Assembly: GCA_947646735.1 (NCBI GenBank)
Contig: CANTFK010000877.1
Span: 124,001 to 188,000 of the forward strand
Direction of reading: 5' to 3'
Length of the DNA stretch: 64,000 bases
From: Peronospora farinosa
Taxonomy: Eukaryota > Oomycota > Peronosporomycetes > Peronosporales > Peronosporaceae
Below the pieces are notes generated by a model. The model did no database searches, was not told where the DNA came from, and saw nothing but the letters and a program-made list of their open reading frames with translations. Of the stretch, positions 1 to 64,000 are shown piece after piece; the stretch's first letter is position 1, and the number at the start of each line of letters is the position of its first letter. Position numbers and translations under genes: made by a program.

Positions 1-471
1 CGCTCCGTCTTATATCGCGTTCAGCCTCGGATCGCGGTTCTGAGTCGGATCACGGTTCTGATTCGGATCGCGGTTTCTGAGTCGGATCGCGGTTTACCTT
101 GGATCGCGCTCCGTCTTGGAACGCGTTCAGCCTCGGATCGCGGTTCTGAGTCGGGGGATCGCGCTCAGTCTTGGATCGCGTTCAGCCTCGGATCGCGGTT
201 CTGAGTCGGATCGCGGTTTACCTTGGATCGCGCTCCGTCTTGGATCGCGGTTCTGATTCGGATCGCGGTTCTGAGTCGGATCGCGGTTCTGAGTCGGATC
301 GCGGTTCTGAATCTGGATCGCGGTCAGTCTTGGATCGCGGTTCTAATTCGGATCGCGGTTCTGAGTCGGATCGCGCTCAGCCTTGGATCGCGACCGATCC
401 TGGGTGTGTGGTCCACATAACTTGGATCGCGATCTCCACTCCACGAAATTTGTTTAGCCGCTCTTCCACAA
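1..471 (-). mobile_element. Family A LTR tail plus short internal edge, with 18-bp GGATCGCG array
   Basis: Positions 1-417 are a tandem array of an approximately 18-bp unit (GGATCGCGGTTCTGAGTC and variants) ending in GTGTGGTCCACA. Positions 418-471 match 16115-16170, the internal sequence next to the 3' LTR of the complete family A element. The match breaks at about 471, where family C gag sequence begins. The fragment is therefore the tail of a second A copy joined to a C fragment. The array gives spurious Arg/Ser/Asp-rich open frames because its unit length is a multiple of three. No gene is supported here. Confidence 0.85.
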
Positions 472-499
472 TACCTCGTTCGTTATATCGTGCTTAATT

Positions 500-966
500 C
501 AATAGATGAACACACGCAGGCTACTGTGTTCATTAAGGGTCTGACAGATGGTCCTGTCAAGACCCACCTGCTCCTCTTGGAGCTAGAATCGCTGGATCAA
601 GCGATCTCTGCAGTGGAACAGGAGGACATTAGCCTGCAATAGGCTCACGTCCACTCAGGTTCCTATCGTCCACCAAGACGACAGGAGGGCGGAGGTCCAG
701 AACCAATGGACCTCTCCTATGTAGAAAGCGATCGACCTCGCTCTCCAGGATACAAGCGATTGCAAAAGGGCAATCGATGTCAAAAGACGGGCCACTACGC
801 TTATGAGTGTAGTGCCCCACGCCCAGTGTCGCGTAACGATGGGAGTGACAATCGTCCGTCTGCCAAGAAGGGACAGAGAAGTGGGTCCCACGTTGCTGCA
901 AAATCGCAACGACGTGGTGGAACGTTAAAAATGGTCAGAGTCAGTAGGGGCGGAGCGCCCTACTGA
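500..966 (+). pseudogene. gag: Family C gag, C-terminal part, broken
   Basis: This encodes the end of the capsid region and the nucleocapsid of family C Gag. The stretch 506-640 matches the capsid C-terminus of C2, with a TAG at about 641 in place of a Gln codon. From 706 the frame is open through a zinc knuckle region with the spacing C-X2-C-X4-H-X4-C; the first Cys is a serine/arginine-altered position compared with C2, so zinc binding is doubtful. The gag-end hairpin (942-965) is kept, but the A AAA AAC slippery heptamer found in C2 is replaced by TTAAAAATGG. The start of gag is missing. Non-functional. Confidence 0.75.
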
Positions 967-969
967 TCC

Positions 970-1698
970 AGCAACGCCAAGAGAGTTCGCGGGACTCCTG
1001 ACGAAGGTTGCTCCCAACACACAGTCACTGTGTGTTGCCGCTACCAGTGATGAGGTATCACTCGTCACCATGAAGATCGAAGTGACAAAGAACATGTCAC
1101 TTTGCGCCCTAGTTGATTAGGAGGCGTCAAACAACTTTGCTCGACGACAATCGCTAGATGATCGCAGGATCATATATGTTGAGCGCGAGACCACTCAACG
1201 AGGATGACGGTGCGCCTTGCAACTGGAGCATCCGTAACAGTAAAGAAACGTGTAATAGGGATTCACTACACGCTTGAAGGTAAAGAGTACGGTGATGATT
1301 TCATCGTACTCGATCTGAATGACAAATTTGATGTCATCCTAGGATTACCATGGCTCAGAAGGTACGAGCCATGGGTCAGCTGGCAGCATCGAACCGTGAA
1401 GATGCCTGCCGCTTGTTCATCAGATGGCCATCTCATGAACGTCGTGGAGCGTTCACATGCGTGTGAATGTACTACGAGTGAGTGCGATGGCCTCACTTGT
1501 GGTCCGGTCGTTAGTACGACTGCACAAGAACTCAGTGTGACAGACAGTCACATTGTGGAGCAAGCTGCCGGCGGATGTGCACAAGCACAGTCAGCGCCAA
1601 AGGTGCACCACTCGAATAAGTCGAGTGGACCGGGACATGAATGCTCGCGTAGAGGGCATCATTTACCGAAGACGTTCCTAGAAGCGGCAACACGGTAG
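970..1698 (+). pseudogene. pro: Family C retropepsin-like protease, broken
   Basis: Aspartic protease region of the polyprotein. In C2 the active site reads Asp-Cys-Gly-Ala-Ser; here the matching codons at about 1111-1126 read Asp-stop-Glu-Ala-Ser, so both the frame and the active-site triad are lost. The flap and second half of the domain (1204-1400) are well kept, including the I-L-G-L-P-W segment typical of gypsy proteases. A Thr/Ser-rich tail runs to 1698. A pair of inverted-repeat arms at 1285-1294 and 1302-1311 differs in a compensatory way from C2. Confidence 0.75.
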
Positions 1699-1717
1699 TC
1701 CTAGATCAACTGGAGGG

Positions 1718-2583
1718 TTGATCGTAGAGGATCTCGCTGTGGTTGCGCCACCACAGCTAGAGGAAGTCGATGGAACAGGTTCCATCGAGTCTGCGGGAAT
1801 AAGTCCCCGAGAAACAATCACTGAGGGAATAAGTCCCCAGTTCCATGAGGGAATAAGTCCCCAGGAAGTAACCGAGACGCTAAACGCCTTGGTTAATGAT
1901 GGATCAAACGTAGGCGCTTGTACGCTTGATCTGATAGCGCTTCCGGAATTAGCGTAGGAGATGACTCAGTTGCCTACGTTCGAACCTAAAATGTTCTTGC
2001 GTTATCTGCGTAGCGGCAAAGTCAAGCAGATCTGTGTACTCGTCACAGAGGACGAGTACGTGACTGACATTCGGTCAGCAACAATTTTTGCTGAGAACGA
2101 ACGGGTTACCAGCAGCTCATCAATGGAAGAAAGTGTCCTTGATGAGAAGACTCGGATTGAGCGCTACACATCGCAATCCTGGGAGCCACTGAAGTCAAAC
2201 CCTTTGTATAAGAATTTGGCCGAATTCAAGGATGTGTTCCTTGAATTCGTACCGTGCGAATTACCTAAGGATAAAGGTACTCGACACATGATAGACCTAG
2301 CTCCAGGCACAAAATATTGTGTCATGAAGCAGTGGCCACTGCCTCGGGAACAGGTCGAGACGATCGACAAGTTCTTTGCCGATCGCCTAGCTGCAAGCCA
2401 TGTGAGGGAGTCAACTTCACCTCACAGCTTTTTGACCTTCTGTGTGCGCAAGGCCACAGGAGGGTAGAGGATAGTTAACGCGTTTAACAAATTGAACGCT
2501 GCAACGATACCGGTGCAAATGCAGATACCGAGAAAAAGCGTAATTATAGATGGCATGTTTAAGAGTACCATCTTTTGTAGTGG
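1718..2583 (+). pseudogene. Family C linker and RT N-terminus, truncated
   Basis: The linker carries three Gly-Ile-Ser-Pro repeats (about 1793-1870). It is followed by the conserved approach to reverse transcriptase (H-x-I-D-L-x-P-G, QWPLPREQ) and the RT fingers up to the Pro-Arg-Lys segment. Stops occur at about 1955, and at 2465 a TAG replaces a Trp codon. The frame ends at 2583 where the B1 LTR begins; in C2 the sequence continues into the catalytic core. Non-functional. Confidence 0.75.
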
Positions 2584-2903
2584 TGTAACGGGCTAAGGAC
2601 CCGTTACCGTCTTACACTAAAAGGGCGTTGAGGAAGCGCTCTTAATTAACTTGTAAATATAACTCTGTTTTCTTTTTTGTTATAGTGTTAATTCGCAGTA
2701 AGTGCGAATATGTTCCCTAGATCATGGGAACCACTCAATATGGAAGTCAATTTATTATTGGTTAATTATTGGGTCTGGCACCCTAATAACAAACCAATAA
2801 TAAAATGACGCGCAGTATCCGCTGATCGGATACTGCCCTATGCCTACTTATGTAATTATGTATTATCCCTATATCTACTTATGTAATAGGTTGCCCCTTT
2901 ACA
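2584..2903 (-). repeat. 3' LTR of B1
   Basis: 320 bp with TGTAAA...GTTACA ends on the minus strand. A hairpin formed by the AACGGG and CCCGTT arms lies at its 3' end (left end here). It resembles the 3' LTR of B2 at the U3 end more than its own 5' LTR. Confidence 0.9.
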
Positions 2904-2918
2904 TCACCCCCCCTCTCT
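2904..2918 (-). other. Polypurine tract of B1
   Basis: On the minus strand this reads as a run of A/G (AGAGAGGGGGGGTGA) directly before the 3' LTR. This is the expected place and composition for the plus-strand primer of reverse transcription. Confidence 0.8.
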
Positions 2919-3016
2919 ATGTTGCGCTTACCTCAACGTAAGCGCGAATCGCAGAAAGTTTCTTCTCGACCAAAGGCGTAACTCCGAACCTGCTCAGTTA
3001 GATTTAACTGAGCAGC

Positions 3017-4465
3017 ATGGACCCTAGGCGTCCACGAAACAATATCTCTGACAACCAGAGCTGGGAACACCAAGCGACAATCCGTAGGGAGCAGGAGCCG
3101 CAGATCATGGATGGGGACTTGAAACCGTGGCGCTTGTATGGTCTTGAAGGTGCTGTCGAACCCGAGCCACTGGAGGTCATGAAGGACCTTTCCACGCAAT
3201 ACCGTTCAGTGAGAGGCAAGGCGAAGGACAACGCATATACTGACGATGCGTTGCAGAGGTCTTGGTGTGACTTCATCAGACGCTGGAACGCGAGTAGACG
3301 TGAAGGAACGTCCTTCACGTCCTGGTTAGACGGTCGCGAGGGAACGCGTGATAGACACGCTATTGGCGACCTGCGCCGGCGCATCTGTCGTATGACTTGT
3401 GACGAGTATAACCTTTGTTACGTCCACATTCGTGAGGGATGTCCAACGTGCAACGTGGGCAGATCGCGACCGGTCCGGCAGGAATGGGACGACTTGGTGT
3501 GTGCGCGAGGCATGCCCGATCATATTCGTCCATGGATTGCCCGTTATGAGAGAAGCCTTTCGGAGCTACAGGTGTCCGAGCTACGGTGAGTGAGAGCGCG
3601 TCCTTACGATCGCCGACGGCATTCACGTAGTCGAGGTCGTTAAACGTATCATCCATATGCTCCCGAGCCTCGTAATAGGTCTCGGTCTCGAAGTCGCTCG
3701 GGAGGTCGTCGCGGTTTCGTTGCTCGCGAGCATTACGGCTCGCGAGATCGGGGATGGAACCGTCAGCGTCGGTCGCGATCACCGTCTTTCTACGGAACTC
3801 GTAGTCCTCGACCACGTCCGGGACATCTTGGGACAGCGTACTCGATGGCTCCCATGTATCGTCCGCCGGGGAATATCCCAACCAGCGAACCCTGTAATGT
3901 TTCTCGACACGCTTCTTCATGGGCGCCGGGTTATTACTCGGCGCCTGGGACTTGTGATCCTCGTGATCGACAATCCGGTCGACAATCCAGCGTCGCGCAC
4001 CCGATGCATCGACTAATGGAGGAGGAGCATCACGACGAAAGGCCTCTGGCGATGAGCGCCGATTCTCGTAATCGGGCGCCTGTACAGTCGAATGATGAGC
4101 TGCGCCTACTCCGCGCTGAAGCTGAGGAGTCGAAGAATGCCCTACTTGATGCTCGCGAGATGGCTGAGAGAGCTCAAGATCGTGCGGATGCTGCGACTGA
4201 GGCTGCTGAGCGGACTCGACGTGAGCAGCTGGTACTGGTTGAGCGCCTACGTCAACTTGAGACGACTGCGTTCGGAGGGCCCCAGCAGATCGAGTCTGCA
4301 CGCGTTCGGGCAGGACTTGGTCCCAGTGTCGTCGTCAAGGGATGTCAGATTTCGAGCCGGCACAGAAGAGCGGGGAAGATTCGAAGGGAGATCCGCCGGC
4401 AGGTAAGCCTTGAGGCGCCCGACGTAGAACGTCGGGTGCAAACGCATAGATGTAGGTATGTCTAG
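3017..4465 (+). pseudogene. Antisense frame of family B (aORF), B1 copy
   Basis: A frame on the strand opposite to gag-pol, starting about 110 bp from the 3' LTR. The first part (3017-3589) is a basic, Trp- and Arg-rich region. A TGA at 3587 and a TAA at about 3643 interrupt it; B2 has sense codons at both positions. The same frame resumes and is clearest at 3845-4465, with a long Glu/Ala/Arg/Leu-rich coiled coil (about 4090-4265). It overlaps the sense chromodomain and integrase C-terminus. I do not recognise a known family. Presence of matching frames in families A, C and D suggests a real gene, now broken in this copy. Confidence 0.5.
3360..4301 (-). pseudogene. Family B polyprotein C-terminus with chromodomain
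   Basis: A 313-residue open segment. A chromodomain sits about residues 110-165, with the hallmark pattern H-Y-x-V-R-W-L-G-Y-S and then D-D-T-W-E-P. Chromodomains at the end of Ty3/gypsy integrases direct insertion toward particular chromatin. The tail ends in a Cys/His cluster (C-x2-C-x8-C). Most of this segment is opposite the aORF, so one of the two strands is probably open only because the other is constrained. It is separated from integrase by a frameshift. Confidence 0.75.
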
Positions 4466-6176
4466 CGTGTAAGCGTCACCATGCACCTTAACAACCCGAA
4501 ATGGACAATATATCTTGGCGCTAACTTATTAGCGCCCAAATTCGTCACTGAGGTGTTTGGTAATCCACTTGTTGATAACAATACTCTGTCACCTTCTTGA
4601 AATGTCAACATATTCTTTCGACCTCTTCTGTCTGCATTCTCCTTTTGCTTGTCGACTGCCTCTTGTAATGAATCACGCACAAAACGCGTGATTCCTTGTC
4701 GTAATAGTAGAAATTCGGTTACTGCAGCCGAGCTTATAGGCGACGTACTCTCTTTTGGGGCCAAAATTAGCAACGGGAGACGCGATGGAAAGCATCGCGT
4801 CAGGAGTCGATATGCCGTTGGCCACAAAATAACCAGTAGTAGGTGTATCGGCAGCAACCTTATTCGCATCGTAATCAATCATCAATAGTTTCGGCGCAAC
4901 TCCGTCCGTAGATACTCCCCCACCAAGCTTGGAGACAGAGTGTTCTGAATCTGAGAAGGCAAGTAGCGCCGGAACGCGAGGATGCCTCGCGTTGTTAATG
5001 AAAAAGAACGTCAACCCGGTCGACCGCATAGACAGCATTGTTGATTGCAAACTCTGCAAGTGGAAGAAACGAGCTCCATGATGAGAACGATGTTGCATAA
5101 CTGCGCAAGACATCTTCGAGCACTCTGTTCACACGCTCCGTTTGCCCATCCGTCTCTGGATGGGCCGCCGTAGACATAAGCAACCGCGTGCCTAATAGTT
5201 GGAATAATTCGGCCCAGAAAGCCGAAGTGAAACGCGGGTCACGGTCCGAAACAATAGATTCTGGCAAGCCGTGATGCCTAAAGATAAGATCAATGAAGAT
5301 CTTCGCTGTCATCTCCGCCGTAATGTTGGCGGAGACCGGAGCAAAATGCACCATTTTGCTGAATCGATCCACTAGAACCAATACGCCCGTGCGTTTCTGT
5401 TCATCCGGTGGAAGGCCAACGATAAAATTCATGCTGACCGAGCGCCAGGCTTCCGTAGCAATCGGAAGAGGACGCAATGGGGCTTGTGAAGACGGCGCGG
5501 GCTTCACACGCTGACAGGTTTCACAGGAGCGCACCCATTTCTGGATGTACTTAGACATTCGCGGCCAGAAAAATACGCGAGAAATAGCCGCAAACGTCTT
5601 CTCGCGACCCAGGTGTCCGCCAGCTGGGCTGTCGTGAAATTCATGAACCAATCGGGCTCGAAGGTCGTCATCAGCAGGGATGACGACACGCGGGGAATCA
5701 AAGACGTCTATCGTGTACGTCAGCAGCGGACCGTCAAGCGCGTAACGCTTGATGTTGTCGCGTGTTGGTTTCGTCAACTTCGCGAGTAATTGTTCGCTCG
5801 GGTCCCTGAGATAGTTGATGATTCCTGCATAGAAGGAATCATTCGCGTAGGATTCAGCGATCTGAGTTCGGATCGAAAGCACAGGGGTCGAAATCATCGC
5901 ATTAAGTCCCAGGTCAATACAACACACACAGATATCTTCGTCGTCATCAACATACTCCGTTTGATAACCCATATCGTGCCGAGGATCGTAATCAGGACGA
6001 CGAGAAAGCGCGTCAGCGAGAATGTTATTCTTGTCAGGCTTGTAATGCACCACAAAATTATACTCGGCAAAAAATGACAGCCACCGTGCCATACGCTGGG
6101 ACAAGTGAGGACTCTTGACGGCGGTACGCAATGATGCGTGATATGTGTAGATAGAAAACATCTTTTCGCCGAGCAA
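4462..6176 (-). pseudogene. Family B integrase (with RNase H end)
   Basis: Open from 6176 to 4995 and frameshifted near 5030-5110 into the frame that continues to 4462. Residues 1-75 are the end of RNase H (H-A-S-L-R-T, D-A-L-S-R-R). The zinc-binding H-H-C-C domain is about 168-210. The catalytic core normally has D-D-E: the second Asp (S-D-R-D-P-R-F, about 309) and Glu (Q-T-E-R-V-N-R, about 345) are present, but the first Asp is Asn (codon AAT at 5427-5429). This would abolish strand transfer in known integrases. The same change is in B2. Confidence 0.85.
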
Positions 6177-6183
6177 ATATACT

Positions 6184-7601
6184 CTAGAACTTGATTAGCG
6201 CGTAACGCATAGCCAAAAGTTCCTTGTCGTGTACCGGATAATTTTTCTCGGCAGGTTTCATCTGTCGTGATTGAAAACTCACGACGCGCTCTCGACCCTC
6301 GTCATCAAATTGCATGAGGGCAAATTCTATAAAGAAATTGCTCGCGTCACATACAACGTGGCATGACTTAGAGTCATCAGGTAACATCAGCACCGGTGCC
6401 TCCGACAAGCTCTTCTCGACGGAGTAGAAGGCAGATTGATGTTCTGCCGTCCATAACCATACTGCAGCTGTGGTGAAGTGCCAGGAGTTCTCCCACGTTG
6501 TTGGAAAACCCACTCCACCACACATCTTTCTTGAGCAAAGACGATAATGGCTGAATTAGCTCAGCATAGTTCTTCGTATACTTATGCAAGTAATTCGCCA
6601 GACCGAGCCATTGACGTAATTCAGTTTGGTTTCCTGGGCGTTGGCCAGGAACAGATCGATGAGATCTTCTCAGGATCAGCGCGGACACCTTCCTTGCTGA
6701 CGTAGCAACCGAGTACTGGAATCTCAGGAGCGCAGAAGACACATTTCTTCAAATTCGCATACAATTTATTCTCTCGCATAACTTGAAACACCTGCTTCAA
6801 GTGTCGAAGGTGTACCTCCGTAGCGCTGAGTTTTTGCTCAGCGCGGCTGTGAACGAAAATGTCGTCAAAATAGCTCGGTGCAAAGTCGCGAAGTGGGCGA
6901 AGTACTTGTGTCACCATCTAATTGAACGCAGCTGGAGCATTCTTAAGACCTTGTGGCATGACTAGCCACTCCCAAAGCATCCCGCTTGGGGTGCTGACCG
7001 CAGTGAACGGAATGTCGCTGTCCCTCATGAGGATCTGATAGAAACCGTCTGTCAGATCTATGGCGCTGTAGATCTCGCTCCCGGACATGGTATTTAATAC
7101 CATGTCTTTTCGAAGGATAGGCGTTTGAGCCGGGATCGTGGCGTCATTCAGCTTGTTGAAGGCGTGCACAATGCGCCAACCGCCGGTGGCTTTCTTCACA
7201 CAGAAAGTCGGACTCGAATGTGGCGAGATACTCTCGCGGACATGGCCAGCCTTGCGGCGACCCTCGAAAAATTCATCAATAGCGATGACTTGATCGCGCG
7301 GTAACGGCCACTGCCGTGTCACGCAGTATTTCGATCCTGGCACGAGATCTATCTCGTGCCGCACACCACGATCCGCCGGAAGCTCAGCTGGAATTTTCTC
7401 CGGGAAATATCGGCGTACTCACGGGCGACATCGTATACAGGGTTGCCCGAAGCACGAAGAGCATCCCAAGACTGTGCCGCGAGGCGTTCTTCGCGCGCTG
7501 ATTTAGGCTCGGCGCTCTTCGGGCGAGCCTCCAGAACTTCTTCACTGGCTGCTTCGGTGGCTGAAACGATGCACACTTGCTCGATGTCGCCGGCCTTGAG
7601 G
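6184..7601 (-). pseudogene. Family B reverse transcriptase and RNase H, broken
   Basis: The RT start (I-D-L-V-P-G, QWPLPRDQ) lies near 7364. The palm motif Y-F-D-D followed by I-F-V-H-S-R is near 6863. A TAG at 6918-6920 replaces an Arg codon just before the thumb-side Met-Val-Thr segment. The RNase H part (6184-6742) is in several frames and carries a short foreign-looking insertion or rearrangement around 6480-6540 compared with B2. Reads in at least three frames, so it cannot make a full-length protein. Confidence 0.85.
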
Positions 7602-8979
7602 TCATGAAGGAAGTCTTTCCATGAAAGGTCTGGACAGAGATGTGATCTCTGCAGCAGTGCACGGTGGACTCGCTACCTCAATGTAGCGGCCATGATGTGG
7701 GGATCCCTCCACATATTCAAGCGCGCATACGGATTCCGTCACTACGGAATCAAATGCATCAGCATGTTGACGTGAATATCGTCGTCTCGGTGATCGGCGT
7801 GCTCCTTTCTTGCGTTTTCTCTTGCGTCTCGAGCCCCTGCTCGAGACTGGCACGTCGATATCACAAGAGGATGATGTACCCCCTTCTCGACGTGGGAGCT
7901 CGGTCTCCACCACGTCGGTCTCATGCGGATCCAGAGTCCGCCCATTCTCGTCAATCAAAAGCGGGAGCTCGTCTTCGACCGTTTCACTTGTTTGCGGGAG
8001 CCCCTGCTCGACCGCCTCAAAATTGATCGGGAGCCTCTGCTCGTCCGATATGCTTGTATGCGGGAGCCCCTGCTCGACCGCCTCGTTGAAAATCGGGAAC
8101 CCCTGTTCGACCGATGTCTGTGTGTGCGGGAACCGCTGTTCAACCGCCTCGCTGTGAATCGGGAACCCCTGTTCGACCGATGTCTGCGTATGCGGGAACC
8201 GCTGTTCTACCGCCTCGTTGTGCATCGGGAACCCCTGTTCGACCGATGTCTGTGTGTGCGGGAACCTCTGTTCGACCGCCTCGTTGTGCATCGGGAACCC
8301 CTGTTCGACCGATGTCTGTGTGTCCGGGAACCGCTGTTCGACCGCCTCGTTGTGTGGCTCCGTCAGTGTAACGGAACATACTGCGCACAGAGCGCCATAG
8401 CTCTCTCCGTGTTGACTACTAGTCGTGGCGAGTTCGTTCACGACCCTGACGTGAGGCCAATTGGATGAAGCGACCAACAAATGAGTAAACACTTCACTGA
8501 CGTCATAACCGCTTCGTCGTTTGACGGACCGAGATAGCCAATCTATCTTCGGCCGATACCGTGACATCCACGGTATCCCAAGTATGCAATCAAAAGCATA
8601 GTTCATCTCGTACACCAAAAATTCGTCGTTGCTCTGGAAACCGTCGAAAGTGTACGGTAAAACCACTGTTTTACGCGGGACACGTTTTGGTTGTCCATCG
8701 GCAAGTTTGACAACGATGTCACCTGGACCTTCTCGAACCGTGACAGTCGACGGGAAAAGGGACAAACAGGATGCACGAAAGAAGTTGTTGGAAGCGCCAG
8801 AATCCAACAACGCTCGAAGTGGTCGCTTCACTCCAGCGACGATGAGACTGATAATAATCAGTCTCGAATCATCGCGCATGGTGGTGGCATTGAAGTGGGT
8901 ATGAAATCACTTTGGGGCTAGGAGCCCGAGCTGCCACCTGAGTACTCGGGGCTCCATTTCTGCCAGTAGGGCGCCCCAC
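7602..8979 (-). pseudogene. pro: Family B protease and repeat linker
   Basis: Joined to gag by a -1 shift. The protease active site is Asp-Ser-Gly-Ala-Ser (about 8805), followed by the I-L-G-I-P-W segment. From about 8390 to 8000 a linker of tandem 22-residue repeats follows (Val-Glu-Gln-Arg-Phe-Pro type), then a strongly basic stretch (R-K-R-K-R-K-K) that could act as a nuclear signal. A one-base insertion near 7627 shifts the frame relative to B2 and ends the reading at 7602, so the link to RT is broken. Confidence 0.82.
8000..8385 (-). repeat. 66-bp tandem repeats in the family B linker (B1)
   Basis: About five to six imperfect 66-bp units encoding a 22-residue repeat. The unit length is a multiple of three, so the opposite strand is also open here; those opposite frames are shadows. 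Confidence 0.85.
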
Positions 8980-9003
8980 GCCTACTGGAACCGCTCGTTT
9001 TTT
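8963..9003 (-). promoter_or_regulatory. -1 ribosomal frameshift cassette, B1 gag-pro
   Basis: On the minus strand the heptamer A AAA AAC (8997-9003) is in the zero frame as codons AAA AAC, four codons before the gag TAG. The TAG lies in the 5' arm of a hairpin with arms CCAGTAGG and CCTACTGG (8963-8988). Protease is in the -1 frame, open across this region. This is the canonical layout of programmed -1 frameshifting. Confidence 0.75.
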
Positions 9004-10006
9004 GACGGGACCACCGACGACACAGCGTCTCCTCGTGAGACAGCTGTGTTCATAGTCACCGGCGAAGGTGCACGACAGACAGCCGCACGATGGCCTGTCT
9101 TACCACAGCGAAAACGCTTCATCGTGTTAGGATTGCGAATGTCGCGGCCTAATGATTTGCCGCGACCACGAGAGGACTCGATTGCGTCAATTTCCATTGG
9201 CTCTGGGCCAGACGTCCGGGGATGTTGTGACGCTGCGTGCAGGTACGACGACGTGACAGTGTAATAATCACGAAGCGCGAGAGCAAATGCCTCCTCGAGG
9301 GACTTTGGCTCAGCACGTGTGAGGCAGTAACGCGTCATGCCCTCTTGCATACCAAAAATAAAGACATGTCCATGTCAATTGGCTGCGTGGTAATGCACGA
9401 AGCAAGATGACGTGTCTTCTGCACGTAGTCGCGCATCGACAGCTTGCCTTATCGGAGTGAGAAGAAATCTGCACGCAAGCGAGATTCATCTTGAGGAGGC
9501 TCGAAAGCCAGTCGTAAGTCACGCTGGATATCGTCCAGCGTAGGAAACGCCGACTCATCTACGACGAGCTTTCCGAGAGCCCATTCCTTGGCTTTGCCGG
9601 CAAGACGAGACAACAGGAAATTGACCTTGGCCGTCGGAGCGTCAATTAACGCTATTGCAATATTCACCTCGCGAAACCAGCGATTGAGGGGGAGACGATC
9701 CGGACCATCACCGGAGTACGTTGACGTCTCCATCTTGATAGCGTCATGGTGCGAAGTGCGCGAGGGAGTCAATACTCGCCGATTCGCTTCGGCGAGCTCG
9801 CGCACCATAAAGTCTTGGATGGCGGCACGTTGATCATCAGGCGTCGCTGTGCTCAGCAGCGACGTCACAATAGTTTCACCAGACACCGCCGCGAGGCGAT
9901 GTAGTGCCTGCAACTCCACCGAGGTGAGATGTAGAAAATCAGAATGCTCCAGCGAGACCGCTAGAGCCACCGAAGACTCGCCCATGTTCATCTCGAATCT
10001 GGTCAT
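8982..10006 (-). pseudogene. gag: Family B gag, one internal stop
   Basis: The capsid part starts at Met 10006. The retrotransposon Gag core (W-A-L-G-K-L, then L-R-L-A-F-E-P-P) is around 9500-9600. A TAA at 9449-9451 interrupts the frame; B2 has TAG at the same codon. A small frame change near 9378 is also present. The nucleocapsid has a zinc knuckle with C-X2-C-X4-H-X4-C spacing, first Cys changed to Arg-adjacent context (R-C-G-K-T-G-H). The segment ends at the frameshift cassette. Confidence 0.82.
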
Positions 10007-10015
10007 TGGAAGGAC

Positions 10016-10030
10016 TTCGAAGTGCTACCA
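10016..10030 (-). other. Primer binding site of B1
   Basis: On the minus strand, two bases after the 5' LTR, the sequence TGGTAGCACTTCGAAG begins with TGG, the complement of a tRNA 3' CCA end. The same site occurs in B2 and D. I cannot name the tRNA. Confidence 0.65.
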
Positions 10031-10032
10031 GG

Positions 10033-10350
10033 TGTTACGGGCTAAGGACCCGTTACCGTCTTACACTAAAAGGGCGTTGAGGAAGCGCTCTTAATTAACT
10101 CGTAAATATAACTCTGTTTTATTTTTGTTTTAGTTTTAATTCGCAGTAAGTGCGAATATGTTCCCTAGCTCATGGGAACCACTCAATATGGAAGTCAATT
10201 TATTATTGGCTAATTATTGGGTCTGGCACCCTAATAACAAACCAATAATAAAATGACGCGCAGTATCCGCTAATCGGATACTGCCCTATGCCTACTAATG
10301 TAATTATGTATATCCCTATAACTACTTATGTGATAGGTTGCCCCATTACA
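10033..10350 (-). repeat. 5' LTR of B1
   Basis: 318 bp, starting TGTAATGGGG and ending in GTAACA on the minus strand. The U3 end matches the 5' LTR of B2 (TGTAATGGGG, CTATCACATAAG) rather than the 3' LTR of the same element (TGTAAAGGGG, CTATTACATAAG). Confidence 0.9.
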
Positions 10351-10859
10351 AACGACTTTAAAGTCACCCTGTTCTAAGGAACTATGAAAGAGACTTTTAG
10401 TCAGTCAATCAATAAGCTTAAGGTTCAGAGAACCAGCGCACATAGTGCAAGAACAAGCTAGAAGCTTAAAGGTTCAGAAAACCAACGCACGAAGTGCACA
10501 AGAGAACAAGTCAGAACGACTTTGCGATCTTAAACTCAAAACGAGAACTGATTTTAGTTATGCTTTAAGATTTTATGAATAGTCCTACTCTAAGTACACT
10601 ACACTAGACTAATTACTATAATAGTAATTATAATATTCAGACTTTGCTATTGGACGACGTATCGTCTAAACATCTGTGTATGATGTACTTAGTACAGCGT
10701 TATCGATTATCGAATCCTAATCGATAGGATACGGTATTACCGAATACCGTATCTTTAACGCTCATACTTAATACCTCTCTAAAGAGAAGTATCAAGAATA
10801 CATTGCATGCAATTAAGGGAAACTTCATTGATGTTACAACTGTCGTGTAACCCCGTTAC
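10351..10859 (-). repeat. 3' LTR of D1, outer end missing
   Basis: About 509 bp matching positions 120 onward of the 638-bp D LTR. The outer 120 bp or so are gone, with the B1 LTR abutting directly. The inner end reads ...CCCCGTTAC followed by a pyrimidine run, which is the polypurine tract of the minus strand. Confidence 0.85.
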
Positions 10860-10984
10860 CTTCCCCCACCATACTGGAAGTTTTCATAGAATGTCGTTCG
10901 ACATCTTTCCTCTTTGAGGTAGTGCTTTAGCGAACGTTTAAACCTTACGGTAGTTCACGGCACACAATAAAACGCCTCCTGGCA

Positions 10985-12240
10985 ATGAGTCACAGACTTT
11001 ACGGGACCTTATCGAAGGCGACCTTGACGAAGCGGTTAATTACGAAAGTTACACCGTCTTTGTGGGATCCGATGGGTCTCCTTTATCTACCATTACGAGT
11101 GAAGATGACACTCCTCATGCACCGAATCCTTTCCCTGAACGTGGTGCTGCAGATGCGCTAACAGCGTTACGTGACTCGCCTGACGTATCGTCAACGGCGA
11201 CGGTTAGCAACCCACTCGACGAGCAGCAGAAGACCATCGACCAAGAGGAAGGCGCCAAGTGCCGGACGAAGAATATGGCGAGGCTTCAGGGCCACCGACG
11301 GTATAGGTTTAAATCACCTACAGTGGAAGAACGCCTTAAGGAGGCATCTGGTCATTCCCTCTCTGGCTGGGCCATTGGGCCTGAGGCCATTTCACCCGAG
11401 GATGTTGCCACGCGAACGGCACTTCGACAACGATATCTGGAACCTCATATTACTACGCAAAGCCAATAATTGGCACGCCTTAACAGGCAAGTACGCGGTG
11501 CGCCAGTCCCTCCCATAAAAGGAGTTCCCATCCTTCTGTACGCTGGGAAAACCGAGGAAGAAGAAGACACGGCATTTAGCCAATAGGCGCATTATGCGCG
11601 ACGTTTAAGTAGCATGTGGACCCTACGGGCAAGTGACGATGTCGCAGATGTTCGTCTCGAACGAAAAATGCGTTACAATTACGCTAAGCTGAAGGCCCGA
11701 GAAAAGTTGAAGTCTCAACGAACGCAATATGCGTCTGCTACCCAGCACCCCAATGTTTCGGCTACTCCTGTAGCCGCGAGTTAACGACAGGCCGAGGCCA
11801 CTAAATCGCCTACCCTCACCACTACTGGTGAGAAGCGTCATTGCCAACAGGTTGGCCCTGCGCACAACGTTCAAAAACGTCCACGGCGTATGGGCAATCC
11901 TGCCGAAGGGGATCCCATGAGTTCCACGACTCGGGATTTTCCCGCCACTTCACCAGATACTGGTTTTGACCATGGCGGCGAATTTTCTGCAGTAGACGTT
12001 CCACATGGAACTGAAGGTTCCCCTGTCCATCAAGCAATGCCGGAGGAGGCCGGTGTACCGGCACAAGTTCATGTCGAGCTACTTCAAGAGGTGAAGTTTC
12101 TCCGTGAGACTGTACAGAAGATAAATACTCGCCTCGAGTCGCTTGAGAAGATTCGAGCCCGAGTGGAGGGTCAGTTTGACCTTTTGGTGCAATTGATCCG
12201 TCCCGTGGCAATGCCGATGAGTTCGGCGCGAGCGCCTTAG
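10985..12240 (+). pseudogene. Antisense frame of family D (aORF), D1 copy, broken
   Basis: Clearly homologous to the intact 427-codon frame at 55,580-56,863. The N-terminal acidic region and the central domain are read at 11062-11469, ending in a TAA where D2 has a Tyr codon. Further stops occur at about 11584 and 11782. The C-terminal coiled-coil part is open at 11890-12240. Because the sense strand here is equally decayed, this copy tells little about selection, but it confirms that the antisense frame is part of the family and not unique to D2. Confidence 0.6.
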
Positions 12241-14802
12241 TATTTACTTGGGACGGATCCTGATACGGTTTGAGCATGCCGACGTAGAACACGGGATGTG
12301 TACGCAATTTGCGCGGCAAAGTAAGCGTATACGCTAGGCCTTTCTTGGTCACGACCGTAAAGGGTCCGATTAATTGCGGACGAAATTTTGTCTTAAAGGC
12401 AGCAGACACTACATTTGTAGGTAGGTTTTAGCATCAAGTAAGACTTGGTCTCCGACCTCATAATCATTAATACATCTTCTGCCTTTAGCATCCGGATATT
12501 TCTTCTTTTTGTCTTGGCTATTAGCCACTGCGTCTTACACATGTCGTAAGACATTCAGTCGCGTTGCGAGAAACGTATTTACCTGTTTTAAACAGTATTA
12601 GGGCTGACATCAGCAAGCCGATCGGCAACCTCTCCCCCACCAAGCCCTGAACCACTCGGTGGTAGCGTTAACGAAACGCGTGGGTGTGTGAGACCATTCA
12701 CATAGAACGAAGTGTAGCCGGTGGAGGCGTGCACGGAGTTATTGAGTGCAAACTCAACAACAGGGAGCATAGAGCTCCAACGCTTATGCGTTTCAGCACA
12801 AACGCTGCGGAGGATATCTTCAACAACGCGATTTATGCTTTCGGTTTGACCATCGGTCTGCGGATGATCCGCTGTGGACATGTCCAAACGGGTGCCTAGC
12901 ACCTGAAAGACGGACTTCCAAAATTTACTCGTAAAACGTGGATCACGGTCAGAAACAATTGCCACTGGCAAGCCTTGTTGGATAAAAACTCGGTCGATAA
13001 ACAATTCCGCTGTACTTTACCATCGATCGATTCTGGAACAGCCGCCAAGTGAGCCATCTTGATCAAATGGTCAACAAAGACCACAATACCTGTATTGCCG
13101 TGCGAATCTTTCGGCAGGCCAAACACAAAGTCCAGACTAATGGGCTCTCAGAACCCAGTGGGAATAGGAAAACTGGCCAGCGGCGCTGCCGAATGGGTCA
13201 AGGGTTTCACATGTGCGCAAATATGTGCTCACCCATTTATATAACTTGGGCCACCAATAACTTTGGCATACTGCCCCATAGGTCTTTTCACGACCCAAAT
13301 GACCACCTATGGCGGTGTCGTGTACCTCATAGAGGATACGATACTTCAGGTCCTCGTCATGAGGAGCCACAATACGCGGTGGATCCGCCACATCCGTACG
13401 ATAGTACAACAGCCCCTTATTTATAGAATATCGATGGAGGCTCGCACGTAATCGTGCCGACAATTTAATGTCCGAGTCTTTAAACCCATCACTGCCAAGG
13501 GCCTGTAGCAGGGCTATACAATGATCATCTTTATCATACGCCGTTTGAATGAGATCGGTAATAGAAGACGACAACGTCGTAACATGAGCAAGCTCATAGT
13601 CAGGTCTGCGTGACAACGCATCAGCCGAAGCATTTTGCTTGTCCGGCTTATATTTCACATCGAAATTATATTCGGCAAAGAATGACAGCCATCTGGCCAT
13701 TCTCTGCGAGAGATGCGGCGACTGAGTCGCAGTGCGTAAAGACGCATGATCGGTATAGATCAGAAAAGGCTTTGAGCCCAGCAGATGAACTCTGAATTTG
13801 ACTAGGGCATACTTCATTGCAAGTAGCTCTTTGTCATGAACTGGATAGTTCTTTTCTGCAGCCTTCAGCTGGCGAGATTCAAAAGCGATTACACGCTCAC
13901 GGCCTTCATCATCTGTTTGTAACAGAGCACTGCCAATGGCAAAATCCGATGCGTCACAGACGACGCTAAACGGTCGGTCAGGGTCTGGCAAAGCCAAAAT
14001 AGGAGCATGTAGAAGGCTCGCCTTCACCGCTTGAAAAGCATCTTCGTGTTCGGCATGCCAACACCATTCCACATCCTTTTTAAGGAGATTGGATAACGGC
14101 CGAGCCATATCAGCGTAATTTTCGCTATACTTGTGTAAGTAATTGGCAAGGCCAAGCCATTTACGCAAGTCCTTCTGAGACTGTGGAACAGGCCAGTCGA
14201 CTATGGCTTTGACCTTGGCGGGATTTGCTCGTAGGCCCCGCTTCCCAATGAAGCACCCTAGAAAGGGAATCTCTTCGGCCCCGAAGATGCACTTGGATGC
14301 ATTAGCATATAATTTATTAGTGCGTATGCACTTGAGCACTGCTCGTAAATGAACTATATGGTTCTCAATATCTGACCGCCCATGTTCAGCTCGGCTATGG
14401 ACAAAAATGTCATCAAAGTACGTCTGTGTATAAATTCGATGAGGTCGAAACAATTGTGTCACCAAACGGTCAAACGTAGCGAAGCATTAGATAGCCCCTG
14501 GGGCATCACTAACCACTCCCAGAGCATACCGCTCGGAGTACTAACAGCAGTAAGCGGAATATCGCTAGCACGTATTAGCAATCGGTAATAATCATCGACT
14601 AAGTTAAGCTCACTGTACATGGTACACCGCCAATATCGTTCTGAAGAACATCCTTTCTAGGTATTGGCGTTTGAGCAGGTATGGTGGCTGCATTAAGCTT
14701 ATTATAAGCATGAACGATACGCCATTAACCATTCGGTTTCTTAACATAGAAAGTGGGTGTCTAGTGCGGAGATTTTCTCTCGCGCACCATGCCCGATGCG
14801 TG
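11822..14802 (-). pseudogene. Family D pol remnant: RT, RNase H, integrase, chromodomain
   Basis: The longest open piece (14465-13137) has RT palm [10 protein letters not shown] near 14410, the RNase H domain ([15 protein letters not shown]) and the start of the integrase zinc domain up to C-E-T. From there an insertion/deletion and stops split the integrase (13126-12588: second catalytic D-R-D-P-R-F and the Glu in Q-T-E-S-I-N-R). The chromodomain with K-W-R lies at about 12,000-11,850. The left border of RT is cut at 14802 by the A insertion. Confidence 0.82.
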
Positions 14803-16114
14803 TGTGGTGGAGTGGGATTCGCAAAATTGCTGATGCGATTACAACTCTCCACTGGCGCCCGGACGACCGACTAACGGAGGGGGTACCCCAATTCCGTGTA
14901 TAAAGCCTTCCTCATCTTGTGTACCCGTCGGTAGGGCGGGTTGCTCTCTTCTCGGTGGACTTGAGTCGATGTTGATCCTAATTGGGTTAGGGATAGGAAG
15001 CTTGGTTATCTTGTGGAAATCGTCACAAGATAAACCGAGTACTTGGTGTGATCTTCCCAATCGATCACGTTTATCCAATAAAGCGAAGCTTGAATCCTCT
15101 GACCATTTGAGCAGAACCTTCGGACCACTTGATCCGTCCTGCACTTGCTTCGCCTTGCCCTACGTGTTTTATCTGCGTCCGATCGCAGTTGAGTTGTGTT
15201 GAGAGTTCTTGCAATCCCTGGCCAAACAATCCAGGGATATGACTTGCGCAGTGTTTAGGCTTCCTCGAGACGTCGGGTGGCCAAAGAATCCAGCCCGGAA
15301 GAGAAGTCGACACGTGTATTAGAAGTAAAATTGAACTCTGTTTAGTGTTAACCAATCAATACTCGAAACCTACGATTCTGCCTATCTGTAGTCCAGGATC
15401 TATCACCACGTGTCACCCTTTCAGAAAAAATCAGATCTCGATATGTGGTCCACCCCAAATGCCTTTGCCATCCCGATCCATCGGCGATCTTGCCTTATCC
15501 TTGGATCGCGATCCGAATCAGATCGCGTATCAGCTCAGGATCGCGGTCGATGCATAATGCGTAATCCTTGTGAGTTGGGTCGCGATCTAGGTCGGATAGC
15601 GGATCTACGTTGGATCGCGATTCTGAGTCGGATCGCGATCAGCCTTGGCGCGGTCTACCTTGGATCGCGTTCAGCCTTGGATCGCGGTTCTGATTCGGAT
15701 CGCGGTTTTGAGTTGGGTCGCGATCTAGGTCGGATAGCGGATCTACGTTGGATCGCGATTCTGAGTCGGATCGCGATCAGCCTTGGCGCGCTCAGCCTTG
15801 GATCGCGGTTATGAGTCGGATCGCGGTTCTGAGTCGGATCGCGGTTTACCTTGGATCGCGCTCAGTCTTCGATCGCGGTTATGAGTCGGATCGTGGCTCT
15901 GAGTCGGATCGCGGTTTACCTTGGATCGCGCTCAGTCTTCGATCGCGGTTCTGATTCGGATCGCGGTTCTGAGTCGGATCGCGGTTCTGAGTCGGATCGC
16001 GGTTCTGAATCGGATCGCGCTTAGTCTTGGATCGCGGTTCTGAGTCGGATTGCGTTTCTGAGTCGGATCGCGCTCAGCCTTGGATCGCGATCGATCCTGG
16101 GTGTGTGGTCCACA
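14803..16114 (-). repeat. 3' LTR of family A element, expanded by repeat array
   Basis: 1312 bp compared with 755 bp for the 5' LTR. The two match over the first part (14803 to about 15480). They then differ because this copy carries about 600 bp of GGATCGCG tandem repeats (15480-16110) before the shared GTGTGGTCCACA end. The fragment at 1-417 has the same expanded array. Confidence 0.85.
15480..16100. repeat. GGATCGCG tandem array inside the A LTR
   Basis: Units of about 18 bp with the core GGATCGCG and spacers such as GTTCTGAGTC, GTTTACCTT and CTCAGCCTT. Some units form the palindrome GATCGCGATC. Higher-order duplication is visible: the segment around 15575-15650 recurs at about 15713-15790. 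Confidence 0.9.
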
Positions 16115-16248
16115 TAACTTGGATCGCGATCTCCACTCCACGAAATTTGTTTAGCCGCTCTTCCACAATCGCCCCCTGCACTGTTAGCCGACATACAGTG
16201 TTGGCCAGACTGTGCATCGCATCCACATTAATTGCCCCAGCCATCCTC

Positions 16249-18519
16249 ATGTCTTCTTCTTCGTCTGCGGCCGCTTCCCCTATTAGCCGGGATTGTTCCG
16301 ATTCCGTCGTATCTGCAAGCTCTTCAGCTGTCTCGAGACCTGGAAAGTCTCGCCTGACTTCCGATCCGCCTGTGAAACATTCTTCCGGATCGCGGATTTT
16401 GCTTCCTTCTACTCGCGTAGAATTCCTGCCCGTGGTGGATCGTCATACCTTGGAGTCGTCAATCGCGGCATTATACAATCGTTTGGACGCCCAAACTGCC
16501 GTCGTGGACAGTTATCGTTCCTTGAAAGATGCTCTACGGGAGCAAGAAGTGCGCTCTACTCGGCTGGAACGTGAATTGCAATCTTTCCGGGAGTTAGCAC
16601 CTCCTCTGTCCAAATTCATCTTGGATCGCTACAAGCGGCTTCAGGAACGTTACGACACTGCGATCCAGAAAGCCCAAGAATTTGAAGATGAACTGGGCCT
16701 GCGAGAGGATCAATCTCAAGAGATTGCGAATTTGAAAACCGCTTTACTCAAAGCAAACACGGTGAAACAGCATGCTCAGGAGAGACACCGACGAGAAATG
16801 GCCGTGACTGAGCAAGTCTTGAAGGATCAGTTCCAGATCCAGCTAGCTTCTTTCCAGGATCGTCTTGATACACTCCAAGCCACCCATGATGATCTTTTGA
16901 ATGAGAATCTTCGCAAAGATGTCTCTTTGGATCAGCTACGGCGAAAAATCTTGGATCGGGAAATGGAACGCGATCAGGCCGTCCACGATCGGGATGCACT
17001 TCGATCCCATTTAGCCCAGCTAGCTTCTGGATCACTCCCAATCATCCAAGCTGATCCTCCTGCACCAGATAGCTCGGCGTCCCGGAAAAGCAAATGGTCT
17101 TCGTCCCCATCAGCGGTCGAACTTCCACCCAAACGTCCTCGAGCCGTAGGCTCTTCTTCTTCGGGCCCGTCTGCCTCCATACAAGGCAAAATTCCATCGA
17201 TCCAGAGAAATGTCCCAGCGCGATCCGCTAAATCAGCTAGTTCCACTGTATTAGCCCGATCTGTCGGATCTAAAAAACGTGATCCGGATGCTTCCAAAGT
17301 TCAAGCAAAACCACGGAGAAAACCTGCCGCCCCTTCGAAGTCGAAAAGGAAGAAGAAAATTCCCACACCTCCGAAAGGGAAAAACAAGAAATCGATTCCT
17401 ACGCCCCGTCCCTCCGAGTCGAATGATGACGAAGAATTTTTGATTTCTGGAGATTCCCTGCTTGCAACCCTATCTGGATCGCGTTCTTCTTCTAGACGTC
17501 GTGGCTCGACAACTGGGGTCTTCCCGCACGTTGCGCCTGGTTCCCCGATCAATGTCGACACCTCCAGTTCCACGTCTGATTCATTCTCAGCATCGCCTGC
17601 TCCACCCGCCTCGACTAAAATTTCGAAAGTGGATCTTTTTGGAGAACCTTCTAGTGATTCTGAGGGTGATGTCAGCTTCACCAGCGAATCTCGTGAGAAG
17701 ATCAACATATTGCTTTTACCACACGAGTACGCCGATCTACCGGCTACTCAGAAGTCGTGAAATCAATGGATCCCTGAATATCGCAAACGAATTCCTCGAT
17801 CGTCAGCTCAGGTCGCGCCATGTTCATCCCGAAGAATTAGCTCCACCTGCGTGGCTGAGTTGGAAGTGGACTTTTTGTACAAGCATCTTTCCAAGCCCAA
17901 AGGATACCCTTTTCCCATACTGACTATATCCAAGATACCGCCATCTATTTCACTATGGACGCCCAGGCTGGTCACTTCGGCGCAAATTGCAGCACTTTAT
18001 GACCAGAAACCATGGAAATCTCTTGATACTTTGGTCACCCCAGTTTCATTTCCGATGACTGGGTAATTCGACGAGCTAAAAGTCCATTATGTTGATTTTG
18101 AAGATCGACACCGGCAAGCGCTTTGAGAATAAACTCACCCGTTGTACCTATCGAAAGAGCAGCGTGAAAGCGATCCAGACTTGGCGAAGTTTTACCGGGA
18201 GCGTAAACAACGTCGATCACGATCTGTTCCCCGCTGTAAAACAGTACTTCGATTCGTTCTTCGGGGAATAATCATGGGGCACTGCGATCTAGATATCTCG
18301 TTGGATCCATTCTTCCTCCATTTCCCTCAGTCCAAAATACCTGTATGGTATCCTGGTTTGGATTGCAAGCAGAAAAACATCCCCAACCTGATTACTGCAC
18401 TGTCGTTATTGGATTCTGCGGAGCCTTGGCGGAACCAATATCGATCCTCTATCGCGGATCACCCCGGTTCATCCCTCGCCCGTTTATCCAGTAAATTTTT
18501 CCTCAAACAGCAATCGTGA
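16249..18519 (+). pseudogene. Antisense gene of family A (aORF), about 750 codons, broken
   Basis: An open frame on the strand opposite to gag-pol, from the Met at 16249 to a TGA at 17758. It is Ser-rich at the start, has a long coiled coil (about residues 65-280: repeated Leu heptads with Arg, Glu, Gln), and a Lys/Ser/Pro-rich basic segment that could be nuclear-targeting (about 17100-17400). The same frame stays open after the TGA to 18066. After small shifts near 18040-18140 it ends at 18519 with a hydrophobic/aromatic domain. It stops 200 bp short of the integrase end, so the two genes converge without overlap. I do not recognise the family. The frame also extends upstream into the LTR array, but that extension is array sequence and I do not count it. 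Confidence 0.55.
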
Positions 18520-18719
18520 TCCGATAACACTTCTTGATCGTTCAATACAATTCCATTTTGTTTCTCCTTTTCGTTACAATTGTCTTCTTTTGTTGGGCTT
18601 CTTTAGCCGCGATCCAGTTTTCCAGACCTTCGATCGCCATACTCATTACACACAAATTTCCTTTCCACCATCCTATGCAACCTTCTTGCATATTATACCA
18701 TCCCAACACTTGATCTCCG

Positions 18720-20855
18720 TTAGCCACCAGATCCCTCTTCATGTGATTGCATCACTTCAAAACGATTCCTGCTAATCTCGCCACGTTCAAAATCTCGCAA
18801 TAGGGCACCACAATTTAAGTCGGCTTCGTCCACCCAGGATGGGTTAGCATAACCTTTCCAGTAGACTTTAAACTGTCTATGTACTCGTCCAAAACGTGTC
18901 TTTCTATCAGACCGTACATCCACAATCTTTTCCACTTCGAATTCATCATCTTCCAGATTGCCTTCGAAACTATCTTCCGGCAAAAGCGCTTCATCAAAAT
19001 CGAATCGATATTCTTCTTCAATCGTCAGCAAATTTTTTAGACGATCGGGGAACGTCTTTACTCTCTTCAACTTGGATATATGTACGACGGGAAATAATCG
19101 ATATGGTGTACCAGAAATCTCCAGGCGGACAGCGTGATCTCCGCACATTTCTTTTACTCGAAAAGGTCCATGCCACATATGTGCTAGCTTTCGGGCGTAC
19201 CCTTCTTTCACACGATCCAAATATAACCAGACTTGCGCCCCTGGTTCAATTTCGTGAGGCTTGAGATTTTCATTGTGGCGATCAGCACGTGTTTGGATCG
19301 CCGTCCTGAGTCTCTCATTTACTGCTTCTCTCGCCCGCTGATAATGCCGCTGCACATGATATCGCCACCTACGTGGATCGCGATCCCGACGCCTCGTACT
19401 CCCTAATGTTAATGTAGCTTCCAACGTAGATCGCGGGTCCCAACCATGAATCAAGAAAAATGGCGTTTCGCCACGCACCCGATCTTGGGCGGTATCGATC
19501 GCGAAAGTTAGGCGTTCGGCATACTCATCCCAGTCTTGTTGATTTACATCAGAGACATACATCTTTAATGCACGAGTCAGAGTTTGCACCATACGCTCAG
19601 CAGTTCCATTTGCTTGAGGTCGATATGCCATCGTTGCCCTTTGCTTCTGTCCAATAATTCGGTTAAACGCACGAAAAAAATCCGACATAAACCCGGGCTC
19701 TCGGTCATGACGTATTGCTTCACTAGCACCAAAACGACGGAAAACACACTCTTCATAATTTTCAGCGATAGTTTGGGCTGTTCGCGACGAACTTGCTTTG
19801 GCGATCACGTAGCCAGAAAATAAATCCACCCAGATAAGTAATTCGGTATTTCCTTTGAACGATTTAGGCAGAGACGGTATGTGATCCATGGCGATAATTT
19901 GGAAAGGATAGGTAGACTGTAGATTCCCCGGTGATTCTCCATCAATCACGGGACGTCCCTTTCCAGTTTCACAATCTGTGCATTGATTCGCATAGCGTTG
20001 AACACTTCGATACAAACCCCTCCAGTGAAAATGCGCTCTAATCCGCTGGTAGGTTCTCCCAATTCCCTGGTGACCCCCTTCCAAACTAGAATGATAATGA
20101 TGCAAGAAATCTTGCTGCAGATTTTCGGGCACCACCGGACGAGCGATTTCGTCCCGATCTTCGGATTTCGTTGTGGTTCCCGGGCAAAAATATAACAGAT
20201 TATCTTCATTCACTTCATAATCATTAGCCATCTTGGCACATGATTTCGCTTCCTCGACCGTCAATGTCGAAATTTCTCCGACCAAATATGCCTTCAGATT
20301 AGCGATCCAGCGTTCTTCGTCTTGGGCACGCTGTATGCGATCACTTCTCATCTGCTGCACCATTTCTTCCTGCAAAATTTGTGGTTGTCGACGTTTCCTG
20401 CGTGGTGATCGAGCGATCGCCGCTACTTTAACCACTGACTTGGTCTCTTGAGGCTTTAGCAATTCATCCAACCGATTAAGCGTAATTAAATCTCGACGAT
20501 CCTCATCCGTAATCATACTCGCCCCCTCTTCTCGTTGCAATGCGATACTAGCTAATCGATCTGCGCTCTGATTCCAATCGCGTTTCATATGTAGAAACTC
20601 ATGAGCAGGCCACGACCGCAATTTCTCCAACGCTTTATGTCGCAATAATTGCAGACCTGGTGCCTTACAATCAATTTCACCACGCATTTGCCGTATCACC
20701 AAATTCGAGTCTCCACAAATTATAACTCGTCTTCTGTCCTGGTGTGTGAGTAATTCAAAACCCAGCAACATGCCGTTGTATTCTGCTTCATTCACTGTTA
20801 GATCCGCTGAACATTTAGAACTGCCTCCAAAATTGTCCACTCTGTTAATTGCCAC
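18720..20855 (-). pseudogene. Family A second RNase H, integrase and chromodomain-like end
   Basis: A 711-residue open segment. Residues 15-125 are a second RNase H of plant/archaeal type: E in N-E-A-E-Y-N-G, D in C-G-D-S-N-L-V, D in W-N-Q-S-A-D; the first catalytic Asp (S-F-D-G-S-A) lies just upstream in another frame (about 20,900). The integrase zinc domain (H-x4-H ... C-x2-C) is about 245-290. The D-D-E core is complete: A-M-D-H (about 322), R-H-D-R-E-P (about 384), G-T-A-E-R-M (about 420). The C-terminal W-K-G-Y and W-V-D-E-A-D-L resemble a chromodomain. The frame break from the first RNase H near 20,840 makes the polyprotein non-functional. Confidence 0.85.
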
Positions 20856-20935
20856 ACAATAGCACTATAAGCTCCACCTTTACGTTTTACTCGTGCCGAT
20901 CCATCGAAACTGACGACCAAAAGACTTTCCGTCTT

Positions 20936-22780
20936 TCATATCGTAGGAGGAGGCATATTTATAGTCCTTCTTGGCTGTTTCCGGGGAGCGATCGCAATTA
21001 GTACCTCATCGACTTCCTCACGGGTCGTTATACTTGCCGCCAAAGCTCCAAGTATTTCTTCCTCTCCTTTCTCGCATTTCTTAACCTCCAACGTCCAAGT
21101 CGATAACAATGCAGCCCACCTTCCTAGTCTTCCATTAAGACCGGAGGATTGTACTAGCCAGGCCAGCGTTGAATAACGTGTAAAAACCTTTATCTCTCGC
21201 GAGACTAGCATAGTATAGCATGTATCCAGAATCCGGAGAAGTGCTAAAACTTCTTTCTCGACCATCCCGTAATTTATTTCATTCGGCTTCAACGTCCGAC
21301 TTGAAAATGTTACCGGTCAATATATGCCATCAAATTCCTGCAGCAAAGCTGCTGAAACCGCCCATTTACTTGCGTAAAAAACAATAACTGGAGATCGATC
21401 TGGATCGAAGTGCTTGAGAATCGGGGTATTTGCGATCTTGGCTTTCAACATAGTGAACGCGATCATCGATTTTTCCCATCTAGTCCGACCTTCTCGATCT
21501 GGATCGCCCCCTGTATCAAGGTCTCGATCTGGATTAGATTGATTCGTTTCTTGCCAGTCACCATCGTTACTCCCTCCAACATTTTTAGCCAGTGTATTCA
21601 CCTTATTCAAACGGCGGATTTCATGGAAATCTGCTTCCCGTAATTCGTACAACACCGACGCGTAAATCGCAAAATTCTCGATAAATCGGCTATAGTAATT
21701 CAAACTCCCTAGAAAAGATTGCATCGATCGTAATGTCTTTGGGAATGGGATATTCACAAGTGATCCTAGATTTTTTGGATGTGCCTCTATTCCAGCGAGT
21801 GAAACTTGATGTCCCAAGTAATCCACCTTTCGTCGTCCCCAAAAACTTTTAGCCAGGCTTATCGACAGATTCCATTCATTGCATGCCTCTAGCAATCGTT
21901 TCACCTTATCATATAAGGAGGTCCACGACGTAGCGGGAATCAGTATGTCATCGATATATGATCTTCTATCAAGCACAGAGGGATTCTGGCTGGTATCCGG
22001 TTCTCCCTCTGAAAACACGTCAATCAATCTTGGCGATCCAGTATTTGGGAATCTCGAATCTGTTGATTCTGCACCGATCGTAGTCGTACTCTTGCCGATC
22101 TTGAGATAGCCATACAACGCATTGTCTATAAGTCGCTGATAAATCTGTGGAGCGTTTTTCAGCCCAAACGGCATTCGCAACCATTTAAACAAACCCGACG
22201 GTGTAATTAAAGCCGAAATCATTCTTGCCCGCTCCGTCATTTCGACTACCCAAAATCCGCTCGCCATATCCAGAGAGCAATACCACATCGCCTTGTCCAT
22301 GTCTTGTAGCAGTTCGCTAATCAAAGGCATGGGATAAACCATTAGTCTCGTCAGTTGGTTCACCCGTCGATAGTCGATACACAAACGGATGTCGACACCG
22401 TTCTTCTTAATAATCACAACAATTGGCGAGGCCCATGGTGAAGTCGATGGTCGAATAATTTTAGCTGATAATAATCCCTTGATTAGGTCAGCTAACTTCT
22501 CACGAAATTTAGGCGCGACTGGTCGCACCCGTTGTGCGATCGGATGTGCTTCACCAACATCTATATCACATACATCTCCACGTGCCGCTGAAGGTAAGGC
22601 ATTTCCTTTGCCGATAAGCAAATGACGACTCTTCCAAATCAGTTGTCGTAATCCTTCTTGATCTTCAGTTAGGGGAACTCCCGGATCGCCCACTTGTATA
22701 TCATCAATTGTGACTTCGGCTGTAGATGGACTAATTTCTGGCAAAACTGCCATGTGTTGATCTACGTCTTCGGCATACAA
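20936..22780 (-). pseudogene. Family A reverse transcriptase and first RNase H, one internal stop
   Basis: Open from 22780 to 21317 and, in the same frame, 21292 to 20936; the only interruption is a TGA at 21317-21319, probably from a Trp codon. RT motifs: V-D-I-R-L-C-I-D-Y-R-R-V-N, the L-R-M-P-F-G-L-K-N-A-P segment, and Y-I-D-D (about residue 269) for the catalytic palm. A spacer of about 50 residues sits between the A-P-Q-I-Y segment and Y-I-D-D, an unusual insertion inside RT. RNase H follows (V-F-Y-A-S-K-W-A-V, then E-K-E-V-L-A). The frame ends at a TGA at 20936. Confidence 0.85.
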
Positions 22781-22816
22781 CTCGCCACTTTCATGATAAT
22801 ATGTTGGACTCTCCAG

Positions 22817-23330
22817 CTACACCTCTTCACTTTTCGTCGAAAATTCTCCCTCGTTTTCCACATCGGACTCATTGTCCATCTTTCGGGATTGTGGATCGCG
22901 ATTCTTTATTGCTGGATCGCGATCCACACATATATCGATAATTGCCGAATCGCAACCCACAGAACTAAGCTCTTTGATTGCCAGATCACGATCCACAGAA
23001 ACACTTTCCATAATTGTTGGATCGCGATCTACATCCTCAATAATCGCAGGATCGCGATCCACAGAAACACTTTCCATAATTGCTGGATCGCGATTTACAC
23101 CATCAATAATCGCTGGATCGCGATCCACAGAAACACTTTTAATGATTGCTGGATCGCGATCTATTATTGTCGGATCGCGATCTCCATAATCATGATTGAC
23201 AAAATTCATATAGTGATCAATCAATTCTGAATCGATGCCCTCGTTGGTGCGAGCTTCCATGACAGGCACATCCTTTACTTGGTCGACTTCTGGCGTCCCT
23301 TTGATCACATTAATCATAAACGGCGATCAT
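22817..23330 (-). pseudogene. Family A protease-RT linker with DRDP repeats
   Basis: About 166 codons dominated by repeats of Asp-Arg-Asp-Pro-Ala-Ile separated by short Ser/Val/Met spacers. The Asp-Arg-Asp-Pro codons spell GATCGCGATCC, so the linker carries at DNA level the same palindromic core as the LTR array. A TAG at 22817-22819 separates it from RT in the same frame; a frame change separates it from protease. Confidence 0.7.
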
Positions 23331-23583
23331 GCTGATCGTTGATGTTCGTCCTTGATCCTTCTGTCTTCTACAACTTTATCACCGACGTCATTATTGTACT
23401 GCATTCATCATTTGATCGCGACGCAAGTTTCACTATTTCCGTAGTCTTTTTTTCTGCTTCCTCCTTTGAACGTGTTAAGATCCTCTTCGGCGTAGGGTAT
23501 GAAGGATGATCCACTAGCGGTCCAGTATATTCTTCCGGTGGTTCTTCTTCCCGATCCGTTTTCGCTTCGAACGCTAATGTCTG

Positions 23584-24624
23584 TCATTCGTTATACCGAC
23601 GCGATCCCACCGAGACATATCCTGGGGACCGAGGTATCATATCAGCGACCATCCACCAACCTAATGGCGATCCATGACTTAAAATCACTTCTTGATCGCC
23701 GATATTAGCTAGCTGTAAGTACTTGATTTGACCAGGTCCCGTAGTCACTGTGGGCAACCACTTTGGATCACGCCTCACCCAGATCTTGGTTTTAGGAGGA
23801 CTGACTCCGATCTTCACTTCGGTCGATTTACCCACGGGAATCACCACATATTGATTTGGAATTGTGATCGCTTGTATAGTATCCCGATAAGGGGGTCTTC
23901 GTCCATTCAGAAGGATCCTGACCTCATCAGGTAAACAAAGCGTTCCATCGGCTAAATCCAAGCGTATTCCAGCCGGTACCATGAAATCCATACCCAAGAT
24001 CGCGTCTTGACCTACTTGATCTCCAACCCAAGCATCGAAATAATAGACTAGTGATCCATTCAACGTAATCTTGATTCTTGTACGACCATCCGTCCTGTAT
24101 GTGTTCTCACCAATTCCAACGCATTCTTGCCTCTGACTCTCGTCAATGACCTATCCTACCTTACGAGCAAAGGTGGTGTCGACGATCGAGACTTCGGCTC
24201 CAGAATCAAATAACATAATCGCTTTTTCATTGTTGATCTTGCCCGTTGCCTTGGCTTGCTTGAACCATTTTCCTGGGGTATGATATTTCCAATATCCTCT
24301 TGATTCACCTGGTGCTAAGTCGAGCTCCATTTTAGCAGGCGATCGGGCATACTCATCAACTCTTACGACACTTGATATTAAACGCAAATGATTTGAATCC
24401 TCACATGTATTGATCGGATCGATCCGAGTGTTAACACCTTGATCAGTCGAACTTCTTTCCACAAATGCATAAATGCAGAGCCTAGAACGCTCGGCTCGTA
24501 CCAGATTCAAACCTGGCGAGCGTCCTAGTTTAACATTTCTTCTGCCTTCGGCGGAAGCATTCCAGCATGCTTGGTTGGAACATACTACTTGCGTATCATG
24601 TTGTAGAATTCTTCCATCCGACAC
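23584..24624 (-). pseudogene. pro: Family A retropepsin-like protease, one internal stop
   Basis: In the -1 frame relative to gag, overlapping the gag end by about 40 bp. The active site Asp-Ser-Gly-Ala-Glu lies near 24,205. The second half carries D-A-I-L-G-M-D-F (about 23,990), the gypsy equivalent of the I-L-G motif. The two halves are in one frame separated by a single TAG at 24151-24153. A Lys/Val-rich tail with repeated W-x-P follows. The overlap has no canonical slippery heptamer that I can see, unlike families B and C. Confidence 0.8.
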
Positions 24625-26813
24625 TTTCCACTCTCATGAACATCTCCGCAGGCGGAACAGGTGTAAAAACACTTATCCGAAGGGTGTCCCTCACGACCAC
24701 ACTTCTGACACGTTAGTCTCTTCCAGCATCCACGATCATCATGTTTCTTTGATCCACAATGGGTACAAGCCTTCTGATTCCCCATGCGATCTGGACTGCG
24801 ATCTTGATCCAAATGGTCCAATGCAGCACGTTGATCATTAAATTTCTTCACGCGATCCGGTACTGTAGCCACACAAAGGTTGCGTCGATCTATTTCGGCG
24901 TCTGATCCACTAATATCCGAGTCTGACTCGCTGCTACTGCTCTCCAGACGAATCGCTCTCACGGCACGAGTTGATTTCGAGGGTGCCGGAGTGGATGCCG
25001 ACGCAGATCGCTGACGAAATTTGCTTGACCCCATTGCACTCGGATAATGTCTCCCTTCCATGCGTTGATATGTTCGAAGAGTCTCTTCCATATCGTCGGC
25101 ATCTCCAAGGCGTAACAACGTCAATTGCTTAGCCAGATCGCGATCGTCGAGCGTACCAATGAAATGTTCCACATGTTCTCGGCGAATTGAAGGCGATCCT
25201 TCCCGAATGGGGATTTTTGCTCGGATCGCGGCTACATTCAGCCGATACAAAAATTCCAATGGAGTTTCATCAGATCGCTTCTTCGCATGGTAATATTGTC
25301 TCCCGACAGACATACCATATCCACAATATTGGATCATGAAGGTTTCCAGCAACGACTTCCAAGAGTTCCGGGTGGATCGGCTAAGCTGGATGTACCAATT
25401 TCGCGCCGGCCCCGTGAGTAAGTCACCAAATACTAGACATTTTTCATCGTCCGGGGCTTGATCGCGTAAGAATGCAGACTTGGCCTTGTTGACCCAGCTT
25501 CTCGCCCGATCTTCGTCCTTGTCCCGTCCTGTGAATTCTTTTAGGTCTGCGATCGCAGACATTCGAATTCGCTGGGTGACAAGTCCACCATTAGGTACAG
25601 TGCCTGCACTTGCGACTTGTAGCCGTCGTAGATCCTCCAACCCCAAATCGTCTGGATCGCAATTATTGGATCGCGATTGACGCGATCCGGCCGATTCCAT
25701 GTCCACATCCGAAATGCAGACTTTTGGGGTATTTATGGAGATCGCGGATCGACTAGCGATCATGCGAGCTTGATCCTGTTCATACTTCCTCATAGCAGCT
25801 TCAAGGTAGGACTGCAGCTGCCTTGATCCAGTCATTCGTATCTTCAGCTGCGAATTTCGTTGGCGACTGTACTTCGGCCTTGGTCGGTACAAGTCGTTCA
25901 CGAATGTGTGCTGCAACAGCCGGTCCAAGTGACATTCGCTGAATGTTGATCGAGGCATCCGACTCCCCTTCAGATTCCGCTGACATATATTGTGACGATC
26001 CAGTATGATAACCTTTTGGAATATCTACGATCGGTTGGATCGCCTGATCTACTGGATCGCGCTCTCCAGCTAGCGGAACTAACTTCGAAAACAGAGATCG
26101 CCCTGCCTGGATCACGCGATCATGATTGCATTCCAACAGCACCTGTACGTCAAAAGCTCCAGCGGTGAACCCAGCGTTTGGAGCAACTCCATAAGCCGAC
26201 GGATCGCTTCCAACTGGTTCGGTGTCGTAATAGGAGCTGAAATTGGTCCTCGTAGTGATCCAATCAACTTCGGTTTCAAAATCTTTAGAATGGGATCGCT
26301 TGACAACAAATCTTTAAGCTCCTTCCAATGATTTCACCATTCCAACTGATCCAGTTTCCACCCTTCCGTCTTATCATCCTCCTGCGCTGGCTTCATGTCG
26401 GTATCATCATGATCCGATTCAGGCGCCTTCATCTTCAATCGAGATGGCTTCGAATTCTTCTTCTTCTTCGAATTCGGTATGGTTTTGGATAAATTTCCCT
26501 CGGTTTTAACCGAAGGATTTTGATCCAGCGGATCGCGTTTTGCAACGTGATCCGCAGGGGTCCTCGAAAGGACCTGGGGAGGGGGTAGAGATTTTTCTTC
26601 TAGATCAATCTCTTGATCTTCCTCTTTGGTTTTCTTTTCATCTGCGCCCCTCCCAAAACGCTGATGATCCGGGGATCTTTCTTCTTCACACTTCTGCGGT
26701 GATCCCTTTGCCGCTGACGCTTCAATCCCAGGTTCAGTCTTGACCTTTACATCTTCTCTCAGGGACTCACGGTGAAATCCCGAGTCACTAGAAGATCCGG
26801 GCACGCGCACCAT
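24585..26813 (-). pseudogene. gag: Family A gag with three zinc knuckles, frameshifted
   Basis: The start Met (26811-26813) lies directly after the 5' LTR and overlaps the primer site. The N-terminal Lys/Glu/Ser-rich region runs to a TGA at 26334. Frame changes occur near 26,130 and 25,810. The last piece (25958-24585) is intact: a capsid-like Gag core (G-P-A-R-N-W-Y, then S-W-K-S-L-L-E-T-F) and three knuckles near its end, two with C-X2-C-X4-H-X4-C and one with C-X2-C-X3-H-X4-C spacing. Three knuckles in Gag are more than in families B, C and D, which have one. Confidence 0.82.
26796..26812 (-). other. Primer binding site of family A
   Basis: One base after the 5' LTR the minus strand reads TGGTGCGCGTGCCCGGA. 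It begins with TGG as expected for a tRNA CCA end and differs from the site shared by B, C and D. The gag ATG overlaps its first bases. Confidence 0.65.
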
Positions 26814-27568
26814 TGTGGTGGAGTGGGATTCGCAAAATTGCTGATGCGATCCCAACTCTCCACTGGCGCCCGGACGACCGACTAACGGAGGGGGTACCCC
26901 GATTCCGTGTAACTTTCCTTCCTCACCTTGTGTACCCGTCGGTAGGGCGGGCTGCACTCTTCTCGGTGGACTTGAGTCGATGCTGAACTTGACCAGGGTT
27001 GGGGATTGGTCGGGGGGGTCGATCACGTAAAAAAAACGCGATCGAAAGTTGTATGGGGGTGCTCTATGAGTCACCCTGGTCTGCCTTGAGACCGCCTTAT
27101 CCAAATGTAGATACTTGATCCACTTGATTTCACTTGATCTTCTGACCACTTGAGCCGTCTCGATATCTTGTACCTTGTCCTTTACGTTGTATACTGCGTC
27201 CGATCGCAGGGGTTTTTGCTTGGGTTGAGAGTTCTTGTAATCCCTGGCCAAACAATCCAGGGATATCACTTGTCGTAGCGTAACAGAAGCTCTTGATCGT
27301 CGGGGGCCAAAGTTATCCGCCCGGAAGAGAAGTCTGCGTGCGTGCTTAGAAGTAAAAGAAACTCTCTTTAATGTTAACCAATGAAATACCAAATCCTACG
27401 ATTATGCCTATCTGTATGACAGTACCTACTGCCGCGTGTCGTCTCTTTCAGGAAAATCAGATCTCGATATGTGGTCCACTTCGGATACCATCGCGATCTT
27501 GATCCGTCGATCGAGGTTACGATCGATCTGTAACCGATTAAATCTCTCCGCCGTGTAAGTGGTCCACA
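26814..27568 (-). repeat. 5' LTR of family A element
   Basis: 755 bp, plus-strand ends TGTGGTGGAG and GGTCCACA. It lacks the GGATCGCG array of the 3' LTR. The shared part shows many base differences and small indels, so this is not a recent insertion, or the two LTRs have different histories. Confidence 0.85.
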
Positions 27569-27593
27569 TTATGATCACTTTCGATATTGTTGA

Positions 27594-27797
27594 TCAATTT
27601 TTCTTGATCGACTTCACCACATGGACCTGCGCGAGTAGCGTTGCTTCATAACGCATAAAGGCCTCAAGACGAGCATCAAGGACCTCCGGACCTTGGGCCA
27701 AAAGGGCCTCGATTTGTACATGCCCAACGAACGCAGATAATTTATCTAGTGCGAGTCGTTGCGCTTCAGAGAGGTGATTTTGATTCTCCATCCTCAC
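27594..27797 (-). pseudogene. gag: Family D gag N-terminus (D1), truncated
   Basis: Starts at Met 27797. The first about 57 residues match the start of D2 Gag (62251 onward): an acidic, Leu-rich helix region. At about 27,620 the match ends and the frame runs into 50 bp of unassigned AT-rich sequence next to the A element, ending at a stop. The rest of gag is absent from D1. Confidence 0.8.
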
Positions 27798-27852
27798 AGG
27801 GGGTTAGTCGTTTATAGACTCAGGTGTAGGATTGACTACAAGTGCTACCAAG

Positions 27853-28468
27853 TGTAGCGGAGCTGCACAGCTCTTTAGCCAGAGGAAGACTTTAGGCTGG
27901 AAGCATCTAGTTCTAAAGAACTAAATAAATTTACGGCAAAATGCCACTTAGTTCTAAGGAACTAATTAAACGACCTTAAAGTCACCCTGTTCTAAGGAAC
28001 GAGGAAAGAGACTTTAGTCAGCAAGCAGTAAGCTTAAGGTTCAGAGAACCAGCGCACATAGTGCAAGAACAAGCTAGAAGCTTAAAGGTTCAGAAACCAA
28101 CGCACGAAGTGCACAAGAGAACAAGTCAGAACGACTTGCGATCTTAAACTCAAAATGAGAACTGATTTTAGTTATGCTTTAAGATTTTATGAATAGTCCT
28201 ACTCTAAGTACACTACACTAGACTGATTACTATAATAGTAATTATAATATTCAGACTTTGCTATTGGACGACGTATCGTCTAAACATCTGTGTATGATGT
28301 ACTTAGTACAGCGTTATCGATTATCGAATCCTAATCGATAGGATACGGTATTACCGAATACCGTATCTTTAATGCTTATACTTAATACCTCTCTAAAGAG
28401 AAGTATCAAGAATACATTGCATGCAATTAAGGGAAACTTCAACCGTAAACTTTCAAAATGATGTTACA
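27853..28468 (-). repeat. 5' LTR of D1, outer end truncated
   Basis: Starts TGTAGCGGAG as in D2 and matches to GATGTTACAA at about 28468; the last 20 bp or so of the D LTR (ending CCCCGTTACA in D2) are replaced. The primer site (minus strand TGGTAGCACTTGTAGTC) is at 27,834-27,850. Confidence 0.85.
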
Positions 28469-28925
28469 AATATATTTAGCAGTTTAGACAAGTTATCAGT
28501 TAAGGCACCACCTTTTTAGACAGTTTTTACTGTATAAATACCGAAGACGTCGTGCTGGATCATATGATTTTAAAAAGTTGTTAGCAACAGGTATCAGCTG
28601 TCCTGACGATCTACAGCAAATTATCTGAATGCAATTTAAATCCACTCTCGGTATAAAGAACGTTGCTAAATACTCAAATTACGCAAAAGGTTTAAACTTT
28701 ACGGCAATCGTCATCTCATTAATTAGAGGTTGTGGACTCCATTTCGACAAAGTATACAGGAAATTGTTATTAGGGATCTGATTACAATGCCGTCTTACAA
28801 GATGAGCCCTTATTCACTTCTAGAGCTGCGATAGTGGGAACTGTGCATTGGATGTAACACAATGAAGTTCTCACCCACAAATCGCTATAGCACATAAGAG
28901 GTGTTAAGGTTTGCCGGGAAGTCGA
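28469..28925. other. Unassigned low-copy sequence
   Basis: AT-rich sequence between the D1 LTR and the saposin-type gene. Short open stretches on the plus strand (about 28,530-28,760) hint at a decayed coding region, but I cannot assign a family. Confidence 0.4.
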
Positions 28926-29858
28926 TCAAAGACCATTGACGTCGACCGAACTTGAGCACATAGTAAGCCGCGAGCAAACCGCGCCCGACTGTGTGCCGTA
29001 CTTTACCAACTCCACAATGGTATCGTAGTTGTTGTAAAACGTGAGGCACATGGAGTCGGTCGACATGACAGTGCCCAAGTGTCCGATAATGTCTCGGACA
29101 TACTCCACTTGCTGACCTTCTCTAGAAACAGCTTGGTCGACCATCTGTATGAACCTCTGACACAATTGGCAGGACAAGTTTTCTTCGGTATTTAGGTCCG
29201 TGACGGCAGACATAATGTCGCAAACTTGGTCGTCCGTCTTGCCTTCCAGAAGGTACAGCTGTACTACACTTTCTGACTTCAACACGAAGTTACACTATAA
29301 AATTCATTGGAGCAATAGATTAGTACCCTCCAATTGAAACAGTAACAATTATAACAATCCAAATCTCAAAGATTGTACCTGTTCCACCAGCTCAGGACGA
29401 TCGAGATCGTTGCACGACGGTCCACCCCAAACCCGCAGCGAAACCATGTCGAAAGCCGTACGAATGTACCTCATCAAGCTCTCCGTCTGCTTCACCAGCT
29501 CTTCCTTCTTGCGGGTTATCTCCATTGCCTTTAAGCACGCCGTCTTCCTTTGTACTGCCGGATCCTCCACTTCCTGCTCGATCACCACAATGCGAACGAC
29601 GTCATCCGCTTCGTTAAAGCGAGGAGAGGCGTCTGCCCCATTGTGGAAGTAGTTCTGCAGCATCTCGCTCGAGTGCTTGAAGTGTTTGCTCAGCGCCTCC
29701 ATGAGGGAAGTGGTTGCCTCGGTCTTGGTCTCGTTTTCGTTGGGAATGGTCGTCTCGCCATCCGTGGTGATGCTCGGACTGTAGCGAATGCTCTGTTCGG
29801 CATTCACAACGGCCGACGTAACCGCTAGACCAAGCATCAACTTGTAGACGTTCTGCAT
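28926..29858 (-). CDS. Secreted protein with two saposin-B-like domains, one intron
   Basis: Two exons (29379-29858 and 28926-29294) joined by an 84-bp intron give 282 codons. The start at 29858 gives a clear signal peptide (hydrophobic core, Val-Val-Asn-Ala cleavage-like end); an in-frame Met at 29882 would add eight residues and mask it. After a Thr/Glu-rich region, Cys spacing suggests two saposin-B domains: one spanning the exon junction (Cys at about 108, 151, 161 and 185) and one complete (Cys-x2-Cys at 202 and 205, Cys at about 237, 261 and 266). Saposin-B domains bind lipids or membranes and are common in oomycete secretomes. This is the only apparently intact host-type gene in the window. 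Its role is unknown. Confidence 0.72.
29295..29378 (-). other. Intron of the saposin-type gene
   Basis: On the minus strand it begins GTACAATC and ends TTATAG. A branch-like CTAAT lies about 30 bases before the acceptor. Splicing is phase 0 and joins two frames that each contain half of a saposin pattern. Length and signals are typical of oomycete introns. Confidence 0.7.
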
Positions 29859-30009
29859 TGTTTCCTTCTTGTTCTTCTTCATTGGCAAATCTGACAATGG
29901 AAAATTTAAAGTAAGTCGTAAAAGTGCAGGACGGAAGACATGGAAGAGTGGCGACGTAAGGGCAAGTTTGTAGGTCAAATCGAATTTGTACCGTTGTTGA
30001 ACTTGGGAT

Positions 30010-30173
30010 TAGACCGAGATTAGACAGAAGGCGATACGTCACCTCTATGGAGCTCGTCGTAGGAATGTAAGAGTGGAAATGTGTAAGAAGAGTCAGAGCA
30101 CGCTCCCCGATCAGACAATTTTGTGGAACGACAATAAGAGATGTAATCGGTAGCCAAAGGCGTCAACGGACAG
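30010..30173 (-). pseudogene. Downstream part of an ORF split by the hAT insertion
   Basis: If the hAT element and one copy of its 8-bp duplication are removed, the minus-strand frame at 31,644-31,447 continues here without a stop to about 30,010, ending just upstream of the saposin-type gene. I do not recognise the protein. It may be a chance open frame. Confidence 0.3.
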
Positions 30174-30181
30174 AGATGAGA

Positions 30182-31438
30182 GTCTCATCTGGTACCCAGA
30201 CTCAGACTCAGTGGGTAATTACCCATACCCAGACTCATGGGTTGGGTATGGTAATTGGCTTTAATTAACCACCTTACCCATGGGTACCCATGGGTAAATG
30301 TACCAAATTTTTGAGACATACATCAGACACACCTGCTCGTATTATTTTTATAATTGTTAAATGTATTGGTAACTCATTACGCCTTTTTTGGTGAAAGTCT
30401 ACCGCATATATAATGCAAAGCAACTGAAGCCGGTGGCGCTGGCCATGCTAAGCAAACTCAAGAAATATATATCAAGCTGGCGTTTAAACAGGATGCAAAC
30501 TTCTTTGCAACGGTGTTAGATCCAAGATAGAATATCAGCTGGTTCAAAAACCTCGACGAAGGGCCAAAGCAATTTGGGCTCTTGGCCATAGCCCAGAAGC
30601 AATTGTTGTAATTTACACTTGTGTCACACGATACAATTTCGGAACTGTCGTTCATTTTTACCATACAATACAAGCCCCACTGTCCTAACATACAGCCAGC
30701 AACTTCCACTGTTCTTCAACTTATTCCAACAATTGAGTTGCTTTTTGTGGATGTAGCATACATGAATCAGAAGTCATTAGAATAGTTCCTGCTTCCGCCA
30801 CCTGTCAACATTGGTAACGACAAGAGCGATGACGACATGGAGCCAGACGTCTTCGCATTTGCTGAAGGCATAGTTATACAGACCGTAGTAAGCAAAGTCG
30901 AGGAAAAAGCTCAAACTTATTTTGCTCTTTCGCCTGTTCGCATACACTAGGTGACATTGGAGTGGTAAGCACTGCATCAGCTGCAATTCTCCACACTTGC
31001 AAGGATGGCAAGATTTTATCTGGCCATCCCCGCGACTTCAACTCCGTCTGATAAAGGTCTCTCTCAGGGTAGAAGGAATTACAGGTAAAACAGAATTTCG
31101 CTTTCCCTTAAAAGCTTGGAGAGGCTTTTGTGCCTCAAGGATTGGATAAGGACACAGGGTCAATTTTTTTTGTCGGCAAGGGACTAGTTTTTTCCTTTGT
31201 CAGCTCGCTAAAACTTCCCACGTGGGAGACGTAGAGTGTGTACTTTTATGACCAATTTTCATAATGCTTTTTCTCCCTTCCATATTGTTTAATAGTCCGC
31301 AACTCTGCATGTTTATTGCGCGGGTAACATGGGTAATTACCCGCGGGTATGAGTCCAAGTCGTGGGTAACAAAATTTGAATGAGTCTGAGTCGTGGGTAA
31401 ACGCAATTACCCAACCCAGACTCATGGGTACCACCTCT
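30182..31438 (+). mobile_element. hAT-type DNA transposon relic
   Basis: Flanked by a perfect 8-bp duplication AGATGAGA (30174-30181 and 31439-31446), the length typical of hAT elements. Both ends carry inverted, reiterated GGTACCCA/GAGTCTGGGTA motifs. Inside, 30,465-30,605 on the plus strand encodes a remnant of the hAT transposase C-terminal region (A-T-V-L-D-P-R, a stop, then S-W-F). The element is too short and too decayed to be autonomous. Confidence 0.72.
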
Positions 31439-31446
31439 AGATGAGA

Positions 31447-31644
31447 CCCTTTAGGAAGCCAGGAAACTGGCCCCTTACCTTGGGCAGAAAGCCTCGCATC
31501 GTGGGGCCAAGGAGAGGGTTTCATCTCGCTCTCTGAGCTTGAGCCTGATCCCATGAACTCCCTTAAGACCGTGAGGACCTTGTTGAGATCCAGTATCGGT
31601 TGTATATGTACATTAGCACAGGGCCAGACACTTCCAGGTGACAA
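31447..31644 (-). pseudogene. Upstream part of an ORF split by the hAT insertion
   Basis: A minus-strand open stretch with Ser/Glu/Pro-rich content, interrupted by the hAT element at 31438. The upstream limit is unclear and no domain is recognised. An intron acceptor near 31,580 is possible. Confidence 0.3.
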
Positions 31645-32365
31645 AAAGGACAGTATATCAACTTCTTACAACGCGTCTACTTTTCATGGAGCTGGCGCGC
31701 TTCCACCAACGTCTGTGTCGAGTCGTGCTGCGCGTGGGTCATTCCATGTTGATTCTTGGTGTCTTGAACATGTATCGCTTTTCTTTAAGTCAGTTAGAGC
31801 TTTTGTGTGGATATATATTGTCTATTTACCGTTATGGTTGACAAGACTTCTGAAAACTCCTCTGCCATTTTAGTATTCAAGAGCTGTATCCTGTCGGTAA
31901 CGAGGGCTGTGCAGTTCCGGCTCCCGGTTGACGATGATGTCTTACATTTTTATTTTTTCCGTTGCTAGGCGGACGTAGACGATATTGCTCACATCCCTAT
32001 CTCTTCGTTTTTTCTTGGTAGCGACCGCTTGGAGTTAGCGAAGAACGTGACTTCTGCTACCTCTTCCTTCGTGGACGCACTTTCCCATTTTTCGACTTGT
32101 GGATACTCCTGTTCCGCTATATCCAGAGCGTGGCTACGCAGACGGAGCAAGCTTTTACTATATTCCTAACCAGGTCCGACCAGCTATGTCTGCGGTGTCT
32201 AGGAACATGTGCTAGATATCCGCCAGCACTCTCATAGGTAGATCTGGTGCCGATCGCGATAACGTTGCTTGTTAATATACAGAGCGTCTGAGCGAATGAT
32301 ACCTTTGATCGTGACATATGCCTAAGCTTTTGAAATACAGGCGTTCATCTTGTCAATAAAATTCA
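31645..32365. other. No gene recognised
   Basis: Low-copy sequence with only short frames on both strands. I see no transposon ends or domain motifs. Confidence 0.4.
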
Positions 32366-32631
32366 TGTAACAGGGTATCTAGTTACACGTAAACATTAAG
32401 TAATATACTTAATGTTTGGTCTAAAAGTATCCATGATTACTTTTGACCTGTCACTTGGGTGCGATACACAAATGTGATTCACCCTCGTGAATGTGATATC
32501 TATTGATGGATTCACATGAGAAGGGATGACAGGCTAGGCATCACGACGTCTCAGAAGGACGTTAGTTGCGATCTTAAATCTAGATTTAAGATCATGCGAC
32601 AGGATACGCTTCTAAAGAGTCGCGTATCCGA

Positions 32632-32672
<41 letters not shown>

Positions 32673-32982
32673 CCAATCAGTAGTTAAGTATATATTTAGT
32701 TATAATTAATTAAATATAGCTCAGTCTTCCATTTGCTACACACCGAAGCACCACGCACGAGAAGCTGAAAAGCTTCTACGTGACGTCGGTGTCTTCTTGT
32801 ATTAGAAGTTATTTGCACTCTCGCTCAAGCGAGAGGCAACTGGTGGTACGACTGCTTAAGCAGTATACCAGCCTCCTAACCACCCTCTCACGCGAAGGTA
32901 AGACGGTCTAACCGCTTCCTCGCTTGTGCATCAGGTGTGTGCTAGTAGCACGAGGCAACTTCGTAGAAGTGCCCGTCTACAA
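32366..32982 (+). mobile_element. LTR-like and leader-like fragment of an unassigned element
   Basis: Begins TGTAACAGGG, like the LTR starts of families B and C, and is rich in short inverted repeats (for example GTAACAGGG...GTTAC, ACATTAAGT...ACTTAATGT, ATCTTAAAT...ATTTAAGAT). A segment CTAGTAGCAC at about 32,940 resembles the primer site of C2. It passes into family C RT at about 32,983. No matching partner LTR in the window. Confidence 0.45.
32634..32671. repeat. (TA)n microsatellite
   Basis: 19 uninterrupted TA units inside the LTR-like fragment. Confidence 0.97.
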
Positions 32983-32989
32983 ATGCGAT

Positions 32990-35218
32990 CAACGACTGGT
33001 CAGTGCCAGTCGATGTCAAGGGACTAAGAAAGTTCCTTGGGCTAGCGGCGTACGTGCACAAGTACCCACGCAACTACGCCAAAATGACAGTACTCTTTCT
33101 TGTTTACTCAAGAAAAATGTAAAGTGGAACTGCAACTCTGACTGTCAGCGTTCCTTTGAACGTATCAAGCGAAGCTTGATGCAATCTCCAGTATTGGCGA
33201 TTGCCGATCAAGACAGACCATTATATGTGGTCGGTGACGCCAGTGATTTTGCAATCGGCTGCGCATTGATGCAATATGATACAGACGGCGCCGAGCGTGT
33301 CGTCTGCTATCAATCGCGTCAGTTGCAACCAGCTTAGCGCAACTATCTAGTGCATGACAAGGAATTACTTGACTTGAAGTATGCACTGGCTAAGTTTTAC
33401 GTCTATCTCTTAGGAGATAGACCGTGCATAGTGTATACAGACCATGCGTCACTACGCACGGCTGTAAACAGCCCACACCTCTCGCAAAGAATGGCGAGAC
33501 GGTTGTCTTTCTTAGAGGAGTACAACTTCTCCGTGAAGTATAAACCGGGACGACTTAACGTCGTCGCCGATGCCCTCTCACGTCGGCCTGACCTAGAGCC
33601 GACTGTGCAATCCGACAGTGATGTGAACACCACTGTCGCCACGCTGAGTACCAGCGTCTTGTCGTAGAGTTTACTCGACGACATTAGAATGGCATGCGCA
33701 CAAGATAGTGATCTTGTACGCCTGTTGGAGTACCTTAAGGACCCATCCAAGCAATCTAAGAAGCGCTTGCTGCCATGTATCGATCTTCTCTCGATCGATA
33801 CACCCAGCGGAACTGCTTACTGTACTACACAGCCGTCAACAACGACACGCCTCGTGTCGTTGTACCTCCACAACATGATCTCAGGTTACGGATCATGTTT
33901 GAATGTCACGATGCACCAATAAGTGGGCATCGCGGCCGCGAGAAGACTTACTTCACGGTCAGTCGCGACTTTACTGGCCACGTCAGTATAAGTTCTTGCG
34001 CAAGTACGTGCGTGCTTGCGAGGTGTGTCAACGAGTGAAGCCTAGTCCTTCACTCCGTGCACCATTGCAGCTTCTACCTGTTCTGGCAGAGTGATGGGAG
34101 TCCGTATCAATAGACTTTGTCTTTGGGTTTCCCAAAGAAGCTCACGGGAATAATGGTATTCTCGTGTTTGTAGACAGGTTCAGCAAGATGGTACATCTTG
34201 TTGCTGTACCTAAATCGATCACAGCAGAGGGCTGTGCTCGAGTGTTTATCGATACAATCTTTTAATTGCACGGTTTAACCCGTGAACTTGTGTTCGATAG
34301 GGACCCCCGGCTCACGGCTGAGTTTTGGCGTTCCGTGTTCCAAACACTTGGAACACGGCTCACAATGTCTACTTCTGACCATCCTGAAACTGATGGTCAG
34401 ACTGAACGCGCCAATCGCGTCCTCGAAGAAATTCTTCGAGGGTACGTCCACTCGTTTACGAGTTGGAGTGAGTTCTTGTCGATGGTCAAAATCGCCATCA
34501 ACAACTCCGTGCATGCGTCTACGACGCATACACCGTTCTACGTGGATGGCGAAGGCCATCCACGTGCCCTCACCTTAGTAGAGGGTTACGCTAATTCAAG
34601 GGGGGAGGAACTCACTCAAGCGAGAACCAATCTGGCTCTTGCTCATCACGCGACGACGTTATGGTTGACGCGAAAGTACTCGAAGTCGTACCATTCGACT
34701 TTGGTGAAGAAGAAGAAAGTAAGAGCAATGACGTTCTTACTTATGATGATGCTGACGACGTCAGCATCGTTCGAGGTATCACTATCGAGAACAGTAATGT
34801 TCTCGCTGAGTTAGTAACAGACATCTCTGCAGTGCATTCACAATGCACTGCAGCCAAAAGCAATGAGTCAGCTGAGGATTTCCTGCTGACTCATGAAGAG
34901 GTAGTCCGTTTCGTGCAAGACTTTATCGCAGAAGCGGTGGACAAGCAAAAACGAAACGCATATAATAATGGGAGGAAAAATGCTCCTATATTTATTGAAG
35001 GTGATTTAGTTTTACTTTCAACAGTAAACCTACCTAAACTTGTAATGACTAACGTGGGCAGCAATAAATTGTTGCCCAAGTACATCGGCCCGTTTCGTAT
35101 ATTGCGCCACCTGGGCAACGCATACATTACCGAGTTGCCACACAGGATGCATACGCATCCTGTGTGGCAACGTGGGAAACCTTCGTCTGTACGTTCAGTA
35201 CGCGGCTTTTTCGAGTGA
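32990..35218 (+). pseudogene. Family C RNase H and integrase (C1-right)
   Basis: RNase H is read at 33,100-33,667 ([21 protein letters not shown]) with an added TAG at 33,334. After the shared TAG, integrase runs through the zinc domain (H-D-A-P-I-S-G-H ... C-E-V-C), with a one-base loss at about 33,975. The first catalytic Asp (I-D-F, about 34,113) and the second (F-D-R-D-P-R-L) and Glu (Q-T-E-R-A-N-R) are present. The shared TAA at 34,263 falls between the first and second catalytic residues. Non-functional. Confidence 0.82.
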
Positions 35219-36880
35219 TGAAGATAGCCATTACTTTTAAGAATCCCCATTAGATTTTTGTTGTCACGAACCAGTTTCGATACCTGGTCGTGTAGAGATG
35301 ATACCGTCCCATGATTTGACGATATTCGGACGAGCTGTCGCCATCTCGTTACTTTGAAATGAAGTCGTCGTTCATTCTCCAGAAGTGCGACAGCATTGTT
35401 CGCCCGAGACTTCTCATGGTCAAACCCAAGCTTTCGCACAATGTCCTCTAAGCGGCGATGCTTATCCCGTTCGTTATCAATATCACAACGTAGCTCACGA
35501 GTTACACGGGCAAACCCGTCTAACTCAGCAGACAAGTCCGATGAAGGAATCGGACAGGGGTTTTCCTCCACCATCGCATCCTCTGGTGGAAGGAAGCGCT
35601 TCCTTGTGAAGCGTCTGCTGAATTACCGTGACGTGAAGGGACGTCGGAAGATTTATCTTGTTTGGGTGCGTGGCTATCCACCTTTGGATGATAGCTGGGA
35701 ACCTCGGGCCCAAGTGATGGCCGATGTTCCCGGCCTTGTCGATCAGTATGGACAAGGGACATTCGATGATGCAGAAGGAAATCGGAGCGCCCAGTGCGCT
35801 CGTAAAGGGATTACAAAGTAGCAATCCCTTCACGCATCAGAAGAGATCCGATCTCTCCACCAGGGCTCATTAAGAAGGTACGCCTCCTTAGGCGCTCTTG
35901 ACGAGGTTCTCAGGCACCCCGGGTATGGGTAGCCCCAAGAGAGGCCTAACAGGCTTGCCTCTCTAGATAACCGGTGCAAACGATAGCATGCACCGGATAT
36001 ACTTTGTTTCTCAAGTTTACTGCGATTAGCAGTCACATTTTGGAACCAAGCATCACGCCCAACGTTATGAATTTTACAAATATATGCATTCCAAGGTTGG
36101 TGGAACGCATCAGCTTCCGGTGTGGGCTGTACCATCGATGTTGAACAAATGCAGTAATGCAAGTCAATTTTAGTGCAAAGTTTTCGCACTGGCACCAAGG
36201 CCGTGACGCTTTGACGCAGTAAAAAACGGAATCGGAAACGGTCACTGGTCATACCAAACCAATGATCCATTAGATACTTAAATAGCATTCACAGTTTTCG
36301 ATAAGGACAATGACACAATACATTGCGATTGAAAGACCCCTGCGTGGTGTCAAAGAAGTACTAACAATACATTTAGCGATATTGGGTAGAAGTACTGACA
36401 CCACTTACAGTGATGTCATCAGAATTAACGACATCACTAACACCACCACCAGCCGAGTCCGATTTACTTGGCTCGATTGGCGAGTCGTCTAATCCATTAA
36501 AGGAATCGAACATTTCAAGGTACATGTATTCACTCAATGTACCATGTCCCCTCTTCGTAAGCGTCGACGAATAGGTATCACACCGGGGAGAGACCGGGAG
36601 CGAAACAGGTGGCTTTGAGTCGGATAAGTCATCCGACTCACCAGAGTAGTCAACGACTAACTCTAGGGCACCATCTTAACGTGGCGAAGCGCCACGTGAA
36701 CCTACAACAGACGTGGCAGGCTGATGTTGACTTCCAGCAAACACAATAGTGTCTGTTGGCTAAGTCTGTGAAGCCTCAGTAGTGACTGCAAATAGGCGTG
36801 CAGCCGAACTCCTTGCCGCCTTGGCAGCGATGCGCATTGACTTGGTCATTGCGTTGCAATTGTTGGAATGGAAGAAAAAC
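34891..36880 (-). pseudogene. Antisense frame of family C (aORF), C1-right copy
   Basis: Homologous to the C2 antisense frames. The piece 36,288-35,830 holds the Trp-rich domain (W-N-A-Y-I, A-W-F-Q-N) and runs straight on through Ser-Gly-Ala-Cys into R-L-H-R-L-S-R-E-A, the point where C2 has an extra base. The later piece (35,574-34,891) carries the coiled coil. Several stops lie in the N-terminal part (36,300-36,880). Useful because it shows that the family's antisense frame was once continuous. Confidence 0.5.
35385..35821 (+). pseudogene. Family C chromodomain end (C1-right)
   Basis: The segment 35,590-35,760 has the chromodomain pattern K-R-F-L-V-K-R-L-L ... V-x-V-R-G-Y-P-P ... D-S-W-E-P. 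It corresponds to 52,540-52,700 in C2. Frames change just upstream, so it is disconnected from integrase. Confidence 0.7.
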
Positions 36881-36946
36881 CAACAAGTTCTCATTTCCCA
36901 TAGTCACTAAACAGTCTCTAATGTGACTGTTGGTTGGGGGGGGTGA

Positions 36947-37397
36947 TGTAGCGGAGTGAGTTCGTTACATCATATTGACACTTATATGAAGTGTCAATCT
37001 AAGTATCATTGTAACTCATAATATCTGAAAATATTATCGTTTCCTATAATATTGTCCCTCAATCTCCTTGAAGTTGGAGATGCCCTCTAATTGGTTGATA
37101 TGGGTCATTATATCAACCAACGCGCTGACCAATGACCGATGGACGCGCGCAATGAGTGGAGGGCAAGTTTTCAACATACATAGTTGTAGTTTAATATAGT
37201 TAACATAGGTTATAACAGATTAGTTCTCTTAAGATAGTTAACTATATTAGATACAGTTTTCTTCCCCTTCTCAAATAAGCGTTGGTTAGTTGATTGACTT
37301 ACTCTGATAACGTGTACGTAAGGTAATGAGGCACCTGCTTTCACTGTCATCAGAGAAGGTAGACTATACTGTTATCAGTATAGTCGAAAGATTCCCC
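36947..37397 (+). repeat. 3' LTR of C1-right, last bases missing
   Basis: Starts TGTAGCGGAGTGAG after a polypurine run (36,935-36,946) and matches the 460-bp C LTR to its last hairpin; the final CCCCGTTACA is altered to CCCCATG where B2 begins. Confidence 0.88.
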
Positions 37398-37400
37398 ATG

Positions 37401-37717
37401 TGTAATGGGGCAGCCTATCACATAAGTAGTTATAGGATTAATACATAATTACATAAGTAGGCATAGATCAGTATCCGATTAGCGGATACTGCGCGTCATT
37501 TTATTATTGGTTTGTTGGGGTGCCAGACCCAATAATTAGCCAATAATAAATTTAACTTCCATATTGAGTGGTTCCCATGAGCTAGGGAACATATTCGCAC
37601 TTACTGCGAATTAAAACTAAAACAAAAATAAAACAGAGTTATATTTACGAGTTAATTAAGAGCGCTTCCTCAACGCCCTTTTAGTGTAAGACGGTAACGG
37701 GTCCTTAGCCCGTTACA
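37401..37717 (+). repeat. 5' LTR of B2
   Basis: 317 bp, TGTAAT...GTTACA. Resembles the B1 5' LTR at its start. An arm pair AACGGG/CCCGTT sits at the end next to the primer site. Confidence 0.92.
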
Positions 37718-37719
37718 CC

Positions 37720-37736
37720 TGGTAGCACTTTGTAGT
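37720..37736 (+). other. Primer binding site of B2
   Basis: TGGTAGCACTTTGTAGT, two bases after the 5' LTR. It begins with TGG and is shared with families C (one mismatch) and D. Confidence 0.65.
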
Positions 37737-37742
37737 CCTTTA

Positions 37743-38782
37743 ATGACTAGATTCGAGATGAACATGGGCGAGCCATCGGTGGCTCCAGCGGTCTCGCTGG
37801 AGCGTTCTGATTTCCACATCTCACCTCGGTGGAGTGGCAGGCACTACATCGCCTCGCGGCGGTGTCTGGTGAAACTATTGTGACGTCGCTGCTGAGCACA
37901 GCGACGCCTGATGATCAACGTGCCGCCATCCAAGACTTTATGGTGCGCGAGCTCGCCGAAGCGAATCGGCGAGTATTGACTCCCTCGCGCACTTCGCACC
38001 ATGACGCTATCAAGATGGAGACGTCAACGTACTCCGGTGATGGTCCGGATCGTCTCCCCCTCAATCGCTGGTTTCGCGAGGTGGATATTGCAATAGCGTC
38101 AAGATTAATTGACGCTCCGACGGCCAAGGTCAATTTCCTGTTGTCTCGTCTTGCTGGCCTAGCCAAGGAATGGGCTCTCGGAAAGCTCGTCGTAGATGAG
38201 TCGGCGTTTCCTACGATGTTCGATATCCAGCGTGACTTACGACTGGCTTTCGAGCCTCCTCAAGGTGAATCTCGCTTGCGTGCAGATTTCTTCTTACTCC
38301 GATAGGGCAAGCTGTCGATGCGTGACTACGTGCAGAAGACACGTCATCTTGCTTCGTGCATTACCACGCAGCCAATTGACATGGCTTCACAAGTCCATGT
38401 CTTTATTTTTGGCATGCAAGAGGGCATGACGCGTTACTGCCTCACACGTGCTGAGCCAAAGTCCCTCAAGGAGGCATTTGCCCTCGCGCTTCGTGAGGAT
38501 TACACTGTCGCGTCGTCGTACCTGCACGCAGCGTCACAACATTTCCGGACGTCTGGCCCAGAGCCAATGGAAATTGATGCAATTGAGTCCTCTCGTGGTC
38601 GCGACAAATCATTAAGCCGCGACATTCGCAATCATAACACGATGAAGTGTTTTCGCTGTGGTAAAACAGGCCATCGTGCGGCTGTCTGTCGTGCACCTTC
38701 GCCGGTGACTATGAACACAACTGTCTCACGAGGAGACGCTGTGTTGTCGGTGGTCCCGCCAAAAAACGAGCGGTTCCAGTAG
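37743..38782 (+). pseudogene. gag: Family B gag (B2), frameshift and internal stop
   Basis: Starts at Met 37743, as in B1. A one-base loss near 37,812 breaks the first 25 codons from the rest. The capsid region (37,829-38,302) is open, then TAG at 38303-38305 (TAA in B1), then open again in the same frame to 38782. The second part ends in a zinc knuckle C-F-R-C-G-K-T-G-H-x4-C (about 38,650). The gag stop lies in the frameshift hairpin. Confidence 0.85.
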
Positions 38783-38801
38783 GCGTGGGGCGCCCTACTG
38801 G
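38761..38801 (+). promoter_or_regulatory. -1 ribosomal frameshift cassette, B2 gag-pro
   Basis: A AAA AAC at 38761-38767, in the zero frame. The gag TAG is at 38780-38782, inside the hairpin with arms CCAGTAGG (38776-38783) and CCTACTGG (38794-38801). The -1 frame is open from the heptamer into protease. In the -1 frame the hairpin encodes Pro-Val-Gly-Val-Gly-Arg-Pro-Thr-Gly, close to the D and C versions. Confidence 0.78.
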
Positions 38802-40476
38802 CAGAAATGGAGCCCCGAGCACTCAGGTGGCAGCTCGGGCTCCTAGCCCCAAAGTGATTCATACCCACTTCAATGCCACCACCATGCGCGATGATTCGAG
38901 ACTTATTATTATCAGTCTCATCGTCGCTGGAGTGAAGCGACCACTTCGAGCGTTGTTAGATTCTGGCGCTTCCAACAACTTCTTTCGTACATCCTGTTTG
39001 TCCCTTCTCCCGTCGACTGTCACGGTTCGAGAAGGTCCAGGTGACATCGTTGTCAAACTTGCCGATGGACAACCAGAACGTGTCCCGCGTAAAACAGTGG
39101 TTTTACCGTACACTTTCGACGGTTTCCAGAGCAACGACGAATTTTTGGTGTACGAGATGAACTATGCATTTGATTGCATACTTGGGATACCGTGGCTGTC
39201 ACGGTATCAGCCGAAGATAGATTGGCTATCTCGGTCCGTCAAACGACGAAGCGGTTATGACGTCAGTGAAGTGTTTACTCATTTGTTGTCGCTTCATCCG
39301 ATTGGCCTCACGTCAGGGTCGTGAACGAACTCGCCACGACTAGTAGTCAACACGGAGAGAGCTATGGCGCTCTGTGCGCAGTATGTTCCGTTACACTGAC
39401 GGAGCCACAGAACGAAGCGGTCGAACAGCGGTTCCCGCATACACAGACATCGGTCGAACAGGGGTTCCCGATGCACAACGAGGCGGTCGAACAGCGATTC
39501 CCGCACACACAGACATCGGTCGAACAGGGGTTCCCGATGCACAACGAGGCGGTCGAACAGCGATTCCCGCACACACAGACATCGGTCGAACAGGGGTTCC
39601 CGATTCACAGCGAGGCGGTTGAACAGCGGTTCCCGCACACACAGACATCGGTCGAACAGGGGTTCCCGATTCACAGCGGGGCGGTTGAACAGCGGTTCCC
39701 GCACACACAGACATCGGTCGAACAGAGGCTCCCGATAAATATCGAGGCGGTCGAGCAGGGGCTCCCGCAAACAAATGAAGCGGTCGAAGGCGAGCTCCCG
39801 CTTTTGATTGACGAGAATGGGCGGACTATGGATCCGCATGAGACCGACGTGGTGGAGCGACGTCTAGAGGGGGGGTATATCTTCCTCTTGTGATAGCGAC
39901 GTGCCAGTCTCGAGCAGGGGCTCGAGACGCAAAAGAAAACGCAAGAAAGGAGCACGCCGATCATCAAGACGACGAAATTCACGTCAAAAAGCTGATGCAT
40001 TTGATCCCGTAGTGACGGAATCCGTATGCGCGCTTGAATATGTGAAGGGATCTTCATATCGTGGCTGCTACATTGAGGTAGCGAGTCCACCGTGCACTGC
40101 TGCAGAGATCACATCTCTGTCAGACCTTTTATGGAAAGACTTCCTTCATGACCTCAAGGCCGGCGACATCGAGCAAGTGTGCATCGTTTCAGCCACCGAA
40201 GCAGCCAGTGAAGAAGTTCTGGAGGCTCGCCCGAAGAGCGCCGAGCCTAAATCAGCGCGCGAAGAACGCTTCGCGACACAGTCTTGGGATGCTCTTCGTG
40301 CTTCGGGCAACCCTGTATACGATGTCGCCCGTGAGTACGCCGATATTTCCCGGAGAAAATTCCAGCTGAGCTTCGGCGGATCGTGGTGTGCGGCACGAGA
40401 TAGATCTCGTGCCAGGATCGAAATATTGCGTGACACGGCAGTGGCCGTTACCGCGCGACCAAGTCATCGCTATTGA
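38768..40476 (+). pseudogene. pro: Family B protease and repeat linker (B2)
   Basis: The protease in the -1 frame of gag has active site Asp-Ser-Gly-Ala-Ser (about 38,957) and I-L-G-I-P-W (about 39,180), and is open to 39,324. A small frame change then leads into the linker (39,321-39,893), made of 22-residue repeats, and a second change into the basic R-K-R-K-R-K-K region (39,901-40,476). The end approaches RT but is out of frame with it. Confidence 0.82.
39411..39800 (+). repeat. 66-bp tandem repeats in the family B linker (B2)
   Basis: Units start for example at 39,481 and 39,547, exactly 66 bp apart; about six copies. Each encodes 22 residues with the core Glu-Gln-x-Phe-Pro twice. Confidence 0.9.
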
Positions 40477-40551
40477 TGAATTTTCGAGGGTCGCCGCAAG
40501 GCTGGCCATGTCCGCGAGAGTATCTCGCCACATTCGAGTCCGACTTTCTGT

Positions 40552-42172
40552 GTGAAGAAATCCACCGGCGGTTGGCGCATTGTGCACGCCTTCAACAAGC
40601 TGAATGACGCCACGATCCCGGCTCAAACGCCTATCCCTCGTAAAGACATGGTATTGAACACCATGTCCGGAAGCGAGATCTACAGTGCCATCGATCTGAC
40701 AGCCGGTTTCTATCAGATCCTCATGAGGGACAGTGACATTCCGTTCACTGCGGTCAGCACCCCAAGCGGGATGCTTTGAGAGTGGCTGGTCATGCCACAA
40801 GGTCTTAAGAATGCTTCAGCCACGTTCAATCGGATGGTGACACAAGTACTTCGCCCACTTCGCGACTTTGCACCGAGCTATTTTGACGACATTTTCGTTC
40901 ACAGCCGCGCTGAGCAAAAACTCAGCGCTACGGAGGTACACCTTCGTCACTTGAAGCAGGTGTTTCAAGTTATGCGCGAGAATAAATTGTATGCGAATTT
41001 GAAGAAATGTGTCTTCTGCGCTCCTGAGATTCCAGTACTCGGTTGCTACGTCAGCAAGGAAGGTGTCCGCGCTGATCCTGAGAAGATCTCATCGATCTGT
41101 TCCTGGCCAACGCCCAGGAAACAAAAATGAATTACGTCAATGGCTCGTTCTCACGAATCATTTGCATAAGTATACGAAGAACTATGCTGAGCTTAGTCAG
41201 CCATTATTGACTTTGCTCAAGAAAGATGCAGTATGGTTATGGACGGCAGAACATCAATCTGCCTTCGACTCCGTAAAGAAGAGCTTGTCCGAGGCACCGG
41301 TAATGATGTTACCTGATGACTCTAAGCCATTTCACGTCGTATGTGACGCGAGCAATTTCGCTATACGATGTGCCCTCATGCAATTTGATGACGAGGGTCG
41401 AGAAGGCGTCGTGAGATTTCAATCACGACAGATAAAACCTGCCGAGAAAAGTTATCCGGTACACGACAAGGAACCTTTGGCTATGCGCTACGCGCTAATC
41501 AAGTTTAGAGTATATTTGCTCGGCGAAAAGATGTTTTCTATCTACACATATCACGCATCATTGCGTACCGCCGTCAAGAGTCCTCACTTGTCCCAGCGTA
41601 TGGCACGGTGGTTGTCATTTTTTGCCGAGTATAATTTTGTGGTGCATTACAAGCCTGACAAGAACAACATTCTCGCTGACGCGCTTTCTCGTCGTCCTGA
41701 TTACGATCCTCGGCGCGATATGGGTCATCAAACGGAGTATGTTGATGACGACGAAGATATCTGTGTGTGTTGTATTGAGCTGGGGCTCAATGCGATGATT
41801 TCGACCCCTGTGCTTTCGATCCGAACTCAGATCGCTGAATCCTACGCGAATGATTCCTTCTATGCAGGAATCATCAACTATATCAGGGACCCGAGCGAAC
41901 AATTACTCGCGAAGTTGACGAAACCAACACGCGACAACATCAAGCGTTACGCGCTTGACGGTCCGCTGCTGACGTACACGATAGACGTCTTTGATTCCCC
42001 GCGTGTCGTCATCCCTGCTGATGACGACCTTCGAGCCCGATTGGTTCATGAATTTCACGACAGCCCAGATGGCGGACACCTGGGTCGCGAGAAGACGTTT
42101 GCGGCTATTTCTCGCGTATTTTTCTGGCCGCGAATGTATAAGTACATCCAGAAATGGGTGCGCTCCTGTTAA
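40552..42172 (+). pseudogene. Family B reverse transcriptase and RNase H (B2)
   Basis: The RT fingers are open to a TGA at 40777-40779 (Trp codon in relatives). The palm motif [10 protein letters not shown] is at about 40,877-40,906. RNase H begins with a frame change near 41,130 and then stays open, with D-A-S-N-F-A-I (Asp kept), H-D-K-E and D-A-L-S-R-R. The frame continues into the integrase zinc domain and ends at a TAA at 42,170 (a Glu codon in B1). Confidence 0.85.
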
Positions 42173-43508
42173 ACCTGTCAGCGTGTGAAGCCCGCGCCAT
42201 CCTCAGAAGCCCCATTGCGTCCTCTTCCGATTGCTATGGAAGCCTGGCGCTCGGTCAGCATGAATTTTATCTTTGGCCTTCCACCGGATGAACAGAAACG
42301 CACGGGCGTATTGGTTCTAGTGAATCGATTCAGCAAAATGGTGCATTTTGCTCCGGTCTCCGCCAACATTACGGCGGAGACGAAAGCGAAGATCTTCATT
42401 GATCTTATCTTTAGGCATCACGGCTTGCCAGAATCTATTGTTTCGGACCGTGACCCGCTTTTCACTTCGGCTTTCTGGGCCGAATTCTTCCAGCTATTAG
42501 GCACGCGGTTGCTTATGTCTAAGGCGGCCCATCCAGAGACGGATGGGCAAACGGAGCGTGTGAACAGAGTGCTCGAAGATGTCTTGCGCAGTTATGCAAC
42601 ATCGTTCTCATCATGGAGTTGCATTTCTTCCACTTGCAGAGTTTGCAATCAACAATGCTGTCCACGCGTCAACCGGGTTGACGCCCTTTTTCGTTAACAA
42701 CGCGAGGCATCCTCGCGTTCCGGCGCTGCTTGCTCTCTCAGCTTCAGAACACCCTGTCTCCAAGCTTGGTGGGGGAGTATCTACGGATGGAATTGCGCCG
42801 AAACTATTGCTGAGTGATTACGATGCGAATGAGGTTGCTGCCGATGCACCTACTACTGGTTATTTTGTGGCCAACGGCATCTCGACTCCTGACGCGATGC
42901 TTTCCATCGCGTCTTTCGTTGCCAATTTTGCTCCAAAAGAGAATACGTCGCCTGTAAGTTCGGCTGCAGTAACCGAATTTCTGCTATTGCGACAAGGAAT
43001 CACGCGTTTTGTGCGTGATGCATTACAAGAGGCAGTCGATAAGCAAAAGGAGAATGGAGACAGAAGAGGTCGAAAGAATATGTCGCTTTTTCGAGAAGGT
43101 GACAGAGTATTGTTATCAACAAGTGGATTACCAAACACCTCAGTGACAAATTTGGGCGCTAATAAGTTAGCGCCAAGATGTATTGGCCTATTTCGGGTGG
43201 TTAAGGTGCATGGTGACGCTTACACGCTAGACATACATACATCTCTGCGTTTGCACCCGACGTTCTATGTCAGGCGCCTCAAGGCTTACCTACCGGCGGG
43301 TCTCTCTTTGAATCTTCCCCGCTCTTCTGTTCCGGCTCGAAATCCGACATCCCTTGACGACGACGCTGAATACGACTGGGACCAAGTCCTGCCCGAACGC
43401 GTGCAGACTCGATCTGCTGGGGCCCTCCGAACGCAGTCATCTCAAGTTGACGTAGGCGCTCAACCAGTACCAGCTGCTCACGTCGAGTCCGCTCAGCAGC
43501 CTCAGTAG
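42173..43508 (+). pseudogene. Family B integrase core and C-terminal part (B2)
   Basis: Core open 42,185-42,697, then a frameshift near 42,620 into 42,579-43,508. The first catalytic position is Asn (AAT 42,263-42,265); the second Asp (S-D-R-D-P) and the Glu (Q-T-E-R-V-N-R) are kept. The C-terminal part has the usual G-D-R-V-L-L-S and the Y-x-V-R-R-L-K-A-Y-L segments found before chromodomains. Identical loss of the catalytic Asp in B1 and B2 suggests a shared defective ancestor. Confidence 0.85.
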
Positions 43509-44685
43509 CAGCATCCGCACGATCTTGAGCTCTCTCAGCCATCTCGCAAGCATCAAGTAGGGCATTCTTCGACTCCTCAGCTTCAGCGCGGAGTAGGCGC
43601 AGCTCATCATTCGACTGTACAGGCGCCCGATTACGAGAATCGGCGCTCATCGCCAGAGGCCTTCCGTCGTGATGCTCCTCCTCCATTAGTCGATGCATCG
43701 GGTGCGCGACGCTGGATTGTCGACCGTATTGTCGATCACGAGGATCACAAGTCCCAGGCGCCGAGTAATAACTCGGCGCCCATGAAGAAGCGTGTCGAGA
43801 AACATTACAGGGTTCGCTGGTTGGGATATTCCCCGGCGGACGATACATGGGAGCCATCGAGTACGCTGTCCCAAGATGTCCCGGACGTGGTCGAGGACTA
43901 CGAGTCCCGTAGAAAGACGGTGATCGCGACCGACGCTGACGGTTCCATCCCCGATCTCGCGAGCCGTAATGCTCGCGAGCAACGAAACCGCGACGACCTC
44001 CCGAGCGACTCCGAGACCGAGACCTATTACGAGGCTCGGGAGCATATGGATGATACGGTTGACGATCTCGACTACGTGAATGCTGTCGGCGATCGTAAGG
44101 ACGCGCTCTCACTCGCCGTAGCTCGTACACCTGTAGCTCCGAAAGGCTTTATTCATAACGGGCAATCCATGGACGAATATGATCGGGCATGCCTCGCGCA
44201 CACACCAAGTCGTCCCATTCCTGCCGGACCGGTCGCGATCTGCCCACGTTGCACGTTGGACATCCCTCACGAATGTGGACGTAACAAAGGTTATACTCGT
44301 CACAAGTCATACGACAGATGCGCCGGCGCAGGTCGTCAATAGCGTGTCTATCACGCGTTCCCTCGCGACCGTCTAACCAGGACGTGAAGGACGTTCCTTC
44401 ACGTCGATGCGCGTTCCAGCGTCTGATGAAGTCACACCAAGACCTCTGCAACGCATCGTCGGTATATGCGTTGTTCGTCGCCTTTCCTCTCACTGTACGG
44501 TATCGCGTGAAAAGGTCCTTCATGACCTCCAGTGGCTCGGGTTCGACAGCACCTTCAAGACCATACAAGCGCCACGGCTTCAAGTCCCCATCCATGACCT
44601 GCGTCGCCTGCTCTCTACGGATTGTCGCTTGGCGTTCCCAGTTCTGGTTGTCAGAGACATTGTTTCGTGGGAGCCTAGGGTCCAT
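43279..44685 (-). pseudogene. Antisense frame of family B (aORF), B2 copy, one internal stop
   Basis: About 468 codons in one frame, from Met 44685 to 43279, interrupted only by a TAA at 44149-44151 where B1 has an Arg codon. Order: a Trp/Arg-rich domain of about 150 residues containing S-W-C-D-F-I-R-R-W-N and a Cys-rich patch, an Arg-Ser dipeptide-rich stretch (about 44,010-44,080), then a coiled coil (about 43,640-43,480). It starts 114 bp from the 3' LTR and overlaps the chromodomain. B1 has its own private stops at other codons, so the ancestor was open. Function unknown. Confidence 0.58.
43600..44342 (+). pseudogene. Family B chromodomain end (B2)
   Basis: Chromodomain at about 43,790-43,910: H-Y-R-V-R-W-L-G-Y-S and D-D-T-W-E-P. 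The tail contains a C-P-R-C ... H-E-C cluster. A TAG at 43,506-43,508 separates it from integrase. The whole segment lies opposite the aORF. Confidence 0.72.
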
Positions 44686-44784
44686 GCTGCTCAGTTAAGT
44701 CTAACTGAGCAGGTTCGGAGGTACGCCGTTGATCGAGAAGAAACTTTCTGCGATTCGCGCTTACGTTTAGGTAAGCGCAACATC

Positions 44785-44799
44785 AGAGAGGGGGGGTGA
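44785..44799 (+). other. Polypurine tract of B2
   Basis: AGAGAGGGGGGGTGA directly before the 3' LTR, same as in B1. Confidence 0.82.
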
Positions 44800-45118
44800 T
44801 GTAAAGGGGCAACCTATTACATAAGTAGATATAGGGATAATACATAATTACATAAGTAGGCATAGGGCAGTATCCGATTAGCGGATACTGCGCGTCATTT
44901 TATTATTGGTTTATTATTGGGGTGCCAGACCCAATAATTAGCCAATAATAAATTGACTTCCATATTGAGTGGTTCCCATGAGCTAGGGAACATATTCGCA
45001 CTTACTGCGAATTAAAACTAAAACAAAAATAAAACAGAGTTATATTTACGAGTTAATTAAGAGCGCTTCCTCAACGCCCTTTTAGTGTAAGACGGTAACG
45101 GGTCCTTAGCCCGTTACA
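44800..45118 (+). repeat. 3' LTR of B2
   Basis: 319 bp, TGTAAA...GTTACA. Its U3 end matches the B1 3' LTR. The last 60% is the same as in its own 5' LTR. Confidence 0.92.
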
Positions 45119-45663
45119 GCCGTGATGAGGAACTGGTACGACTCACTCAAGCTTCCAAGAAGCGTGATCACCAAGTCGTCTTCGCTGACTGAAGCACCAA
45201 CCGCGTCAAGCTGCTCCGCCAGGGTCTTGACTTTGTTGATATGCTCCAGCATACCATCATCCTCCTCCATCATCGTTTTAAAGAAACGTCGACAAAGAAA
45301 GAGCTTGTTCGCGAGGCTCCTCTTCTCAAAGTATCCTTCCAGTCGTGACCATGCATCATGCGCGCCACTTGCCGACCGGACCAGCGGTAGCTGCGAGTCC
45401 TCCATCGCGAGACAAATGATTGCTAGTGCTTTGCGCGAATTCCTTTTGAAGGTTGCCTGGTCCAACGCATTAGCGCAGTGCTCTAGCTTAACCTCTCCAC
45501 TGACGACGTCCCATAGATCACGCTCTTCGAGCACCATTTGCATCTTGAACTTCCACGTGTGGAAGTTGGTTCCGTCGAGCTTTCTGATGCGCGTATTGAG
45601 CGTGTATTCCATGGCGAAGGCGTAGTTGAGGTCTTGGGCAGAGTCTGCGGGACTTGGGCTCAT
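45119..45663 (-). pseudogene. gag: Ty1/copia-type Gag (UBN2-like), truncated by B2
   Basis: Starts at Met 45663 and is open for about 180 codons until it is cut by the B2 LTR at 45118. Features typical of copia Gag: L-D-G-T-N-F-H-T-W-K near the start, then L-A-M-E-D-S-Q-L, A-W-S-R-L-E-G-Y-F, and L-L-G-S-L-S-E-S-Y. The zinc knuckle and pol are missing. It is the only copia trace in the window. Confidence 0.8.
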
Positions 45664-46177
45664 AACCCTAAAGTAAATGAAGGTACTTAAGAACTTGATG
45701 GTAAAATGTAAAGTGCTTACATATAGGTCCTTAGTTCACAAAAAGCTACCTCTAAGCCTATCCTTTTGTAGAAGCTTCAGCAATGACGTCAATCTATGAC
45801 GCCATTCCGTGACGTCTTACGATGACGTCACAAACACGGATAATTTACCGGCATGTGAGTACATCTCGAGGCGTCGTTTTGACAACAGTTATAGTAGCAA
45901 AAGTTTATTCTGTGCGATCCATTTTAGGCTGGTGTGCTGCAGCCGCATCTTGTTCATGTCTTGCTATAGTACCTTGTTGTCTGACTTAAAGTGTGAAACT
46001 GTTCATGGACAAACCTCGTGGCCTTGAGTTGTTTAAAATAAACCGTCATGGGAATCTTTCCCGAAACTAACATGGTAATCGATACTTTTACGCTCTGAAG
46101 TGTAAGGAGCACACCTCTGTCTGATCGTAAAGGAGAAGGCGCTGCCACTAGATGCTACATGAGTATATTGTGTCGCT
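45664..46177. other. No gene recognised; possible copia leader
   Basis: Sequence upstream of the copia gag start, between it and the C2 LTR. Contains several TGACGTCA-like motifs (45,784-45,830) but no recognisable LTR end or frame. Confidence 0.35.
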
Positions 46178-46637
46178 TGTAACGGGGTGAGCTCGTTACA
46201 TAATATTGACACTTATATGAAGTGTCAATAAAATATTATTATAACTAATAATATTTTGACAATATTACCTTTTCTTATAATATTGTTCCTAGATCTCCTT
46301 GAAGTTGGAGATGCCCTCTTATTGGTTGATATGGGCCATCATATCAACCAACGCGCTGACCAATGACCGATGGACGCGCGCAATGAGTGGAGGGCAAGTT
46401 GTCGACATACATAGTTGTAGTTTAATATAGTTAACATAGGTTATAACAGATTAGTTCTCTTAAGATAGTTAACTATATTAGATACAGTTTTCTTTTCCTC
46501 TACTTCTAAGCGTTTGTTTAGAAGTAAAGCTTCCTCTGCCTCTTGTGTAAGAGAGGTAATTGAGGCACCTGCTTTCACTGTAAACAGTGAAAGTAGACTA
46601 TACTGTAATCAGTATAGTCGGAGGGTGCCCCGTTACA
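46178..46637 (+). repeat. 5' LTR of C2
   Basis: 460 bp, TGTAACGGGG...CCCCGTTACA. Near its end two adjacent hairpins, CTTTCACTG/CAGTGAAAG and GACTATACTG/CAGTATAGTC, with four-base loops lie just before the primer site. Confidence 0.93.
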
Positions 46638-46639
46638 CC

Positions 46640-46656
46640 TAGTAGCACTTCGTGGT
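46640..46656 (+). other. Primer binding site of C2
   Basis: TAGTAGCACTTCGTGGT, two bases after the LTR. It is the B/D site with the expected second base G changed to A, which may weaken priming. Confidence 0.55.
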
Positions 46657-46684
46657 CCGTTCAGCGACCACCGCACCACCCGCT

Positions 46685-47870
46685 ATGGAATCAGCGGGTG
46701 ATGAACGTCATCACGCAACGCGTGATGATTTCCACCATTTGAGTGACCTCGAATGGAATGCGGTTCAGCGTATGGCTGAAACCATCGGCAACCCTGCCGT
46801 TGGTGCCATGTTGCTCTCTCTTAGCGGAGACGACCAACATGCAACCATCGCCAAGTATCATACAACATGAACTTGACGAAGTTGTAAAGAAACTCACCTT
46901 GCTAGAGGAGCAAGGTTCTCAACAGGTTGAACTGTTGAGAGAACAAGGCGCTCAACAAGCTGACTTGTTGATGCAGCAGGGTGCTCAACAGTCTGAACTG
47001 TTGAGACAACAGCAGGCTAGTGCTGTTGCTGCCGGGTCGACGTGTATACGTCGACCCGAGTCCTTGAAGATTGATGTCTCCAAGTACAAGGCAGTCGAAA
47101 GTGACTCCTTGTTGAGATGGTTCGTCGAGCTCGACGATGCCATTGAGGCTCGTCGCATCGATGACGATGCGATGAAGGTCAAGTTCGCCATGTCAAACTT
47201 GGCAGGACGTGCCAAAGCTTGGGCCTTAGGGCTCAAACTGCACGACCCATACGTTTTCCCAACGTATGACGTCTTCAAGGCGCGGCTCAAACACACGTTT
47301 GAACCGCCTCGCGCCGAATTCAGGGCTCGGGCTGAGCTCCTGGATTTGAAACAGGGTAAGCGTGATATACACGCTTACGCCCAACACGTACGATACCTCG
47401 TTAGCTGTATCGTACTGAACCCAATCGATGAACACACGCAGGTTACTGTGTTCATCAAGGGTCTGACAGATGGTCCTGTCAAGACCCACCTGTTCCGCTT
47501 GGAGCTAGAATCGCTGGATCAAGCGATCTCTGCAGCGGAACAGGAGGACTTTAGCCTGCAACAGGCTCACGTCCACTCGGGGTCCTATCGTCCACCGAGA
47601 CGACAGGAGGGCGGAGGTCCAGAACCAATGGACCTCTCCTATGTAGAGAGCGAGCGACCTCGCTCTCCAGGGTACAAGCGATTGCAAAAGTGCAATCGCT
47701 GTCAGAAGTTGGGCCACTACGCTTATGAGTGTAGTGCCCCACGCCCAGTGTCTCGTAACACTGGGAGTGACGATCGACCGTCTGCCAAGAAGGGCCAGAG
47801 ACGTGGGTCCCACGTTGCTGCGAAATCGCAACAACGTGGTGGACCATCAAAAAACGGTCGGGGTCAGTAG
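46685..47870 (+). pseudogene. gag: Family C gag (C2), one frameshift
   Basis: Starts at Met 46685 and continues to about 46,850, where the frame shifts by one base; it is then open to the TAG at 47868-47870. After the shift comes a striking Gln/Glu/Leu coiled-coil with repeated E-Q-G-A/S-Q-Q units (about 46,900-47,010), then the Gag core (W-F-V-E-L-D-D, L-A-G-R-A-K-A-W-A-L, F-E-P-P), then P-M-D-L-S-Y and the zinc knuckle C-N-R-C-Q-K-L-G-H-x4-C (about 47,695). Apart from the shift, this is the best-kept C gag. Confidence 0.85.
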
Positions 47871-47888
47871 GGGCGGAGCGCCCTACTG
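47849..47888 (+). promoter_or_regulatory. -1 ribosomal frameshift cassette, C2 gag-pro
   Basis: Slippery heptamer A AAA AAC at 47849-47855 in the gag frame, 12 bases, then the gag TAG (47868-47870). The TAG lies in the 5' arm of a hairpin with arms CAGTAGGG (47865-47872) and CCCTACTG (47881-47888), extended by two inner C-G pairs around a bulged G. Protease continues in the -1 frame without a stop from the heptamer. Zero-frame readthrough would stop at a TGA 17 codons later, so -1 shifting is the consistent reading. Confidence 0.8.
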
Positions 47889-48577
47889 ATCCAGCAACGT
47901 CAAGAGAGTTCGCGGGACTCTTGACGAAGGTTGCTCCCAACACACAGTCACTGTGTGTTGCCGCTCCCAGTGATGAGGTATCCCTCATCACATTGAAGAT
48001 CGAAGTGACAAAGAACATGTCACTTTGCGCCCTAGTTGATTGTGGGGCTTCGAACAACTTTGTTCGACGCCAATCGCTAGATGATCGTAGGCTCAAATAT
48101 GTTGAGCGCGAGACCCCTCCAACGAGGATGACGGTGCGCCTTGCAACTGGCGCATCCGTAACAGTAAAGAAACGTGTAGTGGGAATTCACTACACGCTTG
48201 AAGGCAAAAAGTACGATGATGATTTCATCGTACTTGATCTGGATGACAAATTTGATGTCATCCTAGGATTACCATGGCTCAGTAGGTACGAGCCATGGGT
48301 CAGCTGGCAGCATCGAACCGTGAAGATGCCTGCCGCTTGTTCATCAGATGGCCATCTGATGAATGTCTTGGAGCGTTCACAAGCGTGTGAATGTACTACG
48401 AGTGAGTGTGATGGCCTCACTTGTGGTCCGGTCGTTAGTACGACTGCACAAGAACTCAGCGTGACAGACAGTCACGCTGTGGAGCAAGCTGCCGGCGGCT
48501 GTGCACAAGCACAGGCAGCGCCGAAGGTCAACCACTCGAATAAGTCGAGTGGACCGGGACATGAATGCTCTCCTTGA
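47856..48577 (+). CDS. pro: Family C retropepsin-like protease (C2)
   Basis: Expressed, if at all, as a Gag-Pro fusion through the -1 shift; no convincing own start codon (first possible is a TTG at 47921). The active site is Asp-Cys-Gly-Ala-Ser-Asn-Asn (about 48,037-48,057), with Cys where Ser/Thr is usual. The flap region follows and then V-I-L-G-L-P-W (about 48,255), the paired structural motif. The Thr/Ser/Cys-rich tail ends at a TGA (48,575-48,577) before the linker, where the polyprotein should continue; a frame change nearby is likely. Confidence 0.72.
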
Positions 48578-48649
48578 GGGCAGCATTTACCGAAGAGTAA
48601 ACCGGTTGCCCAGAAGCGGCAACACGGTAATCCTAGATCAACTGGAGAG

Positions 48650-50074
48650 TTGATCTTAGAGGATCTCGCTGTGGTTGCGCCACCACAGCTAGAGGAAGTC
48701 GATGGAACAGGTTCCATCGAGCCTGCGGGAATAAGTCCCCAGGAAATAATCACTGAGGGAATAAGTCTTCAGTGCCCTGAGGGAATAAGTCCCCAGGAAG
48801 TAACCGAGAATGTGAACGTTTTGCTTAATGACGAATTAATCGTAGGCGCTTATACGCTTGATCTGATCGCGCCTCCGAAGTTAACTTCGGAGAAAACTCA
48901 GTTGCCTACGCTAGAACCTAAAAGGTTCTTGCGTGATCTGCGTAGTCGCAAAGTCAAGCAGATCTGTGTGCTCATCGCAGAGGACGAGTACATGACTGAC
49001 ATTCGGTCAGCAACAGTTTTTGCCGAGAACGAACGGGTTCTCAGCAGCTCATCAATGGACGAAAGTGTCCTTGATGAGAAGACTCGGATTGAACGATATA
49101 CATCGCAATCCTGGGAGTCGCTGAAGACAAATCCTTTGTATAAGGATTTGGTCAAATTCAAGGATGTATTCCCTGAATCCGTTCCGTGCGAGTTGCCTAA
49201 GGGTAAAGGTACTCGACACGAGATCGACCAAGTTCCTGGCACAAAATATTGTGTCATGAAGCAGTGGCCACTGCCTCGGGAACAGGTCGAGGCGATCGAC
49301 AAGTTCTTTGCCGATCGCCTAGCAGCGGGCCATGTGAGGGAGTCAACTTCACCTCACAGCTCTCCGACCTTCTGTGTGCGCAAGGCCACAGGAGGGTGGC
49401 GGATAGTGCACGCGTTCAATAAGTTGAACGCTGCAACGATACCGGCGCAAACGCCGATACCGAGAAAGGACGTAATCATAGATGGTATGTCTAAGAGTAC
49501 CATCTTTTCGTCCATGGATCTGATGGATGGCTTCTATCAGATCCTAATGCGTGAACGGGACATCCCGTACACAGCAGTGAGCACTCCCAGTGGTATGCTC
49601 TGGGAATGGTTGGTGATGCCGCAAGGGCTTAGTAATGCACCAGACACATTCAATAGATGTGTTTCACATCTATTGAGACCGGTGCGCGAATTCGCACCGA
49701 GTTACTTCGATGATGTGTTCGTCCATAGTCGGGCTATGGACGGGAAAACAGACGTGGAAGTCCATAGACTCCACGTCCGTAAGGTTCTTACACTTATGCG
49801 AGAGCATAAGTTGTACGCCAACCCCAAGAAGTGTATATTCGCAGCTAGCGAAATACCACTTCTTGGGTGCATCGTCGGAAAGAACGGCGTACGCCCTGAT
49901 CCAGAAAAGATCAAGGCGATCACCGACTGGCCAGTGCCAGTCGATGTCAAGGGACTAAGGAAGTTCCTTGGGCTAGCGGCGTACTTGCACAAGTACTCGC
50001 GCAAATACGCCGAAATGACAGTACATCTCTCTTGTTTACTCAAGAAAAAATGTAAAGTGGAACTGGAACGCTGA
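48650..50074 (+). pseudogene. Family C linker and reverse transcriptase (C2)
   Basis: 474 open codons. The linker has three Gly-Ile-Ser-x-Gln/Glu repeats (residues about 24-50). RT: G-T-R-H-E-I-D-Q-V-P-G (about 190), [38 protein letters not shown], and palm Y-F-D-D-V-F-V-H-S-R (about residue 350). Near the end, six As in place of five (about 50,047) shift the frame just before RNase H; C1-right has five. The catalytic RT core itself is complete. Confidence 0.85.
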
Positions 50075-50600
50075 TTGTCAGCGTTCCTTTGAACGTATCA
50101 AGCAAAGCTTGATGCAATCGCCAGTATTGGCGATTGCCGATCAAGACAGACCATTATATGTGGTCGGTGACGCCAGTGATTTTGCAATCGGCTGCGCATT
50201 GATGCAATATGATACAGACGGCGCCGAGCGTGTCGTCTGTTATCAATCGCGTCAGCTGCAACCGGCTGAGCGCAATTACCTGGTGCATGACAAGGAACTC
50301 CTTGCCATGAAGTATGCACTGGCTAAGTTTCGCGTCTATCTCTTAGGAGATAGACCGTTCATTGTATATACAGACCATGCGTCACTACGCACGGCTGTAA
50401 ATAGTCCACACCTCTCGCAACGAATGGCGAGATGGTTGTCATTCTTCGCGGAGTACAACTTCTCCGTGGAGTATAAGCCGGGACGACTTAACGTCGTCGC
50501 CGATGCCCTCTCACGTCGGCCTGACCTAGAGCCGACTGTGCAATCCGACAGTGATGTGAACACCACTGTCGCCACGCTGAGTACCAGCGTCTTGTCGTAG
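50075..50600 (+). pseudogene. Family C RNase H (C2)
   Basis: Open after the one-base shift. It carries [14 protein letters not shown] (catalytic Asp), [10 protein letters not shown] (Glu region), [10 protein letters not shown], and V-A-D-A-L-S-R-R-P. It ends at the TAG 50598-50600, which C1-right also has at the same codon, so this stop predates the two copies. Confidence 0.85.
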
Positions 50601-52164
50601 AGTTTACTCGACGACATTAGAAGGGCATGCGCACAAGATAATGATCTTGTACGCCTGTTGGAGAACCTTAAGGACCCATCCACGCAAGCTAAGAAGCGCT
50701 TGCCTGCCATGTATCGATCTTCTCTAGATCGATATACCCAGCGGGACGGCTTACTGTACTACACAGCCGTCAACAACGACACGCCTCGTGTCGTTGTACC
50801 GCACACAACATGATCTCAGGTTACGGATCATGTTTGAATGTCACGATGCACCAATAAGTGGGCATCGCGGCCGTGAGAAAACTTACCTCACGTTCAGTCG
50901 CGACTTTTACTGGCCACGCCAGTATAAGTTCTTGCGCAAGTACGTGCGTGCTTGCGAGGTGTGTCAACGAGTGAAGCCTAGTCCTTCACTCCGTGCACCA
51001 TTGCAGCCTCTACCTGTTCCGGCAGAGTGCTGGGAGTCCGTATCAATGGACTTCGTCTTTGGGTTTCCCAAAGACGCTCACGGGAATAATGGTATTCTCG
51101 TGTTTGTAGACAGGTTCAGCAAGATGGTACATCTTGTTGCTGTACCTAAATCGATCACAGCAGAGGGCTGTGCTCGAGTGTTTATCGATACAATCTTTTA
51201 ATTGCACGGTTTAACCCGTGAACTTGTGTTCGATAGGGACCCCCGGCTCACGGCTGAGTTTTGGCGTTCCGTGTTCCAAACACTTGGAACACGGCTCACA
51301 ATGTCTACTTCTGACCATCCAGAAACCGATAGTCAGACTGAACGCGCCAATCGCGTCCTCGAAGAGATTCTTCGAGGGTACGTCCACTCGTTTACGAGTT
51401 GGAGTGAGTTCTTGTCGATGGTCGAATTCGCCATCAACAACTCCGTGCATGCGTCTACGACGCATACACCGTTCTACGTGAATGGCCTTCGCCATCCACG
51501 TGTCCCCACCTTAGTAGAAGGTGACTCTAATTCAAGGGGGGGAGGAACTCGCTCGAGCGAGAACCAATCTGGCTCTTGCTCATCACGCGACGACGTTATG
51601 GTTGACGCGAAAGTACTCGAAGTCGTACCATTCGACTTCGGTGAAGAAGAAGAAAGTAAGAGCAATGACGTTCTTACTTATGATGATGCTGACGACGTCA
51701 GCATCGTTCGAGGTATCACTATCGAGAACAGTAATGTTCTCACTGAATTAGTAACCGATATCTCTGCAGTGCATTCACAATGCACTGCAGCCAAAAGCAA
51801 CGAGTCAGCTGAGGATTTCCTGCTGACTCGTGAAGCGGTAGTCCGTTTCGTGCAAGACTTTATCGCAGAAGCGGTGGACAAGAAAAAACGAAACGCAGAT
51901 AATAATGGGAGGAAAAATGCTCCTATATTTATTGAAGGTGATTTAGTTTTACTTTCAACAGTAAACCTACCTAAACTTGTAATGACTAACGTGGGCATCA
52001 ATAAATTGTTGCCCAAGTACATCGGCCCGTTTCGTGTATTGCGCCGCCTAGGCAACGCATACACGATCGAGTTGCCACGCAGGATGCGTACGCATCCTGT
52101 GTGGCAACGTGGGAAACCTTCGTCTGTACGTTCAGTACGCGGCTTCTTCGAACGACGAAGATAG
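50601..52164 (+). pseudogene. Family C integrase (C2)
   Basis: Zinc domain H-D-A-P-I-S-G-H-R-G-R-E-K ... C-E-V-C-Q-R at about 50,840-50,970. The catalytic residues are complete: S-M-D-F (51,049), F-D-R-D-P-R-L (about 51,233) and Q-T-E-R-A-N-R (about 51,335), with a Gly-to-Ser change in the usual T-D-G-Q-T-E. A one-base insertion near 50,803 breaks the frame before the zinc domain, and the TAA at 51199-51201, shared with C1-right, splits the core. The C-terminal part has G-D-L-V-L-L-S and the P-K-Y-I-G-P-F-R-V segment. Confidence 0.85.
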
Positions 52165-53865
52165 CCATTACTCTCAAGAATCCCCTTCATATTCTTGTTG
52201 TCACGAACCAGATTCGATATCTGGTCGTGTAGAGATGAGATCTTCCCATGATATTGGACGATCTCCTGACGAGCTGTCGCCATCTCGTTACTCAGAGAAT
52301 GAAGTCGCCGCTCGTTCTCCAATAGTGCGACAGCATTGTTCGCCCGAGACCTCTCATGGTCAAACCCAAGCTGTCGCACAATGTCCTCTAAGCGGCGACG
52401 CTTATCCCGTTCGTGATCAACATCACAACGGAGCTCACGAGTTACACGGGCAAACCCGTCTAACTCAGCAGCCAAGTCCGATGAAAGAATCGGACAGGGT
52501 TTTTCCTCCACCACCGCATCCGCTGGTGGACTCCCATGGTGGGAAGCGCTTCCTCGTGGAACGCTTACTAAAGCACCGCGAGGTGAAGGGACGTCGGACG
52601 AGTTATCTCGTTCGGTGGCGTGGCTATCCGCCTTCGGCGGATATCTGGGAACCTCGGGCCCAACTGATGGCCGACGTTCCCGGCCTTGTCGAACAGTACG
52701 ACAAGGGGCACCCGATGGTGAAGGACCATCGGAAAACGAGCGCCCGGCGCGTTCGTAAAGGGATTGCAAAGTAGCAATCCCTTCACGCATCTCAGAAGAG
52801 ATGCGAGCCCTCCACCAGGGCTCAGTAAGGAGGTACGCCTCCTTCGGCGCTCTTGATGAGGTGCTCAGGCACCCCGGGCATGGGTCGCCCCAAGAGAGGC
52901 ATAACAGGCCTGCCTCTCTAGATAACCGGTGCAAACGATATGCATGCACCGGAAGTACTTCGTTTCTCAAACTTATTGCGGCTAGCATAAAGGCTTTGAA
53001 ACCAAGCCTCTTTCCCAACGTTTAAAACGTTAGTGATAAACGCGTTCCAAGATTGGAGGAACGCGTCGGCCTCACGCTTCTTGTGTGGGCCATACCATCG
53101 ATGTTCAAGGAACACATCGATGTAATAATCGTTCTCAGTGCGAAAGTTCTTCGCACTGGCGTCAAGGCCGTGAAGCTTTGACGCATCAAACAACGGTATG
53201 GGGAACCGTTCGTTGGTCTTTCCAGACCAACGATCAAGCAGATGCTTAGGTAGCATCCATGGCTTGCGATCAGGAGCAAGACGCAATACGTTGCGGTCTA
53301 AAGCCTCCTGCGTGGTGTCAACAGAAGTACCGACACCACGAGCATTAGTGTCAACAGAAGTACCGACACTATGATCATTGATGTCAGTAGAAGCACTGAC
53401 ATCACCCTTACGGTCCCCACCCGAGTCACTATCCTTCGACTCGTTTGGCGAGTCGTCTGATTCATCAGACGACCCGAACATTTCACGGTACATTGATTCA
53501 CTCAATGTACCACGATCCCTCTTCGTAGCATTAGACGACGAGGTATCACCCCGGGGAGAGCCCGGGAGTGGAATAGGTGACTTTGAGCCGGATGCGTGAT
53601 CCGACTCACCAGAGTAGTCAACGACTAACTCTGGGTCAACATCTTCACGTGGCGAAGCGCTACGTGAACCTGCAACAGGCGTTGCAGGCTGATGTTGACT
53701 TCCAGCAGACACATTAGTGTCTGCTGGCTGAGGCTGTGAAGCCTCAGTAGCGGCTGCACACAGGCGTGCAGCCGAGCTCTTGGCTGCCTTAGCAGCGACG
53801 CGCATTGACTTTGTCATAGCGTAATTGTTGAATGAAAGAAAATTCAACAAGTTCTCATTTCCCAT
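51678..53865 (-). pseudogene. Antisense frame of family C (aORF), C2 copy, one-base shift
   Basis: Two long open segments: Met 53865 (the frame also opens 27 codons upstream, into the LTR) to 52,918, and 53,018 to 51,678. They are in adjacent frames and overlap; C1-right lacks one base at about 52,945 and reads straight through. Together about 700 codons: Ala/Ser-rich start, acidic Ser/Asp region (about 53,640-53,380), a Trp-rich domain with L-Q-S-W-N-A-F-I and E-A-W-F-Q-S-L, a Pro/Arg/Ser region, and a long coiled coil (about 52,430-52,190). The start is 47 bp from the 3' LTR. No known family recognised. Confidence 0.55.
52109..52774 (+). pseudogene. Family C chromodomain end (C2)
   Basis: Chromodomain at 52,540-52,710: K-R-F-L-V-E-R-L-L, then Y-L-V-R-W-R-G-Y-P-P, then D-I-W-E-P-R. 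Upstream is Pro/Ser-rich sequence in a different frame from integrase. The whole region lies opposite the coiled-coil half of the aORF. Confidence 0.72.
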
Positions 53866-53899
53866 AGTCACTAAACAGTCACTAATGTGACTGTTGGTT

Positions 53900-53911
53900 G
53901 AGGGGGGGTGA
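53900..53911 (+). other. Polypurine tract of C2
   Basis: GAGGGGGGGTGA immediately before the 3' LTR, same type as in family B. Confidence 0.82.
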
Positions 53912-54371
53912 TGTAACGGGGTGAGCTCGTTACATAATATTGACACTTATATGAAGTGTCAATAAAATATTATTATAACTAATAATATTTTGACAATATT
54001 ACCTTTTCTTATAATATTGTTCCTAGATCTCCTTGAAGTTGGAGATGCCCTCTTATTGGTTGATATGGGCCATCATATCAACCAACGCGCTGACCAATGA
54101 CCGATGGACGCGCGCAATGAGTGGAGGGCAAGTTGTCGACATACATAGTTGTAGTTTAATATAGTTAACATAGGTTATAACAGATTAGTTTTATTAAGAT
54201 AGTTAACTATATTAAATACAGTTTTCTTTTCCTCTACTTCTAAGCGTTTGTTTAGAAGTAAAGCTTCCTCTGCCTCTTGTGTAAGAGAGGTAATTGAGGC
54301 ACCTGCTTTCACTGTAATCAGTGAAAGTAGACTATACTGTAATCAGTATAGTCGGAGGGTGCCCCGTTACA
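53912..54371 (+). repeat. 3' LTR of C2
   Basis: 460 bp, same length as the 5' LTR with about five base differences seen, for example TTCTCTTAAG against TTTTATTAAG and one loop base in the terminal hairpins. Confidence 0.93.
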
Positions 54372-54825
54372 CCGCTGCTCAGCAAGACTTAAGATATCGA
54401 AAAATGCCGCTCGGATAATGGCGGCAAGTCCGCAAATGTATTCCATGAAGTGTGCGACGATGAGGGACTGGCTATTGAGGTATTGGATCAAGTTGTGTGC
54501 TAGTTAGTGATCGAGCGAACCCATGGAGCCATTGCTAAAGCAGTTCAATAGCAGACTAAGCTTTTTCAAGATTTATAAGAATGCATTGCGAAAACCGCGT
54601 CTTTTCAAAAGGAAACACAAAACAAACTGTGCGAGAAGTTTTTGGGTAGAAAGCCACAATTTGCGGTCAGCACCACATCTGAACAACTGATGATCCCGCA
54701 AACAAAAACACTCTTAGCATAACAAATTTCTAATTGTCTCTTAGTTTTGACTTTACCAACGCATCGTCGTCTGCTGAACCCGAACTAGTTGTAGATAGGT
54801 CTTCTGCTTCCTATTTTGAAAGTAG
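54372..54825. other. No gene recognised
   Basis: Low-copy sequence between C2 and D2. Short frames on the plus strand interrupted by many stops; possibly a decayed coding region, family unknown. Confidence 0.4.
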
Positions 54826-54830
54826 ATACT

Positions 54831-55468
54831 TGTAGCGGAGCTGCACAGCTCTTTAGCCAGAGGAAGACTTTCGGCTGGAAGCCTCTTAGTTCGAGAGAAC
54901 TAAATAGAGTTAAGGCTAAAAGCCACTTAGTTCTAAGGAACTAATTAAACGACTGAAAGTAACCCTGTTCTAAGGAACTAGGAGAGAGACTTTAGTCAGT
55001 CAAGCAATAAGCTTAAGGTTCAGAGAACCAACGCACAGGGTGCAAGAACAAGCTAGAAGCTTAGAGGTTCAGAGAACCAACGCACGAAGTGCACAAGAGA
55101 ACAAGTCAGAACGACTTGTGATCTTAAACTCAAAAGGAGAACTGATTTTATTTATGCTTTAAGATTTTATGAATAGTCCTACTCTAAGTACACTACACTA
55201 GATTAATTACTATAATAGTAATTATTATATGCAGACTTTGCTATTGGACGACGTATCGTCTAAACATCTGTGTATGATGTACTTAGTACAGCGTTATCGA
55301 TTATCGAATCCTAATCGATAAGATACGGTATTACCGAATACCGTATCTCAACGCTTATACTTAATACCTCTCTAAAGAGAAGTATCATAATGCATTATAT
55401 GCAATACAAGGGGAGTTTAACCGTAAACTCCCGGAAAGACGCTACAACCGTCGTGTAACCCCGTTACA
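54831..55468 (-). repeat. 3' LTR of D2
   Basis: 638 bp, plus-strand ends TGTAGCGGAG and CCCCGTTACA. Rich in short inverted repeats, for example GATACGGTATT/AATACCGTATC and repeated GGTTCagaGAACC. No difference from the 5' LTR noticed. Confidence 0.95.
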
Positions 55469-55483
55469 CCCTCCCCCACCAGA
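55469..55483 (-). other. Polypurine tract of D2
   Basis: On the minus strand TCTGGTGGGGGAGGG lies directly before the 3' LTR. It is shorter and less pure than the B and C tracts. Confidence 0.65.
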
Positions 55484-55579
55484 CTGACGTTCCCATAGAA
55501 TGTCACTCGACATTTTTCCTCTTAGAGGTAGTGCTTTAGCGAACGCTTAAAACCTCACGGTTTGTTCACGGCACACAAC

Positions 55580-56863
55580 ATGACGCCTCCCGGCAGTGAG
55601 TCACAGACTCTTAGGGACCTCATTGAGGACGACCTTGAAGAAGCGGTTGATTACGAAAGTGACACCGTCTTTGTGGGACCCGATGGGTCCCCTTTAGCCA
55701 CCCTCACGGGTGAAGATGACACTCGTCATGCACCGAATCCGTTCCCTGAACGTGGTGCAGCAGATGCGCTAACAGCGTTACGTGACCCGCCTGAGGTATC
55801 ATCAACGGTAACGGTTACCAACCCACTCGACGAGCAGCAACAGCGGTCCATCGACCAAGAGGAAGGCGCCAAGCGCCGAACGAAGAACATGACGCGGCTG
55901 AAGGATCACCGACAGTACAGGTTCAAGCCACCTACGGTGGAAGAACGCCTAAAGGAAGCATCTGGGCATTCCCTTTCTGGTTGGACCATTGGGCCTGAGG
56001 CCATTTCGCCTGAGGATGTTGCCACACGCACGGCACTTCGACAACGATATCTGGAGCCCCATATCACTACTCAAAGCCAATACTTGGCACGCCTTAATAG
56101 GCAAGTGCGCGGTGCGCCAGTTCCTCCGATGAAGGGTGTTCCCATCCTTCTGTTCGCGGGGGAAACCGAGGACGAAGAAGACACGGCTTTCAGCCGCTGG
56201 GCGCATTATGCGCGACGTTTAAGCAGCATGTGGGCCCTACGGGCAAGCGCCGATGTGGCAGATATCCGACTTGAGCGGAAGATGCGTTATGATTACGCTA
56301 AATTGAAGGCCCGGGGAAAATTGAAATCCCAACGAACGCATTATGCGCCTGCTGCCCAGCAGCCCAATGTTTCGGCTACCCCTGTAGCCGCGAGTTCACG
56401 ACAGCCCGAGGCCGCTAACCCGCCTACCCTCACCATTACTGGTGAGAAGCGTCAGCGCCAACAGGCAGACCCTGCGCACGACGCTCAAAAACGTCCACGG
56501 CGTATGGGCAGTCCTGCCGAAGGGGAGTCTCAAACTCCCATGAATTCCATGATTCGGGATAACCCCGCCATTTCACCAGATACTGGTTTTGACCATGGCG
56601 GCGACGCTTCTGCAGTAGACGTTCCACATGGAACTGCAGGTTCCCCTGAGCATCGAGCAAAGGAGGAGGAGGCCGGTGTATCGGCACAAGCTCATGCCGA
56701 GCTTGTTCAGGAGGTGCGGACCCTTCGTGAGGAGAGGCAGACGATGAACTCCCGGCTGGAGTCCCTGGAAGAGAGTCGGACCCGAATGCAGGGTCAACTT
56801 GACTTGTTGGTGCAGATGCTCCGTCCCGCGACAATGCCAATGGGCCCGGCGCGAGCGCCTTAG
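55580..56863 (+). CDS. Antisense gene of family D (aORF), intact
   Basis: An intact 427-codon frame on the strand opposite to gag-pol, from Met 55580 (112 bp from the 3' LTR) to TAG 56863; an in-frame TTG at 55562 is less likely. Acidic N-terminus (about 1-60), central Arg/Trp-rich domain (about 100-255: R-W-A-H-Y-A-R-R-L near 212), a basic K-R-P-R-R patch (about 310) that could be nuclear-targeting, and a C-terminal coiled coil (about 375-415). Its last 428 bp overlap the end of pol, giving convergent, mutually antisense 3' ends. No known family recognised. Similar frames occur in families A, B and C. It would need a promoter reading out of, or near, the 3' LTR. Confidence 0.65.
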
Positions 56864-59800
56864 CGTCTATTTGGGACGGATCCCGATAAGGTTTTAGCAT
56901 GGCGACATAGAACACAGGATGTGTACGCAATTTGCGCGGCAAGTTAAGCGTATACGCTGTGCCTTTCTTGGCAATGACCTTAAAGGGTCCGATAAAGCGC
57001 GGACGCAACTTCGTCTTAAAGACAGCGGATACTACATTGGTAGGTAGGTTTTTAGCATTAAGTAATACTTGGTCTCCGACCTCATAATCATTAATACAAC
57101 CTCTGCCTTTCGCATCTGCATATTCCTTTTGTTTATCTTGACTATCAGCCATTGCATCTTGCACATGTCGTAAGACATTTAGTCGCGTTGCGAGAAACGC
57201 ATTTACCTGTTTCTTAACAGTATTAGGGCTGACATCAGCAAGCCGATCGGCAACCTCTCCCCCACCAAGCCCTGAACCACTCGGTGGTAGCGTTAACGGA
57301 ACGCGTGGGTGTGTGAGACCATTGACATAGAACGGAGTGTAGCCGGTGGAGGCGTGCACGGAATTATTGAGTGCAAACTCAACTACAGGGAGCATAGAGC
57401 TCCAACGCTTAGGCGTTTCAGCACAAACGCTGCGTAGGATATCTTCAACAACGCGATTTACGCGTTCGGTTTGACCATCGGTCTGCGGATGATCCGCCGT
57501 GGACATGTCCAAACGGGTGCCCAGCACCTGGAAGACGGACTTCCAAAATTTACTCGTAAAACGAGGATCACGATCAGAAACAATTGCCACTGGCAAGCCA
57601 TGTTGGCGAAACACCCGATCGATAAACAGCTCCGCTGTACCCACACCATCGATCGAATCTGGCACAGCCGCTAAGTGAGCCATCTTGCTCAAACGGTCAA
57701 CAAAGACCACAATACCTGTATTGCCATGCGAATCTTTCGGTAGGCCAAATACAAAGTCCATACTAATGGACTCCCAGCACCCAGTGGGAATAGGCAAACT
57801 AGCCAGCGGCGCTGCCGAATGGGGCGAGGGTTTCACCCGCTGACACATTTCACACGTACGCACATATGTGCTCACCCATTTGTATAATTTGGGCCACCAA
57901 TAACTTTGGCATACTGCCCCATAGGTCTTTTCACGACCCAAATGACCACCGATGGCGGTGTCATGTACCTCATAGAGGATACGATGCTTCAGGTCCTCGT
58001 CATGAGGAACTACAATACGCGGAGGATCCGCCACATCTGTACGATAGTACAACAGCCCCTCATCGATAGAATATCGATGGAGGCTTGCACGCAATCGTGC
58101 CGACAATTTAATGTCCGAGTCTTTAAACTCCTCACTGCCAAGAGCATGTAGCAACGCTATACAGTGATCATCTTTAGCATACGCCGTACGAATGAGATCG
58201 GTGATAGAAGACGACAACATCGTCACATGAGCAAGCTCATAATCAGGTCTGCGTGACAACGCATCAGCCAAAGCATTTTGCTTGCCCGGCTTATATTTCA
58301 CCTCGAAGTTATATTCGGCAAAGAATGACAGCCATCTGGCCATTCTCTGCGAGAGATGCGGCGACTGAGTCGCAGTGCGTAACGACGCATGATCGGTATA
58401 GATCACAAAAGGCTTTGAGCCCAGCAGATGAACTCTGAATTTGACCAGGGCATACTTCATCGCAAGTAGCTCTTTGTCGTGAACTGGATAGTTCTTTTCT
58501 GCAGCTTTCAGCTGGCGAGATTCAAAAGCGATTACACGCTCACGGCCTTCATCATCTGATTGTAACAGAGCACTGCCAATGGCAAAATCCGATGCGTCAC
58601 AGACGACGCTAAACGGTCGGTCAGGGTCTGGCAAAGCCAAAATAGGAGCATGTAGAAGGCTTGCCTTCACTGCTTGAAAAGCATTTTCGTGTTCGGCATG
58701 CCAACACCATTCCACATCCTTTTTAAGGAGATTGGATAACGGCCGAGCCATATCAGCGTAATTTTCGCTATACTTGTGTAAGTAATTGGCAAGGCCAAGC
58801 CATTTACGCAAGTCCTTCTGAGATTGTGGAACAGGCCAATCGACTATGGCTTTGACTTTGGCGGGATCCGCTCGTAGTCCTCGCTTCCCAATGAAGCACC
58901 CTAGAAAGGGAATTTCTTCGGCCCCGAAGATGCACTTAGATGCATTAGCATATAATTTATTAGTGCGCATGCACTCGAGCACTGCTCGTAAATGAACAAT
59001 ATGGTTCTCAATATCTGACCGACCATGTTCAGCTCGGCTATGGACAAAAATGTCATCAAAATACGTCTGTGCATAACTTCGATGGGGTCGAAACAATTGC
59101 GTCACCAAACGGTTAAACGTAGCCGGAGCATTAGATAGCCCTTGGGGCATCACTAACCACTCCCAGAGCATACCGCTCGGAGTACTAACAGCAGTAAGCG
59201 GAATATCACTAGCTCGCATGAGCAATTGGTAATAACCATCGACTAAGTCGAGCGCACTGTACATGGTACAACCGACCATATTGTTCTGAAGAACATCCTT
59301 TCTAGGTATCGGTGTCTGTGCAGGTATAGTGGCCGCATTGAGCTTATTATAAGCATGAACAATACGCCATTTACCATTTGGTTTCTTAACACAGAAAGTG
59401 GGTGTCGAGTGCGGAGATTTACTTTCACGCACCATGCCCGCCGCGTGCTTTGCACGAAAGAACTCGTCAATGACGTCACACTGTTCTTTGGGTAAAGGCC
59501 ACTGCCGTGTTACACAGTATTTGGTTCCGGGAACCAAGTCAATTTCATGACGTACGCCCCTATCAGGTGGTAGAACCGACGGTGGATCGTGACACACCAC
59601 GTCCTGGAATTCTTTTACCAAAGGATAGTAGGGATCTGAAGGGTCCTTTAGAATAGATGCCCCACTACGTGCACTTAGTGCCGCTTTGGTATCTTCAAGG
59701 ACTGTCTCATCGACAAGCGAGGATGAGTTCAGCTCGAGGTTAGGTCGAATGACCACCATATCGGACAGAGCACCTGCCTTCAAGGCCTGATGAAATTCAT

Positions 59801-60485
59801 CCACAGACATTTCGCCTAGCTCTAAAAGAGCATTTAATGATGGGAGGGCCTCAAGGTCAACCTCACCATCTACATCACCTGTCACTCCGTTGACCAGGGT
59901 GTACAACTGGTCATTGACATTACTATGCGATAAAACAGACGCTTTGCGCCTCGCAGCCGCCATCTGGCGACGCTGCCGTCTCATTGACGAGACCGTACTC
60001 TTTAAAGTACTTGGGATGTTATCTTCCCCAAGGTCAACAGACCCCTTGTCGTTTACCTGCCCTATGTAAGGGCCGATGTCATTACCGACACCCAATGGGT
60101 CACTAGTACCAGTGACTTCACTAACAAGGTCATTGACCTTCACTCGCTCTATACGAGAGCCGATGTCATTACCGACACCCAGTGGGTCACTAGTACCAGT
60201 GACTTCACTAACAAGGTCATTGACCTTCACTCGCTCTATACGAGAGCCGATGTCATTACCGACATCCAGTGAATCGCATTTCCAGCCAATATCACTAACA
60301 AGGTCATCGACCTTAACTTGCTCTATACGAGAGCCGATGTCATTATCGACATCCAGTGAATCGCATTTACAGCCAATATCACTAACAAGGTCATCGACCT
60401 TAACTTGCTCTATACGAGAGCCGATGTCATTACCGACATCCAGTGGGTCACTAGTACCAGTGACTTCACTAACAAGGTCATTGAC
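56436..60485 (-). CDS. pol: Family D pol: linker repeats, RT, RNase H, integrase, chromodomain
   Basis: Open without a stop from just after the TAG at 60486 to 56436; counting from Met 60230 it is 1264 residues. RT approach I-D-L-V-P-G (about 222), [10 protein letters not shown] (about 363), palm Y-F-D-D (about 390). RNase H with D-A-S-D-F-A-I-G (about 555) and D-A-L-S-R-R (about 655). Integrase zinc domain H-x-H ... C-x2-C (about 755-800), catalytic S-M-D-F (about 823), S-D-R-D-P-R-F (about 887), Q-T-E-R-V-N-R (about 921). Chromodomain [16 protein letters not shown] near 1220. All catalytic residues are present. It is in the same frame as protease, separated by one stop. Confidence 0.92.
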
Positions 60486-60570
60486 CTATACTCGCTCTAT
60501 ACGAGAGCCGATGTCATTACCGACATCCAGTGAATCGCATTTACAGCCAATATCACTAACAGTATCACTT
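60040..60570 (-). repeat. 87-bp tandem repeats in the family D linker
   Basis: The motif CGAGAGCCGATG recurs at 60,154, 60,241, 60,328, 60,415 and 60,502, exactly 87 bp apart. Each unit encodes 29 residues with V-N-D-L-V-S and G-N-D-I-G-S-R-I-E. Two sub-types alternate in one half (T-G-T-S-D-P or C-K-C-D-S). The single TAG of the pol frame (60486-60488) falls in one unit at a codon that is AAG in the others. Confidence 0.95.
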
Positions 60571-61243
60571 AACGGAGTACGTGCCGTTCCACTAAGTGTC
60601 ATTGAGCTCTGCTCGACACTATTATTGTTGACATCGGAGTTTATCAACTCAGACACTCCAATGTCCAGCACATTAACTGAATCAGTTAATGGCTCGCGCC
60701 AATAGCACTTTTGTTTTCTAGCGAAGGTGGGTTCATGACTCTCCAAAGCTTCGCTAGGAACATTGCGCGTTGCGCCTAAAGTTTTGGATCTCCAATCGAT
60801 CCACGGCTCATGGCGTTCCAGCCAGGCCATACCGAGAATGAGATCATATCTCGAGTCCAAATCTAGGACAAGACAGCGTTCAACGCTATTGAAATCTAAA
60901 AATTTCACACCTAAGTTCAACGGAACTTTAGGAACGGTGACACGTACACCAGTCGCGAGACGTACGGTTATACTGTCACCCTCTTGCGCTTCCAGCGCCT
61001 CAGCATACAGCTGACTCCCCTCAAGGGAGCGACGTCGGACATAGTTCCCTGACGCCCCTGAGTCAATTAAAATTGACCAGGGTTTCTCAAAACCCTTAAC
61101 GGTTGCCGACACAACCAACAAGCCTGGCTTGTAATTTTGTTCTATGGGAGCATCCACAGAACCACCTGGGGCTAAGCCCTGTTTACCTTTACCTCCTAAA
61201 GATTCAACAGAACTTAGTTCTTTCCCAGTAGGGCGCCCCGCGC
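60486..61243 (-). CDS. pro: Family D retropepsin-like protease
   Basis: In the -1 frame relative to gag and open across the gag stop. Active site L-I-D-S-G-A-S-G-N-Y (about 61,065) and D-L-I-L-G-M-A-W (about 60,835). A GTG at 61157 is the first start-like codon, but a fusion to Gag is the likelier product. It ends at TAG 60486-60488 inside the first linker repeat, in the same frame as pol, so readthrough or a recent mutation separates the two. Confidence 0.85.
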
Positions 61244-61265
61244 CTACTGGGAGTTGACATTTTCC
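61224..61265 (-). promoter_or_regulatory. gag-pro junction hairpin with non-canonical shift site (D2)
   Basis: The gag TAG (minus strand, 61244-61246) lies in a hairpin with nine-base arms CCCAGTAGG and CCTACTGGG (61224-61251). At the codon positions where B and C have A AAA AAC, D has G GAA AAT (61259-61265), also 12 bases before the stop. That heptamer is not a standard X XXY YYZ site. Protease is nevertheless in the -1 frame. Confidence 0.6.
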
Positions 61266-62251
61266 CCTGCGGTGCTCGCCTTTTGGCTAGGAGCAGGGCT
61301 TCGGCTTTGCCGATTTGAACGTTGCTTTCGCAACGGACAGCTAGGGCGGAGATGCCTAGTGCTTCCGCACATGTAACATCTACGGATGCTACCTTGCTGC
61401 TCAGCAGCTTGAAGCTCAGCTTCTTCAGCATGGCTGAGGTCCATGGGTTCCGCCCTATTAGAGGTATTTGATTGATACCAGGGCAGACCATATCGAGCAG
61501 ATTTAAAATTGAATTCAGCGTTAAATGCTACGCTTACTGCCTCCTCAAAAGTTGAAGGCTGGACACGGAAAACTTCCGTCCTGGCGACCCCAGTGCGAAG
61601 TCCCTCCATAAAAATGGTTACTCGGACTTCCTCTGCCAGTGGGTCCTGCTGCATAGCAGCAATGAGAGTTCTCAACTCTTGGACATAGTCCGACAATTCT
61701 TTCTTACCCTGTCGGGTAGCTAGGAAGCGTGAGCGCACACGATAAGCCTGATTAGGCGGTGCAAACACACAAGTTAATTGCTTTTTAAGCATCTCCCATG
61801 TGGGAAATGCAGCATTTACAGAGACACCGCTCGTTAGAGCCCACTCTCTAGCTCTTCCACCGAGCTTAGAAATGGCCAAGCCAACTCGTTGCTTATCGGA
61901 TGCAAGCATGGCGGCATCCATTGCCATTTCAACTTCTCGGATCCAGAGGAGAAGGTTCTCTCCCTCCTTCCCCTCGAAGGTCTTGACACTTAAAACAAGT
62001 GGACGAGCCTTTGGCTCTGCATCGGGCACAGGTACCGGGATGTACTGTGTAGGCGCTGCTGACGCTGCCTGGTCATGGACCTGCCCGAGGAGCGTTGCCT
62101 CATAACGCATAAAGGCCTCAAGACGAGCATTTAGAACCTCGGGGCCTTGGGCCAAAAGGGCCTCGATTTGATCAGGCCCGACGAACGCAGATAGTTTATC
62201 TAAGGCGAGTCGTTGTGCCTCAGAGAGGTGATTTTGATTCTCCATTCTCAC
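61244..62251 (-). CDS. gag: Family D Gag
   Basis: 335 residues from Met 62251, intact. An acidic Leu-rich start, then the retrotransposon Gag core at about 85-215 ([30 protein letters not shown]). A P-M-D-L-S-H motif precedes the single zinc knuckle [10 protein letters not shown]4-C (about 290-303), and a Ser/Arg/Lys-rich tail ends it. Gag forms the virus-like particle and binds element RNA. The start is 55 bp from the primer site. Confidence 0.92.
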
Positions 62252-62286
62252 AGAGGGTCAGTCTTTAAAGACTCAGGTGTAGGATT

Positions 62287-62303
62287 GACTACAAGTGCTA
62301 CCA
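62287..62303 (-). other. Primer binding site of D2
   Basis: TGGTAGCACTTGTAGTC on the minus strand, two bases after the 5' LTR. It is the same site type as in B. Confidence 0.7.
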
Positions 62304-62305
62304 AG

Positions 62306-62943
62306 TGTAGCGGAGCTGCACAGCTCTTTAGCCAGAGGAAGACTTTCGGCTGGAAGCCTCTTAGTTCGAGAGAACTAAATAGAGTTAAGGCTAAAAGCCA
62401 CTTAGTTCTAAGGAACTAATTAAACGACTGAAAGTAACCCTGTTCTAAGGAACTAGGAGAGAGACTTTAGTCAGTCAAGCAATAAGCTTAAGGTTCAGAG
62501 AACCAACGCACAGGGTGCAAGAACAAGCTAGAAGCTTAGAGGTTCAGAGAACCAACGCACGAAGTGCACAAGAGAACAAGTCAGAACGACTTGTGATCTT
62601 AAACTCAAAAGGAGAACTGATTTTATTTATGCTTTAAGATTTTATGAATAGTCCTACTCTAAGTACACTACACTAGATTAATTACTATAATAGTAATTAT
62701 TATATGCAGACTTTGCTATTGGACGACGTATCGTCTAAACATCTGTGTATGATGTACTTAGTACAGCGTTATCGATTATCGAATCCTAATCGATAAGATA
62801 CGGTATTACCGAATACCGTATCTCAACGCTTATACTTAATACCTCTCTAAAGAGAAGTATCATAATGCATTATATGCAATACAAGGGGAGTTTAACCGTA
62901 AACTCCCGGAAAGACGCTACAACCGTCGTGTAACCCCGTTACA
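62306..62943 (-). repeat. 5' LTR of D2
   Basis: 638 bp, same ends and length as the 3' LTR. The hairpin arms GATACGGTATT (62797-62807) and AATACCGTATC (62812-62822) are perfect over 11 bp with a four-base loop. Confidence 0.95.
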
Positions 62944-62948
62944 ATACT

Positions 62949-64000
62949 CGTAAAAACACAAGATGCGTAGTCGAATTGGTCAATGTAGGCAGCCACTATC
63001 TATTATATTATATTGCAGAATTCTAGGGATGCGAGAGGTCGAACAAGCAAAACGAGCTGGTGTCAGGACGCGTTCGATTATAAGTGCATCAACGCACAGT
63101 TCCACGTGTTTTTTTCACCGTGTCATCCATCAGCTCCAGTTCCCAGGAGCTCCAGGTTGTCCTATTGCCATACAAAAGAAGCGGATACGAATTACAAGGG
63201 CGACGAAAATGTAATTTCTGAGATTATTTCTTACGAACAATAGAGTCGCATTCTGCCACATGATAAAAGAGTGATGCCACTGTGTGAATGAAAAATGATC
63301 TGAAGATGCCTAGCTTATGTGCTGGCTCGCAACAATTTAAATGTCAACGTTTGTCTCGAATGAAGTGCAAGTCGACGTTTCAGTAGCGCCGAGTGGGTAA
63401 CTAGTCAACACGGATGACTTGGCTCAATTACGGGACCAAGTGTATCCAACTGTAGAAATTGGTGGAGTCATTGTACTTGTTGCAAAGTAGATAGGAAGTA
63501 AAAGTAAAATATGTTCGGTGTTAACTTCTCCTGCCAACACTACAATATGCACTTTAACGACACTATAACTAGACCACGTCTTGTTTCCTATAGCGCCCGT
63601 CTATTCCGCCCATCACCATCCCACGAGACGGTCTCGTTGCCTCGTTTCAGCTGTCAAGTTGTCACCACCATTAGCCCATCCGGTGAGGTCGCATCTTACC
63701 TGCAACAGGTGTTGCACTGTATCGTCAAAAACCTTACCAGCCTGTCAAAATCGATAGTTTCTTACACTAACAACGTCGTCTCTTCATTACTAGGTCTCCT
63801 CGATGGAGGCCTGATGTCTGGTTTCTACAGCTACTGAGCTTGGACGAGACGTCTATACAGAACACCTAAATCTTTCAAATTTCAACTTTCTTGACCTATT
63901 ATACCAAGCAACGGAAATGTTACAGACACCAAACAGCAGCACAACGCCCGTGGTCGACATGAAACATCTGCTGCGAGTGGCTGAAGTAAATAGATAGTCT
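62949..64000. other. Host-like low-copy sequence, possible exons
   Basis: No transposon ends seen. On the plus strand two stretches look mildly coding: about 63,405-63,490 (ending I-V-L-V-A-K, stop) and 63,511-63,837 (108 codons, Ser/Leu/Val-rich). A third, 63,830-63,998, ends R-V-A-E-V-N-R, stop, and could be an exon following a TTTCTACAG acceptor at 63,829. I cannot name a product or join them with confidence. Confidence 0.3.

Follow-up and report, generated by a model that had tools for sequence, protein, structure and literature searches.

Perfect short inverted repeats tile a Ty3/gypsy retrotransposon family of Peronospora farinosa

The oomycete element C2 (46178-54371), an LTR retrotransposon of the Ty3/gypsy group, lies in a 64,000-nucleotide stretch of the Peronospora farinosa genome (the window) and is tiled from LTR to LTR with perfect short inverted repeats. 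Its hairpin content is beyond what protein and codon usage would give, and this excess belongs to particular element families of the same genome. The cause leans towards the DNA level, and our tentative preference, still short of an even chance, is that the hairpins were written by fold-back copying during reverse transcription.

Hairpin tiling of C2 and its family dependence

C2 carries two near-identical LTRs (99.1% identity) with TG...CA ends, and the flanking pentamers TCGCT (46173-46177) and CCGCT (54372-54376) apparently represent a 5-bp target-site duplication in which one base differs. Pfam matches follow the order gag, protease, reverse transcriptase (RT), RNase H and integrase, the last recognized by its zinc-binding domain only (Table 1). 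Among the best 120 of 1380 matches to the RT, named proteins came from Peronospora, Pythium, Globisporangium and Phytophthora, the nearest belonging to Peronospora matthiolae, Pythium oligandrum and Peronospora farinosa (79-87%). In the searched genome (46.85 Mb, 274 contigs), the RT region is present at 97-100% in at least 40 places (40 scored of 1074 candidates), and no relatives were confirmed among viral contigs, genome contigs and plasmids.

Table 1. Features of the window. Repeats are perfect inverted repeats with arms of at least 8 bp.
Feature	Position	Strand	Details
C1, older family C fragment	468..2576	+	91% to C2; 12 repeats vs 0.5 shuffled
Inverted family B copy	2582-10350		~95% identity to B2
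Family D, Ty3-like	16900..22800	-	711-aa frame 18720-20855
C3, older family C fragment	32982..37397	+	89% to C2; 28 repeats vs 1.7 shuffled
B2, family B copy	37401..45118	+	33 repeats vs 1.9 shuffled
5' LTR of C2	46178..46637	+	ends TGTAACGGGG...CCCCGTTACA
gag frame	46743..47870	+	Retrotrans_gag; zinc knuckle scores under Pfam cut-off
Stretch named in the earlier note	47341..50060	+	37 repeats (loop up to 20) vs 0.72 shuffled
Aspartic protease frame	47921..48577	+	RVP_2
Hairpin AAGTACGATGA-tgatt-TCATCGTACTT	48209..48235	+	outer A-T is G-C in C1; one further pair G-T in C1
Hairpin CAGCGTGAC-agaca-GTCACGCTG	48457..48479	+	C48460-G48476 is T-A in C1
Reverse transcriptase frame	48650..50074	+	RVT_1
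Hairpin CGTCCATAG-tcggg-CTATGGACG	49720..49742	+	first arm within FVHSRA motif
RNase H frame	50109..50600	+	
Frames matching integrase zinc domain, SH3_Tf2-1 and chromodomain	50788..52774	+	
3' LTR of C2	53912..54371	+	99.1% identity to 5' LTR
Family A	54947..59447	-	1264-aa frame 56436-60230

Perfect inverted repeats were counted, unless stated otherwise, at an arm of at least 8 bp and a loop of at most 20 nt, and compared with dinucleotide shuffles. Between 46000 and 53500, 87 such repeats were found, against 1.83 in the shuffles, and at arms of at least 9 bp the figures were 55 and 0.37. An earlier note, made on reading the sequence, had described the coding region as tiled and had counted 15 repeats in 47341-48480; the tiling proved to be stronger than that, with 20 repeats (arms of 8-12 bp) in this interval and a mean of 0.24 and a maximum of 2 in 100 dinucleotide shuffles. 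Six of the seven hairpins it cited were recovered by the repeat search (that at 48209 as an 11-bp arm), and the seventh, 47489-47499/47534-47544, was confirmed by eye as a stem with a loop of 34 that holds an inner ATCGCT/AGCGAT pair. The excess persists against codon-preserving shuffles, a check of the kind that the note had proposed: with protein and codon usage kept and 200 shuffles per frame, the gag, protease, RT and RNase H frames hold 17, 11, 15 and 3 repeats (arm of at least 8 bp) versus 0.84, 0.39, 0.64 and 0.23, i.e. codon shuffling abolishes the hairpin excess. The LTR and internal parts are both tiled (15.2 vs 12.0 repeats per kb), the 5' LTR with 13 stems at arms of at least 6 bp and 7 at arms of at least 8 bp. 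With loops of at most 16 nt, 27% of 46178-54373 lies in arms of 7 bp or more, a share that rises to 36% when 6-bp arms are included.

Arm lengths in C2 lie above chance from 6 bp upwards (66 vs 20 at 6 bp), with the greatest excess at 8-12 bp (99 vs 1.7, summed) and no stem longer than 12 bp at loops of at most 14 nt; widening the loop to 60 nt adds a single 13-bp and a single 15-bp arm. The commonest loop among the 120 stems with arms of at least 8 bp and loops of at most 60 nt is 4 nt (25 stems), loops of 0-2 nt being present in 10. By reading, no GNRA or UNCG tetraloop was recognized among the listed 4-nt loops. Arms are not enriched in GC (0.508, against 0.513 outside arms and loops), and arm GC may fall with stem length, as a stability threshold would predict (Spearman -0.34 with both LTRs included; -0.21, P 0.056, in the internal region). 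A preference for an outermost C-G pair in family C stems was dropped, as it did not repeat in families B and E.

The families of this genome differ widely. In 200 codon shuffles each (arm of at least 8 bp, loop of at most 14 nt), the open pol frame of the family C copy L059 holds 44 repeats against 1.46 (30x), the family B copy L053 15 against 1.10 (14x), the family E copy L069 11 against 0.73 (15x) and the partial E2 copy L072 7 against 0.47. The excess is weak in the family A copy A2 (3 vs 0.86, 3.5x), and family D has none (0 vs 0.27). At locus L038, all 19 repeats fall inside its 1.77-kb family C part, and the neighbouring 3.2 kb, which belong to another element, have none. Because the repeats are family-specific in this way, a uniform host-wide bias is excluded. 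L038 was one of 10 arbitrarily placed loci (46 kb), the remaining nine of which hold 0-7 repeats each. A mild excess is nevertheless seen in several other stretches, as at 18001-32000 of the window (15 vs 4.1, arm of at least 8 bp), partly in other elements, and much of a spike in repeats at 32-33 kb is a (TA)19 run.

Selection on RNA or DNA structure

The earlier note had left open whether selection or a mutational process maintains the hairpins, and had suggested RNA packaging, resistance to silencing or template-switch palindrome repair as reasons; the pattern is real and family-specific, and selection on the genomic RNA fold is less well supported, within the limits that the RNA controls set on the test. 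Such selection, GORS-like and agnostic to the position of each stem, appears unlikely as the main cause, although several observations speak for it. Predicted folding was compared with order-shuffled controls in 200-nt windows (38 for C2). C2 reaches -81.0 and -81.5 on its two strands, an excess over shuffles of -25.9 and -26.2 kcal/mol per 200 nt, and L059 shows -28.7/-28.3. By this measure of our own, the folding excess is 32-33% in family C (32% in C2), above the 7-24% that the accessible text of PMC7642675 gives, by its own method, for RNA viruses. Stems also show a codon-phase preference of 31:16:7 that favours phases with free third positions, and loops of 4-5 nt would suit an RNA hairpin.

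On the other hand, the folding excess is equal on both strands. RNA structure selected on the plus strand may use G-U pairs and fold better than its complement, and E. coli rRNA does fold better on its own strand (-64.3 vs -51.7, in 21 of 22 windows; strand difference -3.7 vs +0.1). The strand difference is not significant in the RNA phages MS2 and Qbeta (P 0.07 and 0.70), and thus equal strands in C2 are also compatible with RNA selection. MS2 and Qbeta reach a folding excess of 24% and 23%, yet their density of perfect repeats with arms of 7 bp or more is 2.0 and 3.8 per kb, against 15.8 in C2, so that strong folding needs no perfect short repeats. Conversely, perfect repeats can occur without strong folding, since family B has 42 of them (arm of at least 7 bp) against 6.0 and a folding excess of only 9% (5.7 per kb in B2); in A2 the values are 10% and 3.5 per kb.

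There is likewise no excess of G-T in C2. At stems with arms of at least 7 bp, G-T and A-C number 22 and 28 of 123 at the outer ends and 13 and 13 of 70 at the inner ends; among single mismatches inside stems they number 7 and 17 of 41, or 2 and 9 of 19 in a stricter set, and stem ends in C1 go the opposite way (5 and 1). The stem-end count has little power, since the rRNA control (arm of at least 5 bp) shows no G-T excess either (11 and 11 of 65). The G-T share of predicted pairs is 6% vs 12% in shuffles (10 vs 13 in MS2). Taken together, the equal strands, the missing wobble preference, arms that are not GC-rich and the perfect stems of family B at low folding make us lean towards a DNA-level cause.

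Covariation between copies, cited by the earlier note as a sign of upkeep, is modest. The two pairs that it named between C2 and C1 exist (48209-48235 and 48460-48476), and in our own reading of the frame 47921-48577 A48209 against G exchanges Lys for Glu, while T48235 against C is a silent change in Leu. As support they carry little, two re-paired double changes in 34 stems being no more than chance gives (null 1.28, P 0.34). C2 and C3 differ by 7 re-paired double changes in 61 stems, above the null of 2.80 (P 0.002). As proof of RNA structure, covariation of this order is weak, and we rejected it as such. At CpG sites, a number of the double changes turn C:G into T:A; deamination as their cause was dropped, CpG being no hot spot here. 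Between C2 and C3, stems have diverged at the same pace as other sequence (0.102 and 0.105), a further point against RNA selection.

Polymorphism in a 3.9-kb stretch of 30 family C copies is more favourable to it. Common stems, loops and the remaining sequence do not differ in their density of private variants (0.158, 0.169 and 0.156), and for variants present in at least 3 copies the three densities are 0.016, 0.055 and 0.031. The deficit of shared variants has a Fisher P of 0.015 for common stems, and for any stem 0.15 against all other sites and 0.044 against loops. Fewer shared variants in common stems, with "common" itself defined by intactness, suggests constraint or upkeep in active lineages. 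Family B goes in the same direction, not significantly. Shared variants in stems of at least 15 copies comprise 6 G-T, 2 A-C and 3 others by our own count, again in the direction expected of RNA. Conserved RT residues are broken at 22 of 86 positions in arms and 91 of 280 elsewhere (P 0.29), i.e. not more in arms, which fits synonymous selection.

The stem positions are particular to the family. Members of family C have hairpins in common, and identical hairpins recur in copies on many contigs. In a codon alignment of pol with 42 C stems (arm of at least 7 bp; L071, whose frame is broken, left out), 0 of the 42 are near-intact in B, 0 in E, 0 in A and 1 in the partial E2; conservation of hairpin structures between C and families B and E was therefore rejected. 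Of the C pairs changed on both sides, 28 of 84 re-pair in B and 31 of 93 do so in E, close to a chance expectation of one third. Families B and E, whose identity is 76% over 1505 bp, do have a few stems in common (6 of the 19 in B recur in E, and 3 of the 20 in E recur in B). Unconserved positions are what position-agnostic RNA selection would also allow.

Selection might instead act on hairpins or cruciforms in single-stranded cDNA or double-stranded DNA, for instance by protecting first-strand cDNA. This we consider rather improbable. It would accommodate equal strands and the absence of plus-strand wobble, and a slight A-C surplus in C2, B2 and E (196 vs 150 G-T; arms of at least 5 bp, outer and inner ends summed) would correspond to G-T on the minus strand. 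At arms of at least 7 bp, where chance stems are fewer, the sums are 61 and 50. The folding excess is larger on the minus strand in family E (P 0.048), not significantly so in B, A and D, and not larger in C2 (P 0.33). We know of no function for such hairpins. An origin in chance or base composition, in mutation acting across the host genome or in faulty assembly, to which the mild excess at 18001-32000 and the (TA)19 run might be credited, is refuted by the controls: the shuffle comparison, the contrast between families C and D in one genome, the L038 repeats confined to their family C part and the recurrence of hairpins on many contigs.

Fold-back copying as a possible origin

The reading that we tentatively prefer, unproven and somewhat less than an even bet, is that the hairpins are written at the DNA level when the reverse-transcribed strand folds back and copies itself, with protein selection filtering the outcome. 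Where growing cDNA happens to contain a near-complement shortly behind its 3' end, that end would fold back across a loop of about 4-5 nt, use the strand's own preceding bases as template for up to about 12 nt and then rejoin the original template. An imperfect palindrome would become perfect in this way, the sequence of one arm being replaced by the reverse complement of its partner (quasipalindrome correction), and many element generations with selection on the proteins could leave the element tiled. Differences between families might arise through the reverse transcriptase, the nucleocapsid or the number of cycles. Both the step, reverse transcription, and the choice of copying over selection as the cause are our inference.

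The hairpin at 49720-49742 illustrates the expected form. Its first arm, which lies in the FVHSRA motif, matches family E exactly and differs from A at one base and from B at two, while its second arm, the reverse complement of the first, differs from A, B and E (shown in L059, with the loop tcgag). This form and uneven arms are predicted by self-templated copying filtered by proteins; one-sided change is equally predicted by selection when the protein holds one arm. One-sided change is supported in family C only: the mean difference between arms is 2.21 (38 stems), against 1.64 +- 0.19 in shifted controls, a value reached by 0.3% of these, and it is absent in B and E (L071 was left out of these tests in C, B and E). 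In 18 C stems the arms differ by at least three changes, several of them in poorly aligned stretches. Derived changes are no commoner in arms than in the rest, be it in C (232 of 556 vs 676 of 1632), B or E, and a direction of copying was sought and dropped, derived changes being equal in both arms.

Template-switch palindrome repair, which the earlier note had listed among its explanations, agrees with how exactly the arms pair and with the one-sided change in C, but no multi-base conversion was caught among the compared copies. Among the 30 copies, 15 of 17 rare hairpins are one base from the common state; of the other two, one is seemingly shifted by a loop insertion and one (L030) is probably misaligned. 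None of the 25 stems of L071 or the 31 of L050 has two or more of its pairs missing in L059.

More broadly, family C may belong to a clade of LTR retrotransposons whose RT machinery keeps copying its own cDNA, with palindrome conversion rivalling point mutation; this is a speculative proposal, distinctly short of even. Equally speculative is its reach, whereby a mutational drive covering synonymous sites and LTRs would produce perfect hairpins every few tens of bases, as far as the proteins permit.

Comparison with known systems

If the copying reading is true, the element records, on the scale of its whole genome, how a reverse transcriptase used its own product as template, and the sister families C versus A and D offer a ready comparison for what controls such copying. 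Either way, hairpins and a few covarying pairs alone are no evidence of functional RNA.

In its LTRs, gag, protease, RT, RNase H, integrase and chromodomain, C2 resembles other oomycete Ty3/gypsy elements (Metaviridae), from which it differs in being tiled, families A and D of the same genome having little or none of the pattern. To our knowledge, and within a limited literature search that makes any novelty provisional, no hairpin-tiled retrotransposon has been reported, in oomycete Ty3/gypsy or otherwise.

In quasipalindrome correction, or short template switching, perfect inverted repeats are made by copying one arm across a short loop, in local and infrequent events. The excess of perfect short-loop inverted repeats in C2 is of this kind; the difference is that a whole mobile element would be shaped here, and no individual event was caught.

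Of the phenomena described so far, GORS comes nearest. As far as the accessible text of PMC7642675 describes it, C2 shares with it an order-dependent folding along the whole genome (32% over shuffled controls), pairing positions that are not conserved (none of the 42 C stems in B, though they are common to family C members) and lower variability at paired sites. If selection is the cause, C2 would be a case of position-agnostic structure selection with a folding excess, by our own measure, above the RNA-virus values in that text. Relative to GORS as described there, C2 is distinguished by the dominance of perfect short stems, by a retrotransposon, LTRs included, as the carrier of the pattern, and by pairing with neither wobble nor strand preference, a feature for which the phage and rRNA controls are weak here.

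LTR-like stretch abutting C3 and hairpin variation

C3, an older family C fragment, is directly preceded by an LTR-like stretch that differs from the family C LTR and abuts the fragment at mid-RT sequence. Hairpins are also present within this stretch, their sequences being different from those of the family C LTR. A (TA)19 run is responsible for a large part of the peak in inverted repeats at 32-33 kb. At one C2 hairpin (48457-48479), the loop reads agaca in C2 versus agacagaca in the copies L010, L019 and L020, seemingly through a 4-bp duplication.

Features discussed, in window coordinates
Feature	Position	Detail
LTR-like stretch	32368-32981	ends TGTAACAGGG...CCCGTCTACA
C3	32982-37397	
(TA)19 run	32634-32671	
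C2 hairpin	48457-48479	
C2 RT frame	48650-50074	
Self matches, inverted family B copy	7957-8354	66-bp offset
Self matches, family B copy B2	39406-39788	66-bp offset
Self matches	60046-60561	87-bp offset
Self matches	1-472 and 15499-16170	overlapping

Candidate tandem repeats

The offset self matches, present in both family B copies and at one further locus, suggest tandem repeats at these sites; the overlapping ones suggest a diverged tandem repeat common to both regions.

Relatives of the C2 reverse transcriptase

Among the best 120 of 1380 matches, the C2 RT shares 81% identity, over 91% of its length, with a Pythium oligandrum protein, about the same as with a Peronospora farinosa protein (79%), while the Phytophthora proteins listed are more distant (about 53-71%). 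This closeness to Pythium oligandrum could mean horizontal transfer.
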